From Orenia metallireducens (GTDB lineage: Bacteria; Bacillota; Halanaerobiia; Halobacteroidales; Halobacteroidaceae), in NCBI RefSeq assembly GCF_003001995.1, contig NZ_PVNB01000025.1:1-59176 (forward strand): a stretch of DNA of 59,176 nucleotides, in the 5' to 3' direction. This document shows, piece by piece, positions 1 through 59,176 of the stretch. Position numbers and translations under genes: made by a program. Position 1 is the first letter of the stretch. Every line of letters begins with the position of its first letter. The notes beneath the pieces were generated by a model, which saw only the letters and a program-made list of their open reading frames with translations, searched no databases and was not told where the DNA came from.

Positions 1-236
1 ATAAAGTTGATATGATATCTATCCTGGTCTACAATTTGACCCAATATCTTGAGCATATCCTTTAACCTCATCATTCCTTCTAATCTAGCTACTGGTATCA
101 TCCTTGCTCCTTCTAGTTTACTAATCTCATATCCTACCTTTTTATTTAAAATAATTACTCTTTTATTAAATCTATTCTTTTTAGAAATACTCTTTTTTAT
201 ATTTATCTTCTTTTCAAGAGCTTGTCCATAATTCAT
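1..236 (-). CDS. Partial hypothetical protein of the prophage/ICE
   Basis: An open frame runs from an ATG at 236 off the left edge, giving at least 78 residues. It starts MNYGQALEKK and is rich in Lys and Arg, with no recognised motif. A strong AAGGAGG sits eight bases upstream of the ATG, which argues for a real gene. It lies on the same strand as, and downstream of, the Cro-like gene at 684-896, so it is probably an early gene of the integrated element. Two alternative hairpins lie just upstream, one of which could hide the ribosome-binding site. Function unknown. Confidence 0.5.
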   Translation of the reverse strand, partial: MNYGQALEKKINIKKSISKKNRFNKRVIILNKKVGYEISKLEGARMIPVARLEGMMRLKDMLKILGQIVDQDRYHINF

Positions 237-377
237 CCAAGTAACCTCCTTTGAGGAGTTGTCATAACTCCCCATCTATGATATAATTGCATTAATATTA
301 AATTTATTAAACTTCCTAATCGCCTGTACCAGCAGGTGATTATTTTTTGTCCACTATTATCTGCTATATCTACCAAT

Positions 378-548
378 CTATATGACTTCCTTCCTACTTA
401 AACTATTTTTATTCTCACTTTGCTCTCTCTTTATCCTTCTTTTAACTACTTTAGCGTATATAGAATCAAACTCCTTACGCTTTAACTGCCTAAGTTCTTC
501 AGGAACATCAGCAATCGTTATATTGGTTATTCTCAACTCTACTCCCAC
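378..548 (-). CDS. Small basic protein (56 aa), GTG start
   Basis: A short frame starts at GTG 548 with a GGGGGG purine run six bases upstream, and encodes VGVELRITNI...LSRKEVI. It is highly charged, with many Lys, Arg and Glu residues in its second half, as in small phage or ICE early proteins. It lies between the Cro-like gene and the partial gene at the left edge, all on the minus strand, so the three are probably one early operon. No family was recognised. The GTG start and small size make this a moderate call. Confidence 0.4.
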   Translation of the reverse strand: MGVELRITNITIADVPEELRQLKRKEFDSIYAKVVKRRIKREQSENKNSLSRKEVI

Positions 549-674
549 AGCATCCCCCCTATTATGTATATCTTATTTTAGCAACGAATTGTCCTATGCT
601 TGGTTTTTTCTGCTAATAACCTTCATTCAATCTTTCACAACACATGAATAATCTTCATTATTATCGGAATACTA

Positions 675-691
675 GTTCACGTATCATGAAC
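675..691. promoter_or_regulatory. Operator-like palindrome at the end of the Cro-like gene
   Basis: GTTCACGTATCATGAAC is an imperfect 17-bp palindrome with the same GTTCA...TGAAC arms as the sites between the divergent regulators. It overlaps the stop codon of the Cro-like gene, about 220 bp from the main cluster, so it could act as an auxiliary operator. That role is inferred from sequence similarity only. Confidence 0.45.
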
Positions 692-896
692 TTAAATCTA
701 AAAAAATATCCTCATATGTCTTATTAGGAAATAAGGATAATATCTTATTAATTTCACTCTCTTTAAAATCACTCTTTCCATTCTCTTTATTTAAATAGGT
801 TCTAGGTGTAGTATCTAAGATTTCTGCCATATCTTCCTGAGTTAATGAGTTCTCTATCCTAATTCCCTTTAATCTCATATGTGATTTAATCTTCAT
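684..896 (-). CDS. Cro/CI-type helix-turn-helix regulator (70 aa)
   Basis: This small DNA-binding protein has a helix-turn-helix at about residues 12-40, including SLTQEDMAEILDTT. It is transcribed divergently from the ImmR-like repressor at 1071. The start is ATG 896 behind a GGGGGG ribosome-binding site. A consensus sigma-A promoter (941-969) drives it, and operators cover that promoter, as expected for the lytic/excision side of a lysogeny switch. By position it is the Cro- or Xis-side regulator of the element. It lacks any additional domain. Confidence 0.65.
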   Translation of the reverse strand: MKIKSHMRLKGIRIENSLTQEDMAEILDTTPRTYLNKENGKSDFKESEINKILSLFPNKTYEDIFLDLSS

Positions 897-913
897 ATTT
901 ACCCCCCTTTCTT

Positions 914-1043
914 GTTCACATATTGTGAACTTATATTTATATTATAGTTCATGTATCGTGTATTGTCAAGGGTTAAATTCATTTTGAGTGAATTATTTTT
1001 CACAATTAGTGAACTTTATAGATTTTATTCACATTATGTGTAA
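914..1043. promoter_or_regulatory. Array of five 17-bp operator sites
   Basis: Five related imperfect palindromes lie between the divergent regulators, at 914-930, 947-963, 977-993, 998-1014 and 1027-1043. The best is GTTCACATATTGTGAAC at 914-930, with perfect 7-bp arms around a 3-bp centre. The shared pattern is gTTCACA-N3-TGTGAAc. Centres are about 33, 30, 21 and 29 bp apart, roughly whole turns of DNA, which would put bound dimers on one face. The ImmR-like protein at 1071, the Cro-like protein, or both are the likely ligands (inference). Confidence 0.65.
941..969 (-). promoter_or_regulatory. Consensus sigma-A promoter of the Cro-like operon
   Basis: On the minus strand TTGACA (969-964) and TATAAT (946-941) are both perfect matches, separated by exactly 17 bp. 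The spacer is operator site 947-963, so a bound repressor would block RNA polymerase directly. A second operator (914-930) lies just downstream of the expected start site. Confidence 0.8.
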
Positions 1044-1070
1044 TAATATATTATATAAGGAGGTATCGTC

Positions 1071-1478
1071 ATGACTCTAGGAGAAAGACTTAGAAAGTTA
1101 AGAAAAGAAAGAAATCTTACTTTAGCTGATTTATCAAGTCACTTTCATATGAGAAAAAGCACTTTTTCTAATTATGAAAATGACTATAGAAAACCAAATG
1201 CAGACCTACTAGAAGAGTTAGCTGATTACTTTAATGTTTCTGTTGATTATCTATTAGGCAGAACCAATGAAAGAAATCCAATGGAAAAATTAACAGCTCT
1301 TGCCCCAGAAGGAACTTTAAAATTATTAACTGCTGAAGAGTTAGAATTTCTAAGGGAGTTAGCACAAGATGAACAGAGACAAGTACTGTTAAGAGAATCT
1401 AGAGGACTAACCGATAGAGACTTAGCTAAAGCAATTAGAATAATTAAAGCCTTTGTAGAAGAAGAGGAAAGTAAATAA
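1071..1478 (+). CDS. ImmR-type XRE-family repressor
   Basis: A 135-residue repressor with an N-terminal XRE helix-turn-helix (about residues 5-60; contains MRKSTFSNYENDYRKP and FNVSVDYLLGRTNE) and a charged C-terminal tail. The start is ATG 1071 behind AAGGAGG. It is followed 45 bp later by an ImmA-type metallopeptidase and then by a serine integrase on the same strand. In ICEBs1 and related phages the ImmR repressor is cleaved by ImmA to induce excision; the order here supports the same logic. It is expected to bind the operator array immediately upstream. Confidence 0.8.
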   Translation: MTLGERLRKLRKERNLTLADLSSHFHMRKSTFSNYENDYRKPNADLLEELADYFNVSVDYLLGRTNERNPMEKLTALAPEGTLKLLTAEELEFLRELAQDEQRQVLLRESRGLTDRDLAKAIRIIKAFVEEEESK

Positions 1479-1523
1479 CACACCTACTTTCCCCTTGCAT
1501 TACTATAAAGAAAGGAGATTTTT

Positions 1524-2003
1524 ATGTCTAAAATTAAGCACGCAGAAATAGTAGCTAGACAATTTTTAAAGAAACATAAGCTCAAAGTGCCAATCAATAT
1601 AGAAGAAATAGCTAAGCTTTTAAATATCAGAGTGACTTATGCTAGTTTTGAAGGTGATGGTGCTATCTTATACAATGGTAAAGCAAAATTAATAATCGTA
1701 AATAAAAATCAAGAAATTGGACAACTTCGTTTTAATATAGCCCATGAGATATCTCATTTTCTGTTAAAGCATAGAGGTAAAATCTTCAATACCCACCCTG
1801 GTGATGAAAAACCACTGTATGAAAAATGTGCAGATACTTGTGCTAGCGAATTATTAATTCCTAGAAATGAGTTAAAACGAAAACATTATCAATTTAATGG
1901 CGATATCCAAAAACTAAAAAATTATTTTCAGGTTTCTGAAAAAGCTATGATAACTAAAATGAATATTTTGAACTTACCTTATCACAATACCTTTTATAAG
2001 TGA
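1524..2003 (+). CDS. ImmA/IrrE-family metallopeptidase
   Basis: A 159-residue protein with the zinc-binding HEISH (HExxH) motif at residues 74-78, and a downstream CADTCASELLIPR segment typical of the ImmA/IrrE family. The start is ATG 1524 after GAAAGGAGA. It lies directly after the XRE repressor, the usual partner and substrate of these site-specific anti-repressor proteases. It probably cleaves the ImmR-like repressor after DNA damage or a mating signal and so frees the element's promoters. The catalytic motif is seen; the substrate is inferred from gene order. Confidence 0.85.
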   Translation: MSKIKHAEIVARQFLKKHKLKVPINIEEIAKLLNIRVTYASFEGDGAILYNGKAKLIIVNKNQEIGQLRFNIAHEISHFLLKHRGKIFNTHPGDEKPLYEKCADTCASELLIPRNELKRKHYQFNGDIQKLKNYFQVSEKAMITKMNILNLPYHNTFYK

Positions 2004-2160
2004 TATTTATTTTTTACCTTATAAAAGAATTTTTTAACTATTATTCTTTTATATGTAATATGATATCAAAGCAATACTAACTTTTTATAAATACATAAAG
2101 GTTACTAAGGGATACTAATGATAATTAGAAATTAAAATTATATTATAAGGAGGAATTGAT

Positions 2161-3735
2161 ATGAAAAGAGCTATAGCTTATATTAGAGTATCTAGAGCCA
2201 GAGACAATATGATTACTCAAGATACACAATTAGAAAAGATTAAGCAATATTGTAGATTACATGAAATTAAGCTAGTAGATGTCTACTCTGACCTTGATTA
2301 CTCTGGTCGTTCTACAGACAGACCTGGTTTTCAAAAATTATTCAAAGATATCAAGCATGGAAAATTAGACGCTGATTATTTAATGGTCTATAAGCTAGAC
2401 CGCTTTGCAAGATCAGTTACATCATTCCATAAATATATGAATGCCCTTGATAGTTATGGCATCAACTTTATCTCAATCACCCAACAATTTGATACTTCTA
2501 CTCCAATTGGAAGATTAATTCGTAATATCCTAGTAGACTTTGCCCAATTTGAGTCAGAAATGATAGCAGAAAGAGTCAAAGATAATCTTACCAAAAATGC
2601 AGCAGATGGTAATTGGAATGGTGGTCCCTTACCCTTTGGTTACGAATTAGATGAAAAAAGTAATATCTTAATTCCCAAAGAAGATGAAGCAGAGATTGTT
2701 AGAAACTTTTTTGACTGGTATTTAGAAGCTGGTGGCAGCTTTAATCAAATAGCTCAAAAAGTTAATAAAGAAGGAATTACAACCTCTAATAATAATCTAT
2801 GGGCTCCATCACGTATCGGAGAAATTATTTCCCATCCTCTTTATTGTATAGCTGATGAAAAATCTATTAATTACTTTGAAAAGAAAGAGATTAAGGTTTT
2901 TAATAAAGAGACAGCAAATGGAAAAAATGGTTTAATGAGATATAATAGACGTACTTCAGATGGAACTCTAAATGAAGAAGAAAACTGGTTAATATCAGTT
3001 GGTCACCATCAAGGACTTATACCATCAGATAAATTCATTCAAGCCCAATATAAACGTAAAAGAAGGTCAAAACGCCCTCCACGAGCTGGAACTAGTACTA
3101 AAGGACTTTTAGCCTACCTATTAAAATGTGGCAAATGTGGTCGAGCTATGACTTTTTATTCATCTACTAAGACCTTAGCTAACAATAGAAAAAAGACCTA
3201 TAGATATTATGTCTGCCGAGGAAGAAATCTAGGGAAATCAGTTTGTAATGGTCAAAGAGTGAATGCAGATAAAGTAGATGAATTAGTAATTAAGCAGATC
3301 CAAAATACAGACCATGAGAAATTTAATAATCTTCTTAATAAGGTAAGAGATGATTTAAAATACTCTATTAATAACTTAGAAAATAAAAGATTAATCTTAA
3401 AAAGAGATCTAGAACAATTCGAGAAAGAAGAAAAGAATTTATTAGATAAATTTAAAAAGACGAAGTCAGATCGATTAATATCTCTTATAGAAGATGAAGT
3501 AGAGGAGATCGCTGAAAAAAAGATTAAGATAGAGAATAAGTTAATAGAAATAGAAAATAAGTTAGATGAAAATCAATCTCAAATTTATTCAGATGAGTAT
3601 CTATTAAATAAAATACATGAGTTTAATGAAAACTTTGATGAAATGACCTTTGAAGAAAAACGTAGCAGTCTACAAAGTATAATTAATAAAATCACTTATG
3701 ATGAAGGGGATATTGAATTAGATCTATTCTTTTAA
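2161..3735 (+). CDS. Large serine site-specific recombinase (integrase)
   Basis: A 524-residue resolvase/invertase-type integrase. The N-terminal catalytic domain starts AIAYIRVS with the nucleophilic Ser at about 11, followed by DYSGRSTDRPGF and YKLDRFARS. A recombinase domain follows, then a zinc ribbon (LKCGKCGRA ... VCNG, about 320-365), then a long coiled coil (about 380-470). This is the architecture of phage and ICE large serine integrases that catalyse attP x attB recombination. It lies at the very end of the element, nine bases from the stop codon of a convergent host gene. RBS AAGGAGG; start ATG 2161. Confidence 0.93.
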   Translation: MKRAIAYIRVSRARDNMITQDTQLEKIKQYCRLHEIKLVDVYSDLDYSGRSTDRPGFQKLFKDIKHGKLDADYLMVYKLDRFARSVTSFHKYMNALDSYGINFISITQQFDTSTPIGRLIRNILVDFAQFESEMIAERVKDNLTKNAADGNWNGGPLPFGYELDEKSNILIPKEDEAEIVRNFFDWYLEAGGSFNQIAQKVNKEGITTSNNNLWAPSRIGEIISHPLYCIADEKSINYFEKKEIKVFNKETANGKNGLMRYNRRTSDGTLNEEENWLISVGHHQGLIPSDKFIQAQYKRKRRSKRPPRAGTSTKGLLAYLLKCGKCGRAMTFYSSTKTLANNRKKTYRYYVCRGRNLGKSVCNGQRVNADKVDELVIKQIQNTDHEKFNNLLNKVRDDLKYSINNLENKRLILKRDLEQFEKEEKNLLDKFKKTKSDRLISLIEDEVEEIAEKKIKIENKLIEIENKLDENQSQIYSDEYLLNKIHEFNENFDEMTFEEKRSSLQSIINKITYDEGDIELDLFF

Positions 3736-3775
3736 CTTAGCTTTCATAGTTGTACTTTGTAACTGTATGATTCAT
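3733..3775. other. Predicted element/host junction (att region)
   Basis: The integrase stops at 3735 and the convergent ferritin-like gene stops at 3744, so the host/element boundary must lie here or within the 3' end of that gene. Large serine integrases usually sit next to their attachment site. The matching copy of the core would be outside the window to the left, so no direct repeat can be shown. Confidence 0.3.
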
Positions 3776-4229
3776 CGTGCATTGCATTAAAGAAAATATC
3801 TCGTAAATATGGATTATTTGTCATTAAATAATAACTCTTATACTTCTTATAATCTGCAGTCTCATCTAAAACCCTCTTCTCTAAATACTCCTGATAATTA
3901 TCTACATCTAATTCAAACTCATATTCATATTGAGAGACAAATTTATCACTAGTTAGCCTTTCATAAGCCTTCTGTAGCTGATAAGCATGCTCTCTTTCAT
4001 CTTTAGCAAATTCATTAATCATCTCAGCAGCAAACTGATTTGGAGCTATATCAGCTAAAGATCTATAATAAGCTGAATCCCTTAGTTCACTTTCAATTGC
4101 TAAATACATCTCCTGTAATAGAAAGGATAAATCTTCTCCATTGACTTCTTTAACACTTTCCTTTTTCATCTTCATCAATTCTCTGCTTATCTCTAATATA
4201 TCCTTCTGTGTTAGATTATTTAATTTCAT
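3744..4229 (-). CDS. Ferritin-like/rubrerythrin-type protein
   Basis: A 161-residue helical protein. Residues about 38-85 contain an E...YYRSLA...A..MINEFAKDEREHA pattern, the carboxylate/His spacing of the ferritin-like diiron superfamily. The true start is ATG 4229, with GGAGGG upstream; an open frame extends further 5' but has no ribosome-binding site. Its 3' end abuts the integrase of the mobile element. Metal binding is likely, but its role (peroxide handling or spore coat) cannot be read from sequence. Confidence 0.6.
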   Translation of the reverse strand: MKLNNLTQKDILEISRELMKMKKESVKEVNGEDLSFLLQEMYLAIESELRDSAYYRSLADIAPNQFAAEMINEFAKDEREHAYQLQKAYERLTSDKFVSQYEYEFELDVDNYQEYLEKRVLDETADYKKYKSYYLMTNNPYLRDIFFNAMHDESYSYKVQL

Positions 4230-4299
4230 TAACCACCCTCCTTTCTTAATAACATTATATTCCAACCAATAAAAAACGTTCCTGTCATCTATACCTCTT

Positions 4300-4704
4300 T
4301 TAAGAATCAGAACAAGGATCTGGTGGTTTAGGAGATGGGGGTTGCTTAGGTGGTTGACAGATCCCACCTGCTAATAAACAAGTAAAGACAAAAAGTGCAA
4401 TCACTATAACAATTATCAAAATATTAAATAAAACAATCAGATTCGTAGGTGAATAGCTTTTATCATCATACTCCTCTTCTATTTTTTCTTCAGTAAAGGG
4501 GGGCAACACTGGTCCTTCTGGTGGTATTGGAGGCACTAATAAATCTTGATAAGCTAATATGCTAGCTATAAACCCTATGGCTGTAGAAATAACACCAAGA
4601 GTATCTGCAAAGGTTGCTTCTCCTATTATTCCTGCTCCCTCTTGTTGTAACTTTGTCTTACTAAGGCTATTTGAGGTTATACTTTTTAGCAGTTTTAGAA
4701 ACAT
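4300..4704 (-). CDS. Small two-helix membrane protein with Pro-rich segments
   Basis: A 134-residue protein with a hydrophobic stretch at about 33-52, a Pro-rich acidic linker (VPPIPPEGPVLPPF), a second membrane helix at about 88-112 (LIVLFNILIIVIVIALFVF) and a Pro/Cys-containing tail (CQPPKQPPSPKPPDPC). RBS GGAGG precedes ATG 4704. No family was recognised. It lies 70 bp upstream of the ferritin-like gene on the same strand, so the two may be co-transcribed. Confidence 0.5.
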   Translation of the reverse strand: MFLKLLKSITSNSLSKTKLQQEGAGIIGEATFADTLGVISTAIGFIASILAYQDLLVPPIPPEGPVLPPFTEEKIEEEYDDKSYSPTNLIVLFNILIIVIVIALFVFTCLLAGGICQPPKQPPSPKPPDPCSDS

Positions 4705-4786
4705 TAAATTCCCTCCTTTCTACTTATTAATTTATTCAGATCTTACTAACTTGGTGAAATAAGAATAGATTGAATGCATATAAAAA

Positions 4787-4818
4787 GACAAAAACCCCCT
4801 AAATAAAGGATTTTTGTC
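4787..4818 (-). terminator. Rho-independent terminator of the NMT1-like ABC operon
   Basis: The stem pairs GACAAAAA with TTTTTGTC plus GG/CC pairs, and on the minus strand a T-rich tail follows. It lies just after the permease stop at 4821. Confidence 0.75.
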
Positions 4819-4820
4819 TA

Positions 4821-5651
4821 TTAATTCTCCCATTTAATCAATCTCTTCTCTAACCAGACTATTAAATAATATAATAGACCTGCAACTATACAGAGAATAA
4901 TCACACTGGTCATTACCAAGCTTAGCTTAAAGACTTGACCACCATAGACTATCAGATAACCTAATCCAGCTTTAGAAACTAAAAATTCTCCCACTATCGT
5001 TCCTACCAAAGATAATCCTATATTTACCTTTAAGGCAGAAAAGATAGTCGGCAAATTCTCCATCAAAACTACCTTCTTAAAGATTTGAAACTGATTTGCT
5101 CCAAGAGTACGTAGTAGCTTAATCTTATTATTATCTGTCTCCCTAAAGCCATTATAGACCATCATAATAGTTACTATGATAGATACTAATAATGACATCC
5201 CTATAATGGCAGTCACCCCATTACCTAACCAGATAATCAAGATTGGGCCCAAGGCCATCTTAGGTAATGCATTTAGTAAGACAATATAAGGTTCAAAAAC
5301 CTTTGATAGATAATCAGACCACCATAAAGCAGTAGCTACTATCAAACCTATTATTGCTCCTAAAGTAAATCCTACCAAGGTCTCATAAATTGTAGTCCAA
5401 GTATGTTTAACCAGTTCTCCATTTAAAGCCATCTTGTAGATGGTCTTAGCTATCTGGGTTGGGTAGCTGGTAATGAATGGATCAATAACTTTATACCTAG
5501 CAGCCAGCTCCCAAGCTATTATAACTACTGCTAAAATAGCTAGTTGAGAGAACTTAACTCCTATCTTCTTTAGCCTAACCCTCTTTAAATATTGACCATG
5601 CTCTGTAGTAACAGCATCTTTAGTCAATATCCTTTCAATAAACTTAAACAT
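4821..5651 (-). CDS. ABC transporter permease (SsuC/TauC/ThiX type)
   Basis: A 276-residue inner-membrane permease with about six membrane helices. The BPD_transp_1 coupling region is LRTLGANQFQIFKKVVLMEN, near residue 195. The start ATG 5651 has GGGAGGAG upstream and overlaps the end of the ATPase gene by eight bases; a longer frame lacks a ribosome-binding site. It is the last gene of a binding protein-ATPase-permease operon. The family imports sulfonates, taurine, nitrate or thiamine precursors; the substrate cannot be read from sequence. Confidence 0.88.
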   Translation of the reverse strand: MFKFIERILTKDAVTTEHGQYLKRVRLKKIGVKFSQLAILAVVIIAWELAARYKVIDPFITSYPTQIAKTIYKMALNGELVKHTWTTIYETLVGFTLGAIIGLIVATALWWSDYLSKVFEPYIVLLNALPKMALGPILIIWLGNGVTAIIGMSLLVSIIVTIMMVYNGFRETDNNKIKLLRTLGANQFQIFKKVVLMENLPTIFSALKVNIGLSLVGTIVGEFLVSKAGLGYLIVYGGQVFKLSLVMTSVIILCIVAGLLYYLIVWLEKRLIKWEN

Positions 5652-6411
5652 AGATATCCAACTCCTCCCATAAGGAATTGAAGTACCTGTTAAACTCTGT
5701 TGCTTCTCTTGCTTTAAAGGTAGAATACTCTCCATCGATAGTTAAATCTATCTTGTAATCACTCTTGATCTCTCCAGGGCGTTCACTAAAGACCAGCACC
5801 CTATCAGACATAGCAATTGCCTCTCCAATATCATGAGTTACTAAAATAACAGTCTTCTTCTCTTCCCTTAATATCTGTGCCACCTCATCTTCTAAGGCCA
5901 ATTTAGTATGGTAATCTAATGCAGAGAAGGGTTCATCCAATAAGAGAATGTCAGGCTCAATAGCCAATGTTCTAGCCAAAGCAACCCTCTGTCTCATCCC
6001 CCCTGATAATTGGGTAGGATAATAATCTTCAAAATCTCCTAGTCCATAATCAGCTAATAATTGGCGTGCCCTCTTTCTACTAGAATCATTGAGTTCACCT
6101 CTAATTTCCAATCCCAATAAGACATTATCTAAGATACTTCTCCAAGGGAATAAATAATCTTCCTGCAGCATATAAGCAACTCTTTGATTGATGCCATCTA
6201 CCTCTTTACTATCGATCATCACTTGACCATCTGTTGGGGATAGTAACCCTGCCAAAAGTGATAAGGTAGTACTCTTACCACAGCCACTAGGACCAATTAA
6301 ACTGACAAATTGATTATCTTCTATAGTAAAGCTTAGGTCTTTAAGAGCTTCTGTCTCACCTTCTAAAGTATGGTACTTCATTCCTACAGCTTTAAACTCT
6401 ACCTTAGACAT
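5644..6411 (-). CDS. ABC transporter ATP-binding protein (SsuB/TauB type)
   Basis: A 255-residue nucleotide-binding subunit with Walker A GPSGCGKST (about 39-47), Q-loop LQEDYLFPW, signature LSGGMRQRVALAR, Walker B ILLLDEPFSALD and switch His in VTHDIGEA. It would energise the permease encoded directly downstream. The short QEDYLFPW segment is typical of the nitrate/sulfonate/taurine importer subfamily. It lies 13 bp after the binding-protein gene in one operon. Confidence 0.93.
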   Translation of the reverse strand: MSKVEFKAVGMKYHTLEGETEALKDLSFTIEDNQFVSLIGPSGCGKSTTLSLLAGLLSPTDGQVMIDSKEVDGINQRVAYMLQEDYLFPWRSILDNVLLGLEIRGELNDSSRKRARQLLADYGLGDFEDYYPTQLSGGMRQRVALARTLAIEPDILLLDEPFSALDYHTKLALEDEVAQILREEKKTVILVTHDIGEAIAMSDRVLVFSERPGEIKSDYKIDLTIDGEYSTFKAREATEFNRYFNSLWEELDIYV

Positions 6412-6424
6412 GACTACCCCCCCT

Positions 6425-7414
6425 TTACTCTACTAAGTAGATGGCTCTTCTAGCAAAGCTAGTATTGACTAATATTCCATAGTCAACAATCTCTTCTAGC
6501 TCTCCAGCCTCCATAATAATCTCTTGCCAATGTCTAAAATCTCTTCTCTTTAGAATCGGATTATGTGCCCAAGTCTCTTGGCTCTTATATCTATCCACTA
6601 CCTTTACTAAAATATTAAAGTCTATATTCGGAAAAGAAGGTCTAATCACTCTAGCTATCTCTATAGCAGAATGGGAATAAACCCACTTTTGAGCACGATA
6701 AACCGCTTTAGTAAATTTTAAGACTGTTTGTGGATTCTCTTTAATATAGTTCTTTCTTGCCATATAGACTGTATAAGGTACCTTTCCACCAAGCTTTCCA
6801 AAAGAGGCTACTACATGAGCTGCACCTGTAGCTTCTAATTGTGATGCCTTTGGCTCAAATAACTGTACAAAATCACCTAATCCATTCTTAAAGGCTGGTG
6901 CATTTGCAGTAAAATCTAAATTAGTAATAATCTCTACATCCTTAAAGGGCTCGATCCCATTATGGCGCAGAGTATATTCCATCACCATCTCTGGAGCACC
7001 GCCTGGACGGTTACCAACAACCTTCTTACCCCTTAGATCATCTATAGTGAAATCAGGCATCGGCTCTCTTGCCAATAGAAAAGAACCTGCTGTCTGGGTC
7101 AATTGGGCAAAATTGACCAAATAATTATCTGCCCCTTGCTGATAAATATATACAGTAGTCTCTGGACCTATTAAAGCTATATCAGCATGATTAGACATTA
7201 AGCTAGTAGCAGCTTTATCACCACCCCAAGCAGTAGATAACTCTATATCCAACCCTTCATCAGCAAAGAATCCTTTATGTATTGCAACATATTGAGGTGC
7301 ATAGAAGATAGAATGAACAACTTCATTTAACCTAACCTTAGTCTTTGCAAAAGCACCAAAGCTTACGGTTAATAACAAGACCAAAACCAAACTTCCAATC
7401 AGTAATCTCTTCAT
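6425..7414 (-). CDS. NMT1/THI5-like ABC substrate-binding protein
   Basis: A 329-residue secreted solute-binding protein. A signal peptide (KRLLIGSLVLVLLLTVSFG) is followed by an SsuA/THI5-like periplasmic-binding fold with FYAPQYVAIHKGFFADEGLD near residue 45. The start is ATG 7414 with GGGAGGTGA in front. First gene of the importer operon. The family covers sulfonate, taurine, nitrate and pyrimidine-precursor binding; no TPP-type riboswitch was seen upstream and the CCCFC motif of THI5 synthase is absent. Substrate left open. Confidence 0.85.
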   Translation of the reverse strand: MKRLLIGSLVLVLLLTVSFGAFAKTKVRLNEVVHSIFYAPQYVAIHKGFFADEGLDIELSTAWGGDKAATSLMSNHADIALIGPETTVYIYQQGADNYLVNFAQLTQTAGSFLLAREPMPDFTIDDLRGKKVVGNRPGGAPEMVMEYTLRHNGIEPFKDVEIITNLDFTANAPAFKNGLGDFVQLFEPKASQLEATGAAHVVASFGKLGGKVPYTVYMARKNYIKENPQTVLKFTKAVYRAQKWVYSHSAIEIARVIRPSFPNIDFNILVKVVDRYKSQETWAHNPILKRRDFRHWQEIIMEAGELEEIVDYGILVNTSFARRAIYLVE

Positions 7415-7472
7415 CAAATCACCTCCCAATTTTTATACATATATTCTATGTACCATTAATTGAAACTGTGAA

Positions 7473-7502
7473 TAAAAAAAACGAGATCCCTGAGAATCTC
7501 GT
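7473..7502 (-). terminator. Rho-independent terminator after the TPR gene
   Basis: The stem ACGAGAT(T)C/GGATCTCGT is followed on the minus strand by eight T residues. It lies 15 bp after the stop of the TPR protein gene. Confidence 0.9.
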
Positions 7503-7517
7503 CCAAATCAATGTTAT

Positions 7518-8129
7518 TTAATTTAAGAATAAAGAGACACCTTTACCACCTTTGCCGATATGATATAAAGCCTTAAAGATTTTACCCTTCTTATAATAGT
7601 TGGCTCCTAAGAGAAAGTGGGTATATTCATTCTCTTCTATCTCTAAAGACTTCTTCAATGCTTTCTCAGCCTGATTGTAATTCTTTAATTCATGCTCTAC
7701 TACAGCCAAATAATTATAGGTCCAAATATTTTCTGAATCTAACTTAACTAATCTATCAAATAACTCTTTAGAATCCTGATAATCCTTCATTATATAATAA
7801 GCAAATGCTAAATAATTACTATCTATAATATCATTACTATTCTTCTCTACTATCATCTTATATTTAGGTATAGTCTCTTTTAACACTTTTTTTCCTTTAT
7901 TCTCATCTAAACTCTTAAATATCTCTGTAGCTTGCTCTATCTTCCCTAAGTTAGCATAGGCAACCGCTAATTCATAGTTTACTACTATATTCTCTCCACT
8001 GTCCTCTAATAGCTTGTTTCTCTCTAAAGCTACCTCTTCCCATTTACCTTCAACTTTACTAACAGCCCAAGCTTTATTAGGGAATAATATTATTGAAAGC
8101 AGTAATAGGATTAGTAAGAATCTCTTCAT
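7518..8129 (-). CDS. Secreted tetratricopeptide-repeat protein
   Basis: A 203-residue protein with a signal peptide (LLILLLLSIILF, then a WAVS cleavage region). At least three TPR-like helical pairs follow, for example YLAFAYYIMKDYQDSKELF and YLAVVEHELKNYNQAEKAL. It is probably exported to the periplasm and used for protein-protein contacts. It stands alone between terminators. RBS is a GGGGG run upstream of ATG 8129. No specific partner can be named. Confidence 0.7.
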   Translation of the reverse strand: MKRFLLILLLLSIILFPNKAWAVSKVEGKWEEVALERNKLLEDSGENIVVNYELAVAYANLGKIEQATEIFKSLDENKGKKVLKETIPKYKMIVEKNSNDIIDSNYLAFAYYIMKDYQDSKELFDRLVKLDSENIWTYNYLAVVEHELKNYNQAEKALKKSLEIEENEYTHFLLGANYYKKGKIFKALYHIGKGGKGVSLFLN

Positions 8130-8252
8130 ATAACTTTTCCCCCTAAGATATTAAATTAATTCTTTTTACTATAACTATTCAATATCTAACAAGGAATACC
8201 TCTTCTAAATTTATATTTCCTGAATATTTTATAAAAGGATAAAATTTGAACT

Positions 8253-8804
8253 TTATAATTTAGGGATCTTGATTTTACTGATCATCAGATAAGATAGTAC
8301 TATTATCAATAAGATGAGAAGCTCCACAGAAACTGAATACTTGTAGCTAAAAAAGCTAACAAAGGACAATAAAGCCCCAGCTACAGTGATAGGTACTCCC
8401 ACATAAGTGCCATCAAATTCTGTAATATTATACCTTGCTAACCTTAATGCACCTGCCATTGGAAATAAAACTGTCAATAATAGACCAAATCCACCTAATC
8501 CTATCAACCCAATCCTCCAGACCAATATTGCTGGAGCAATACCAAAAGAAACTATATCAGCTAAAGAGTCTAGCTCTTTTCCTAAGTCACTTGTAGCTTT
8601 AAGCCCTCTAGCAAGACGACCATCAAATACATCAAACAGACCTGCCAATAATATAAACATTGGAGCCAAGTGCATCTCTTCTTGGATAATGGCTAAAATA
8701 GCTATTATTCCACAGGATAGATTCCCCATAGTCACTGCACATGGAATCAGCTTTAAATCAATAGACTCCTTGATACTTCTCTCTCTTAAAAACTCTCTAA
8801 TCAT
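8253..8804 (-). CDS. pssA: CDP-diacylglycerol--serine O-phosphatidyltransferase
   Basis: A 183-residue membrane enzyme of the CDP-alcohol phosphatidyltransferase family, which makes phosphatidylserine from CDP-diacylglycerol and serine. The family motif DG-x2-AR-x8-G-x3-D-x3-D is seen as DGRLARGLKATSDLGKELD. Several membrane helices follow. The start ATG 8804 has GGGGAGG nine bases upstream; a TTG four codons-worth upstream in the same frame is too close to the ribosome-binding site. Just upstream is a decayed gene for the next enzyme, phosphatidylserine decarboxylase. Confidence 0.9.
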   Translation of the reverse strand: MIREFLRERSIKESIDLKLIPCAVTMGNLSCGIIAILAIIQEEMHLAPMFILLAGLFDVFDGRLARGLKATSDLGKELDSLADIVSFGIAPAILVWRIGLIGLGGFGLLLTVLFPMAGALRLARYNITEFDGTYVGVPITVAGALLSFVSFFSYKYSVSVELLILLIIVLSYLMISKIKIPKL

Positions 8805-8847
8805 TCCCAACTACCTCCCCAATGATAGTAATTCTACAGCTTACCTT

Positions 8848-9170
8848 CTAATCTTCTTTAACCTTTATCTCTACATACTCGAGTATAATAATTTCAGTAC
8901 AAGAACCAAATTTAATCAATCCAAAAATTCTCCCTATTGAAGCTTGTCATTATTAGTAACCCAACAGACTATTCTACTTAAAGCTATAAATCCCGTGACC
9001 TGATTGACCAAAACCTTCATCTGATCATTTTCCAACTCCATTCTTTTTATATAACAAGATACTATTCTCCCTTTAAGAGAGTTTTCCTGCAAAAGATTAA
9101 TAAATTCTATAATAATATTCTATTCTAAAATCTTGTGTTGGTAGAACAGATAAGACAAAATTACAGCTTG
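8848..9170 (-). pseudogene. Decayed phosphatidylserine decarboxylase (psd) remnant
   Basis: On the minus strand, translation in shifting frames recovers a Psd-like C-terminal half. Pieces are EFINLLQEN, ELENDQMKVLVNQVTGFI followed by IVCWV, then after an in-frame TAG and a frameshift GRIFGLIKFGSCTEIIILE ending at the stop at 8848. These match the conserved Psd blocks (GxFxNA, NExNxx..., VLVxQVAGxxARRIVCWV, GxIKFGSRVD). The first half is missing. psd and pssA are commonly neighbours, which supports the identity. The remaining bases to 9294 show no gene. Confidence 0.75.
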
Positions 9171-9294
9171 AGCCTAAGTCCAAAATTAAAATTTAGTAAA
9201 TTATAAGAATACTATTCTAAGCTTTATTTAGACTCATACTTAAACTCAATCTTAAGCTGACTCAATATATCCATTAAATCCTACTTAAATCCAA

Positions 9295-10401
9295 CTATTC
9301 ATTCTTAGGGTCTAAAGCATCTCTGACCCCATCTCCTAATAAATTGAAGGATAAGATGGCAATAAAAATCATCAGTCCTGGTATCAATAACCAAGGAAAT
9401 GAGGTTATCTTAGTAATCGATTGAGCTGAACTTAACATATTACCCCAGCTAGCATCAGGCTGTTGAATACCTAAACCAATAAAGCTCAGACCTGACTCCA
9501 TCAAGATATAACCAGGAATAGCCAAAGTTGCTCTAACAATTACATAGGTCGTTGCTGTTGGTAAGATATGTTTCCAGATTATTCGAAGATCACTAGCACC
9601 TAAGGATTTAGCTGCTACTACATAATCCTGATCCTTAATCGACATGACCATTCCTCTAATTACCCGAGCCATCCCAGCCCAACCAATAAAAGAAAGAATT
9701 AAGATTATTAAAAAGAATCTAAAAGCAGAAGATAACTTAATTGGTAAGACTGCAGCCAAGGCTAACAATAAATAGAAGCTAGGAATACTTAAAATCACCT
9801 CTACTATTCTCATTAAGAGACTATCAATCCAGCCCCCGTAATACCCTGCAACCCCCCCAATTAGCAGACCAAAGATACTGGTAATCAATATCCCTGCAAA
9901 GCCTAAGAACATAGATACCCTTCCTCCAAATAATATTCTAGTAAAAATGTCCCTGCCATAATTATCAGTTCCCATTAAGAAGAGATGAGCAGGTTCATCT
10001 ACCCCTACAAGATGAATAGTGGTTGGGATAAGTTTCAAAAACCTATACTCACTATCTTGATAGAGAAGTTTGATGGGATATTTTTTACTTTTATCCTCTT
10101 GATACTTTGCCCAGCCTGTCGCTTTAGTAGCATAGACATAGGGCCAAGTCAGTCCATTAGCATCTTTAATATGAATCTTAGTAGGTGGATGGAAGAAATG
10201 ATTCTTAAAAGCCTGATTTGGGTGATAAGGAGCTAAAAACCCAGCCAGAATAACCATTAGATATAAAGCTAAAATAATAACAGCAGCTATAGTTGCCATT
10301 TTATGCTTAGCTAATGATGAAAGTTTATCTCTCCAAAAAGAGTATTCTACTCCATTAGAACTCTCTTTATTCATTCCTTCTTTAATCTTTACTTGAACCA
10401 T
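9295..10401 (-). CDS. Oligopeptide-type ABC transporter permease (OppC family)
   Basis: A 368-residue permease. It has an N-terminal membrane helix (IAAVIILALYLMVILAG) and a soluble insert of about 110 residues, then the BPD_transp_1 domain with MGTDNYGRDIFTRILFGGR and the coupling motif AAKSLGASDLRIIWKHILP. It ends LLGDGVRDALDPK, a hallmark of OppC/DppC. The long insert before GTDNYGRD is longer than in E. coli OppC. RBS GGAGGG. It lies 14 bp after oppB-like and forms the heterodimeric channel with it. Confidence 0.9.
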   Translation of the reverse strand: MVQVKIKEGMNKESSNGVEYSFWRDKLSSLAKHKMATIAAVIILALYLMVILAGFLAPYHPNQAFKNHFFHPPTKIHIKDANGLTWPYVYATKATGWAKYQEDKSKKYPIKLLYQDSEYRFLKLIPTTIHLVGVDEPAHLFLMGTDNYGRDIFTRILFGGRVSMFLGFAGILITSIFGLLIGGVAGYYGGWIDSLLMRIVEVILSIPSFYLLLALAAVLPIKLSSAFRFFLIILILSFIGWAGMARVIRGMVMSIKDQDYVVAAKSLGASDLRIIWKHILPTATTYVIVRATLAIPGYILMESGLSFIGLGIQQPDASWGNMLSSAQSITKITSFPWLLIPGLMIFIAILSFNLLGDGVRDALDPKNE

Positions 10402-10415
10402 CTTTCTTCCCTCCT

Positions 10416-11384
10416 TTAATCATATCTAATCCTAGGATCTACTACAGATAATAATATATCAGCAACTAAATTTCCAATTACTAATAAGATGCTCCCCATC
10501 ATCAACCCTGCCATTACTAAATAAATATCCTTAGCTCTAACGGCCTCTAGCATCATCCTACCCATCCCTGGCCAAGCAGTTACAATCTCTGTCAAAGCTG
10601 CTCCACTTAAAAGTCCACTTAATTGAAAACCAAAGATAGTTATTAGAGGATTAATGGCATTTCGAAAGGCATGCTTATAAATAACCTTCTTTTCTTTCAA
10701 TCCTTTAGCTCGAGCTGTTCTGATATAATCTTCTCTCATCACATCTATCATCTGCCCTCTCATCTGGCGCATCAACCCTGCTACTGATGCTGTTCCTAAC
10801 ACAATTGCTGGCACTAAAAGATGCTTTAAAATATCAATAATCTTAGCCCAAGGGCTTAACCACTCATAATCAACACTGGTCATTCCACCAATTGGTAGAT
10901 TAAGATTGAACTTGACAATCAGAAATAATAATAATAATGCAAAAAAGAAGTTAGGAATTGATAAACCAATAAAAGCAAATATCCCTAAAATATTATCACT
11001 CCAGCTATACTTCTTAACAGCTGAATGGATACCAATTGGTATGGCTATCCCCCAACTAATTATCATCGCAGCTAAGGATAAAATTAACGTATTTAATAGT
11101 CTACTACCAATCACATCTGTTACTGGGGCATTCCATTTAAAGGATCTACCAAAGTCTAAATGTAGTACCCTCCATAGCCAGCGAAAGTACTGTTCTACTG
11201 GATTCTTATCTAACCCATACTTGATCTTTAAGTCATTGATTAACTCTTCTGAGATATCTGGATTCATCTTTAAAGTCTCAAGATAATCTCCTGGAGTCAA
11301 TTGCATGATAAAGAAGCTGACCATAGAGATTATCAGCAATAGTGGAATTACTTGTAATAGCCGTTTAGCTAGATAAGTTAACAT
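10416..11384 (-). CDS. Oligopeptide-type ABC transporter permease (OppB family)
   Basis: A 322-residue permease with six predicted membrane helices. The N-terminus (LAKRLLQVIPLLLIIS) and GDYLETLKMNPDIS...LKIKYGLDKNPVEQY are typical of OppB/DppB. The coupling loop is YIRTARAKGLKEKKVIYKHA. RBS AAAGGAGTGG precedes ATG 11384. Middle gene of the binding protein-OppB-OppC operon. No ATPase genes follow, so the ATP-binding subunits must be encoded elsewhere. Confidence 0.92.
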   Translation of the reverse strand: MLTYLAKRLLQVIPLLLIISMVSFFIMQLTPGDYLETLKMNPDISEELINDLKIKYGLDKNPVEQYFRWLWRVLHLDFGRSFKWNAPVTDVIGSRLLNTLILSLAAMIISWGIAIPIGIHSAVKKYSWSDNILGIFAFIGLSIPNFFFALLLLFLIVKFNLNLPIGGMTSVDYEWLSPWAKIIDILKHLLVPAIVLGTASVAGLMRQMRGQMIDVMREDYIRTARAKGLKEKKVIYKHAFRNAINPLITIFGFQLSGLLSGAALTEIVTAWPGMGRMMLEAVRAKDIYLVMAGLMMGSILLVIGNLVADILLSVVDPRIRYD

Positions 11385-11420
11385 TCTGCCACTCCTTTCC
11401 TAATTAAGAATAAATGCTAC

Positions 11421-11456
11421 AAAGGGAGGGTGACCAATTATCTAGCCACCCTCTTT
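11421..11456 (-). terminator. Intercistronic stem-loop between oppA and oppB
   Basis: AAAGGGAGGGTG can pair with CACCCTCTTT across a 14-base loop, with one bulge. There is no T tail, so this is more likely a stabilising or attenuating hairpin that keeps the binding-protein message more abundant than the permease message, as is common in Opp operons. Confidence 0.55.
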
Positions 11457-11468
11457 AAATACTATCTT

Positions 11469-13193
11469 TTATTTTTCTAAATAAAGTTCTTCTAAATTCC
11501 ACAATACTCCACCTAAAGCATTAGGTCTTACATTTTTTAAAGTATTTCTAACACCATAAATAGAATCGGCAACTGCAGTATAGATAACAGGAACCTGATC
11601 TGCTACAATCTCTTGCCACTGGTCATAATACTTCTTACGCTCCTCATAATCAGAGGTAGTAGCTCCCTTTAAGAAGAGCTCATCTATTCTTGCCTCCCAC
11701 TGGGTAGCTGGCTCTTGCTGCTTGGGATTCCACATATGGAGATTACCACTAGATTTCCAAACATTGGAGCCACTATTTGGCTCTGGACTTCCAGTAAGAT
11801 AGAGGAAGAAAGCATCCCAAGTATATTCACTGGTCAACTGTCTAACTAGCTTACTAAAGTCAATCGGAATAGCATGAACTACCATCCCTAACTCTTTCCA
11901 ACCATTAGCGATAATATTTAAATTGGCTTCACTTAATTCATTGCCTGCATTGGTCACAAAGGTAAACTCTACAACTCGACCATCTCGGTCTATTAGTTGT
12001 CCTTGATCATTCCAGCTAAAACCACCTTTCTTTAGCTCTGCTCTAGCTTGATCTAAACTATAAGGATATTTTCTAATATCAGGATTTAGAAATCTCTTAT
12101 TAGGAGCACTGACTGCATTAAAGTCAGGCTGACCAAAACCGGCATAGACCTGATTAATAATAGTCTCTCGATCTACTGCATAAGCAGCTGCCCTTCTAAA
12201 ATGGATATTTGTAAACCATTCATACTTCCAAGGCTGTTCTTTAACGTTTGGATTATTAGGATTTTGGTTAAAGGAGATCAACGATTTAAACCAAGTCGGT
12301 CCAGCATCGTATAAGGTGAAGTTCTTTTGCTCCTCCATCGCCTTCATCCTATTATAATCACTATTCTTAATCCCTACAAGGTGGGTCTCACCTTTTTCAA
12401 ATTTAAGCACCTGAGTCTCTCTGCTTCCTGCAATCTGACGGACTATACGGTCGATATAAGGTAGTTGATTGCCTTCTTGATCCTTCTTCCAATAATATGG
12501 GTTACGTTCAAAGACAAGCCTCTCACCAGTCTTATAATCAACAAATTTATAAGGTCCAGTCCCCACAATCTCACTTACCTTAGTATCTATTCCCCAGCTT
12601 TGATTAAACTTCCCTGCTTGCCAAGTCTGATAGAGCTTATGCTTTGGTAAGATTACAAAACCATTTAATTGACTCAACAGAGGTGCATAGGGCTGAGGTA
12701 GAATTAACTTAACAGTATAATCATCTACTTTTAGTACTTCTATCTTTTCACCACCGATAATCATACCATCCTTAGAACTATTAGGAATATTCTCATCATA
12801 GACTACTTGATAGGTAAAGATTACATCATCAGCACTAAAGGGCTCTCCATCATGCCATTTGACATTCTCTCTTAAATGGAAGGTCCATTTTAAGCCATCT
12901 TCACTGACTTCCCAACTCTTAGCCAACTCTGGTTCTATCTCTAAGGTCTCAGCATTACGATCAGTTAAACTCTCCAAAACTATACCTACTATCTCTGAAT
13001 GTTCTGAGCTAGTAATTGGATTAAAACTTCCTGGATCACTTAATAAATCAGCAGTAATTAAAGTTCCTCCATACTTGTCATCTCTACTTGACTGCTCACT
13101 TTTAGCAGACTCCTTTCCACCACAAGCTGTTAAAATCAGACTTGTAGCTAAAAGCAAGACTACCATTAACTTTAGATTTCTCATCTTATTCAT
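11469..13193 (-). CDS. Oligopeptide-binding lipoprotein (SBP family 5, OppA type)
   Basis: A 574-residue lipoprotein. The signal peptide ends in lipobox LTAC with Cys at about 24, followed by a Ser/Lys-rich linker. The SBP_bac_5 fold has the typical WTFHLRENVKWHDGEPFSAD, GTGPYKF and RRAAAYAVDRE segments. First gene of the importer operon; binds peptides, or nickel/sugars in some relatives. RBS GAGAGGAG with ATG 13193. Membrane-anchored outside the cytoplasmic membrane. Confidence 0.92.
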   Translation of the reverse strand: MNKMRNLKLMVVLLLATSLILTACGGKESAKSEQSSRDDKYGGTLITADLLSDPGSFNPITSSEHSEIVGIVLESLTDRNAETLEIEPELAKSWEVSEDGLKWTFHLRENVKWHDGEPFSADDVIFTYQVVYDENIPNSSKDGMIIGGEKIEVLKVDDYTVKLILPQPYAPLLSQLNGFVILPKHKLYQTWQAGKFNQSWGIDTKVSEIVGTGPYKFVDYKTGERLVFERNPYYWKKDQEGNQLPYIDRIVRQIAGSRETQVLKFEKGETHLVGIKNSDYNRMKAMEEQKNFTLYDAGPTWFKSLISFNQNPNNPNVKEQPWKYEWFTNIHFRRAAAYAVDRETIINQVYAGFGQPDFNAVSAPNKRFLNPDIRKYPYSLDQARAELKKGGFSWNDQGQLIDRDGRVVEFTFVTNAGNELSEANLNIIANGWKELGMVVHAIPIDFSKLVRQLTSEYTWDAFFLYLTGSPEPNSGSNVWKSSGNLHMWNPKQQEPATQWEARIDELFLKGATTSDYEERKKYYDQWQEIVADQVPVIYTAVADSIYGVRNTLKNVRPNALGGVLWNLEELYLEK

Positions 13194-13351
13194 CTACTAA
13201 ACTCCTCTCTACTCAGTGTATAATTGCTTTCATTATCAAGAAATTGACTTTAATTAAATTTGCAAACTATTTTTTAATTATCTCATTTATCACTCTGATT
13301 TTCAACTCTTTATGGAGAGTAATAAGTTGCTAGTAACCATATAATTAACTG

Positions 13352-13380
13352 AAAAAGAGCAGACTACAATAGCCTGCTCC
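13352..13380 (-). terminator. Rho-independent terminator after dapF
   Basis: The stem GAGCAG(GC)/(GT)CTGCTC on the minus strand ends in a run of five T. It lies 125 bp after dapF. The rest of the 13194-13504 gap holds the oppA leader and an AT-rich stretch with no gene seen. Confidence 0.8.
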
Positions 13381-13504
13381 AAAACTCTAGGTTATAATTT
13401 CCATTCTCTCCTTATAGTTTTTAGAAAGCAAAAACTATTGCTGGTCAAATAATTCTTTATTATTTCCTATTGAAAACTTAATTTAATATTAATCATCTAC
13501 TTTT

Positions 13505-14347
13505 TTATAGTTTCCATTCTCCTTCAAAGACCTCAGTAGCTGGTCCACTCATATAGACACGATTATTATTGTCTGCCCATTCAATTACTAAATCTCCACC
13601 TGCTAAATGAACAGTAATCTTACGATTAGTATATCCATTTAGGATAGCAGCTACTGTAGAAGCACAAGCTCCCGTTCCACAAGCCAAGGTAATTCCTGCA
13701 CCCCGCTCCCAAACTCTCATCTCAATCTCATCTTGATTCAAGACTTCGATAAACTCTACATTGATATCCTCTGGAAATACTTTATGGGTCTCTATTTGGG
13801 GTCCCCAGTTACTCAGTTCAATCTCTTCAATATCATCTACGAAGATAATACAATGGGGATTACCCATAGATACAGCAGTTACTTCAAAAACCTCCGTACC
13901 AACTGCTAACTCTTCTTTGATTACTTGTTCTTGCTCTTCACCTTCCATTGGAATCTCACTTCTTCTTAAGATAGGCTCTCCCATATCGACCTTAACCAAC
14001 TCTACTGCTCCATCCTTTAGGATCAATTCTGGTCTAATTATTCCAGCCAAAGTCTCTATATTAAGTTTAGTTTTCTCTGTTAGTTCTCTTTCATATAGAT
14101 ACTTAGCAAAGCATCTAATTGCATTTCCACACATCTGAGGTTCACTACCATCGGGATTGAAGATCCTCATTCTATAATCAGCTTCGGCTAAATCTGATGG
14201 TAGAATCAATACCAATCCATCTGCCCCAATTCCAAAGTTTCTATCACACATCTCTTGAGCCAATTGAGATGGATTCTTTACTTCCTGCTCCATACAATCA
14301 ATTAATACAAAATCATTACCTAATCCATGCATCTTGGTAAATTTCAT
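13505..14347 (-). CDS. dapF: Diaminopimelate epimerase
   Basis: A 280-residue cytoplasmic enzyme that converts LL- to meso-diaminopimelate for lysine and peptidoglycan synthesis. It starts [16 protein letters not shown]. Both catalytic cysteines are present: MCGNAIRC (about 75) and ACGTGACAS (about 223). Length is normal for the family. It stands alone between terminators. RBS AGGAGGAG upstream of ATG 14347. Confidence 0.97.
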
Positions 14348-14550
14348 GACTACTCTCCTCCTAATTAATGTATGTTACTAATAATATGTAAACGTGACTT
14401 GCTATAACGAATAATCAGTATAGATAAAATCATTATAAATCTACTTTTAAAGTTATCACTTATACTATATTTATTTTACTAGGATTCAGAGCTTAAATCA
14501 AGGTAAAATCGAAGATTTTGAGAGTAATTATCATTGTTGATTTTTCAATA

Positions 14551-14580
14551 AAAACAAGACAACCCTGTTATGAGTTGTCT
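14551..14580 (-). terminator. Rho-independent terminator after selO
   Basis: The stem AGACAACT/(G)GTTGTCT with a T-rich tail (TGTTTTT) lies about 80 bp past the selO stop. The gap 14348-14661 otherwise contains only AT-rich sequence with no gene seen; it would hold the dapF promoter. Confidence 0.75.
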
Positions 14581-14661
14581 GCTATATCTCTTTTAGATAT
14601 CTTCCTATACCAATTTTTCTCCCCACTAAAAACTACTATTATCTTTTATAAGAAAGGTAGA

Positions 14662-16137
14662 TCAGGTGCCACAAAATGTTCGATAAGGAAGATCTGATGG
14701 CTCAGGGGGTATAGAATACTCCTCTTGCTTGGAAGAATGGGCATAAGGGTTAGCAAGAACCTCAAGAAAGCGCTCCATCACACTATAATCTCCTTCTTTG
14801 ACTGCTGCTTCTAGTGCCTCTTCTACCCGATAATTACGAGGAATTAATGCCGGATTACTCTTTTTCATCAATTGATAAGAGTCGGACTTTGACTCTTGCT
14901 GCCTGTCTAATCTCTTCTGCCACCTTTCATACCATTGAACAAATTCTGTCTTATCAGACAAGTTACTATCTTCCAGTTTATCAAAGGTCAATCCCAAAAA
15001 AGTATTAGTATAATCTAAATCATGCTTCTCCATTATAGTCAGCAACTCTTCAATAAGAGCTTCATCTTTCTCTTCTTCATTAAATACCCCTAATTTAGCC
15101 CTCATCCCTGCTAACCAATTTTGATGATATAATTTAGCAAAATCTGAAAGAACACCCTCAGCCAACTTGATAGCTTCCTTCTGATCATCATGGAGTAAAG
15201 CTAGAAGGGTTTCAGCAAAACGTGCTAAATTCCATTGAGCAATAGGAGGTTGATTTTGATAAGCATAGCGACCTCTACGATCAATTGAGCTAAATACTGT
15301 TTCAGGGTCATAACTATCCATAAAAGCACAAGGACCATAGTCGATAGTCTCTCCACTGATGGTCATATTATCGGTATTCATCACCCCATGGATAAATCCA
15401 ACTAACTCCCATTTAGCAATCAACTCAGCCTGTTTTTTAATCACTTCTTGAAGTAGAGAAAGATATGGATTTTCATCATCTTCAATTTCTGGGAAATGAC
15501 GCTGTATTGCATAATCAGCTAAAATCTGAAGCTCCTCCTTACTCCCCCAGTTGGCAACATATTGAAAGGTTCCAATCCGTAAATGGCTACTGGCCACCCT
15601 AGTTAAAATTGCACCAGGCAAATTAGTTTCACGCCTTACCTTCTCACCAGTTGTTACCACTGCTAAACTACGGGTAGTAGGAATACCTAGTCCATACATT
15701 GCTTCACTGATGATATACTCACGTAGCATCGGTCCAAGATTGGCTCGACCATCACCGCCACGGGAATAGGGTGTTCTACCTGAACCCTTAAGCTGAATAT
15801 CAAAGCGTTTACCTGATGGGCTAATCTGTTCTCCAATTAGTAAAGCCCTGCCATCGCCTAACATCGTAAAATGACCGAATTGATGCCCCGCATAAGCCTG
15901 AGCAAGGGGAATGGCACCTTCAGGAATTTTGTTACCAGCAAAGATCTCTATTCCCTCTTTACTTTCTAGTTCTTCTATATTTAACCCTAGTTCCTCTGCT
16001 AAAGAATGATTTAAAATAATCAACTCTGGTGAGGATACCGGTGTCAGATTGAGGGTAGTAAAAAAGGATTCTGGCAGATTGGCATAACTATTCTCCAGAT
16101 TCCATCCTGTTTCTGTTAGTTCTTTTAGTTTTATCAT
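14662..16137 (-). CDS. selO: Protein adenylyltransferase SelO (Cys form)
   Basis: A 491-residue pseudokinase-fold enzyme. Members of this family transfer AMP from ATP to Ser, Thr or Tyr of proteins, in connection with redox stress. Seen: [50 protein letters not shown] and YGPCAFMD. The C-terminus is TFCGT; the Cys at 489 sits where eukaryotic and some bacterial forms have selenocysteine. RBS GAGGAGA before ATG 16137. Monocistronic. Confidence 0.94.
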
Positions 16138-16314
16138 CGTATCTCCTCTTTTTCTATACTATTTTATAATTTTAATTAAACAATCACTTTTAGTATCTGC
16201 TTCTACCAAATTCATTATACCCTCTCTAGATATAAAGCAAATATTGAGTATATAGTGATGAAACAGCATAAGAAGGAGAGAACTAACACTTTTAACAACC
16301 TTATATATCGCTAT

Positions 16315-17985
16315 TTACTTAACTTTTCCCAGTTCATCTAAGAAGGCTGGTCTTCTTTTATAAGTAATACTTAACTCATTTATCAGCTCTTTCAAATCTT
16401 CTTTACCTGCAATCTTTTTATAATTTTCAAGCTTTTTGCATACCTTTTGATACATCTTTCTATTTGAAGCAGACTTAGCCTCTAATTTTATAAACTTTTT
16501 ATAAATCTCTATAACCTCATCTTTGTATCTATCTATTAACATCTCTGCATATTTTTCTATAGTTCTTGGATTCTCTCTTACAAACTCCATTAACTCAGCT
16601 AAATCACCTTCCTCAACTATCAGCTTAAGATAAATACTTTTTCCATGCCAGCCCTTATCGTTTTTCAACTCTTCTTTTATCTGATTATAGAAGTTTTCTT
16701 CATCATCTTTATGTAACTCTTTTAGTTCTTGATAATATTCAAAATCACCACTAAACAATAGTTCTTTTGCTAAGATTTCTTGTTCTTCTTTGAGTCCAAC
16801 TCCCTTATAAGCTCTATACCTTATCTTTTTCCATCTTGATACTAACCCTAAATATTGTTGGTCTTTGCTTTCTCCTTCTAATGCCAATTCTATAACCTTT
16901 GAGTAATCTTTCTCTTCTATCAACTTCTCTATAAGCAACTCTCTAAAAGCTGTAAATTCAAGATTTGCTTTTATAAACTCTTCTGCTTCTTCTTCACTAC
17001 CATATTCATCTATTATCTCAAATAATATTAGAAGTAACTTTTCACTATGGTATCTCTGATAAAAACCATCAAGATTTTTACTAACTAGATCCTCTATTTT
17101 TAACTTTAACTCATCTCTAAATTCTTCAATTTCTGCAAATTTAGCAGAGATTTCAATTATACTGTCCCTATATTCTCCCCAACCATCAAACACTCTATTG
17201 TCACTTTCTTTTAATAATCTTTTAAAGATTTTTCCTCTTATCTTTATATCTCTATTTTCAGAAGTAGCTACAATCTCATCTATTAAATCAATTACTTGTG
17301 AGACAAAACCACCTATATCACCATTGGAATCATCTGCATATTGAAAAGCCTCTATGGCTTCTTCTAATACTACAAAAGCAATATCTAAGGCTAATAAAAG
17401 TTTGTTATTTTGATGTATCTCTCTTATCTTACCCAATAGTTCCTCCAGCTCAGCGACAAAGTAATAGGTTTCTCTATATGGGATAAAACCTTCTCTTTTG
17501 GTATATTTTCTTACTATTGTATCCATTAAGTTTTGACACTTTTTTAGTTCATCACCATCATTACCCTTGGAATATCTAAGGATAATATTATTTTTCAAAG
17601 TTAGATCTTTTTTAGCTATATCTACTATGATATCAATTAATTCCTCTTTGCAAAGCGTCTCTAATACTTCTTTTATTGCTGGCTTCCTAGTTATCTCTTC
17701 TATAGTATTTTTATTATTTAAAATATCACCTAATTCAAAATAAGCTGCTACTTGATGCTTACATATAGGTCCAAAATCATAGGGGCAATTACAATTAGAA
17801 TCTAATATCTTCCCATCCCCATCTATTTCTACAATCACTTCATACTCTTCACTTCCATAAACTTCAAAAACATATTCATTATCTCCCTGTTTATATACTC
17901 CACCAATATTTCCATCATGATAATAGTTGTATCCTCTTTCTAAAATCATTCCATTTATGTCTTTTTCAAAATCATTTATATTCAT
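16315..17985 (-). CDS. SWIM zinc-finger protein (556 aa)
   Basis: The N-terminal 90 residues carry a SWIM zinc finger, CNCPYDFGPICKHQVA (CxCx8CxH). The rest is a long, highly charged helical region rich in Glu and Lys with tetratricopeptide-like helical hairpins. SWIM domains bind DNA or proteins. Bacterial proteins of this form are often found alone, as here. RBS AAGGAAGTGA is about ten bases upstream of ATG 17985. Exact role unknown. Confidence 0.7.
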   Translation of the reverse strand: MNINDFEKDINGMILERGYNYYHDGNIGGVYKQGDNEYVFEVYGSEEYEVIVEIDGDGKILDSNCNCPYDFGPICKHQVAAYFELGDILNNKNTIEEITRKPAIKEVLETLCKEELIDIIVDIAKKDLTLKNNIILRYSKGNDGDELKKCQNLMDTIVRKYTKREGFIPYRETYYFVAELEELLGKIREIHQNNKLLLALDIAFVVLEEAIEAFQYADDSNGDIGGFVSQVIDLIDEIVATSENRDIKIRGKIFKRLLKESDNRVFDGWGEYRDSIIEISAKFAEIEEFRDELKLKIEDLVSKNLDGFYQRYHSEKLLLILFEIIDEYGSEEEAEEFIKANLEFTAFRELLIEKLIEEKDYSKVIELALEGESKDQQYLGLVSRWKKIRYRAYKGVGLKEEQEILAKELLFSGDFEYYQELKELHKDDEENFYNQIKEELKNDKGWHGKSIYLKLIVEEGDLAELMEFVRENPRTIEKYAEMLIDRYKDEVIEIYKKFIKLEAKSASNRKMYQKVCKKLENYKKIAGKEDLKELINELSITYKRRPAFLDELGKVK

Positions 17986-18293
17986 CTGTTAATTGTCACT
18001 TCCTTTTATCCTCAAAGTTAATAACTTTATCTTTATATAATTAAATTCATCTTTTTACCACTAAATCCTGCTCTCCTAATGCATTAAAGTAATTAAACTA
18101 ATATCTATCCTAAATTAGTGAAAATAATATCAAATTTTCTTGAGATCTACTAAATATAATTATGAATGATTTAATTCAAACAATCGAGTAAGGCCTCTTC
18201 TGTGTAAATGATTAAGGTCATCATACTGTTCTTAGGTAGAGTGACAACAGTATGATTACCATTGTATCATAGCTATATTCTGCTGTAGCAATA
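17986..18293. other. Gene-free region with a short Rhs-like remnant
   Basis: The first 180 bases are AT-rich with no gene. Between about 18180 and 18290 the minus strand gives a short YD-repeat-like piece (ATAEYSYDTMVIILLSL) before stops appear. It is probably the most decayed end of the Rhs array that begins here. Confidence 0.35.
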
Positions 18294-18334
18294 AGAAAAC
18301 CTAGCTGACAGTTAAAATATCAGCTAGGTTTTCT
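18294..18334 (-). terminator. Inverted-repeat terminator at the distal end of the Rhs array
   Basis: A perfect 15-bp stem, AGAAAACCTAGCTGA/TCAGCTAGGTTTTCT, with an 11-base loop and a TTATT tail on the minus strand. It closes the last Rhs remnant (18350-18525). Confidence 0.8.
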
Positions 18335-18349
18335 TGAAATTTTTAGGTA

Positions 18350-18525
18350 GCTAAAGTAGTTCCTAAACTATCCTCTACCTCAATTGGACGATTATTGGCA
18401 TTGTAGCTAAAGATGTATTCTCCGTTATTGATTAGGTTACCATTATCGTCATAGATATATTCTTGGTCATCGATAGCGATCAGTTCATTCGCTACATATT
18501 ATAGGTGTAATTGGTAATGTAGTAA
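18350..18525 (-). pseudogene. Rhs YD-repeat remnant with no toxin domain
   Basis: On the minus strand this translates as ITNYTYN, then past a stop as ELIAIDDQEYIYDDNGN and LINNGEYIFSYNANNRPIE, ending soon after VEDSLGTTLAT. It is collinear with residues in the middle of the large Rhs fragment at 24871. It is enclosed by two perfect terminators and has lost its core end and toxin tip. Clearly non-functional. Confidence 0.8.
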
Positions 18526-18526
18526 T

Positions 18527-18568
18527 AAGAAGACCTAGATAATAATTAATTATTATCTAGGTCTTCTT
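18527..18568 (-). terminator. 42-bp perfect palindrome terminator after the 18575 immunity-like gene
   Basis: AAGAAGACCTAGATAATAAT pairs perfectly with its reverse complement. It starts seven bases after the stop of the gene at 18575 and has TT runs on both sides, so it may work in both directions. Confidence 0.85.
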
Positions 18569-18574
18569 AAAATT

Positions 18575-19105
18575 TTAAGGATAATTATTCATTATTTCTT
18601 TAAAATCATCATCTAATTTTATTATAACTACTTGTGTTGAAAAGGGTAATTTACTTGATTCAATCAAATCTTCTGAAAAGTTTTTATCTGATATTAATAG
18701 TTGGTTAGTCTGTAGTGAATAATTGGTACTTATATTATTAAACATGTTATTACTATAAAAAACTACCGAATGAGTTGCTTTAGGTAAATTTTGAGTAGAA
18801 TTTTCTTTAATATTAATCTGAGAATTTTTAATTGCACTTGTTAACATATTGATTACTTTTTTATCTTTGTCATTCTCTATAAGATAATCTTTATCTCCCT
18901 TTATTTCTCCATTTTCAATATATTTAAATGAATGAATAGATATTTTATCGACTTTTCCTAAGTCTAAATCATTATAAATATCTTGACCTGTAATTTTATC
19001 TGCCTGTTTACTCTCTTGAGAGACATATTTTACGATTAAGAAACCTATTGAAGTTATTATAGTAATCATTAGTACAGTAATTAATATTTTATTATTTCTA
19101 TTCAT
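18575..19105 (-). CDS. Candidate immunity protein for Rhs tip E
   Basis: A 176-residue protein with one N-terminal membrane helix (ILITVLMITIITSIGFLIV) and an exported or cytosolic domain with no recognised family. It follows the Rhs fragment at 19126 by 20 bp and is followed at once by a terminator, the usual place of an immunity gene in toxin-immunity pairs. RBS GGGGG lies rather far (about 13 bases) from ATG 19105. Immunity role is inferred from position only. Confidence 0.5.
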   Translation of the reverse strand: MNRNNKILITVLMITIITSIGFLIVKYVSQESKQADKITGQDIYNDLDLGKVDKISIHSFKYIENGEIKGDKDYLIENDKDKKVINMLTSAIKNSQINIKENSTQNLPKATHSVVFYSNNMFNNISTNYSLQTNQLLISDKNFSEDLIESSKLPFSTQVVIIKLDDDFKEIMNNYP

Positions 19106-19125
19106 GAGAATCTTATTTCCCCCTC

Positions 19126-19980
19126 TTATTGAACAAATCCTGGTAAATAAATATTAATTTTATTGGCTCTATAAGGATAAAGTAGGTTACCTTTCATTAG
19201 AACATGAGTGGTTAATTCAATCCTTGAAACTGTAATACCTTTAGGGATAAATACACTTAATTCATCATCTTCATCAGCATCCAAAGCATTAGAGTATCCT
19301 TCACTTACAAAAGGATTATATTTTGATGAATATAACCATTCACCCTGTGGACTATCAACATAGACATTAATTGTTCTTCCTACTACATTGTTACTACCAC
19401 TACTCAAATTTATATAATCACTGATATTTACTAGATTATCATTTTTAAAGGATTTGGTATCTATGTTAACAAATAGCCTTGATTGATAATTCATAACATT
19501 TGGGAATATAAAAGAGGAAAATATACCGATGTCATCAATATCTCCTCCAATACCTCCTTCAAAATAATTCATTAATGGACTATACATCATATAACCAGTT
19601 GTAGTTTGCTCTAAGTGCTCTATACCAAATAGACTGAGAACTGACTTCCAATAATGTCCACTAGGGTCAATTAACATCACAGGATTATTCTCTGCATAAG
19701 CATATTGATTTATCTTCTGTACTGTATCCCTACGAATAAATCTTCCAATCTCAGGGTCATAGTACCTTGCTCTTAAATAGTAGAGTCCCGTCTCTTCATC
19801 ATAATAGTAACCTGCATATCCATATGGGTTCTCTGTTGCCATACTTCCACTCTGCGATAGAATATTACCCCAAGCATCATAGTCATACTGGGCTACTATA
19901 TTACCTAGCTCATCACTGAGAGCAATGACATCACCATGACCGTTCAAATGATAATAGTAGGTGATTCCACTTCTAGTCAT
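19126..19980 (-). CDS. Rhs 3' fragment with toxin-like tip E
   Basis: A 284-residue fragment of an Rhs protein. YD-repeat/core residues 1-105 contain YDAWGNILSQSGS, YYDEETGLYYLRARYY and the core end GRFIRRDTVQKINQYAY then NNPVMLIDPSG. After DPSG, about 170 residues form a variable C-terminal domain of no recognised family. The Rhs homology starts abruptly at about 19998, fused to the end of the preceding cassette. The first ATG is internal to the Rhs core, with no ribosome-binding site and no signal peptide, so it is probably silent. Confidence 0.75.
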   Translation of the reverse strand: MTRSGITYYYHLNGHGDVIALSDELGNIVAQYDYDAWGNILSQSGSMATENPYGYAGYYYDEETGLYYLRARYYDPEIGRFIRRDTVQKINQYAYAENNPVMLIDPSGHYWKSVLSLFGIEHLEQTTTGYMMYSPLMNYFEGGIGGDIDDIGIFSSFIFPNVMNYQSRLFVNIDTKSFKNDNLVNISDYINLSSGSNNVVGRTINVYVDSPQGEWLYSSKYNPFVSEGYSNALDADEDDELSVFIPKGITVSRIELTTHVLMKGNLLYPYRANKINIYLPGFVQ

Positions 19981-20024
19981 AGTTACAGGGTTATTCTGTT
20001 TTATACCCTACTTTGATTCATATT

Positions 20025-20216
20025 TTATTTTACTAACCTATAAATAAATTTTACAATTTTCACTATCAATGGTCCTATAATATACATTGCTATTAATAAT
20101 GATAACATCATGTATACAGATTTTTCATTAGACCATTTGGCAGCAAGTTTTAATAAAATAAAGCATAAAATTATCTTAATAATTGAATTTAATATTTTTT
20201 CAAATATTGTAATCAC
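20025..20216 (-). CDS. Small membrane protein, candidate immunity for tip D
   Basis: A 63-residue protein with two hydrophobic helices (IIKIILCFILLKLAAKW; MMLSLLIAMYIIGPLIVKIV). It begins at GTG 20216, five bases after the stop of the Rhs tip D gene, so translation may be coupled; the ribosome-binding site is weak. A small membrane protein fits the hydrophobic character of tip D, which could act on membranes. Both points are inference. Confidence 0.4.
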   Translation of the reverse strand: MITIFEKILNSIIKIILCFILLKLAAKWSNEKSVYMMLSLLIAMYIIGPLIVKIVKFIYRLVK

Positions 20217-20221
20217 CTAAA

Positions 20222-20623
20222 TTATCTATAAATTTTTTTAGCTACCCAAGTAGCTGCAGTAATTGCTGAACCCCAACTAATACCATAAATTGCTTTATAA
20301 ATTATACTATCCCTAAAAAATATTCTAGCTGCTGTTTGTATTATAGGAACAGGAAGACTTAAAACTGCAGCTGAAGCTACATTCCATGCCCAATCTTTAA
20401 AGTTAAAATGTTTATATGCATTCTTCCAACCATAGCGTCCAATTAAATAAACTCCATATCCTAAAGTACCATAAAATATAGCTTTCCCAATAAAGTAGGC
20501 TGCTACAGACAAAGTAAACCTCCCACTAGGATCAGTATACATCACAGGATTATTCTGCACATAAGCATATCTATTCAAAAACTGTGGATCTCTTCTAAAC
20601 TCTTCATCATCAAACTTCTTCAT
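20222..20623 (-). CDS. Rhs 3' fragment with hydrophobic toxin-like tip D
   Basis: A 133-residue fragment. It begins with the alternative core end KKFDDEEFRRDPQFLNRYAY, then NNPVMYTDPSG, followed by about 100 residues with several hydrophobic helices (VAAYFIGKAIFYGTLGYGVY; WNVASAAVLSLPVPII). Upstream, to 20712, a short YD-repeat piece (VAIDNQEYIYDENGN) is joined out of frame to the core end by a deletion near 20655. No ribosome-binding site. Probably a silent cassette; the tip may be pore-forming (inference). Confidence 0.65.
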   Translation of the reverse strand: MKKFDDEEFRRDPQFLNRYAYVQNNPVMYTDPSGRFTLSVAAYFIGKAIFYGTLGYGVYLIGRYGWKNAYKHFNFKDWAWNVASAAVLSLPVPIIQTAARIFFRDSIIYKAIYGISWGSAITAATWVAKKIYR

Positions 20624-20713
20624 TGTATCCCGATTAATAAAGCGACCAATTCTCCATTATTATCTAGGTTGCCATTTTCATCATAGATATATTCTTGATT
20701 ATCGATAGCTACT

Positions 20714-20751
20714 AAAAAGGCATAAGAGAATTAATTCTCTTATGCCTTTTT
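20714..20751 (-). terminator. 38-bp perfect palindrome terminator of cassette C
   Basis: AAAAAGGCATAAGAGAATT is followed directly by its exact reverse complement, giving a T5 tail on either strand. It lies 98 bp after the stop of the immunity-like gene at 20849, and the next Rhs fragment begins on its other side with no gap. Confidence 0.9.
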
Positions 20752-20791
20752 AAAATTTAACCATGCCGCTATAGATAGAAAAAATCGATAT

Positions 20792-20852
20792 TTAGGAGGT
20801 AGGTGGCTAGATGATTAGGAACTGCCTAACTACCTAACGTTCTACCTCCTAA
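20792..20852. repeat. TAGG-rich inverted repeat
   Basis: The 11-bp arms TTAGGAGGTAG and CTACCTCCTAA flank a 39-base centre that itself holds several degenerate TAGGT/ACCTA units. One arm overlaps the stop codon of the gene at 20849. It looks like a small dispersed intergenic repeat rather than a terminator; no second copy was found in the window. Confidence 0.5.
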
Positions 20853-21460
20853 CCATCAAAATAAAACCAATTTCCTTTAATATGGGTTATAATATTATAA
20901 TTTGAGTTTTTGTTTCCACGCAACTTTCCTGGAATCTCATTATAAATCCAATGATGTTCATTAACCTTAGGTATATACATATATCCATGGGGAACAATAT
21001 GAAATCTATCTATTGTTAATATCACAAAATTTTCAAAAATAGGGGAACTAATAGAATGAAAATTGTAACTACTAAAGAATTTCTTCCAGTAATTTAATTC
21101 TTTCTTTGTCAGTTCAATTGATGATAGTGCTTCTTCTAAAGATTCAAAATTTATATCCTCATAGTTAAAATACTTATTCTCTTTTTCGTTTATAATTAGG
21201 GTTTTAAAAAGTTTAACATCTCTATTATAAGGATAATAGTTAAATACCCAACGATCTTTAGAATAAGAAATTGAAATTATAGTATCATATTTCATAAATT
21301 CTCTTAGATATTTTAAATAAACAGCTTGATTAACTGTTAATAATTTAACTGCTTTTTTTTCTCTTTTATCTGGATTGTCAATAACAAAATTGGAGATAAT
21401 TAGAAGTATAGCAATAACTGTTATTACACTTTTGAAAATAATTTTATTTTTATTAGTCAC
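20849..21460 (-). CDS. Candidate immunity protein for Rhs tip C
   Basis: A 204-residue protein with an N-terminal membrane helix (VITVIAILLIISNFVI) and a soluble domain of about 170 residues with no family recognised. The start is GTG 21460, with AGGAGG seven bases before; the longer frame from 21490 runs over that ribosome-binding site. It lies 62 bp after the Rhs tip C stop, the place expected for its immunity gene. Confidence 0.5.
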   Translation of the reverse strand: MTNKNKIIFKSVITVIAILLIISNFVIDNPDKREKKAVKLLTVNQAVYLKYLREFMKYDTIISISYSKDRWVFNYYPYNRDVKLFKTLIINEKENKYFNYEDINFESLEEALSSIELTKKELNYWKKFFSSYNFHSISSPIFENFVILTIDRFHIVPHGYMYIPKVNEHHWIYNEIPGKLRGNKNSNYNIITHIKGNWFYFDG

Positions 21461-21522
21461 GATATTCCTCCTAATAATTAGCAGAAACATTTAATTTATA
21501 TTTAAAATTTTGCTGTTTACTA

Positions 21523-22425
21523 TTATTCACCAGACCAATAAAGCTGATATCCCATTCTAATAGCTCTTGAATCTCTAGGGTCATCACCTAAATTTATAAA
21601 ATTAGTTAACCAAAATCCTAAAGTTGTGGTATTATCTAAAATAGTTTGAGCAAAACCACCACCCATTAAAGATATACCTAATGGCCAACCTCTTGATGCC
21701 ATAATATATCCCCATGCAATATTTCCTATTGTATCAGCTTTATAAGCCTGATCTTGAAAGATAAATACTTTATTAATATAGTTTTTCTTCATATCCCAAT
21801 CTGCTCCGCTTGGTGATTTCTTTAAGACTTCACTAATTGTAAACATCCACGGTATTAATGGATTCCCTTTTCGTTGATTAACAAAATCCCAAAAAATTTC
21901 ATCTCCATTTTCAATAAGACCTGCATAATTATCTCCCAATGACCCCTCTAATCTCCAAAAATTTGAACCATCTGATGATTGAATATAATAACTGTTCCAA
22001 AAAGATTGTATTCTTTTTATTACTTTACCTTTTGAATTATAATAAATTCTGTCTAAACCACTAGGGTCAATTAACATCACAGGATTATTCTCTGCATAAG
22101 CATATTGATTTATCTTCTGTACTGTATCTCGACGAATAAATCTTCCAATCTCAGGGTCATAATACCTCGCTCGAAGATAATACAATCCCGTTTCCTCATC
22201 ATAATAGCATCCTGCATAGCGATATGGATTCTCCTCTGCCATACTTCCACTCTGTGATAAGATATTACCCCAAGCATCATAGTCATACTCAGCTACAACC
22301 TGACCATTTTCATCACTTAAGGCGATTACATCATCATGACCGTTCAAGTGATAGTAGTAGGTGATTCCATTTCTAGTCATAGTTACAGGGTTATTCTGAG
22401 CATCATAGGTATAATCAGCAATCAT
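21523..22425 (-). CDS. Rhs 3' fragment with a toxin-44-like tip (tip C)
   Basis: A 300-residue Rhs fragment. The same frame is open upstream to about 22707 (TNYTYNTANELITVNDQEYI), so the cassette is longer than its first ATG shows. The core end is GRFIRRDTVQKINQYAY then NNPVMLIDPSG. The tip (about residues 125-300) contains GADWDMKKN, ADTIGNIAWGYIMAS and DDPRDSRAIRMGYQLYW, which resembles the Bacterial toxin 44 family; this is from memory and needs a profile search. No ribosome-binding site or signal peptide. Confidence 0.75.
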   Translation of the reverse strand: MIADYTYDAQNNPVTMTRNGITYYYHLNGHDDVIALSDENGQVVAEYDYDAWGNILSQSGSMAEENPYRYAGCYYDEETGLYYLRARYYDPEIGRFIRRDTVQKINQYAYAENNPVMLIDPSGLDRIYYNSKGKVIKRIQSFWNSYYIQSSDGSNFWRLEGSLGDNYAGLIENGDEIFWDFVNQRKGNPLIPWMFTISEVLKKSPSGADWDMKKNYINKVFIFQDQAYKADTIGNIAWGYIMASRGWPLGISLMGGGFAQTILDNTTTLGFWLTNFINLGDDPRDSRAIRMGYQLYWSGE

Positions 22426-22727
22426 GGTGCCAATCTCATTAGTTTCGTAAATCAGACGACCTTGAATATCATAGTGATAATGGATAGTTCCTTCGGTAGT
22501 AGTCTTGGACTTGCGAAGACCTCGATAGTCATAGGTGTAGGTGGCGATAGTAGTTCCTGAGCTATCCTCTACCTCGATTAAGCGATTATTGGCGTTGTAG
22601 CTAAAGAGGTATTCTCCATTATTGATTAGGTTACCATTGTCGTCGTAGATATATTCTTGGTCATTGACAGTAATTAGTTCATTGGCAGTATTGTAGGTAT
22701 AATTGGTAATGTAACAATAAAAATACC

Positions 22728-22751
22728 TAGATGATAATTAATTATCATCTA
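22728..22751 (-). terminator. Inverted repeat after the orphan immunity-like gene
   Basis: TAGATGATAATT is followed by its exact reverse complement AATTATCATCTA. On the minus strand there is no strong T run, but the flanking sequence resembles the other cassette-end hairpins (CCTAG...). It lies 41 bp after the gene at 22793 and 20 bp before the Rhs homology of tip C. Confidence 0.6.
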
Positions 22752-22792
22752 CTATTCAAAGCTATTTAATATTCAAATTAATCTTATCTAAA

Positions 22793-23290
22793 TCACCAAG
22801 ATTCTTCAATTACATATATTTTGTCTTCCTTTAAAGTAGCTAACATCCAACTATTATCTTCTTTTAGTTTTAAATAATATAGGTTATTTTCTTCTATGAG
22901 GAAAGGATATTCTTTAAAGGGATCTTTATCCCAAGTGTTTATTACATGAGTTTGAAATTCATTAACTCTTTCTTTTAATTGCTTATAATTATTATCAGTT
23001 ATTTTATCCCAAATGTCTGCTTTTCTTACTTCTTCTAAATTTTCTTGATTATAAGTTAATATAGTGTAGGTCTCTCCTTCACCTTGAGGACCAAGTTTAT
23101 AAAATTCTTTTGTAACATCTTCTGGTTTAGGTACTTTAAGATTATATATCCTAACATACATATCCCAGTAAGCATATTTGGTAAAATTGAGTTCATACCA
23201 CTTGTAAATTAATGGTAAGCATAGTGTTATCAGTAGTATTATTAATAGTAATATAATTATCTTTTTTCTATAATTAAAATTAATTTTAAT
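22793..23290 (-). CDS. Orphan immunity-like membrane protein, possible ATT start
   Basis: From the first ATG (23161) the frame encodes 122 residues, but it stays open to an ATT at 23290 placed after GGAGAGGAG. That extension adds a membrane helix (KIIILLLIILLITLCLPLI) and gives about 165 residues. No ATG, GTG or TTG exists in the extension, so either ATT is used or the start ATG has been lost by mutation. The gene is cut off from tip B by the terminator at 23357. Function inferred only from position in the array. Confidence 0.45.
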   Translation of the reverse strand: MKINFNYRKKIIILLLIILLITLCLPLIYKWYELNFTKYAYWDMYVRIYNLKVPKPEDVTKEFYKLGPQGEGETYTILTYNQENLEEVRKADIWDKITDNNYKQLKERVNEFQTHVINTWDKDPFKEYPFLIEENNLYYLKLKEDNSWMLATLKEDKIYVIEESW

Positions 23291-23356
23291 CTACTCCTCT
23301 CCTATCTAAAACTAGATCATTTATAAGATTTTTGACTATAATAATTGCTTAATTTA

Positions 23357-23392
23357 ATAAGTGAGAAGTTTTAATTAAAACTTCTCACTTAT
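23357..23392 (-). terminator. 36-bp perfect palindrome terminator after tip B
   Basis: ATAAGTGAGAAGTTTTAA pairs exactly with TTAAAACTTCTCACTTAT. It lies 38 bp after the tip B stop, separating tip B from the gene at 22793. Confidence 0.8.
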
Positions 23393-23430
23393 ATAACAAC
23401 TAATATGATTAGTAATGAAATAGGTTTATT

Positions 23431-24120
23431 TTAAATGTATATGATAAAATCTGCTTTCCACTCATATTCAGTAATTACACCAGTTTTTTGACTATAATAA
23501 CCTAAATTATTAGCATAATTAGAAAATCCTTCCCATGGTCTTTCCTCAGTAAAATCATATATATCTCCCATAGATACATAAACCTTTAATTTTCCACTGT
23601 AGTGCCTATAGCCCCATACATTATAACTTGCATGTTGTATAGCATAATATAAATCTCCTGTTTCAAATTCGATTGAACTATTGAAAGAAAACCAACTTCT
23701 ATTTCCAATCTCTTTTTTTAATTTAGTTCTAAATTTATTTGATTGAGAAACCTTTTGAGCTAATAAACTATCTTGACCAAAATAAAGGTCTTGCCCATAT
23801 CCAAATAAACCATGATTAAATAATTTATAAGATAAATCATAATTTCTAGGTAATAAATAAGCGGCAGCACCTATTGACAGTACATTTCTAGCAAAATTAT
23901 AGGTATTTGCATAGGGAATAGTTATAGCCCAATTACCATTAGAATCCATTAACATCACAGGATTATTCTCTGCATAAGCATATTGATTTATCTTCTGTAC
24001 TGTATCCCTACGAATAAATCTTCCAATCTCAGGGTCATAGTACCTTGCTCTTAAATAGTAGAGTCCTGTCTCTTCATCATAATAATACCCTGCATAACGA
24101 TATGGATTAATCTCTGCCAT
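23431..24120 (-). CDS. Rhs 3' fragment with toxin-like tip B
   Basis: A 229-residue fragment from the first ATG; the frame is open upstream to about 24250 through a different core allele (VVYYHYDQRGHLLDHSDKAG). It has the core end GRFIRRDTVQKINQYAY then NNPVMLMDSNG, so the usual DPSG is changed to DSNG. The tip of about 165 residues (for example FNHGLFGYGQDLYFGQD) has no family recognised. A frame break at about 24262 joins it to a short YGQEYIYGDNGN piece. Probably a silent cassette. Confidence 0.7.
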   Translation of the reverse strand: MAEINPYRYAGYYYDEETGLYYLRARYYDPEIGRFIRRDTVQKINQYAYAENNPVMLMDSNGNWAITIPYANTYNFARNVLSIGAAAYLLPRNYDLSYKLFNHGLFGYGQDLYFGQDSLLAQKVSQSNKFRTKLKKEIGNRSWFSFNSSIEFETGDLYYAIQHASYNVWGYRHYSGKLKVYVSMGDIYDFTEERPWEGFSNYANNLGYYSQKTGVITEYEWKADFIIYI

Positions 24121-24328
24121 ACTACCACTTTGTGATAGAATATTACCCCAAGCATCATAGTCATACTCGGCTAATACATTACCTGCTTTATCAGAGTGAT
24201 CAAGCAGATGACCCCGTTGGTCATAGTGATAATAGACAACTGTTGCTGTTATAGTTGAAGGGATATTCCCCGTTATTGATTAAGTTACCATTATCACCGT
24301 AGATATATTCTTGACCATATAAATGAAT

Positions 24329-24370
24329 AAAGAATCTAGATGATAGTCTAAGCTATCATCTAGATTCTTT
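24329..24370 (-). terminator. Hairpin terminator of cassette A
   Basis: A perfect 18-bp stem, AAAGAATCTAGATGATAG/CTATCATCTAGATTCTTT, with a six-base loop and a T-rich tail. It begins at the stop codon of the gene at 24370. Confidence 0.88.
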
Positions 24371-24567
24371 TAAGGCTCTGTTAACAATAATACAATAAGT
24401 GGTGAGATTAATCCTAGAACTACTAAGATAATTTTTAACCAAAACATAGCTTTATCCGCTGTATTTTGATACTTATTTTTTAGTACCTGATATCCTCCAA
24501 TTAACCCCATAAAACCCAAAGAGTAGAGTAGTATATTGTGGATAATTTCTATAAAGTTACTAAACAT
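24370..24567 (-). CDS. Small two-helix membrane protein downstream of tip A
   Basis: A 65-residue protein with two membrane helices (ILLYSLGFMGLIGGYQVL; FWLKIILVVLGLISPLIVLL). The start ATG 24567 has AGGAGG four bases upstream; the longer frame to 24597 runs over it. It follows another small membrane protein by 19 bp and is followed at once by a terminator. Two tandem small membrane genes after a hydrophobic Rhs tip suggest immunity to a membrane-acting toxin (inference). Confidence 0.5.
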   Translation of the reverse strand: MFSNFIEIIHNILLYSLGFMGLIGGYQVLKNKYQNTADKAMFWLKIILVVLGLISPLIVLLLTEP

Positions 24568-24586
24568 ATTACCTCCTAAATTTAGC

Positions 24587-24859
24587 TTATAGAACAACTC
24601 TCTCTACAATCAATCTAATTGCATATGTTATAGCTGCAAAAAGTATTACTTTCCATGCTAAATTAAAATGTCCTTCACGAAAAGTTTGTTTTTTTCTTTC
24701 CAATTTTTCTCCCTCGATTATACCTGTATACATCAAGAACAATAAAATAAAAATAAGCCAAATTTTATCTGCTATTACTGCTGTTTCTAAAGATATAATA
24801 CCATAAATAAAGAATATAGTCATTATAAGCATAATTATTATACGAGTTTTATTATACAT
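24587..24859 (-). CDS. Small three-helix membrane protein, candidate immunity for tip A
   Basis: A 90-residue protein with three hydrophobic helices (RIIIMLIMTIFFIYGIISL; IWLIFILLFLMYTGII; AWKVILFAAITYAIRLIV). The start ATG 24859 is preceded by GGTGGGAG and lies 11 bp after the stop of the large Rhs fragment, the expected place for the cognate immunity gene. No family recognised. Confidence 0.5.
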   Translation of the reverse strand: MYNKTRIIIMLIMTIFFIYGIISLETAVIADKIWLIFILLFLMYTGIIEGEKLERKKQTFREGHFNLAWKVILFAAITYAIRLIVERVVL

Positions 24860-24870
24860 AGACTCCCACC

Positions 24871-26934
24871 TTAATCAGATAATTTATCTATTCCAGCTCC
24901 AATTAGTGTTTTTAAATCATTATATAATTGACCATAAGCCCATTTGGCTTCAGGAATTGGTTTTAGTTCATCCAATATACTTGCTGAATATATATATTCT
25001 TCAAAAATATCAGGATAACCAGTTACTAAAGTCATCATAGTAAGTATTGTATCCACAGTAACATATACAGTATCATTTCCCATATAAATTATATTTTTAG
25101 TCAAATTCCATCTATCTTTTTGACCTAACATCTTACCAATTCCTCCAAAAAAATTTCCTGCTCCATGGGCAATTAATGGTATACCTATAATAGCACCATA
25201 GCCAGAAGAACTAATGGAAGCTCCAGTAACAAATTGACCTGCACCTCCAAATGCTTGCCAAAAACCACCAATAAGATCATCCCAAAAAGAGTATAAACCA
25301 CTAGGATCAGTATACATCACAGGATTATTCTGAGTATAGAGATATCTATTCAAAGACTGTGGGTCTCTTCTAAACTCTTCATCATCAAATTTCTTCATTG
25401 TATCCCGACGGATAAATCTCCCAATCTCAGAATCATAGTACCTTGTTCTTAAATAGTAGAGTCCTGTCTCTTCATCATAATAATACCCTGCATAACGATA
25501 TGGATTAATCTCTGCCATACTACCACTTTGTGATAGAATATTACCCCAAGCATCATAGTCATACTCGGCTACTACCTGACCATTCTCATCACTTAAAGCG
25601 ATTACATCACCATGACCGTTCAAATGATAATAGTAGGTGATTCCACTTCTAGTCATAGTTACAGGGTTATTCTGGGCATCATAGGTATAATCAGCAATCA
25701 TGGTGCCACTCTGATTAGTTTCGTAGATCAGACGTCCTTGGAGATCATAGTAATAGTTGATAGTACCCTCAGCAGTGGTTTTAGACTTGCGGAGACCTTG
25801 ATAGTCATAGGTGTAAGTAGCAATAGTAGCTCCTGTGCTATCCGTTACCTCAATTAGACGATTGTTGGCATTGTAGCTAAAGAGATATTCTCCATTATTG
25901 ATTAGGTTACCATTCTCGTCGTAGATATATTCTTGATTATCGACAGTGATTAGTTCATTGGCATCATTATAGCTATAATTGGTGGTAGTGGTACTATTAT
26001 CTTGAGTGACTGATTTCTCAGTCCGATTGCCGACACTGTCATAGCTATAGTTGATCACAGTACCATCTAGTAGAGTCTCTTCTACTAAGCGATTTAAATC
26101 ATCATACTGATAGCTGACGCTTCCTTGAGTGGTAGTCACACTAGTGCGATTACCATTGGCATCATAGTTATATTCAAACTCCTCCAATAATTCACCTACA
26201 GGAGCAAAGAACTCTCCATTACCACTATAATTTCTAACTAGCTGTAAGCGATTGGCAGCATCATAGTCAAAGGTGGTATAACTGCCATTATTACAGAGAG
26301 CAGATGAGACATTGCCCCGTTCATCATAGGTAAATTCAGCTCGATATCCATAATAATAATAGATTCCAATTAGCTGATTTAAGGAGTTATAGGTTAGAGT
26401 ATCAGTTGTAGCTAAATCACTGACTGTAGTGAGATTACCATTGCGATCATAGGCAAAGTCCCAGCGTTTCAGACCATCATAGTAGACTTCAATTAAGCGA
26501 TTAAGCTGATTATAAGCATAGGATAGCTGATTCCCTGTAGGATAGGTGGTTTCAGTTCTGTTACCTACATCATCATATTCAAAGCTGATAGTCTGACTAA
26601 GGGGATTAGTAATACTACTTAAGAGATTAAATTCATTATAGCTATAACTGCTTTGATTATTCTTAGCATCAGTGACTGTGACTAAATTCCCAGCTGAATC
26701 ATAGTCATAGAGGGTCTGATTTGAGTTAGGGTCAACTACTTCGGTCAATAGATTTCTTAAATCATAATTATAAGTGGTACTATTTCCTTTAGCATCAGTA
26801 TAGCTAGTCAGATTACCTAAATCATCATAGTCATAGAAGATTGTATTATCTAAAGGGTCAGTGATACTAGTTACATAATTCTTACCTTCATCATAGCTAT
26901 AGGCAGTTATTGAAGCATTCTTCTCTAGTCTCAT
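24871..26934 (-). CDS. Largest Rhs/YD-repeat fragment with hydrophobic tip A
   Basis: A 687-residue fragment with about twenty YD repeats (residues 1-470), a core (YDAWGNILSQSGS; DEETGLYYLRTRYYD) and the alternative core end RRDTMKKFDDEEFRRDPQSL. This leads to NNPVMYTDPSG and a Gly-rich hydrophobic tip of about 140 residues (IGIPLIAHGAGNFFGGIGK). The frame is open 5' to about 27125, adding a jelly-roll-like piece ending TGTAWFDAMRLE, where a TAG stop and a terminator end it. No start codon with a ribosome-binding site and no signal peptide, so the 5' part of the gene is missing. Confidence 0.85.
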   Translation of the reverse strand: MRLEKNASITAYSYDEGKNYVTSITDPLDNTIFYDYDDLGNLTSYTDAKGNSTTYNYDLRNLLTEVVDPNSNQTLYDYDSAGNLVTVTDAKNNQSSYSYNEFNLLSSITNPLSQTISFEYDDVGNRTETTYPTGNQLSYAYNQLNRLIEVYYDGLKRWDFAYDRNGNLTTVSDLATTDTLTYNSLNQLIGIYYYYGYRAEFTYDERGNVSSALCNNGSYTTFDYDAANRLQLVRNYSGNGEFFAPVGELLEEFEYNYDANGNRTSVTTTQGSVSYQYDDLNRLVEETLLDGTVINYSYDSVGNRTEKSVTQDNSTTTTNYSYNDANELITVDNQEYIYDENGNLINNGEYLFSYNANNRLIEVTDSTGATIATYTYDYQGLRKSKTTAEGTINYYYDLQGRLIYETNQSGTMIADYTYDAQNNPVTMTRSGITYYYHLNGHGDVIALSDENGQVVAEYDYDAWGNILSQSGSMAEINPYRYAGYYYDEETGLYYLRTRYYDSEIGRFIRRDTMKKFDDEEFRRDPQSLNRYLYTQNNPVMYTDPSGLYSFWDDLIGGFWQAFGGAGQFVTGASISSSGYGAIIGIPLIAHGAGNFFGGIGKMLGQKDRWNLTKNIIYMGNDTVYVTVDTILTMMTLVTGYPDIFEEYIYSASILDELKPIPEAKWAYGQLYNDLKTLIGAGIDKLSD

Positions 26935-27137
26935 AGCATCAAACCAGGCTGTTCCTGTCTGGTTATAGTAATAGAAGTAAACCTCTACTTGACTAAAGGC
27001 TTTATCAGGTGTGATCTCAGCTACAATATGTTGCCACCCTTCTTTACTAGTATCAAAGTCATTGGCATTACTCCAATCTACCTCTCCATCATCATAATAA
27101 ATTGCTAGACGCTTTTTGATTATGAACTACTCAATAA

Positions 27138-27182
27138 AATAAAGAAGAAGGGCTCTTCTTTGAGAGCCCTTCTTCTTTTATT
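27138..27182 (-). terminator. Rho-independent terminator after the propeller gene
   Basis: The long stem AAAGAAGAAGGGCTC/GAGCCCTTCTTCTTT is followed by TTATT. It ends the gene at 27215; Rhs homology begins about 13 bp beyond, so the Rhs array seems to have been joined at this point. Confidence 0.88.
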
Positions 27183-27214
27183 CTGCTAGTCTTATACACT
27201 TATAAATTTAATTA

Positions 27215-27907
27215 TTATTGTAATTTACCTCTTGCTGTTACTACATAGGATTTACCAGTTGTTGTACTAATGGAGATAGTCCCATCTTCAGCTACTACTG
27301 GAGCCTTTAATTCTCCACTACCAGCTAATTTGATACTCCATTTCTCTTCTCCATCACTATTTAGCGCATATAAGAAACCATTCTCTACACCAAAGTAGAC
27401 AGTGCCATCTTCAGCTACTGCTAAATCAGTTAACGCTAATTTCTCATCCTCATCATCAGCTAAAATCAGACTTCTATCATTATTATCCTCTACTGGAACT
27501 TCAAACTCCCACTTCAACTGACTATCTGCTTCAACAGCATATAAAGTACCTGTACTAGTCCCTACCAAGATAGTCCCATCACTTGCTACTACTGGTGAGG
27601 TCAACTTGGCATTCTTGAAGATAGCAAATTGCCACTTCAAATCACCAGTTGCATCAATTGCATATAAGAAGTACTTATTATCAGTAAAGTAAATCATCTC
27701 ATCAGCTACAGCTGGAGTAGTATCTGCTGCTATCTTCTTAGCTTGATTATACTTGCTATAAGTATAACTCCAATTCAGCTCACCATCTCTAGCTACTGAA
27801 TAGATAGCTCCACCATCTTGTACTATATCTCCAACCTCTGCCATTACATTAGAAACTGACATAAAGACCAACATCAACATAATCATAAACATTCTCTTAT
27901 TAAACAC
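27215..27907 (-). CDS. Secreted PQQ-like beta-propeller protein
   Basis: A 230-residue protein with a signal peptide (MLMLVFMSVSNVMA) and at least four PQQ/WD-like blades (YFTDNKYFLYAIDATGDLKW; GTSTGTLYAVEADSQLKW; YFGVENGFLYALNSDGEEKW). It is shorter than the BamB family, so it may be half a propeller. The start is GTG 27907; an internal ATG at 27892 is possible. Exported; likely a binding or scaffold protein. Monocistronic. Confidence 0.75.
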   Translation of the reverse strand: MFNKRMFMIMLMLVFMSVSNVMAEVGDIVQDGGAIYSVARDGELNWSYTYSKYNQAKKIAADTTPAVADEMIYFTDNKYFLYAIDATGDLKWQFAIFKNAKLTSPVVASDGTILVGTSTGTLYAVEADSQLKWEFEVPVEDNNDRSLILADDEDEKLALTDLAVAEDGTVYFGVENGFLYALNSDGEEKWSIKLAGSGELKAPVVAEDGTISISTTTGKSYVVTARGKLQ

Positions 27908-28111
27908 TCAAATTCCCTACCCTTCTTTTAATTGTATAAACTGACTAGCTGGTCATTAATTTCTCGGTTTAATTCTAAAATCCTTCTTTATATCAACAAA
28001 AAAATTAATTTTTTTATTTTTTTCATTATTTTGTAACATTAATTGGTATAGTTTGATTAACTTTACCGGTCTATGGTTAATTAAACCAATAATCAAACTG
28101 GCTTGAATTGA

Positions 28112-28136
28112 AAAACACCCCTTTAAAGGGGTGTTT
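28112..28136 (-). terminator. Rho-independent terminator after ridA
   Basis: Perfect palindrome AAACACCCCTTT/AAAGGGGTGTTT, 20 bp after the ridA-like stop. Confidence 0.88.
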
Positions 28137-28155
28137 AAGATAATAAGAATTATTT

Positions 28156-28527
28156 TTAAGATTTATAAGCCACAGCTACAACCTGTATTAAACAATCATC
28201 TTCAATAAACTCAGTAGTAGCTGTCATCCGAGCAGGGTATCCATCACTAAAATAATCTCTATAAATATCTCGCATGCTTTTAAAATCATCAATATTTTTA
28301 AGATAAACTGTTGTTTTTACAACATCATTTAAAGTAACTCCTTCCTGCTCTAAAATAGCTTTTAAATTCTCTAAACTCTGCTTAGTCTGTTCTTCAATCG
28401 TATCCAACTTATTTCCTTGCTCATCACGAACTCCTCCAATATGTGCAGTATAGATAAAATCTCCTGCTACTACATAAGCAGAATAAGTCCACTCCTCCAC
28501 CTTATGTAAAGCAACCTTCTTTAACAT
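28156..28527 (-). CDS. RidA/YjgF-family reactive-intermediate deaminase
   Basis: A 123-residue cytoplasmic protein of the RidA fold, which hydrolyses enamine/imine intermediates made by PLP enzymes. Seen: VAGDFIYTAHIGG, LKAILEQEGVTLNDVVKTTV and YPARMTATTEF, with the conserved Arg that binds the substrate carboxylate. Length is normal for the family, and it probably forms trimers. RBS AGGAGGG before ATG 28527. Monocistronic. Confidence 0.9.
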   Translation of the reverse strand: MLKKVALHKVEEWTYSAYVVAGDFIYTAHIGGVRDEQGNKLDTIEEQTKQSLENLKAILEQEGVTLNDVVKTTVYLKNIDDFKSMRDIYRDYFSDGYPARMTATTEFIEDDCLIQVVAVAYKS

Positions 28528-28605
28528 TAAAAATCCCTCCTAATAACTATTCTATAATAATTATAGCAAGGGATATCTGACACCAGTATGTCCTATATAC
28601 TAAAT

Positions 28606-29544
28606 TTATTGATATAATTTCTCTAGCTCTCTTACTTTCTCCATGATTTTATCCTGTAATGAAGCTGGCTCTAAGACTTTTATCTTATCTCCATAACTTA
28701 ACAGCATCCCAAACCAGAACTGTTCATTCTTAGGTAAGGAAATTTCTAAGATAAAAAAACCATCACCTTCTTCACTTATCTCTCCATTAGCAAAATAATC
28801 TTCCACAGAAACTCTAATCTCTTCTTTGCATAACAATTTTAAATCAAGATATTCTCTGCTATCAAGGCTCTGGTGCTCTTTGATTAATTCATCTAGCTTC
28901 TCATACTCTCTACTAAAACCCTTATCTATCAGCCTCAAATTCCTTATTCGCGAGACTCGAAAGGTGCGATAATCTTCTCTTTCTTGACAGAAGCAGAAAA
29001 GATACCAAGCATACCATTTAAAGCTCAAAGAAAGAGGTTCTACCTTTCTAGAACTTTTATTATGATTGGCATTGGTATAATCAAACTCTAAAACTCTCTT
29101 ATCAGCAATAGCTCTTTGAAGCAAAGCTAAATAATCATCTACCTTGGCTGGCTATCTTAAGACACTCAAATCGAGATCTAATTGTGAATTCCGTTGCTTT
29201 AAAAGAGTATTCTTCTCTTCTGGTAAGATAGCTGCTATCTTCTCTAAAGCACCTTCAATCGCCTTGTTATCATAGGCTGAAGATAAACCCTTCAAAGCTT
29301 TAATAATAAAGAAGAAATCATCTAGACTCATCAACTGCTTATCCAATTTAAAGCTATCTATAATTGCATAACCACCTAAAGAGCCTTGTATGGAGTAGAT
29401 TGGAATCCCTGCTAAGGTCAAGGAATCTATATCCCTCCGGATTGTTCGCACCGAAACTTCAAATTTCTCAGCAAGGTCACTAGCACTGACAACTTCTCGA
29501 TTGAGTATGTAAATTACTATTGATAGTAAGCGATCTATTTTCAT
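28606..29544 (-). pseudogene. YafY-type HTH/WYL regulator split by an in-frame amber stop
   Basis: The N-terminal part (29152-29544) has an HTH_11 domain (SASDLAEKFEVSVRTIRRD) and ends DLSVLR then TAG. The same frame goes on without a shift through PAKVDDYLALLQRAI into a WYL domain (EPLSLSFKWYAWYLFCFCQE). One stop at 29152-29154 therefore splits an otherwise complete regulator of about 312 residues. A TTG at 29124 could start the second half but lacks a ribosome-binding site. TAG is used as a normal stop by mutL and miaA here, so readthrough is unlikely. Confidence 0.75.
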
Positions 29545-29566
29545 GGTATGGCTCCTTTTTTATAAT

Positions 29567-30223
29567 CTATATTAACCATTTTTCTCCCCCAACTGGACAT
29601 ACCACCAAGCATAATCCACAAATATGCCCCTCTCTACTTTCATTTTTGTCTATACAATTAAAAATATTAATCTTATCCTCTCTTTTTAATCCATTACTCC
29701 AATTAACATCTACTATACAGTTAGTTGGACAAATATTGACACATAGATTACAACTACCACAGCCATCATAGTCTACTTTTTTACTCACAGGTAAATCTAA
29801 ATTAACCAATATTGTAGCTAACCTTACTCTAGGACCATATCCTTTGGTGATTAATAATGCATTCTTACCAATCCAGCCAAGACCAGCCCTTACTGCTGCC
29901 ATCTTATGTGAATATTCTCCTATAGCTAACTTCTTATCTTTCTGCATATTAGATACAACATAATAATCTATGCCTTCTTCTTTTAAGTGATCTTCTACAA
30001 TTCCAATTGAACTTTTTAGTTCATCTCTAATATTAAATATTAAGAAATCATGAAAATCTCTAGGATTATAATCCTCTAAATCATAATCATAGTTTAAAAT
30101 CAAAGAGATAGCATAAGAATAGTCGTGATAAAACTTATTTGATTTTGGGACAGAAGAAATTCCCCATTTGTAAATTGCTAGACTATCTAATATCTTAATT
30201 AATGAATCTACTTTTTTATCCAT
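29567..30223 (-). CDS. QueG-related 4Fe-4S protein (218 aa)
   Basis: The C-terminal half has two 4Fe-4S sites, CGSCNLCVNICPTNC and CGLCLVVCPVG. The middle part matches epoxyqueuosine-reductase-like proteins (KMAAVRAGLGWIGKNALLI; YGPRVRLATILV). It is much shorter than QueG (about 350-380) and lacks that enzyme's extra C-terminal repeats. It belongs to the wider reductase-like family; the reaction is unknown. RBS AGGAGG before ATG 30223. It lies 22 bp upstream of the broken regulator. Confidence 0.7.
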   Translation of the reverse strand: MDKKVDSLIKILDSLAIYKWGISSVPKSNKFYHDYSYAISLILNYDYDLEDYNPRDFHDFLIFNIRDELKSSIGIVEDHLKEEGIDYYVVSNMQKDKKLAIGEYSHKMAAVRAGLGWIGKNALLITKGYGPRVRLATILVNLDLPVSKKVDYDGCGSCNLCVNICPTNCIVDVNWSNGLKREDKINIFNCIDKNESREGHICGLCLVVCPVGGEKWLI

Positions 30224-30394
30224 TATATCGACCTCCTAATTAAAGGTTTTTAATATAGAATATAATTTTTCAGTATTAATAATCTTTTTATAAGTATATT
30301 ATTATACTTTAGTAACCAGTAATAAGTGACGAGTAAGAACTCCTTCTCGTTACTGTTTTAATCTCTATATACTTTATCAATCAAAAATTATAAT

Positions 30395-30426
30395 AAAAAA
30401 GGTCGACAGCTAAACAGCCATCAACC
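30395..30426 (-). terminator. Rho-independent terminator after hfq
   Basis: The stem GGTTGATGGCTG/CAGCTGTCGACC (with a G-T and one mismatch) is followed by six T on the minus strand. Confidence 0.85.
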
Positions 30427-30451
30427 TCAAATATCTATAGTAAAGCAAACC

Positions 30452-30682
30452 TTACTCACTTTTAAATAGACTCTTAACCTCTTGCTCTGGGACTATAGTC
30501 GAAATAGCATGTTTATAAACCATCTCCTGTTTGCCATCAGCTCTTAAAATAATAGTAAAATTATCAAAGCCCTCCACCAAGCCTGCCAAACGAACACCAT
30601 TGACTAAGAAGATAGTTACTTTGGTCTTCTCTTTTCTCACTTCATTTAAGAAAGTATCCTGCAAGTTAATCTGGTTTTTCAT
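30452..30682 (-). CDS. hfq: RNA-binding protein Hfq
   Basis: A 76-residue Sm-fold RNA chaperone that forms hexamers and helps small RNAs pair with messages. Sm1 ([20 protein letters not shown]) and Sm2 ([12 protein letters not shown]) are complete. In many Firmicutes hfq is next to miaA; here five other genes lie between them. RBS AGAGGAGG before ATG 30682. Confidence 0.97.
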
Positions 30683-30795
30683 TAATATTTCCTCCTCTTA
30701 TCTAAGATAAAATTTAGCCCCAAGTTATAATCATACATTCTCTATCAAATTATTTTTTCCTCTATTTGATATAAATCCTTTATATTATTCCCTAA

Positions 30796-30993
30796 CTAAG
30801 AATCCTTTGCATCTAATTCAAATTTTTCATTACATAATACACATACTCCCTCTTCTAAACTCTCTTTTCTCAATGCTAGTGGGGTTGAGTTTCTTCCCTC
30901 TTTTAGCCCTTCCTTATAACCAACATATCTCCCCCCAAAATAGCCTATAGCTAATGAAATTAATGTTAATAAGAGGATATATTTAAACTCCAA
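30796..30993 (-). CDS. Small membrane protein with a CxxC motif
   Basis: A 65-residue protein with one membrane helix (YILLLTLISLAIGYFGGRYV), a charged segment and CVLCNEKFE at the C-terminus. The CxxC could bind metal with a partner chain. Start is TTG 30993, with GGGGGTG seven bases upstream. No family recognised. Confidence 0.55.
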   Translation of the reverse strand: MEFKYILLLTLISLAIGYFGGRYVGYKEGLKEGRNSTPLALRKESLEEGVCVLCNEKFELDAKDS

Positions 30994-31100
30994 AAACTAC
31001 ACCCCCTGTTTAGAAGTTGATTCTATCTTTAATTTTTAACATATATATCTTTTCTTTAATCACTACTCATTACTAGTCACTCATCACTCCTTATTGCTTC

Positions 31101-31652
31101 TCACCTATGGAGTATCCAAACCACAATATTAGCAATTAGGGCTACCAAAATAGACATCTGCCAATCTATAGTTAAAGAAATAACTAAAGCAATTGTAGCC
31201 AATAAGATAGTACCTACCTTACCTAAGTAATTAATAAAATTATCACGATTAATATACTCCTCTAAATAATAATCTATATAATCATCACTTAATTGGACAA
31301 AAGTAATAATTGAGATAGAGAATAGAAAAAGATTATAATCTAAGACTAAAAAGCCAAAAACCACCATAATCATAACCTCTTGATAACTCTTCAAGCCTGT
31401 TGGTAATCTATTGGTATCCATTCCCATCCCCACAATATAACTTGACCAAAATAAGGCTATTGCTAATTGATAATCTATCAGTACAGCAAAGGTCAACAAG
31501 ATCAAAGCATAAGGTAAAGTCCCTCTATCTAATCTCATTGCTAAGGTCTGTCTACCATTCATTCTATCAAGCTCTTGGTCTAAATAGTCATCCATCAATT
31601 TAATCACCAGACCCGTTAAGAAAATAACAGTAATATTGTTAAGTGTCTCCAT
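31101..31652 (-). CDS. Polytopic membrane protein with UbiA-like DDxxD motifs
   Basis: A 183-residue protein with about six membrane helices. Two acidic motifs, MDDYLDQELD (about 20-29) and SDDYIDYYLEE (about 121-131), resemble the Mg-binding motifs of UbiA-type prenyltransferases, but the protein is shorter than that family. It lies nine bases after a small GTPase gene, with spoVK upstream. RBS AGGAGG. A prenyltransferase role is only a possibility. Confidence 0.55.
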   Translation of the reverse strand: METLNNITVIFLTGLVIKLMDDYLDQELDRMNGRQTLAMRLDRGTLPYALILLTFAVLIDYQLAIALFWSSYIVGMGMDTNRLPTGLKSYQEVMIMVVFGFLVLDYNLFLFSISIITFVQLSDDYIDYYLEEYINRDNFINYLGKVGTILLATIALVISLTIDWQMSILVALIANIVVWILHR

Positions 31653-31661
31653 TATATCCTC

Positions 31662-32261
31662 CTAAACATTATCTAATAAGAAGACCTTAATCTGATCAAA
31701 TCCCTCCTGATAAATCGCAGAAATAGGTACTACCAATCTTTTATCGACAAATTGATTTAACTTATTTAAATTCTCTTGACCAATATCTAAATCCAATTTA
31801 TTTGCTAAAATCTTATATCCTGCTCTATTTTTTAAAAAATTATAGATCTCTTGATCAATTCTTCTCAGCTCCTGTCTAGCAGATAGCTGACTTAAGTCAA
31901 CAATATGGAGAACTATCTCACTAACCATCAGCTCCTGTAAGGTCTCTGCCATCGATTTTCTAATATATTCTTGCTGATGTATCTCATCAATTAAGCCACA
32001 GCTATCTACCAGCCTAATAACTTTATCCTGTTTACCAACAGGTAATCTAAGCTGTATACTCTGAATACTATTGGTCTTATGGGGCTTAGTAGAGGTTAAC
32101 TGATCATAGGCTTGTTCTATCTGATAGGTTCGTGTTGATACAAACCCTGCTGGTTGTTTAATCATAAATCTCAACTCTTTTACACCTAGATAATAAGCAA
32201 AATTGATCAAAAAGGATGTCTTACCTACATTGGGTTGACCTACTATCACCGCTGATGTCAT
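31662..32261 (-). CDS. Small Ras-like GTPase (199 aa)
   Basis: G1 is GQPNVGKTS (residues 8-16), G3 is DSCGLID and G4 is NKLDLD, so this is a complete P-loop GTPase of the TRAFAC class. G3 has DSCG rather than the usual DxPG. There is no second domain. It lies between spoVK and a membrane protein on the same strand, suggesting a role tied to sporulation or the envelope (inference from context). RBS AGGTGAG before ATG 32261. Confidence 0.75.
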   Translation of the reverse strand: MTSAVIVGQPNVGKTSFLINFAYYLGVKELRFMIKQPAGFVSTRTYQIEQAYDQLTSTKPHKTNSIQSIQLRLPVGKQDKVIRLVDSCGLIDEIHQQEYIRKSMAETLQELMVSEIVLHIVDLSQLSARQELRRIDQEIYNFLKNRAGYKILANKLDLDIGQENLNKLNQFVDKRLVVPISAIYQEGFDQIKVFLLDNV

Positions 32262-32282
32262 AATCTCACCTCAATAAATCAA

Positions 32283-32342
32283 TTTACAATGTACAATTAA
32301 TAATTTATTCTTCAAACTCAGCTCAAAATTGTACATTGTAAA
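32283..32342. repeat. Inverted repeat between spoVK and the GTPase gene
   Basis: The 16-bp perfect arms TTTACAATGTACAATT and AATTGTACATTGTAAA flank a 28-base loop. There is no T tail. It looks like a small dispersed intergenic repeat. Confidence 0.7.
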
Positions 32343-32345
32343 TCG

Positions 32346-33308
32346 TCAATTATTCACTTTAATCTTTGGAAGGTCTTCTCTAGTAATTGTCATCAAATCT
32401 GTTTTGCTAATCTTCTCTTTACTAACAAGTCTAATTGCTTGATTTCTAATCGACTCTTCAATTAAATTTCGGACTGTTCGGGCATTCCCCTCCTCTACAC
32501 CTGCCCCTTGCCTTGTCTTACTTAAAATACTATATAACTTAGCTTCAGCACCTTTCGAGAAGGTATATTCCCGTTCTTCGACCATTAAATTACCTATCTC
32601 AATCAACTCTTCTAAATTATAATCCTCAAAATCTACCTGAATAGGAAAACGGGAATTCAATCCTGGATTACTCTGTAAGAAATAATCCATCTCTTTAGGA
32701 TAACCTGCCAAAATCACAATCAAATTCTTGCGATTATCCTCCATCGCTTTAACCAAGGTATCTATTGCCTCTTTTCCAAAGTCACGATTGCCTCCTCTTG
32801 CCAAAGCATAGGCCTCATCAATGAACAAAATCCCACCTAAAGCTGACTCCACCATCTTTCTAGTCTTCTGAGCTGTATGCCCAATATACTCCCCTACTAA
32901 ATCAGCCCGCTCTACTTCCTTTAAATGCCCTTTATCTAAAAGCCCTAACTCTTTAAATAATCTAGCCAAAATTCTAGCTACTGTAGTCTTTCCAGTACCA
33001 GGATTTCCTTTAAAGATCATATGCATCACCAAAGAATCAACCTTTAACTGTTGCTTCTTTCTCTCCTTTTGAATAGTCACAAAAGCTCTAAGTTGTTTGA
33101 CTAAATCCTTGATATTATTAAGTCCAATCATAGTATTTAACTCTTTGACTATCTCTTCTATAGGATCTTGCCCTAAGCCCTCTACCTTCTGCTCTTCTTT
33201 GCTGCCTTCTTGCTCCTTTAGTAATTCAAAAGCCTTGATAATTGAAATATCTCCTAATTCTAACCTTCTTAATATCTCCCTTTTTTTGGAACTATTATTT
33301 AAGGGCAT
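32346..33308 (-). CDS. spoVK: Stage V sporulation protein K-like AAA+ ATPase
   Basis: A 320-residue AAA+ protein of the CbxX/CfxQ/SpoVK family. Walker A is GNPGTGKTTVAR and Walker B is LFIDEAYALARGG, followed by a sensor region (VILAGYPKEMDYFL) and an arginine-finger segment (NPGLNSRFP). The N-terminal 60 residues are a short helical extension. SpoVK is needed for late spore maturation in Bacillus; its presence suggests a spore-former. ATG 33308 follows GGGGGG by six bases. Confidence 0.88.
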   Translation of the reverse strand: MPLNNSSKKREILRRLELGDISIIKAFELLKEQEGSKEEQKVEGLGQDPIEEIVKELNTMIGLNNIKDLVKQLRAFVTIQKERKKQQLKVDSLVMHMIFKGNPGTGKTTVARILARLFKELGLLDKGHLKEVERADLVGEYIGHTAQKTRKMVESALGGILFIDEAYALARGGNRDFGKEAIDTLVKAMEDNRKNLIVILAGYPKEMDYFLQSNPGLNSRFPIQVDFEDYNLEELIEIGNLMVEEREYTFSKGAEAKLYSILSKTRQGAGVEEGNARTVRNLIEESIRNQAIRLVSKEKISKTDLMTITREDLPKIKVNN

Positions 33309-33517
33309 CACAATCCCCCCAAATAGTTTCTATTATATACTATATGATTGGAGTTGTTGTATAATTACCGATTGGCTCTAGATTGAATAATTAATTATGT
33401 AGATTCAGTGAGGAGATTTTTGCTCGTTACCCGTCACTAATTATTAAAGTGTCCCGACATCCTCATTAATCATCATCATTTATCTCAAATCAATAAAAAA
33501 TTATCCATAAATAAAAA

Positions 33518-33541
33518 AAGAGGGCAATCGCCCTCTTTTAT
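33518..33541 (-). terminator. Rho-independent terminator overlapping the Cys-rich gene stop
   Basis: AAAGAGGGC-AATC-GCCCTCTTT with a T7 tail on the minus strand. Its upstream arm includes the stop codon of the gene at 33538. Confidence 0.9.
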
Positions 33542-33840
33542 TCACAACATTGACACAACATTATCATCTCATTATTATCTTTAAATACCTCTTTACCTAA
33601 AGCTTTATTGACTAACTTATAGTCATTACACAACTCATAACGGCAACAGACATCACAGATATAAGCACCTATCACTGAACAATAGACATATTTCTCATGC
33701 TCATCAATGCTACATTCACAGACAGGGCACTTCAGTCCTCGTAAATTTTCATTACTTGCAACTAAAATATTATCCTGCTGATCATCTTTCTTCTCTTTAA
33801 TTTTAAGTATTAGCTTACTGACCTCTTTATTATACTTCAT
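33538..33840 (-). CDS. Cysteine-rich zinc-binding protein (100 aa)
   Basis: A small soluble protein with ten Cys, in pairs CPVC, CDVCC and CQCC. The arrangement (CPVCECSIDE; YICDVCCRYELC) suggests one or two zinc ribbons. It lies 50 bp after miaA on the same strand and ends in a terminator, so it is probably the last gene of the mutS-mutL-miaA transcript. No family recognised. Confidence 0.6.
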   Translation of the reverse strand: MKYNKEVSKLILKIKEKKDDQQDNILVASNENLRGLKCPVCECSIDEHEKYVYCSVIGAYICDVCCRYELCNDYKLVNKALGKEVFKDNNEMIMLCQCCE

Positions 33841-33889
33841 TGAGAAGTTATACCCCCCGAGAATCTGAGTTTAAGTTCAAATACCTAAT

Positions 33890-34828
33890 CTAAAGCTCCA
33901 TCTTAGACTCAATCAACGCCCTAACCTCATTGAGCAAATCATCAAAATCATATTGATCTACATCAAACCAATGAATACTCTTATCACGCTTAAACCAAGT
34001 GAATTGGCGCTTAGCAAAATGGCGAGTATCCCTCTTAATCAGTCTAATCGCTTCTTCTAAATTATATTCACCTTCAAAGTAAGCTATGATCTCTTTATAT
34101 CCCAAACCTTGCATCGAAATCAAGTCACGGTTATAACCTTCTTTATATAATTCTCTAACCTCATCTACTAATCCTTCTTTTATCATCAAATCGACCCGCT
34201 GATTTATTCTCTTATATAGGCTATCCCGCTTTCGTCTCAAACCAATCTTAACAGCTTGATAGCGAGGAGGTGTATTTGCAGCTTTCTGTTGAAAATAGGT
34301 GCTGGTCTGACCAGTCTGTTGATAGACCTCAATCCCTCTAATTACTCTTCTTAAATCATTTGGATGTAGCTTATCAGCAAGCTTAGGATCTATCTCTCTT
34401 AACTTATCGTGGACTACCTCTGTTCCTTTCTTCTCAGCTTCTGCAGTCAACCTCTCCCTTAACTCCCAATCTGGCTCCATCTCTGGAAAGACAAAGCCTT
34501 CGATTACTGCTTGCACATATAATCCTGTACCACCTACCAACATTGGCAGCTTACCCCGTCCATAAATCTGTGGAATCAACTCATCGACCTTCTCCTGAAA
34601 ATCAGCAACACTGAACTCTTCATCAGGTTCGATAATATCTATTAAATGATGGGACACTAGCTTCTGCTCTTCTATAGATGCTTTAGCAGTCCCGATATCC
34701 ATCTTCTTATAGACCTGCATCGAATCTGCCGAGATAATCTCACCTTGCAGCTCTTGGGCTAAAGTCAATGACAGTCTAGTCTTGCCTACAGCAGTAGGTC
34801 CTACAATCGCTACTATAGGTTCTCGCAC
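33890..34828 (-). CDS. miaA: tRNA dimethylallyltransferase
   Basis: A 312-residue enzyme that adds a dimethylallyl group to A37 of tRNAs reading UNN codons. Seen: P-loop GPTAVGKTRLSL, ISADSMQVYKKMDIGTAK, HHLIDI and the core LVGGTGLYVQAVIEG. Start is GTG 34828 behind GGAAGTGA. miaB, the next enzyme on the same base, is at 42922 in this window. Downstream of mutL in a mutS-mutL-miaA block. Confidence 0.97.
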   Translation of the reverse strand: MREPIVAIVGPTAVGKTRLSLTLAQELQGEIISADSMQVYKKMDIGTAKASIEEQKLVSHHLIDIIEPDEEFSVADFQEKVDELIPQIYGRGKLPMLVGGTGLYVQAVIEGFVFPEMEPDWELRERLTAEAEKKGTEVVHDKLREIDPKLADKLHPNDLRRVIRGIEVYQQTGQTSTYFQQKAANTPPRYQAVKIGLRRKRDSLYKRINQRVDLMIKEGLVDEVRELYKEGYNRDLISMQGLGYKEIIAYFEGEYNLEEAIRLIKRDTRHFAKRQFTWFKRDKSIHWFDVDQYDFDDLLNEVRALIESKMEL

Positions 34829-34877
34829 AATATCACTTCCTTCCTTTAGCTATCGGTTAATAGCTACTAGCTAGCAG

Positions 34878-36809
34878 CTAAGTTCTTTTAAACTCCTTCT
34901 CTAACTCTTTTTTCGATAATTGCATCATTACTGGACGACCATGGGGGCAATTGGTCACCCCATAACGTTCCATATCATCAATCAATCTATTCATCTCCTG
35001 AATCGATAGCTTATCACCAGCTTTGATTGCTGTCTTACAGGAGATCATAATTAGGATATCTTCCACTAATTCATAAGCTTCTCCCAGTTCATCTTCTTCT
35101 AATAATTTATCTATACAATCTCGGATTAACTCTTCATCATTTAAATTATAGAGTCCTGTAGGTACACCACGGACAATATAACTACTTCCTCCAAAGCTTT
35201 CTAAGCTAAAACCTAGCTGCTCTATCTTCTCTTTATTTTCATTCAATACCTCTACCTCTTGATGTGTTAAATCTAAATTCATAGGAATCAATAGCTCTTG
35301 AGTCTTGATCTCACCAGCTTTAAACTCTGCCATCAGCTCTTCATAGCGAACCCGTTCATGGGCTGCATGCTGATCGATAATATGCATCCCATCCAATCCT
35401 TGAGCAATAATATAGGTCTGATGAATCTGACCTATAGGAATTAAATTCAGTTCAACCTTTTTATAATCTACTTCTTTCTCTTGATTTAAACTATTATCAT
35501 CTTGTTTATATTCTTGAGCAGTCTCCTTAATATTATCCTCTATCTCAGTCTCTTTTATAGGCTCTATCTTAGATGAAATCAATTTATCTTCATCTACCTG
35601 TAATAACTTCTCTATCTTTTTAGCTCGAAGTTCTTTGCTCTCCTTATTCTTTTGCGGATACTTAGCTTGATTCTTCTCTACTTTAGGCTTTGTTTGAGAA
35701 GATTTCCCTTCTTCCTTTTTAGATCTGTACTTCTTATCGACAGCTAGAGTCAATTCATTTTGGGTATAGTTATCTCTACTCTTTTCTGGTTTATTAGCTA
35801 ATTTCAGCTTAGGAACTAGATCACTGGATTTAATTGCTCTACTAACCCCTTCTTTAACCAATCCATAGACCATCTCAGCACGACTAAACTTCGCCTCTAG
35901 CTTAGTAGGATGAACATTTACATCAACCAAGATAGGATTCAACTTCAAGCTCAAGACCACAATCGGTTGGCGATGTACTGTTAATAATGTATGATAAGCC
36001 TCCTGTACCGCCTTACTCATCAAGTTACTTTTAACATAACGACCATTGACAAAATAAGATTGGTGTTTGCGAGAAGAACGGGTCACTGTAGGCTTAGAGA
36101 TATAACCTTTAATTTCCATATAACTATCTGAATAATCAACCTTGACCATCTCTTTGGCTACTTGGCGACCATAAATACTAAAGATTACATCCAATAAATT
36201 ATTATTTCCTGTAGTCTCTAGAATCTTCCGTCCATTATGCTCTAAATAAAAGGCAATCTCAGGATAAGATAGGGCTAATCTATTGACAATATCACTGATA
36301 TGACCAATCTCTGTAGAAGTCTGCTTTAGATATTTGTACCTGACTGGAGTATTAAAGAAAAGATCTTTAATGATAATATTACTTCCAATGGGAGCACCAC
36401 AGCTCTCCTCCTTCTCTAACTCTCCTCCTACTAACCTTAGCTTAATCCCACTTAAACTCTCTTCAGTTCTAGTAGTCAAGCTCAATCTAGATATCGAGGC
36501 AATACTAGGTAAGGCTTCACCTCTAAAGCCTAAAGTCCTTAAGGCAAAGAGGTCATTTGCCCGCTCAACCTTACTGGTAGCATGGCGTTCAAAGGCCAAT
36601 TTGGCATCATCAGGGCTCATCCCTTCCCCATTATCAATAACTTGAATCCAATCCTTACCACCATTTTTTACTTTAACTTCAATCTTGTTAGCCCCTGCAT
36701 CTATCGAGTTCTCCACCAACTCCTTAACTACTGAAGCTGGTCGTTCAATCACCTCACCAGCAGCTATCTTATTTGCTACATCTTCTGCTAAGACTCTAAT
36801 CTTTCCCAT
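34878..36809 (-). CDS. mutL: DNA mismatch repair protein MutL
   Basis: A 643-residue GHKL-ATPase. N-terminal motifs are ELVENSIDAGANKIEV, DNGEGM and GFRGEALPSIASIS. A Lys/Glu-rich linker (about 340-450) follows. The C-terminal dimerisation domain has DQHAAHERVRYEE, the metal-binding endonuclease motif DQHA(x)2E(x)4E, and CPHGRPVMM. So this MutL probably nicks DNA itself, as in organisms without MutH. RBS GGAGGTGA. Works with mutS upstream. Confidence 0.97.
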   Translation of the reverse strand: MGKIRVLAEDVANKIAAGEVIERPASVVKELVENSIDAGANKIEVKVKNGGKDWIQVIDNGEGMSPDDAKLAFERHATSKVERANDLFALRTLGFRGEALPSIASISRLSLTTRTEESLSGIKLRLVGGELEKEESCGAPIGSNIIIKDLFFNTPVRYKYLKQTSTEIGHISDIVNRLALSYPEIAFYLEHNGRKILETTGNNNLLDVIFSIYGRQVAKEMVKVDYSDSYMEIKGYISKPTVTRSSRKHQSYFVNGRYVKSNLMSKAVQEAYHTLLTVHRQPIVVLSLKLNPILVDVNVHPTKLEAKFSRAEMVYGLVKEGVSRAIKSSDLVPKLKLANKPEKSRDNYTQNELTLAVDKKYRSKKEEGKSSQTKPKVEKNQAKYPQKNKESKELRAKKIEKLLQVDEDKLISSKIEPIKETEIEDNIKETAQEYKQDDNSLNQEKEVDYKKVELNLIPIGQIHQTYIIAQGLDGMHIIDQHAAHERVRYEELMAEFKAGEIKTQELLIPMNLDLTHQEVEVLNENKEKIEQLGFSLESFGGSSYIVRGVPTGLYNLNDEELIRDCIDKLLEEDELGEAYELVEDILIMISCKTAIKAGDKLSIQEMNRLIDDMERYGVTNCPHGRPVMMQLSKKELEKEFKRT

Positions 36810-36838
36810 ATCATCTCACCTCCAATTTTTAATCAAAA

Positions 36839-38212
36839 TCAGAAGCTATAAGTAAGCCCTGTTTGTAAGGAAATATTCTGATCTAAGTAAACATTACTAG
36901 CTACCCAGCCATCGGTTTTTCCTGCAACCTTTAAATTCCAGCCCCACTTATCATTAATAACTGTACTTAACTTAACTGACAATAAAGCTCCAAATTCTCC
37001 CTGACTAGTCTTAAATTTTTGATCTTTAGGCTGACTCCATAGCATTAACCTTGGTGTTAATTTTATCTTCTTATCTTTGAAAGTTATCGGATAATCTATT
37101 AACTGTAAATCTATACCTGGAAAATAATTTTTATAGTTGGATTGATTTAATAAAGACATAAATAGCTTTAAATCATCCTTTTTTAGATAAAAGTTTAAAT
37201 TGACACTGCTACCAAAAGAGGTTAAGTAATGCCTTACATTTACATTAAAAGCTAAGTTCTCATTGAGCCTAAATTCATCAATTCCAAATAACATCGGGTC
37301 TAAAGCATTAAGCATAGCTAAGCGTCTCTGTTTATTTAAGTAATCCATCTCTTCTGAACTTAGCTCACTTACTCTAATATATCTATCTATTCCCCCACCG
37401 TTCTGGCGATAGCCTCTATCTTGATTATAATCTACATCAGGATTAAATAGATCATGTACCCAGGCTGTAAAATCTAAGCCTGTAAAATCTTTCTTGCTCA
37501 TATCAGCTCCTTCTTCTTCAATCATCTCCTCGACATCCTCATCGGTACTTTCATCAGTACAAGCATTTAAATAATCATAATTATTAAATAAATCCATCCA
37601 ATAAGTCAAGCGATAACCATTGCTATACCTAGGGTTATAAAAGAACTTCTCCTTTTCCAAAGAAAGAACTAATTCCGTTTGAGCTTCATAACCTGCAGCA
37701 GCTAAGCGTACAAAATCAGGGTTGCTCTCAGCCTTCATTTGAGCCAATTCTTGATCATCTATCTCACTTACAGAGGTAAATTCGCCTCCCTTAAGATCAT
37801 AAATACCATTATAGCTATCGATCCCTTTATTTTTCAGCACTGCTCGATGGTACTCTTCATGTAACCACCCATCAGCACCAGGCAGTCTAGAGGATTCAAC
37901 TGCAAAAAGTATATAAGACATCCCCCTCCAAAATACTTGATCAGAAGAATTTCCTTTTAAATTCAATTTATCCATTGTCTTATCCAATAACATTAAGCCT
38001 AATTTAAAGTAGTCTTTAGTAATTTTTAGAGATTGATTCATACTTGGCAGATAAAATCCATCTTGATAATTAAAAGGAGCATCAACTAAAGGCAACTCTA
38101 ATTGAACCTTCTGCTCATCTGCAGTCTTCTCTTTAGAATCCTCTGCCATTACAATAGTAGACAAACTCACCAAAATTACAATGCTAAATAAAAATATTAT
38201 TCTTTTTTTCAT
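36839..38212 (-). CDS. Predicted outer-membrane beta-barrel protein with HExxH motif
   Basis: A 457-residue protein with a signal peptide (IIFLFSIVILVSLSTIVMA). An N-terminal helical region contains WLHEEYHRAVL, with HEEYH at about 118-122. The C-terminal 150 residues consist of alternating strands and end TGLTYSF; a final Phe is the usual recognition signal for barrel insertion. It lies between mutS and mutL, in the same direction. HExxH suggests a zinc metallopeptidase; a later Glu (AAAGYEAQTELV) could be the third ligand. No family recognised. The start ATG 38212 follows AAGGAG. Confidence 0.65.
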   Translation of the reverse strand: MKKRIIFLFSIVILVSLSTIVMAEDSKEKTADEQKVQLELPLVDAPFNYQDGFYLPSMNQSLKITKDYFKLGLMLLDKTMDKLNLKGNSSDQVFWRGMSYILFAVESSRLPGADGWLHEEYHRAVLKNKGIDSYNGIYDLKGGEFTSVSEIDDQELAQMKAESNPDFVRLAAAGYEAQTELVLSLEKEKFFYNPRYSNGYRLTYWMDLFNNYDYLNACTDESTDEDVEEMIEEEGADMSKKDFTGLDFTAWVHDLFNPDVDYNQDRGYRQNGGGIDRYIRVSELSSEEMDYLNKQRRLAMLNALDPMLFGIDEFRLNENLAFNVNVRHYLTSFGSSVNLNFYLKKDDLKLFMSLLNQSNYKNYFPGIDLQLIDYPITFKDKKIKLTPRLMLWSQPKDQKFKTSQGEFGALLSVKLSTVINDKWGWNLKVAGKTDGWVASNVYLDQNISLQTGLTYSF

Positions 38213-38278
38213 AATCAACAATCTCCTTATTATTTATTTAATTTTAAAATCATTGATCTTACTTTTATTTATCACTCG

Positions 38279-40978
38279 TTACTGCTCTTTTATTTCTTCT
38301 TTAGCTTTCTGCTGTAATTGGTATAGTTGGTTCATTGCTTCTAATGGATTTAAGGACATTATATCTAATTGACTCAGTTGCTCTAAAACTTCACTCTCTT
38401 TAGTATTAAATAAAGCCATTTGAGTAGAAGTAGCTGAGCTCTCTTTTAAAGTGTAGTGCTGCAACTGTTCTTCTTTTAAATTTTCCTTATTATCTATTAT
38501 CTCTTCTTTATTATTTTTATCTTTAGTAGTTACCTCGATAGTCTTTTCTTCTTGCTCCTCTAATTGAGCCAAAATCTCCTTAGAACGATCGATTACTAGG
38601 TTAGGAATGCCTGCTCTCTTGGCTACTTCTATTCCATAGCTCTGGTCTGCTCCACCTGGAATGATCTTACGTAAAAAGACTACATCCTCCCCTTCTTCTT
38701 GTACTGCTACATTATAGTTCTTGATTCCTGCCAACCTATCCTCTAATTCTGTCAACTCATGATAATGGGTAGCAAAGAGGCTTTTAGCACCAATCTTATC
38801 AGTGTCACTGATATACTCAATTACTGCCCAAGCAATACTCAAACCATCATAAGTACTTGTCCCACGGCCAACCTCATCTAAGATAATTAGACTCTTGTTA
38901 GTAGCATTATTTAAGATATTAGCCACCTCATTCATCTCTACCATAAAGGTACTCTGTCCTGTAGTCAGATCATCAGAGGCTCCAACTCTAGTAAAGATTC
39001 TATCAACAATTCCAATCTCAGCAGATTCTGCTGGGACAAAGCTTCCCATCTGAGCTAATAAAGTAATCAAAGCAACTTGGCGCATATAAGTAGACTTTCC
39101 TGACATATTCGGCCCAGTAATAATTGAAAAGCGCTCATCACCTTGGTCTAGATAAGTATCATTTGGAACAAAGACCTCTGTATCAAGCATCGCCTCTACC
39201 ACTGGATGGCGACCTGACTTAATATCTATTATCTCACCTTGATTGACCTTGGGTCTGACATAATTATTATTTAAAGCTACCTCTGCTAATGAGATTAAAG
39301 CATCTAGCTTAGCTAAGATATTAGCCGACTTCTGAATCCGATCAGTCTCAGCAGCAATTCTATCTCTAATATAGATAAATAACTGATACTCTAAATCCAT
39401 ACTCTTCTCTTCTGCCCCTAAGATAATCGACTCTTTCTCTTTAAGTTCAGGGGTAATATAGCGTTCACTATTACTTAAGGTCTGTTTTCTAACATAATCC
39501 TCAGGAACTGCATCTAGATTGGCCTTAGTTACCTCTATGTAATAGCCATGTACTTTGTTATGTCCTACCTTTAATGAGCTAATCCCAGTTCTTTTCCGTT
39601 CCCGTTGTTGGAGTTCAACAATCCAATTCTTGCCATTCTTCTTAGCATCTAAGTATTCATCTAGCTGTTCATCATAACCCTCTTTGATGATCCCACCTTC
39701 AGTAATAGTTGTAGGAGGCTCATCTTGAATAGAGCTTGCAATCAACTCTGTTACATCTGCTAATTTATCTAAATCTTGCTGTAATTCCTCTAACATACTA
39801 CTTTCAAATTCTGATAATGAACCCTTAACCTCAGGTAGTATCTCCAAAGAGCTCTTTAAAGCAATTAAGTCTCTAGCATTGGCAGAACCATAAATCACCT
39901 TACCCATCAACCGCTCAATATCATAGACCTGATTTAATAACTCCCTTAGCTCTTCTTTTAATAATATATTCTTGCTAATCTCTTCAACCCCATCTAAACG
40001 GCAATTAATCTCCTTAACATCAAGTAAAGGTTGTTCAATCCAACGCCTTAACCTTCTGCCCCCCATTGAAGTTACTGTCTGATCGATAACCCATAATAAG
40101 CTTCCTTTCTTACTCTTATCACGCATAGTTTTAACCAACTCTAAATTACGACGCGTATTGGCATCTAAGACCATATAATCTATAGTAGAGTATGTAGAGA
40201 GCCGATTAATATGCTTAAGACTCCTCTTTTGGGTCTCAATTAAGAAATCCAAGACTGCTCCTGCTGCTTTAATGGCTAGAGGTTGATCTTCACAACCAAA
40301 GCCCTCTAAAGTAATTGTCTCAAAATGGTCTGTTAATAATTCATAAGCCCTGTCATAACTGAAACTCTCTTGGATATTAGTAGTAATTGGATTAATTTGA
40401 CTTTTCATAAAGCTCATAATCGGCTTAGAAGAGCGAACCTGATCATCCACTAAAATTTCAGCAGGATTAATCCTTGATAACTCATCAATTACCTTATTAG
40501 CAGCCTCTGCTCCATCTAATTGAGTCACTGCAAACTCCCCTGTAGAGACATCTACCAAGGAGAATCCATAGCCTTGATCAGAACCAACAATAGCCGCTAA
40601 ATAATTATTGTTCTTCTCCTCCAAAATATTATTATTTACTACCGTTCCTGGAGTAATCACTCTGACTACTTCCCTCTTTACTAAACCACTGGCTTGGCTG
40701 GCATCCTCAACCTGTTCACAGATTGCTACCCGATAGCCCTTTTCAATTAACTTAGCAATATAGGACTCTGCCGAATGATAAGGAACTCCAGCCATCGGTA
40801 CCTCATCTCCCTTACCTTTGTTTCTAGCCGTTAAGGTTAACTCTAGCTCCCTAGCTACAGTTTTGGCATCATCATTGAACATCTCATAGAAATCTCCTAA
40901 TCTAAAGAAGAGTATTGTATCCTGATACTCCTTTTTGATAGAAAGATATTGTTGCATCATTGGCGTTACTTTAGCCAT
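38279..40978 (-). CDS. mutS: DNA mismatch repair protein MutS
   Basis: An 899-residue mismatch-binding ATPase. N-terminal mismatch-recognition motif is LFFRLGDFYEMF, with the Phe-x-Glu pair. Walker A is GPNMSGKSTYMR, Walker B LIILDEVGRGTSTYDG and the His loop FATHYHELTEL. The C-terminal helical tail ends KEEIKEQ and carries a Gln/Glu-rich segment. RBS AGGAGG before ATG 40978. First gene of the mismatch repair block. Confidence 0.98.
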   Translation of the reverse strand: MAKVTPMMQQYLSIKKEYQDTILFFRLGDFYEMFNDDAKTVARELELTLTARNKGKGDEVPMAGVPYHSAESYIAKLIEKGYRVAICEQVEDASQASGLVKREVVRVITPGTVVNNNILEEKNNNYLAAIVGSDQGYGFSLVDVSTGEFAVTQLDGAEAANKVIDELSRINPAEILVDDQVRSSKPIMSFMKSQINPITTNIQESFSYDRAYELLTDHFETITLEGFGCEDQPLAIKAAGAVLDFLIETQKRSLKHINRLSTYSTIDYMVLDANTRRNLELVKTMRDKSKKGSLLWVIDQTVTSMGGRRLRRWIEQPLLDVKEINCRLDGVEEISKNILLKEELRELLNQVYDIERLMGKVIYGSANARDLIALKSSLEILPEVKGSLSEFESSMLEELQQDLDKLADVTELIASSIQDEPPTTITEGGIIKEGYDEQLDEYLDAKKNGKNWIVELQQRERKRTGISSLKVGHNKVHGYYIEVTKANLDAVPEDYVRKQTLSNSERYITPELKEKESIILGAEEKSMDLEYQLFIYIRDRIAAETDRIQKSANILAKLDALISLAEVALNNNYVRPKVNQGEIIDIKSGRHPVVEAMLDTEVFVPNDTYLDQGDERFSIITGPNMSGKSTYMRQVALITLLAQMGSFVPAESAEIGIVDRIFTRVGASDDLTTGQSTFMVEMNEVANILNNATNKSLIILDEVGRGTSTYDGLSIAWAVIEYISDTDKIGAKSLFATHYHELTELEDRLAGIKNYNVAVQEEGEDVVFLRKIIPGGADQSYGIEVAKRAGIPNLVIDRSKEILAQLEEQEEKTIEVTTKDKNNKEEIIDNKENLKEEQLQHYTLKESSATSTQMALFNTKESEVLEQLSQLDIMSLNPLEAMNQLYQLQQKAKEEIKEQ

Positions 40979-41157
40979 GTATATAATACCTCCTAAAGCT
41001 TTCTCTATATTATTGAAGTTAATGTTTTAATCTATCTACAAATTACTATTATAACATAAAGCTACCTTATAATAAAGTATACTGCTCTCTTTAAGCCTAA
41101 GACTAAGTCTGAAATTAAAAAAGGATAAAAACAAAAAATATAATAGTGCAAAATAAC

Positions 41158-41183
41158 AAAAAGTAGCTAAATAGCTACTTTTT
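41158..41183 (-). terminator. Rho-independent terminator after the zinc-ribbon gene
   Basis: A perfect 12-bp stem, AAAAAGTAGCTA/TAGCTACTTTTT, with a two-base loop that overlaps the last base of the zinc-ribbon gene's stop. The 41314-41396 gap shows nothing more; 40979-41157 is the mutS leader with no gene seen. Confidence 0.85.
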
Positions 41184-41313
41184 AACTCTCCTTTTTAGTT
41201 ATAATTACATCATTACAATTTATACATCTCTTATGTTGTACATCTTTTGAACGACCATCATCACCAAAGTAAACATTAACCAACTCATCTCCACACTCTT
41301 TACAATGGGTCAT
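41182..41313 (-). CDS. Tiny zinc-ribbon protein (43 aa)
   Basis: A short gene starting MTHCKECGDELVNVYFGDDG and ending KKES. Two CxxC pairs, CKEC and CINC, frame a small loop, as in a single zinc ribbon. RBS AGGAGGGG is 12 bases upstream of ATG 41313, and a terminator follows at once. Size, ribosome-binding site and terminator together support a real gene. Function unknown. Confidence 0.65.
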   Translation of the reverse strand: MTHCKECGDELVNVYFGDDGRSKDVQHKRCINCNDVIITKKES

Positions 41314-41396
41314 AATTGAATCTACCCCTCCTAATGAGTCCTTTATTAATAAGTTTATTCCAATTTATCTTTAACATTCCTATTATCAAAATATTT

Positions 41397-42302
41397 TTAA
41401 TTTTTTTCTTTTACCTTTCTTCTCTGTTTGATTTTGACTTCCTCAATATCATCAAAATTACTGACTCCTAGACAACTTAATAGCTCTGATTTATCAATTC
41501 CCATAACAGCCAGCTCTTTTAATTGTAATCTCCCATCTCTAATTAAGTATAGTTCCTTATTCTTCTCTGAAAATTTAGAATCATCTACTGCGTCTTTATT
41601 TTTTACTTTTATTTCTTCCCTTAGTTTAATATCAGCAGAGTCCCTTAAACTTAAATATAGCTTATCACTCTTGTCCTCAACAAAGGCATAAAATATATCT
41701 TTACTATTATCAATTCCCTTCTGCTTTAGCTTCTCTAATAGCCACTCTTCACTTCTATCAACAAGCTTAAGATTCCCTTTTTGAACGATTCCATCAATAA
41801 TCACTGCCATGGGAATTCCTTCATACTCTCGCTCAATATCTAAATCTGCTAAGGTAACAGGGCGAGCTGAAGGAATAGGAATCACACTAACAGATCCCGT
41901 TGGTTCCAGTACAGCAAAGTCTATCTCTGTCAATTTAGAATACCCTGCTGTTCTTAAAATTGATAGTAGTTGCATCAAAGAAAGGTGCTCCTTCTCTAAA
42001 TTCTGCTCTATAATCTGACCATCCTTAATCAAAATACTGGGCTCACCTAATAAGAATCTATTCATGATTTGATTTAAAGATAGCTTAGCAAAGATAATAT
42101 AAAACAGAACTAAAATAGCTGCTCTAATAACTGTTGGCATAAACTCTGTACTGATTAAAGGTTCTGCCACCACCGTACCTAAAATAATAATTGCTACCAG
42201 ATCATAAGGGGTCAATTGGACTATACTAGATTTGCCCATTAGACGCATTAAACTGATAGTCAACAGAAACATTACAAAGATCTTACTGATAATCTGAAAC
42301 AT
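41397..42302 (-). CDS. YetF/DUF421-family membrane protein
   Basis: A 301-residue protein. Three N-terminal membrane helices (IFVMFLLTISLMRLMG; YDLVAIIILGTVVAEPL; AAILVLFYIIFAKLSL) are followed by the DUF421 cytoplasmic domain with LTEIDFAVLEPTGSVSVIP. A C-terminal extension (about 200-301) is longer than in short homologues. Members have been linked to spore germination and envelope functions in Bacillus. RBS AAGGTGG. Confidence 0.85.
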   Translation of the reverse strand: MFQIISKIFVMFLLTISLMRLMGKSSIVQLTPYDLVAIIILGTVVAEPLISTEFMPTVIRAAILVLFYIIFAKLSLNQIMNRFLLGEPSILIKDGQIIEQNLEKEHLSLMQLLSILRTAGYSKLTEIDFAVLEPTGSVSVIPIPSARPVTLADLDIEREYEGIPMAVIIDGIVQKGNLKLVDRSEEWLLEKLKQKGIDNSKDIFYAFVEDKSDKLYLSLRDSADIKLREEIKVKNKDAVDDSKFSEKNKELYLIRDGRLQLKELAVMGIDKSELLSCLGVSNFDDIEEVKIKQRRKVKEKN

Positions 42303-42452
42303 AATCTACCACCTTAAAATAATAATAAGTGACGGGTAACGACTAAAAACTTTTATACATTTAGACTGTTCTTAATTGTTATTTTTTATTATCCCAAGTT
42401 CTATACTATACCAACACTAGATATTATAGATATGCTAACAACTATACAAAAA

Positions 42453-42490
42453 AATAAAGCTCTAGACTTTTAAAAGTCTAGAGCTTTATT
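42453..42490 (-). terminator. Rho-independent terminator after the ricF-like gene
   Basis: A perfect 19-bp palindrome, AATAAAGCTCTAGACTTTT and its reverse complement, 14 bp after the stop at 42504. Confidence 0.9.
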
Positions 42491-42503
42491 AAGTATATAG
42501 TTA

Positions 42504-42884
42504 TTAACAACAACCGCCGCTGCATCCACCAGCATGAGAACCGCAACCGCCCTCTTCTTCTCCAGCTAAAGCAGCAGAGATAACTTGATTAACAGTCTGC
42601 ATAACTTGGTTAAATTTATTTTGAGCTTTCATAAAGCTTTTAATATCTTCATTCTCTTGCATTTTAGTTTGTAATGCTTCTAACTCTTTTCTTACTTCAT
42701 CAGTTGCTTCTTGACCATTCATTGTCATCATCTGTACCATTTGTTGCTTCTGTTGAAACTCTTGTAAGATTCCTTGAGCTTCTTCATTAGCTTGCATCGT
42801 ATCTTGAGCTACCAATAGCTCCTTATATTCACTAGATTCTACAAGTGCATCTCCCAAATCTTTAGCTTTGTTCATAATTGACAT
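42504..42884 (-). CDS. YlbF/YmcA (RicF/RicA)-family protein with Cys-rich tail
   Basis: A 126-residue helical protein of the YlbF/YmcA family (Com_YlbF), which in Bacillus forms the Y-complex that guides RNase Y and affects sporulation and competence. The tail GGCGSHAGGCSGGCC has five Cys and one His, in keeping with the Fe-S clusters bound by the Bacillus complex. The start is ATG 42884 (MSIMNKAKDLG), preceded by AAAGGGATGTG. It follows miaB by 37 bp and is closed by a terminator. Confidence 0.8.
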   Translation of the reverse strand: MSIMNKAKDLGDALVESSEYKELLVAQDTMQANEEAQGILQEFQQKQQMVQMMTMNGQEATDEVRKELEALQTKMQENEDIKSFMKAQNKFNQVMQTVNQVISAALAGEEEGGCGSHAGGCSGGCC

Positions 42885-42921
42885 AAAACTACACATCCCT
42901 TTTGATTATTTGCAACAGAGA

Positions 42922-44271
42922 TTAATCGACTATTGTACCATACAAAGTCCAACTCTGTACTTTGTTTATTTTAACATTAACTAACTGCCCTGTCAAATTA
43001 GTGTCACCTTCAAAGATAACTATCTTATTGGTAGTAGTTCTACCTGTTAAGGTTTCAGGATTATTCTTACTCTCTCCTTCAACTAAGACCTCTACTGTTT
43101 GATTTAAATAAGGTTGATTATTCTTCATACTGATACTACTTTGTAAATCTATTAATCTCTGTAATCTATCATTTTTAACATCATCAGGCACCTGCTCTTC
43201 CATCTTAGCAGCAGGAGTACCTGTTCGCTTAGAGTACATAAAGCTATATGCCATATCATACTCTACCTTCTCAAATAAATCTAAAGTAGCTTGGAAGTCT
43301 TCTTCACTCTCACCTGGAAAGCCAACGATTACATCAGTACTAATAGAAGCATTAGGATTTTTAGCTCTCACTCGTTCAATCAAATCAATATATTCCTCAC
43401 GGGTATAATTTCTATTCATAGCCTTAAGTACCTTATTGCTTCCTGCTTGTACTGGTAAGTGGAAGTGATCACAGACCTTATCCAAATTAGCTACAGCTTC
43501 AATCAATCTATCACTACAATCTTTTGGATGAGCAGTCATAAATCTAATTCTAGCTAGACCTTCAACTTCATTAAGAGCTGTTAATAGATCAGTAAAATCA
43601 GTCTTGTCTTCAAAATCATTACCATAAGAGTTTACATTTTGACCAAGTAAAGTAACCTCTTTAACCCCATCAGCTGCCAACTCTTCTACCTCTCTAACTA
43701 TATCTTCAACTGGACGGCTCTTCTCTCTTCCCCTAACATAGGGCACAATACAATAAGTACAGAAGTTATTACATCCATAGATAGTAGTAACCCAAGCTCT
43801 ATGGTCATCAGTCCGTTGGACTGGCATATCTGGAATTAGTTCTGTATTTTCATCCCAGACTTGTACCAATGGATTCTTCTGCTCTTTAGCCTGCTTTAAC
43901 AGCTTTGGAAAATGGTGAATATTATGAGTACCAAAAACTATATCTACATGGCGATACTTCGCCTTAATCTCATTAACTACCTCTTCTTGTTGCATCATAC
44001 ATCCACAGATTCCGATGATTAAGTCAGGATTCTTCTCCTTTAGTCTCTTTAGTTGTCCTACCTTACCATAAACCTTCAATTCAGCATTCTCACGGACACA
44101 GCATGTATTTAAAATGATAATATCAGCTTCTGTTAATTCTTCAGTTGGATGATAACCTTCACCTTCTAATACGCCTGCCAACTTTTCTGAATCATGCTCA
44201 TTCATCTGACAACCGTAGGTTACAGTTAGATAGAAACCTCTATGCTCCTTTTTATCTTTAAGTAGTGTCAT
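42922..44271 (-). CDS. miaB: tRNA-2-methylthio-N6-dimethylallyladenosine synthase
   Basis: A 449-residue radical-SAM methylthiotransferase that adds a methylthio group to i6A37 made by MiaA. The N-terminal cluster Cys are in TYGCQMNEHDSEKL, NTCCVREN and GICGCMMQ. The radical-SAM motif is YGCNNFCTYCIVPYVRG (CxxxCxxC). A TRAM domain is at the C-terminus. RBS AAAGGAGG. It heads a two-gene unit with the ricF-like gene. Confidence 0.97.
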   Translation of the reverse strand: MTLLKDKKEHRGFYLTVTYGCQMNEHDSEKLAGVLEGEGYHPTEELTEADIIILNTCCVRENAELKVYGKVGQLKRLKEKNPDLIIGICGCMMQQEEVVNEIKAKYRHVDIVFGTHNIHHFPKLLKQAKEQKNPLVQVWDENTELIPDMPVQRTDDHRAWVTTIYGCNNFCTYCIVPYVRGREKSRPVEDIVREVEELAADGVKEVTLLGQNVNSYGNDFEDKTDFTDLLTALNEVEGLARIRFMTAHPKDCSDRLIEAVANLDKVCDHFHLPVQAGSNKVLKAMNRNYTREEYIDLIERVRAKNPNASISTDVIVGFPGESEEDFQATLDLFEKVEYDMAYSFMYSKRTGTPAAKMEEQVPDDVKNDRLQRLIDLQSSISMKNNQPYLNQTVEVLVEGESKNNPETLTGRTTTNKIVIFEGDTNLTGQLVNVKINKVQSWTLYGTIVD

Positions 44272-44449
44272 ATTTATTCCTCCTTTTGATAATACATCTC
44301 AGTTCGTAGACTATAACATTATATATTATAACATAAAACCTTTTATTTAAAAGTGATAAATAGAAAAAATAATTGATATTATCATAAAATAACTACTTAC
44401 TAAAGTTAGTTACTAGCCTTAAATTAATAGCTTACTAAGCCAAATTTGA

Positions 44450-45349
44450 TTACAAAATAAATCGATAAGATTTCTCAATCAAATCCCTAGCCACATCAAT
44501 ATCTTCTACACTCTCTACTCTAACTTCTAAATTTCCAGTTCCGTAATGGCCAATATCACTGACATCCCTTAATCGCTCGTCAGCTAAATCAACTTCAATA
44601 GGATTTAGGGATAAATAAATTAATAAATGCTTCTTATGTATTTCCAAGCAGGCAAAATTTCTAATAGTCCTATATGCTATATAAAACTTCCGGTAACTTA
44701 CTGTTATATCATCACCCAAAAGTAAGATAAATTCCTGAAGTTCTTCAAATAGATCAATAGTTAATTCAGTTCCTTTTGCCTTATGATCATCTAAACAATA
44801 ACTCTTTTCTATTCTCTCTTCAGTTGATTTTTTCGGTGCTGAATAATCCACTTCTTCATTAGAGGTTAATATATTAATATTTAATAAATCCTCTTCAAAA
44901 AGCTGATATTGAATTAGTTCAATTGGTCTTCCCATCTGAGCTACAGCATAGGTATCATATTTATTAAACGTTTCAGCAATACATAATACTCGTGGTGAAG
45001 ACCAATCAATCTCTATCTTCTTACCTAGCTTATCTCTAACAAGTAATTCAAAGTCTCCTTGATGATCCATTAGCCAGTCTAGATAAAATAAAGCTTGATT
45101 GATAATATTTTGACTTTTATTACGCTTATATTCTAAGATTACTGGTGAGTTATTTTCATCTATTCCTAGAGTATCCATTCTTACTCCATGTCGTTCTCCA
45201 GTTGAAAATTCACTGGCTAAAAATTCAATCCCGAATATCTCTTCTAAATTGGCTTCTATTAAGTTTTGGAGCTCTTTTTCTAAACTAACAGTTGCGCGTT
45301 TGAGTTGTGTGGCTTGACCTTCTTGGATTTTATATATGTTGAAAGACAT
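44450..45349 (-). CDS. DUF91/DUF5655-type protein with PD-(D/E)XK nuclease signature, end of BREX operon
   Basis: A 299-residue protein. Residues about 20-130 resemble the NucS-like (DUF91) nuclease fold. D59 (GVRMDTLGID) followed by E73 and K75 in PVILEYKRN fits the D...ExK active site. Residues about 200-299 resemble DUF5655, with RDVSDIGHYGTG near 267. ATG 45349 follows AAGGTG and lies 27 bp after pglZ. It occupies the place of brxL in a BREX type 1 operon. Nuclease activity and a BREX role are inferred; no catalytic residue looks missing. Confidence 0.7.
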   Translation of the reverse strand: MSFNIYKIQEGQATQLKRATVSLEKELQNLIEANLEEIFGIEFLASEFSTGERHGVRMDTLGIDENNSPVILEYKRNKSQNIINQALFYLDWLMDHQGDFELLVRDKLGKKIEIDWSSPRVLCIAETFNKYDTYAVAQMGRPIELIQYQLFEEDLLNINILTSNEEVDYSAPKKSTEERIEKSYCLDDHKAKGTELTIDLFEELQEFILLLGDDITVSYRKFYIAYRTIRNFACLEIHKKHLLIYLSLNPIEVDLADERLRDVSDIGHYGTGNLEVRVESVEDIDVARDLIEKSYRFIL

Positions 45350-45376
45350 GGTAAACACCTTCTCTTTAATTTTATG

Positions 45377-47914
45377 CTACAACAAACTTATTCTAAAATT
45401 AATCTTCTCATATACTTGATTATCTTCTTCATCCACTAACACCAAATAATAATCCTTATCTCTTTGATAATCTAAATCTTGCAAAGTAAACTTTTCTTTA
45501 AAGCTTCTCTCTTTAGAACTTTCAGAATTACTATCAGCAATAATAATATTTTCATTAGAAATTCTATTACCCGACTCATCTTCAAAGTACAACCTTACTC
45601 GCCTTGGAATTAATTTATCCTTAATCTTTTCACTTTGAAAAAAGTTAAGATAAAATATATTATTAGTAATCTTTTTAGAAATACTAGTTAGCCTAATATC
45701 TACTTTCCTCACTTCATTTTCACTATTTTGACTTCTATCATTCTTAAACTTAATTACTGGAATAGCTATTTCCTGTAATGAAGCTCCTCCATGAACATAA
45801 TTCTGACCAGCCCCCTGTTTTTTAAATCGATTAACCCCCCGTGGCACAATAGCAGTTAATCCACTCTTATCTCCAAAAATATAATCTAAATTAACTTTTA
45901 AAGTTCCTTCTATATTGGCCTTATCTTTGCTAATTATAAATCTTCGTTTTTCTTCTATAGCATCAATTTTCACACTATCTGTCTTGTCACTCTCTTCTAA
46001 TGGTCTACGTCGATAAATAAAACCATGATCGGCAGTAATATAAATATTAGCTGCACTCAAACCATGCTTTAAAGTTCTTACAATCAAATCTAACTCTTCA
46101 TAACTCTCTTCTATGGCTTCAAAAACCTCTAGCTCTGTTGCAGCATGATCTCCTTTAGCATCAATTTTATTATGATAAATATAAACTAGCTTTGTTCCCT
46201 TGACTACATCTCGTAAATCACTTCTACTCATCTGAACTATATCTTCATATCTTAAAGCTACAGATTCTTCTTCAGTTACTTTTAATATTTTCTCTCTATT
46301 CTTCAGTCCTTGAGAATTTATACCATCTACAATAACATCACCCTTACCATTGATATCAAGCTTTTGATGGGGCAGCAGACTAGCCATCCCTAACTTTGTA
46401 TAAGAAGGAAGGGTCCCTTGCATAGCATAAAGCTCCGTTGCTCCCTTTACTTCTGCATTAAGTAATTGACTGAACTCTGCTGCAGCTTCATATCGTAAAG
46501 CATCAGAGATAACCACATAAACCCGTTCCCCATCTTCTACAGTTTCTTTAATAAACTCTCTATAGAAATCTTTCTGCTGTTTGATTCCAGCAATCTGCCA
46601 ATTATCTATCAATTCTTCTTCAATCATATTAGACCATTTTGTAGATAATTCTTGTAAGTACCAGTTAGTATATAGGTTTTCAACCCTATCCTTTAACTCT
46701 ATAATTAATTCCTTATCTTCTATTTGATCATAAGCCAAATAAAATTTACGATATGCTTTATCAATTAAATAATACTCTTCTAAATAGGTATTAAAGAAAT
46801 CATAAGATTTTTCTTGTCTAATGATTTTATTATACTTCTTCTGATACTTAAATAGTTCTATTACTTGATAGATAGCTTCATACACTTCCTCAAACTTTTC
46901 ATACCAATGTTTAGTCCTTCTAGCAATAATAATCTCCTGATACCTATCAAATTCATCTAAATCATCTAATAAATTAGCCTTCAATCTATCAATAATAGCT
47001 AAATCAAAATCTTCAAAACTATCACAATCTAAATAATTATCTACCTTCCAATTAAAGATATATTCCTTAAGATTAATCTCTTGGGCAATCTCCCTAGATA
47101 AATTACCATAACTTTTAGCATGATTACTATGACTCATCCAGTGATCAAGAAAGACTATGCAATTATTCTCCCTTTCTGCTACGTATCCTTCCCACTCTTT
47201 AGGAAAAGACTCTTTCAAATTATGATGCAAATTAGTAGTAATAAGAAATCTCATTAATCCTTTAAGACTCTTATCTTGAGCTATGTAACCATAATTATCT
47301 TCTATCAGTCTCCAAAAACTATCCTCATCCCCAAATTTTTTGATATCTACAAAATATCTATTATCTTCTTCATTAAGCCCTTTCATTAATATCTTCTTAA
47401 CTGCATTCTCCAAACTAGGCATCCTTAACATAGATAATGCAGATATAATTGCTATATCAAAGTTCTCTTCTCGATAATCATTAAGCTTGTACTTCTTTAA
47501 TCGCTCACGACGCTTTTTATTATCAAAAAACTTCTCATATTTATTGAAAACATATCTCAAAGAATAATCTTCTAAACCAAACTCCTGCATAATCAAAGTA
47601 GTGCGGTTTGCAGTGAAAATATCAGAATACTTCTGAATATCCAATAACCAATTCTCCCGTTTAACAGGTTCTGGCTTATCAGAATAGATTAGATAATTAG
47701 ATTCTTGGTCTACAACCTCTAGTTGATACTTTGTTTCGAAATTATTATTTCCTGTTAACTTCCATAGTTTAGCATTATTTAAGTTCAGTTCTTCTATATC
47801 TTCAGCAAATTCTTTATTTTCATCATACCAAAAAATAATATGCCGTTTCTTAGCATCACTAAGCTCTCTTGTAAATTTTTCTTCTAATGTTTTTTCAATT
47901 TTATCTAACTCCAT
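45377..47914 (-). CDS. pglZ: BREX phosphatase-fold protein PglZ
   Basis: An 845-residue protein of the alkaline-phosphatase superfamily found in all BREX systems. Motifs: YVVISDALRYEAAAEF (about 470; metal-site Asp) and NIYITADHGFIYRRRP (about 625-640; DHG). A long N-terminal helical region and a C-terminal beta-rich domain are typical of the type 1 (type A) form, whose usual size is about 850. The start ATG 47914 follows GGGTGAGG. It is needed for both methylation and defence in studied BREX systems. Confidence 0.92.
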   Translation of the reverse strand: MELDKIEKTLEEKFTRELSDAKKRHIIFWYDENKEFAEDIEELNLNNAKLWKLTGNNNFETKYQLEVVDQESNYLIYSDKPEPVKRENWLLDIQKYSDIFTANRTTLIMQEFGLEDYSLRYVFNKYEKFFDNKKRRERLKKYKLNDYREENFDIAIISALSMLRMPSLENAVKKILMKGLNEEDNRYFVDIKKFGDEDSFWRLIEDNYGYIAQDKSLKGLMRFLITTNLHHNLKESFPKEWEGYVAERENNCIVFLDHWMSHSNHAKSYGNLSREIAQEINLKEYIFNWKVDNYLDCDSFEDFDLAIIDRLKANLLDDLDEFDRYQEIIIARRTKHWYEKFEEVYEAIYQVIELFKYQKKYNKIIRQEKSYDFFNTYLEEYYLIDKAYRKFYLAYDQIEDKELIIELKDRVENLYTNWYLQELSTKWSNMIEEELIDNWQIAGIKQQKDFYREFIKETVEDGERVYVVISDALRYEAAAEFSQLLNAEVKGATELYAMQGTLPSYTKLGMASLLPHQKLDINGKGDVIVDGINSQGLKNREKILKVTEEESVALRYEDIVQMSRSDLRDVVKGTKLVYIYHNKIDAKGDHAATELEVFEAIEESYEELDLIVRTLKHGLSAANIYITADHGFIYRRRPLEESDKTDSVKIDAIEEKRRFIISKDKANIEGTLKVNLDYIFGDKSGLTAIVPRGVNRFKKQGAGQNYVHGGASLQEIAIPVIKFKNDRSQNSENEVRKVDIRLTSISKKITNNIFYLNFFQSEKIKDKLIPRRVRLYFEDESGNRISNENIIIADSNSESSKERSFKEKFTLQDLDYQRDKDYYLVLVDEEDNQVYEKINFRISLL

Positions 47915-47956
47915 AACCTCACCCATCCTTATATTAAAACCAGATAATAGTTTATA

Positions 47957-48001
47957 GATAAAAGATAATAGATAGTAAAAACTACACTATTATCTCTTAT
48001 C
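47957..48001 (-). terminator. Hairpin between pglX and pglZ
   Basis: GATAAAAGATAATAG and CTATTATCTCTTATC form a 15-bp stem with one mismatch and a 15-base loop, starting just after the pglX stop. There is no strong T tail. It may tune expression between the two genes and includes the 12-mer repeated in other BREX gaps. Confidence 0.45.
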
Positions 48002-48007
48002 TTATCT

Positions 48008-51000
48008 TTAAATTTTTGCTAATAACTTCTTAAACTTCGGATAATTCTCCTTAACCCCATCATCCAAATCAATTTCAATCTGCTGATTAGCTACATGATT
48101 TAATTCTTGGTCATACTCTAATAACTCCTGTAAATCACTATCGATTTCACTTAACTTATTTTTAGCCTTACTCTTCTCTCGACTAGACATCTCGGAATCA
48201 ATAATTCCTTCTAGCCGTTGCTTTTCTGCTTCTAATTTTTTCTGTAACTTATGGAGATAATCTATTCTAATCTTAGATACCATTCCTTTATCATAACGAT
48301 GCATATAAATTAAAACATTAAAGGCTTTACCTCGACTGTCACTCTGGAATAACCAATAAATTGGACATTTATTATATCTTCTCGTATGGTCATGATAGAA
48401 TTTAGATTTAGTAATAAAATAGGTTCTCAAAGTTTCTCGAGAGTTACTATTACGCTTACTCAAAGTATCAGCAATAAAGTTTAAATTTTCTTCTAGATTC
48501 TCTTCGCCAAAGGTAACCTTAACAAACTCGACAAATTTAGCTACTATATCATCATCAAAGTATTCATCCTTAGTAATTGGGATAATTCCATCTTCATCAA
48601 CAGAGAATATCTGATACTTACTTGCATCAAATTCTCCTCCTGCATAAGCTAGTCCCTCTATATCTAATGAATAACGCCCTAGCATACAACCAACTGCATA
48701 AGAGATAAAGCTCTTAATATCCCGTTCTCTATCTGCTTTTCTAACTGTAACATCCTTCTCCTCAACTTCTGGGCTAAGCTCATCTTCTAATCCATAGATA
48801 TCAATGAAGATTCGGTTTAACTCTTCTTCATTAGCTTTAAGTTGATAGAATTGTTCTTCTGCAAAGTCTGACCAGTTATTGAAGGCTTCTTCGATTGTTT
48901 GTGCATTGTCTTTGTGAGTTAATAATGGGTGTCGCTTGAAGTCCCATGATATTTCGAAAGAGTCCCAGTCGATCTTGGAGATTTCGATGTTTTGTTGGAC
49001 TAGGCTATCCGTTTTCTCTTTTAGAATCTGATTATCATCAACTACTTTCTTTTCATATGGAAGCTGTATTATATCTCCTTTATTATAATCTAATGTAGCA
49101 GATAACACATTTAAAAAATGATTTGCTACTTTAGAATTTAGAAATCCATTTAAAGTATAAATATCTTCTTTAAACGGAAAGCACATAGATCCTTTTTGGT
49201 CAAACATAAATCCTTTAGAAGAATATCTAGTAGAAAATTTACTTGATATGTTACTCCAAGTTATACCTTCTTTAAAATAATTTCCTCTATCTTTAACAAC
49301 ATAATCAGCATTACCATTCAAATAAGGATATTTGTTTTTTACGAATTCCTTTATTTCTTTGCCATCATTTTGCCAATTTACGATATATTCTTGATTCCCA
49401 TACCATTTTCTATATGTACCACCTTTATGATAAGGAAACCACTTCAATCCACTTTTTTTAGCTTCTTCAGAATTGCTAAAATTAAATCCAATACTATGTA
49501 TTTTTACCTCATGCCATAACTTTAAAAAATAATTATTATTTGAAGTCTGCAAACCTACCTGAACTCTAGCTATATCATCTAACTTTTGGCTTTGTTTGAA
49601 TATCTCGATTACAGTATCTGATATCCAATAAGCTATAGGCGAACTAGGAATTTCATGAAAGTTACTATACTTTGTTGTATTTTTATTATTAATATCAAAA
49701 TATTGTTTCTTCTTCTCTTTTGGATTATTATAATCTGTCAACCTTAAGTAAGTTCCATTATACTTAGCATTTAAATTATTTACCATTATAAAGGAAGTGG
49801 ATTGAACTACTTCTCCACCTATCTCTTCAAAAGTTTTTGGTCCTAAGTGTACCATTGATTCAATAGTAATATTAGTAAGTAATTGTTTTCTCAATTTTTC
49901 AAAACTAGACAGAAACATCCAAGAATGTTGAGTAATCATTGCTATATAATATTTTTCAATACTATAATCTATGCATTTCTCTATAAATACTGAAAATAAA
50001 TCTCTTTTACTATTTTCGAAATTTTTCTTCAGGTATTTCTTTAGTTTACTATTCATATTTCTACTGCCCATATAAGGGGGGTTAGTACATACTATCTCGT
50101 ATTTCTGTCCCATTATCTGAGCCTGTTTAATTAAAGCCAATAATATATCTTCAACTCTATCATAAAATAATCCTAACTTATCTTTTAATATTTCTAACTC
50201 TGCTTCCATAGCTTCTTCATTAATCGCCTCTACCTCTAGAATAGAACCATAGTCTTTAGCATCCTCAAAAATATCAATTAAGTAAGAAATATTCTCAGCT
50301 CCACTATCTTTAATTATCTTTAATTCCGCTTCACCGATACTATTACTCTCTTGAATTGCCGTAATATTCAACTCTATTGGTTTCCTAAAAATACGACGAT
50401 TCTTCTCTCTAGCCTTCATCATTACTGCAAAGTAAGCCAATTGTGCTGCTCGATTATCTATATCCAATCCATAAAGATTATTCTCTAAAATCAATTTTGG
50501 TATATCTCGACTAGAGTAGCCTACTGATTGATATATTTCATATAATACATCAAAAGCATATACCAAAATATGCCCACTACCACAAGCAGGGTCTAAGACC
50601 TTAATCTCTTCTGGTCGAATATCATTAACTCTAATCTTCTCTAATTCTTCTGCCACCTCTGGCTCCTGTTCTGCTTCTTCTAGATAATACTCCCATTCTT
50701 CTTTTAACTTCTCTTTTAGACTATCACTTAAATTGCCCGATTCTAACCATAGTTTACCCAAGGAATTCTCAACCATATACTTAACTATCCACTTAGGAGT
50801 AAATAACTGAGTAGCCGCTGGTATCTCTTCCTTCTTTATCTTCTTCTTACTAGCGAAAACCTCATCCTTCTTTTCAGAGATATAGAACTGATACAACCAC
50901 CCAATTATCTCTACTCCCTCTTGCCAATCTTCCTCTTCGACCTCATTTACCAGCTTAGTAATCACCGACTTTTCAGCTAATAAATTATCTGGTAATAGTA

Positions 51001-51532
51001 TTTCAGTATAATCCGCAATCTTTTCAAAGATAAAAGGCATAATCTGATTTAACTCATTACATTGCTCAATTAATAAATACTTATATAGCTCATCAGTTTT
51101 GTTCTCATCCTGATACTGATAGACCTTCTCCTTATCAATATCCAATCCCAGGTGTAATGCCTCCCGAATAATATCTGGTTCTGCCTTACTACCTTCTATT
51201 GAAGATAAGACCCTAACCCCTGTTGGCAGATAATTATTAACTTCCATATAACGTAGAGCCACAAAACGATTAAACCAAGTATAAGCCACCTCTTCCATTA
51301 CCTGCTCATAACCTTTATTCTTTATCTCTTTAATTAACTCTTCTCTCTCTCCAACCTCTTTAGGAGTTAAAACCCTATTAGCAAACTTAAAAGCTAAATA
51401 ACCTTCACCTCTATCTTCACCATCTTTAATTCCATCTTTACTAATCCCAATCTGATATGCTTTCTGTTTTACCTGTTCAATTAGTGTATTTCTAGCATCA
51501 ATTGCAAAATTCTTAATCGCCGTCTTATTCAA
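48008..51532 (-). CDS. pglX: BREX type 1 adenine-specific methyltransferase PglX
   Basis: A 1174-residue N6-adenine methyltransferase that marks host DNA so that the BREX system spares it. Motif I is VLDPACGSGHILVYAFD (about 310), and the catalytic motif is CTNPPYMGSRN (NPPY about 484). Residues about 490-845 are the target-recognition region, followed by a helical C-terminal part. The start TTG 51532 gives MNKTAIKNFAIDAR, as in the family, with AAGGGG eight bases upstream. The third-codon composition changes at about 845-895. Confidence 0.93.
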   Translation of the reverse strand: MNKTAIKNFAIDARNTLIEQVKQKAYQIGISKDGIKDGEDRGEGYLAFKFANRVLTPKEVGEREELIKEIKNKGYEQVMEEVAYTWFNRFVALRYMEVNNYLPTGVRVLSSIEGSKAEPDIIREALHLGLDIDKEKVYQYQDENKTDELYKYLLIEQCNELNQIMPFIFEKIADYTEILLPDNLLAEKSVITKLVNEVEEEDWQEGVEIIGWLYQFYISEKKDEVFASKKKIKKEEIPAATQLFTPKWIVKYMVENSLGKLWLESGNLSDSLKEKLKEEWEYYLEEAEQEPEVAEELEKIRVNDIRPEEIKVLDPACGSGHILVYAFDVLYEIYQSVGYSSRDIPKLILENNLYGLDIDNRAAQLAYFAVMMKAREKNRRIFRKPIELNITAIQESNSIGEAELKIIKDSGAENISYLIDIFEDAKDYGSILEVEAINEEAMEAELEILKDKLGLFYDRVEDILLALIKQAQIMGQKYEIVCTNPPYMGSRNMNSKLKKYLKKNFENSKRDLFSVFIEKCIDYSIEKYYIAMITQHSWMFLSSFEKLRKQLLTNITIESMVHLGPKTFEEIGGEVVQSTSFIMVNNLNAKYNGTYLRLTDYNNPKEKKKQYFDINNKNTTKYSNFHEIPSSPIAYWISDTVIEIFKQSQKLDDIARVQVGLQTSNNNYFLKLWHEVKIHSIGFNFSNSEEAKKSGLKWFPYHKGGTYRKWYGNQEYIVNWQNDGKEIKEFVKNKYPYLNGNADYVVKDRGNYFKEGITWSNISSKFSTRYSSKGFMFDQKGSMCFPFKEDIYTLNGFLNSKVANHFLNVLSATLDYNKGDIIQLPYEKKVVDDNQILKEKTDSLVQQNIEISKIDWDSFEISWDFKRHPLLTHKDNAQTIEEAFNNWSDFAEEQFYQLKANEEELNRIFIDIYGLEDELSPEVEEKDVTVRKADRERDIKSFISYAVGCMLGRYSLDIEGLAYAGGEFDASKYQIFSVDEDGIIPITKDEYFDDDIVAKFVEFVKVTFGEENLEENLNFIADTLSKRNSNSRETLRTYFITKSKFYHDHTRRYNKCPIYWLFQSDSRGKAFNVLIYMHRYDKGMVSKIRIDYLHKLQKKLEAEKQRLEGIIDSEMSSREKSKAKNKLSEIDSDLQELLEYDQELNHVANQQIEIDLDDGVKENYPKFKKLLAKI

Positions 51533-51635
51533 ACATAACACCCCTTTAAGTGCAGATTAATAGAGTATGGTATTAGATTATAGATATTATAACCTATAGC
51601 CTACTGTTAAATAAAAAATAAACTCTATCTATTAT

Positions 51636-54600
51636 CTAAACTAGTTTGATTCGTTTATCTTCATCAAGTTCCCTCTGTAATTTCTTTCTGATTACATCAA
51701 GCACCTCTTCAATATCACCTTCATCTTCAATAATCTGTGCCCCATGTAAAATATATGCCAAACTAATTACTTCTGTCTCTTTAACCTTATAATCATCCTT
51801 TTCTGGAGTTTCCTCGACAGAACTCTTATTACCTTTATTCTTCTCTTCCTCTTGCTTATATTTAAGCTCTAATTCTCTGACTTTCTTCCTAATATCCTCA
51901 ATAGAACGTATCTTTAAACGGTCACTCTCTTCCTTCATTGCAATTACCTGATACAGATTATTAGCCCTATCCAACCTATCTAATAGACTAACAAATCCTC
52001 TCTTAATCTTCTCTTCAAAGTCCTCTGGCAACTCTTTTTCAGCCAACTCATCTTTAACTATCTGATAATTATGCTTGATTACCTTCTTAACAGGCTTACT
52101 CTCTTCATCTAATAACTCAGCAAACTTATCATTAAATTTATTTCGTAACTCTGGTATTCTATAAATCTCAGAATAAGGTTCTTCCATTGCTAATATATTC
52201 TGTAATTCTTCTATTAAATCAATTATATCTTTTTCTAATACATATGACTGATTATCTTTATAAATCTCTATTGTATCCCAGGCCTTATCATAGTATTTCT
52301 TCTGATCTCCAATTAAGAAGTTTTTAACCAACTCTGCATCCTCTTCATAATCTAATAATTCATCTTCATTCTCAGCCAAAGCACTATAGAACTCAAAAGC
52401 ATCTCGGATTTCTAGAATAGTCTCCATAGTTCTTTTGCCTCTTTTTAAGATATCTTCTCCTGGATAATCTTTATCTTGATTTTTAGAATAAATATTTAAT
52501 AAATCATTAATTCCAGTATCTCTAGCTTCTATCTCAACTCTCATTTCTTCTTTAATAGCTTCCATCAATCCATCTTCATCACTCGGAAATGCTGTCTTGG
52601 CAAAAAGATCTCTGGCTAAATTTCTGGCCAAATTAATTAATCTTTGTTCTACTTTGATTCTTTTGGTGATTATTAAACCTTCCATATAATTATTTCGAGT
52701 TAAATAATCAATTAATCTTCTATTGTCCTTCTCTATATTTTCACCTTTATACTGCAACTTAATCTCTTGAGCCTTAAACAATTCAACTACTACTGCAGCA
52801 ATATCTAACTCTTTCCAACCATAGGGTACACTCATGAAATCTTCCATTACCTTCTTTAAGCTTGTCTTAAGATTTCTTTCACTTCTTCTACTAATATATC
52901 TTCTTACCTCATCAATAGCTAAATGATTAGCTATCTGTTCATCAAAGTTAAGTTGCTTATCACCACTATTAATTTTCTTTAACAACTGGCTCTTATCTTT
53001 TGTAAACTCTTCAATATAATTTAGCTTCTTATATATAGTTTCAATCAAAAATTTAAAGGCTTCATTAATTCTCTTGACTGGATCACTAGATTTAATTTCT
53101 AATCTTTCACTCATCACATAGATCTCTGCTTCACCTAAATCTTGAATCAATATCTCTTTAATTCTAGAATTTCTTTCATTAGATTCTCGCCTTTTGGCAC
53201 TCATAATTCTCTCTATCTCTTCAGTCTTGGCCATACCACCTTTTTTTCTTAAGTACTTATCTAATTTTAAGGACTCTTCTAACTCATCCATTAAATTTCC
53301 TTCTGGTAGCTTAAAAATAATATTGCTATTGGCTGAAGACGCCAATCTCAATTCTTCTTCACTATCAAGACAAAATGGAGTTACTATTCTAACACCCACT
53401 TCCCCATTTGGACGCCCCCGATGTTGTTTATCTATAATTTTATTAAAAGGAAAATTATATTCTGTAGAATAAGCATACTTTCTATCAGGATAAATATCTT
53501 CAAATACATATTCACCAATCTTGTCTATAACCATATCAGGATCTATATTTGTACTCTTTATCTCCCGATTAATATCCTGTTCTTCATTAGTTAAAAACAT
53601 ATATTCTAGCCCATTCTTTTGAATTAATGTTTCTTTGACCAATCTTTTCAATGAGTCTTCTATCTCCTCTTTTAAGCCTATCTTATCTTCATCAATATCA
53701 CTGATCATTAATGTAGTAATATTCTCAAGATTAGCAGGTACTTCATCAATATATTTAATCATAAATAAAACCTTTAAAACTTCAACATCCTGCTCTTCTA
53801 ACTTAGAGTGCTCATCTTCTGCCCTCTCTTGAGCTTTCTTAATCACTCTACTTACAATAGGATCTAAAAATTCCTCGATTGATTCATAAAAAGCAGAAAA
53901 AGGCACTAGCTTACCTAACTCATTATCAACATAAATCAATGCTGATTCTTGGAAAGCACTAAGTAATGACCGCTCACCTTCTGATAAATGCTTCCCAGAA
54001 GCACCATGTAATCTAATCGACTCAAAAACCTTCTGCAATAAATCAAATTGATAAGGAATAAAAGGATAAATATTAGCAAAGTTATCTTCATCAACATAAT
54101 TCTTCATTTCAGCTGTATCAGCAGAAAAAGTAATTAAATTCTTTAAGATTGAACTCTTATTATCATAAAGTAATCTTAAAGTATCCTTTACCTCATCTTT
54201 TTTATCCAGTATCCTCTTTTGTATAACCTCATCTACATTAGCACTAGATAAGCTTAATCTCGTATCAAATCTTCCTTGTATTTTTGAAAAATCTCCACCT
54301 TGTACTTTAGTTATTGAGTCAATATCCTGCTGTGAAGTTACTAATACCCAAGCTTTACCTCCACAATATGTACCTAAATCTTCAGCTACTGTCTGCAAAT
54401 TCAACATTAACTGAGTATCGTCACCAATATATTGACCAATTTCATCAACTAAAAATACTAGATGATGATTATTACCTTTAGCTTCAATATATTCTTGCAC
54501 CAATTTGGCAAACTTCTCTACACTTAAACTATAATTATTCTCTGCACTATAGTACCAGTTCCTTGCCGTTTCTTCACTCATTTTTGTAGTATTAACTAGT

Positions 54601-55229
54601 GCCTCTATAATTGCATCTTCTTCATAATAAAAATCATGCCTTCTATCTTCCCATTCATCACCTATAATCCCCTTAAACTCTGCTTTAAAGTCTTGATATG
54701 TACCATCTTTATCCATAGTTCTTTCTAAATCAGCCAACCATGGAATATCTCCACAATAGCCCAAATAATCATTGAAAACTTTCATAAATACTTTAACTAT
54801 TGCATCTTTTTCTGATTTACTATCAGCATCACTCTTAGAATCAATATTAAACAATATTACATCCGTTTCTATTTTCCCTGCCTGCTCAATAGCCTCTAAT
54901 AACTTATCATTCTTAACTTTATCATCAAAAAAATCAATGGCTGTCTTTTCTTCCATTTCTCTATTTTCCAATAAATAAGATAATATTTTAATAAAGTGAG
55001 ATTTACCAGAACCAAAAAATCCAGAAACCCAAACTCCCATCTTATCAGTCAAACCATCTATTCCTTTTTTATATGCATCATAAAATCTTTCAAAATACTC
55101 TTCTAATTCATGAGTTACAACATATTCCTCAAGCTCTTGCTTTATATTCTCTTCATCACTCTGTCCTACTTTAATAACCCCTTTTATATCACGAGTAATA
55201 TCCTTCTTAAACATCTCTTTAAGTTTCAT
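51636..55229 (-). CDS. brxC: BREX system P-loop protein BrxC
   Basis: A 1197-residue AAA-like ATPase and a core BREX protein (DUF499/PglY-like). Walker A is SGFFGSGKSHFIKIL at about 69-83; a Walker B-like HHLVFLVDEIGQYIG lies near 250-265. Long helical regions follow. ATG 55229 (KLKEMFKKDITRDI) has AGGAGGGA upstream; a longer frame lacks one. In studied systems it is needed for methylation and for defence. Confidence 0.92.
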   Translation of the reverse strand: MKLKEMFKKDITRDIKGVIKVGQSDEENIKQELEEYVVTHELEEYFERFYDAYKKGIDGLTDKMGVWVSGFFGSGKSHFIKILSYLLENREMEEKTAIDFFDDKVKNDKLLEAIEQAGKIETDVILFNIDSKSDADSKSEKDAIVKVFMKVFNDYLGYCGDIPWLADLERTMDKDGTYQDFKAEFKGIIGDEWEDRRHDFYYEEDAIIEALVNTTKMSEETARNWYYSAENNYSLSVEKFAKLVQEYIEAKGNNHHLVFLVDEIGQYIGDDTQLMLNLQTVAEDLGTYCGGKAWVLVTSQQDIDSITKVQGGDFSKIQGRFDTRLSLSSANVDEVIQKRILDKKDEVKDTLRLLYDNKSSILKNLITFSADTAEMKNYVDEDNFANIYPFIPYQFDLLQKVFESIRLHGASGKHLSEGERSLLSAFQESALIYVDNELGKLVPFSAFYESIEEFLDPIVSRVIKKAQERAEDEHSKLEEQDVEVLKVLFMIKYIDEVPANLENITTLMISDIDEDKIGLKEEIEDSLKRLVKETLIQKNGLEYMFLTNEEQDINREIKSTNIDPDMVIDKIGEYVFEDIYPDRKYAYSTEYNFPFNKIIDKQHRGRPNGEVGVRIVTPFCLDSEEELRLASSANSNIIFKLPEGNLMDELEESLKLDKYLRKKGGMAKTEEIERIMSAKRRESNERNSRIKEILIQDLGEAEIYVMSERLEIKSSDPVKRINEAFKFLIETIYKKLNYIEEFTKDKSQLLKKINSGDKQLNFDEQIANHLAIDEVRRYISRRSERNLKTSLKKVMEDFMSVPYGWKELDIAAVVVELFKAQEIKLQYKGENIEKDNRRLIDYLTRNNYMEGLIITKRIKVEQRLINLARNLARDLFAKTAFPSDEDGLMEAIKEEMRVEIEARDTGINDLLNIYSKNQDKDYPGEDILKRGKRTMETILEIRDAFEFYSALAENEDELLDYEEDAELVKNFLIGDQKKYYDKAWDTIEIYKDNQSYVLEKDIIDLIEELQNILAMEEPYSEIYRIPELRNKFNDKFAELLDEESKPVKKVIKHNYQIVKDELAEKELPEDFEEKIKRGFVSLLDRLDRANNLYQVIAMKEESDRLKIRSIEDIRKKVRELELKYKQEEEKNKGNKSSVEETPEKDDYKVKETEVISLAYILHGAQIIEDEGDIEEVLDVIRKKLQRELDEDKRIKLV

Positions 55230-55272
55230 CTCTTTATCCCTCCTCTTTATTATCCCATTAATAATAAATTTA

Positions 55273-55854
55273 TTATTTTTCAACTAGCCTAAAAGCACGA
55301 TAATAATTATCGTCTTTAAATTCACCAAACAACTTTAAAGTAGCCCCATCATAAACACCTGGAAAGAACATTACTACAGGAACTTCATCCAAAGCAGCAT
55401 GAAGATTATTTAATACAGTATGAGATCTAATTATAGGCCATGCCTTCCCTATTCCAGTTAAAAAGACAATGTGATTACCTTTGACTCTCTCTGTAATATA
55501 CTTTACTAGCAAATTATTATCATCCAATAATCTAAGTGTTCTCTTAGTTCCTTTTAATACTCGATCACTTCCTCCTCGTTTTTCCATTTTAATGGTTTTT
55601 TCTAAATATCCTTTATCTTTTAATATATTTAACATTATTTGATATAAATCAAACTCAATTATTTTAATCTTTAAATTACTATTGTTAATTTTATCTTTAA
55701 CAAATTTTATATGTTCCCTTACCAACAATTCATCTTTAGGTTCATAATCAAAAACATAATACCCAATCTCATTACCTAAACCTCTACCTTCTATAAAACT
55801 ATCTTCCTTTATTTTTCGTAATATTTGATCTAATCTTTCACGAATATTACTCAT
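55273..55854 (-). CDS. brxB: BREX protein BrxB (DUF1788)
   Basis: A 193-residue protein of the DUF1788 family. Seen: EGRGLGNEIGYYVFDYEPKD, FLTGIGKAWPIIRSHTVLNN and VVMFFPGVYDG, all conserved in BrxB. It has no known catalytic motif. It sits between brxA and brxC, as in BREX type 1. RBS GAGGTAAAG before ATG 55854. Confidence 0.9.
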   Translation of the reverse strand: MSNIRERLDQILRKIKEDSFIEGRGLGNEIGYYVFDYEPKDELLVREHIKFVKDKINNSNLKIKIIEFDLYQIMLNILKDKGYLEKTIKMEKRGGSDRVLKGTKRTLRLLDDNNLLVKYITERVKGNHIVFLTGIGKAWPIIRSHTVLNNLHAALDEVPVVMFFPGVYDGATLKLFGEFKDDNYYRAFRLVEK

Positions 55855-55901
55855 CTTTACCTCCGTTTTTTTATATTTTCCCTTTATCTATTATCTACTT
55901 T

Positions 55902-56504
55902 TCACCCAAGCATTGCTTCAAGATATTCTGCTTCATTCTTATCTATGAGATGTTGCTTTAAGCTTTGATTAATAATTGGCCTAACAATCTCACGTTTATC
56001 TTGCTCTTTAATAAAACCAGCTTCAAACAATATCCTAATAAAAACTTGTTTTAATTTATAATAAGTATATTCCTTCCATCCTGCTACTCTTTCACTCTGT
56101 TCTGCCTTCTTCTCAAAGAAGATATTAAAATCCTTATCATGTAAATAAGGATCTTTTATCAAATATTTTTCTCTATATACTTCTTTCATAAACTCAAAAA
56201 AAAGCCTATCAGTTTTTAAAATTGAATATAAAGCTATTTGTTTACTATTATCAAGAGTACCATTTAGTAATTGATCAATTAAATAATCATCTAACACATT
56301 AATTCTTTTAATCGTGGCTCTAGAAATTGTTTTTCTCCTATTTAATGTATTGACCTGAAAAATATTATCTTCCACTGCTTGTCTTCTTATTTCTTTATCT
56401 GTTATATTTGAGTTTCTAACTTTTAATTTAGCAATTTTCTTTAATTCCAAATATAAAAAAGGAGTAGATTTAATTCCTGTGCTATACTTCTTTTTCTTCT
56501 TCAT
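55902..56504 (-). CDS. brxA: BREX protein BrxA (DUF1819)
   Basis: A 200-residue protein of the DUF1819 family, basic in its N-terminal half and with a NusB-like helical fold in known structures. Seen: STGIKSTPFLYLELKKIAKL, KTISRATIKRIN and LNGTLDNSKQIALYSI. First gene of the BREX operon; the promoter is probably at 56553-56581. RBS GAAGGAAGTGA before ATG 56504. In some systems it is not essential for defence. Confidence 0.9.
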   Translation of the reverse strand: MKKKKKYSTGIKSTPFLYLELKKIAKLKVRNSNITDKEIRRQAVEDNIFQVNTLNRRKTISRATIKRINVLDDYLIDQLLNGTLDNSKQIALYSILKTDRLFFEFMKEVYREKYLIKDPYLHDKDFNIFFEKKAEQSERVAGWKEYTYYKLKQVFIRILFEAGFIKEQDKREIVRPIINQSLKQHLIDKNEAEYLEAMLG

Positions 56505-56552
56505 CTATTTCTTCACTTCCTTCTAAATTTAATATTTCATGGCCACATTATC

Positions 56553-56581
56553 ATAATATATAACTTATACACAACCTCCAA
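56553..56581 (-). promoter_or_regulatory. Candidate promoter of the BREX operon
   Basis: On the minus strand TTGGAG and TATTAT are separated by 17 bp and lie 49-77 bases upstream of the brxA start. It is the best sigma-A-like match in the gap between brxA and the prophage terminator at 56709. Confidence 0.5.
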
Positions 56582-56708
56582 TAATCCTTTAAATATCAAG
56601 CATTAAATCAACTTTAATATTTTAATTATATCTTTTATACTTTGCAGCAAATCAACCATTTATACTCCTAAATCCAGTATTCTAACTTTTTAAATAAGAG
56701 CAAAAAAT

Positions 56709-56743
56709 AAAAAAACACCTCCCAAGGATTTGTCCTCAGGAGG
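56709..56743 (-). terminator. Rho-independent terminator of the prophage lysis genes
   Basis: CCTCCTGAGGA-CAAA-TCCTTGGGAGG on the minus strand forms a strong stem followed by GTTTTTTT. It separates the prophage remnant from the BREX operon. Confidence 0.9.
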
Positions 56744-56749
56744 CCATCA

Positions 56750-57124
56750 TCAAAACTCACCACCATATTTAATCTTATACTCTCCTTTATCAAACTCCAA
56801 CTTCACCCCCTCTTCCTTCTTCACCTTAGCCTTCAACCTATTCTCAACCTTCTTCTCATCCTCACTATTAACCTTATAACCAGCCTCCTCTAACTCACTT
56901 AACACTTTATCTAACAAATCATTAATGCTATTCAACGAATCCTTTCCAGAAAATTCGAATAGAATACCATCAATCACATCATCAACCTCAGCCAAAATAA
57001 AAGTTCCTGTCCTAAGATAAGGATCTAAGCCTGGTTTCCACTTCCTCAATCCTATAATCAATACACTCAATAACGATAACCATCCTATTAATTTACTTGC
57101 CAGTTCAAGAATAATTTCTTGCAT
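56750..57124 (-). CDS. Phage-associated protein with one membrane helix (124 aa)
   Basis: An N-terminal membrane helix (LASKLIGWLSLLSVLIIGL) is followed by an acidic and basic helical region and a Lys/Glu-rich tail (KKEEGVKLEFDKGEYKIKYG). It lies just after the amidase gene on the same strand and before a terminator. It may be a lysis-associated or holin-like accessory protein; no family recognised. It starts ATG 57124 with GGAGG upstream. Confidence 0.55.
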   Translation of the reverse strand: MQEIILELASKLIGWLSLLSVLIIGLRKWKPGLDPYLRTGTFILAEVDDVIDGILFEFSGKDSLNSINDLLDKVLSELEEAGYKVNSEDEKKVENRLKAKVKKEEGVKLEFDKGEYKIKYGGEF

Positions 57125-57167
57125 TTTAAACCTCCATATTCTTTGGTAAAATTGATAACCATTCGCC

Positions 57168-57686
57168 TTATCCCTTATCCTCTATCCCTTGCACTACCGC
57201 CAAAGCTATCTTTAGCTGATAATCTGCTGAATTAAGCAGTTTCTCTTCATAAGAATTAGTTATAAACCCCACCTCAACTAGCACCGCAGGACACTTAGTT
57301 TTCTTCAAAACATATAAATCATTATTATCCTTAACAAGTCTATCTACACTATTAGTCACCTTAACCAAACTTCTATGAATTGATTGAGCCAATAGCCTCC
57401 CCTGCTTACTACCAACATAATAAAAAGTCTCAATCCCTTGAGCTGATTTATTAGGAGCACCATTACAGTGGATAGAAATAAATAAGTCTTCCTTACTAGA
57501 CTCAACCCTCTCAGCCCAGATTGGAAGACAATCATTATCCCTTGTTAACTTAACCTTATATCCCAGATATTCTAATAAAAATCCAATTAACTTAGCCAAC
57601 TTCAAATTAATATCCTTCTCACAAGAAAACTCACCAACAGCACCAGCATCTTTGCCTCCATGCCCCGGGTCTATAATAATTTTCAT
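57168..57686 (-). CDS. N-acetylmuramoyl-L-alanine amidase (phage endolysin)
   Basis: A 172-residue Amidase_3 enzyme that cuts the bond between muramic acid and the stem peptide. Zinc and catalytic residues are seen in IIIDPGHGGKDAGAVG (His), FSCEKDINL (Glu), ISIHCNGAPN (His) and VLVEVGFITN (Glu). The start ATG 57686 follows AGGAGGCGG. There is no signal peptide, so it would leave through the holin encoded upstream. Part of the prophage lysis cassette. Confidence 0.93.
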   Translation of the reverse strand: MKIIIDPGHGGKDAGAVGEFSCEKDINLKLAKLIGFLLEYLGYKVKLTRDNDCLPIWAERVESSKEDLFISIHCNGAPNKSAQGIETFYYVGSKQGRLLAQSIHRSLVKVTNSVDRLVKDNNDLYVLKKTKCPAVLVEVGFITNSYEEKLLNSADYQLKIALAVVQGIEDKG

Positions 57687-57810
57687 TTTTCCGCCTCCTA
57701 TATGCATTTAGTAAATTAATAATACAAATTTCAAAATAATTTCTCACCATAAATCTAACTAATCTTCATTAATTATTTAAAAATCATTTAAGATAGTAAA
57801 TTAATCTTTT

Positions 57811-57860
57811 GATTTTATTCGTGTTCCATCTGTGTTAATTCGTGGCTAAAATAATCTTTT
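57811..57860. repeat. Intergenic repeat with ATTCGTG units
   Basis: The segment contains TTATTCGTGTTCC and GTGTTAATTCGTGGC, near-repeats of an ATTCGTG/GTGTTAATTCGTGG unit that I remember from intergenic regions of many unrelated bacteria. It lies between holin and amidase. No gene here. Confidence 0.4.
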
Positions 57861-57881
57861 AAATTTAAATTTGATTATATC

Positions 57882-58286
57882 TTATTCTTTATTCCTGAGT
57901 TGTTTTAAGGCTTTTCTCAATGAATCAGGAATCAGCACTCCAGCCTCGCCCAAATTCTCCAAAGCACTAATTCCCTCCTTAGAGATATAAAACCAAATTG
58001 CCATCTGCCTAACCATTCCTCCGCTCCCTAACACCTGGTCCACCAAATGGGCTATAGCCACAGTAAAAAATAACCCTACTTTACGAGCTATTCCCTCTCT
58101 ACCAATATCACTATCCAACTCCTTAAGCATATAAGCAGATAACAATCCAGTAATATAATCAATTATCACCATCCATGCTAAAACCTCTAAACTTTTATCA
58201 TAACCACCGACTCCATAGCAGATAAAACCACCTACTAACCCTATAAGATAATGAAGATAATTCAATACCCTTTCAAAAACAATCAC
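57882..58286 (-). CDS. Phage holin (phage_holin_4 type)
   Basis: A 134-residue membrane protein with about three helices (LIGLVGGFICYGVGG; VLAWMVIIDYITGLLSAYM; GLFFTVAIAHLVDQVLG) and a conserved FYISKEGISALENLGEAGV segment found in toxin-secretion/phage lysis holins. It permeabilises the membrane for the amidase encoded downstream. The start GTG 58286 has a weak ribosome-binding site; TTG 58265 is an alternative. Confidence 0.9.
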   Translation of the reverse strand: MIVFERVLNYLHYLIGLVGGFICYGVGGYDKSLEVLAWMVIIDYITGLLSAYMLKELDSDIGREGIARKVGLFFTVAIAHLVDQVLGSGGMVRQMAIWFYISKEGISALENLGEAGVLIPDSLRKALKQLRNKE

Positions 58287-58527
58287 CCCTTTAAAAACCA
58301 GAGGATAAGGAATAGAGGAGATAGGAAAAATTCGTTTAAGTATTTTTCCATCACGAAGAGTCTAAAGGACTTGAAGGTAGAGGATAGTCAAAACCATTAG
58401 AGCCTTTATCCTTAAAATCATCTAAATTTTCCTGCGTTATCTACCTTATCTTTTATTTGTATAAATTAATATCTTAAAATTTCTTGACTTTGACCTTCGC
58501 TATCCTCTGTCCTCTATACTCTATCCT

Positions 58528-59043
58528 CTAATACATTATTGTTTTATAGCTGTTCAACAACTCTTTAAACCCCTCTGGTACTGCTGCTATTTCACTCCGA
58601 TTCTTATACCAATAAGCAACCAACAATTTAATTACCTGCCGAATATCCTCAGGAACATCCTCTGCATTATCTCCATAACCACTCTTATATTCAACATATA
58701 TATAATCAGCAGGTAAATTTTCAGCCTCAACCTTAAAACCTAACAACTGATAATTAGCAACCTCCCAGATAACCTCTGCTCCATTCTCTAGATACTTAGC
58801 CTCACTAATCTCCTGTACAGGTCGCTTAAGTAGAACCAATGGTAGCTTAGGTTTGAAAAATAACTGCCTCCAACTTTGTGTAATCAATGACCTTCCAGTT
58901 ATATTTTCAACTGCTTTAGTAGCTGCTTTAATATATGAATCAAGTAAACTATCTTCATCATTATTATCAATCTGTAAATGTTCCTTCACCTCAGCTACTG
59001 TTATGGGAGTAACTACAGAACCTGATATTAACTCTAAAGCCAT
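58528..59043 (-). CDS. Phage head-tail connector protein
   Basis: A 171-residue protein of the gp6-like/phiE125 gp8-type head-tail connector family. Seen: PITVAEVKEHLQIDNNDEDS, IKAATKAVENITGRSLITQ and VPEDIRQVIKLLVAYWYKNR. It joins the portal ring to the tail in the virion. In complete phages, tail genes follow; here the holin is next, 240 bp away. ATG 59043 with GGAGATAG upstream. Confidence 0.88.
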   Translation of the reverse strand: MALELISGSVVTPITVAEVKEHLQIDNNDEDSLLDSYIKAATKAVENITGRSLITQSWRQLFFKPKLPLVLLKRPVQEISEAKYLENGAEVIWEVANYQLLGFKVEAENLPADYIYVEYKSGYGDNAEDVPEDIRQVIKLLVAYWYKNRSEIAAVPEGFKELLNSYKTIMY

Positions 59044-59044
59044 A

Positions 59045-59176
59045 CTAATCTATCTCCTCTTTACTTATTAATTCAATCAACTCTTCTTTATCGATATTAG
59101 CTAAATCACTAATCTCTCTTTTTAAAAGTTCTTCACTAACTTCCTTAAGTAACTCATCTTTATTTAAACCACTATA
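59045..59176 (-). CDS. C-terminal part of a phage structural-region protein
   Basis: The last 43 codons of a frame entering from the right edge, ending KEEIDstop at 59045. It is helical and very rich in Glu, Lys and Leu (LKREISDLANIDKEELIELI), similar to the HeH/LEM-like or Rho-N-like tails of phage proteins encoded between capsid and connector. It nearly abuts the connector gene. Identity uncertain. Confidence 0.5.
   Translation of the reverse strand, partial: YSGLNKDELLKEVSEELLKREISDLANIDKEELIELISKEEID

Follow-up and report, generated by a model that had tools for sequence, protein, structure and literature searches.

A headless tandem array of Rhs 3′ fragments with hairpin-bearing seams in Orenia metallireducens

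Introduction

The best-documented cases of displaced Rhs tips are proteobacterial, and in these the tips lie downstream of a main gene that is intact. The 59,176-nt contig NZ_PVNB01000025.1 of Orenia metallireducens, analysed here in full as the window, carries on its minus strand, from 27123 to 18180, seven Rhs/YD-repeat 3′ fragments arranged in tandem, head to tail. This raises the question of whether such a string is a store of silent toxin tips awaiting exchange, an island kept for its immunity genes, or the remains of a displacement array, and of what the hairpins that separate most of its units contribute.

Results

Organization of the array

The first-pass annotation of this DNA had described six fragments, whose places and strand were confirmed, and had missed a seventh scrap at 18180-18280 (Table 1). 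Unit 1, the longest piece, contains RHS_repeat (E 6e-63) and Rhs_assc_core domains; it aligns to residues 1116-1758 of the 1853-aa protein encoded by the intact head gene of a relative in another genus (G005), and is therefore itself a 3′ fragment. The five tips follow a conserved core end, NPVM..D..G, and no similarity was detected between them, in agreement with the five different C-terminal domains reported earlier. A family search with tip 4 returned none, and comparison of the Ntox44 tip with solved structures gave no match. The predicted structure of tip 5 (mostly beta, pLDDT 62) has no significant fold in the PDB (best E 8e-3, low TM-scores), the model of tip 2 was unusable (pLDDT 30), and PADLOC made no relevant call on the array.

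Table 1. Rhs units, tips, ORFs in the immunity position and hairpins of the array, in the direction of the minus strand.
Feature	Position	Strand	Remarks
Hairpin, end of PQQ-propeller gene	27141..27178	-	16-bp perfect stem, T-rich tail, -25.6 kcal/mol
Unit 1, Rhs 3′ fragment	24871..27123	-	750 codons; no start before 26934
Tip 1, DUF4225-like	24871-25290	-	25.5 bits, just under cut-off 25.9
imm1a, small membrane protein, immunity position	24587..24859	-	three TM-like segments, Shine-Dalgarno
imm1b, small membrane protein	24370..24567	-	two TM-like segments, Shine-Dalgarno
Hairpin 3′ of imm1b	24329..24370	-	18-bp perfect stem, -23.9 kcal/mol
Unit 2, Rhs fragment	23431..24318	-	core deletion and one stop; Rhs_assc_core E 5e-21
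Tip 2	23431-23925	-	no known family
Hairpin between tip 2 and imm2	23357..23392	-	16-bp perfect stem, -18.7 kcal/mol, T-poor tail
imm2, open frame	22793..23285	-	N-terminal membrane segment
Hairpin 3′ of imm2	22728..22751	-	10-bp perfect stem, -9.8 kcal/mol
Unit 3, Rhs fragment	21523..22710	-	Rhs_assc_core E 9e-26
Tip 3, Ntox44 (predicted RNase toxin)	21523-22050	-	PF15607 46.1 bits, cut-off 24
imm3, immunity position	20849..21460	-	Shine-Dalgarno ahead of GTG; N-terminal TM segment
Hairpin 3′ of imm3	20713..20752	-	18-bp perfect stem, -23.0 kcal/mol
Unit 4, Rhs fragment	20222..20710	-	large internal core deletion
Tip 4	20222-20512	-	79% identity to tip of intact G005 Rhs
imm4	20025..20216	-	two TM segments; 60-64% identity to ORF 3′ of G005 head
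Unit 5, Rhs fragment	19126..20001	-	no preceding hairpin; Rhs_assc_core E 4e-26
Tip 5	19126-19656	-	no known family; 33% identity to one G014 array tip
imm5, immunity position	18575..19105	-	N-terminal TM segment
Hairpin 3′ of imm5	18526..18569	-	20-bp perfect stem, -26.1 kcal/mol
Unit 6, tipless core scrap	18346..18525	-	74-80% protein identity to unit 1 core
Hairpin 3′ of unit 6	18293..18335	-	18-bp stem, -26.0 kcal/mol
Unit 7, degenerate tipless core scrap	18180..18280 (approx.)	-	3′ of last hairpin

All five tips are followed by one or two small ORFs, each with a membrane-like segment; small genes had previously been placed in the immunity position after four tips, correctly as to position and one tip short in number. 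Shine-Dalgarno sequences precede imm1a, imm1b and imm3, with a more distant one at imm5, and none precedes an ATG of the toxin fragments. A convincing start codon is missing from imm4 and from imm2, which has no canonical start at its Shine-Dalgarno-like site and its first ATG at 23161. Two further ORFs have counterparts in relatives: imm1b shares 42% identity with the ORF 3′ of a unit in a genome of the same genus (G002), and imm5 shares 34% with ORFs beside a G005 array.

Damage is spread over the Rhs fragments, with internal core deletions in units 2 and 4, a stop in unit 2 and no tip in units 6 and 7, the last of which is recognizable by blastn against the unit 1 core, with one match at E 3e-6 and a second, collinear piece. 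Tips 1, 3 and 5 are intact. The core pairs have dN/dS values of 0.10-0.24, indicating that they diverged for the most part as coding sequences, which is what former parts of working genes would show. The description of these units as silent tip cassettes thus holds insofar as they are displaced Rhs tips without starts of their own, although several are decaying; the array as a whole appears to be in partial decay, with the immunity genes preserved best.

Hairpins and seams

Nine perfect stems of at least 10 bp are present in the window, five of them within the 9-kb array stretch, to which the hairpins at 22728-22751 and 18293-18335 were added by reading and folding. Six of the seven array hairpins fold at -18.7 to -26.1 kcal/mol, the exception being 22728 (-9.8). 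Unit 1 starts about 18-27 nt past the hairpin of the PQQ-propeller gene, and overall six of seven fragments start 0-45 nt past a hairpin, against 0.25 expected at random positions (permutation p~1e-5); because hairpins and fragment starts both favour gene ends, of which the random-position control takes no account, this statistic speaks for adjacency and not for design. The hairpins reported earlier as closing most units are real, but the one at 23357 splits tip 2 from imm2 and the boundary between imm4 and unit 5 has none, so the statement that a terminator closes every module holds for most of them only.

Some of these elements resemble each other closely. Hairpins 18526..18569 and 24329..24370 have in common a CTAGNTRATA palindrome (18535 and 24336) with no further copy in the 4.1-Mb genome, and the hairpin plus seam at 22689-22751 is 87% identical to that at 18497-18559, which makes at least some of the putative terminators related copies. 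One conserved recombination site at every boundary, as a site-specific (integron-like) cassette system would have, was not found; seams vary among units and between arrays, and seam copies do recur inside a single array.

Search for a full-length gene and genomic context

A search of the 4.1-Mb assembly, which is 99.96% complete and comprises 95 contigs, turned up no full-length Rhs gene; every core and RHS_repeat match in it falls inside the array. The N-terminal 554 residues of a related head, used as a query, had no match here and matched in five relatives (G001, G005, G014, G025 and G030). A head gene may have been missed, since the assembly is a draft in 95 contigs. A matching full-length gene had been anticipated in this genome or its relatives, and it is in the relatives that intact heads occur.

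In G002, the corresponding place 3′ of the PQQ-propeller gene, in the interval between hfq and dapF, is occupied by what reads as a type II secretion/pseudopilin-like cluster, past which lie Rhs units that are also headless and have a distant core. In G001, neither the PQQ gene nor the array was matched in the region from hfq to the SWIM-type gene. By these comparisons the hfq-dapF interval is a variable island; a single deletion that removed a secretion cluster together with the 5′ portion of an Rhs head would produce the present arrangement. A phage or plasmid origin was considered and rejected, with no near DNA match in the phage or plasmid collection. A recombinase-like ORF lies at 2161-3735, about 15 kb from the array.

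Arrays in relatives

Intact heads followed by fragment units were identified in G005, G002 (contig 7) and G014, the last with about 15 further units. Unit starts within one array tend to share one core position: 14 units of G014 start between 279 and 313 of 450, almost all of them between 302 and 313, both units of the G005 array at 0.36 Mb start at 179, and units 2, 3, 4 and 6 of the present array start at 222-232. The shared position differs from array to array, which fits inheritance of the seam, by duplication or in circles carrying it, better than a common recombination site. A strain pair differing by one displacement event was not seen.

In G001, G002, G005 and Anoxybacillus, some of the units have a hairpin ahead of them. 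Three units of Anoxybacillus rupiensis follow an identical hairpin with an identical or similar seam; the only other copy of this hairpin, which has 3 mismatches, lies ahead of the head. A hairpin ahead of every unit was rejected as a general rule, as hairpins precede 0 of 14 non-head units in G014; the feature recurs without being universal. The repeated seam from terminator to core fragment is a recurrent, little-noted feature of such arrays. The proposal that modules are insulated by design is not supported, and a simpler account is that each module would keep the terminator of the operon it once ended.

Mosaic cores and tip exchange

Two lines of evidence document exchange. Within the array, alignment columns 436-661 contain no polymorphic site at which the cores of units 1 and 2 differ, and agreement between the two is 54-65% immediately before; for the cores of units 2 and 5, windows at about 630-720 agree to 98-100%, and the run of agreement is unbroken to column 800. 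The unit 2 core is thus a mosaic of unit 1-like and unit 5-like core (permutation p 2e-4 for core mosaicism), and the cores inside the array are, as judged from these alignments, recombinant mosaics. Between genera, tip 4 is carried by the intact 1853-aa Rhs of G005. DNA similarity extends from the pre-tip linker at 20598 to 20004, about 20 nt past imm4, and contains no terminator. The dS of tip 4 is 0.46 against about 2 for the core, and a tip dS so far below that of the core indicates that tip 4 and imm4 moved as a module after the cores had split. Transfer decoupled from the core is demonstrated for one of the five tips. The earlier proposal of tip swapping by recombination in the shared core is thus supported by the mosaic and, between lineages, by tip 4 with imm4.

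Discussion

Interpretation of the locus

The locus is probably an rhs tip-displacement array, like those reported by Jackson et al. 2009, that has lost its head and is decaying. An ancestral gene for a secreted Rhs (YD-repeat) toxin would have repeatedly gained tip and immunity modules by homologous recombination in the core, each gain displacing the prior module (the 3′ part of the core, tip, immunity gene and operon terminator) downstream into silence. Circular intermediates or duplication may have been the route, shared seams being compatible with circles that hold core, tip and following genes, and each seam would be the junction between an operon end and the truncated core of the following operon. 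Later loss of the promoter, the secretion part and the first ~1115 codons of the expressed gene would have left untranslated tips, some still translatable immunity genes and scraps of core. The tips are putative toxins, the neighbouring ORFs putative immunity genes and the hairpins predicted terminators; if the hairpins do terminate, upstream transcription does not pass through the array and the immunity genes would depend on their own promoters.

Some immunity genes here look intact, which pure decay would not lead one to expect and which counts against it. An array retained since its immunity genes protect against relatives deploying the same tips, with the toxin fragments as passengers, is a possible explanation, though a somewhat unlikely one. 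It would fit the Shine-Dalgarno sequences found at imm1a, imm1b and imm3 and at no toxin fragment, the deployment of tip 4 by an intact gene in another genus, and the expression of orphan immunity in E. coli EC93 (PMC3150448). It sits poorly with imm2 and imm4, which have no convincing start, and with a promoter scan in which predicted promoters were no more frequent than in shuffles; the hairpins, moreover, would block read-through, unlike in the co-transcribed EC93 case. A working store of silent cassettes, with tips in reserve for transfer into an Rhs gene that the same cell expresses and with terminators as insulation, appears very unlikely. The cores are mosaic, three tips are intact, relatives possess heads, and in Salmonella an orphan tip is proven to be activated by recombination (PMC3967940), but neither a head gene nor a head N-terminus was found in the assembly, leaving no expressed recipient here for tip swapping, and units 2, 4, 6 and 7 are damaged.

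The hairpins themselves might be sites of recombination or breakage that mark cassette boundaries, beyond mere terminators. The closeness of six of seven fragment starts to a hairpin (≤45 nt), the hairpin family limited to this array within the genome and the identical hairpin and seam at three A. rupiensis units all agree with this reading. It is nevertheless highly doubtful, as hairpin sequences vary between taxa and partly within this array, the 14 G014 units have a near-constant start and no hairpins, hairpins are expected at operon ends anyway as terminators, and the tip 4 module moved with no terminator in its homology. An unlikely, though not far-fetched, extension is that Bacillota Rhs modules travel as cassettes of core start, tip, immunity gene and terminator, and that the terminator makes up a heritable seam together with the opening bases of the core that follows; the identical A. 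rupiensis seams and the array-specific hairpin family are compatible with it. If true, the terminator would be a functional part of the cassette, and the seam would supply the right-hand homology for exchange and silence displaced modules.

Comparison with known systems

As a decaying, headless displacement array, the locus is closest to the strings of dissociated rhs tips for which Jackson et al. 2009 proposed circular intermediates (PMC2935791). Shared features are core fragments of one clade with different tips, the lack of translation starts, the degeneracy of some units, and tips common to attached tips elsewhere (here tip 4, in G005). Unlike those strings, this one is not headed by an intact gene, and it is therefore classed as a headless derivative and not as a complete member; its unit starts cluster at one core position, and strong hairpins, of which that paper mentions none, separate most units. 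Orphan cdiA-CT/cdiI and rhs-CT/rhsI modules, namely the start-less ones of Poole et al. 2011 (PMC3150448), whose immunity is expressed and which are transcribed together with the main gene, and the orphan tip that recombination activated in the work of Koskiniemi et al. 2014 (PMC3967940), share with it a toxin fragment without a start and an immunity ORF behind it, which at some of the present units looks translatable, as well as arrays of several modules. The EC93 orphan is co-transcribed with its main gene, whereas here terminator-like hairpins split the modules and the main gene is absent. Among the polymorphic toxin cassettes surveyed in general by Zhang et al. 2012 (PMC3482391) are toxin-immunity cassettes next to RHS toxins, with Ntox44 among the toxin domains, as in this array; unlike those, it has no full toxin gene in its genome.

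The word "terminator" is absent from the main texts of these four papers, while others may have noted terminators, and a literature search on Rhs in Halanaerobi- found nothing relevant. The A. rupiensis array (L056) likewise consists of core fragments with different tips, each starting 11 nt past a hairpin terminator. That array has an intact head of 1883 codons where this one has none, and its three copies of hairpin plus seam are identical or almost so, whereas the hairpins here are only partly related.

The mosaic cores and the module common to two genera provide sequence-level support for tip displacement in Bacillota. The terminator/core seam separates two views of orphan modules, as co-transcribed immunity stores or as transcriptionally sealed spares. 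The locus is of a known kind in an unusual state, with one recurrent and little-noted feature; it looks like the end state reached once the main gene is lost, where the weapon itself has gone and silent tips, together with some translatable immunity genes, persist.

Genomic surroundings of the array

The small propeller gene upstream of the Orenia metallireducens array has a 74% identical counterpart in genome G002, of the same genus, where it adjoins Rhs and secretion genes. This G002 locus (contig 3, 182.5-197.5 kb; L133) occupies the position corresponding to the array, and its gene order runs from the PQQ-propeller gene through a type II secretion/pseudopilin-like cluster to headless Rhs units, the cores of which belong to a different clade from those of the O. 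metallireducens array. Elsewhere in the window, the BREX cluster appears complete: BrxA, BrxB, BrxC, PglX and PglZ, together with a PDC-S18 protein, each gave a strong PADLOC match.

Features in the window and in the compared Rhs loci
Feature	Location	Positions	Remarks
PQQ/BamB-like beta-propeller gene, small, secreted	window	27215-27907	immediately upstream of array
BREX phage-defence cluster	window	44450-56504	PADLOC
IS110-like transposase ORF	L029	11959-13314	within Rhs array, beside tip
IS110-like transposase ORF	L056	6382-7694	within Rhs array, beside tip
Hairpin preceding Rhs fragment	L056 (Anoxybacillus rupiensis DSM 17127)	8407-8435
Hairpin preceding Rhs fragment	L056	9441-9469
Hairpin preceding Rhs fragment	L056	12624-12652

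Rhs arrays in other genomes

The array of genome G014 (L037-L039) is very long, with a 3265-codon open frame followed by approximately 15 fragment units, between which no hairpins were found; nearly all of these units share a core start position, and most have the initial portion of the tip in common. In A. rupiensis, three Rhs fragments each begin 11 nt after a hairpin of identical sequence, and the seams at the three sites are identical or similar. Beyond these sites, the 3.7-Mb genome holds a single copy of the hairpin, with three mismatches, located ahead of the full-length head gene.
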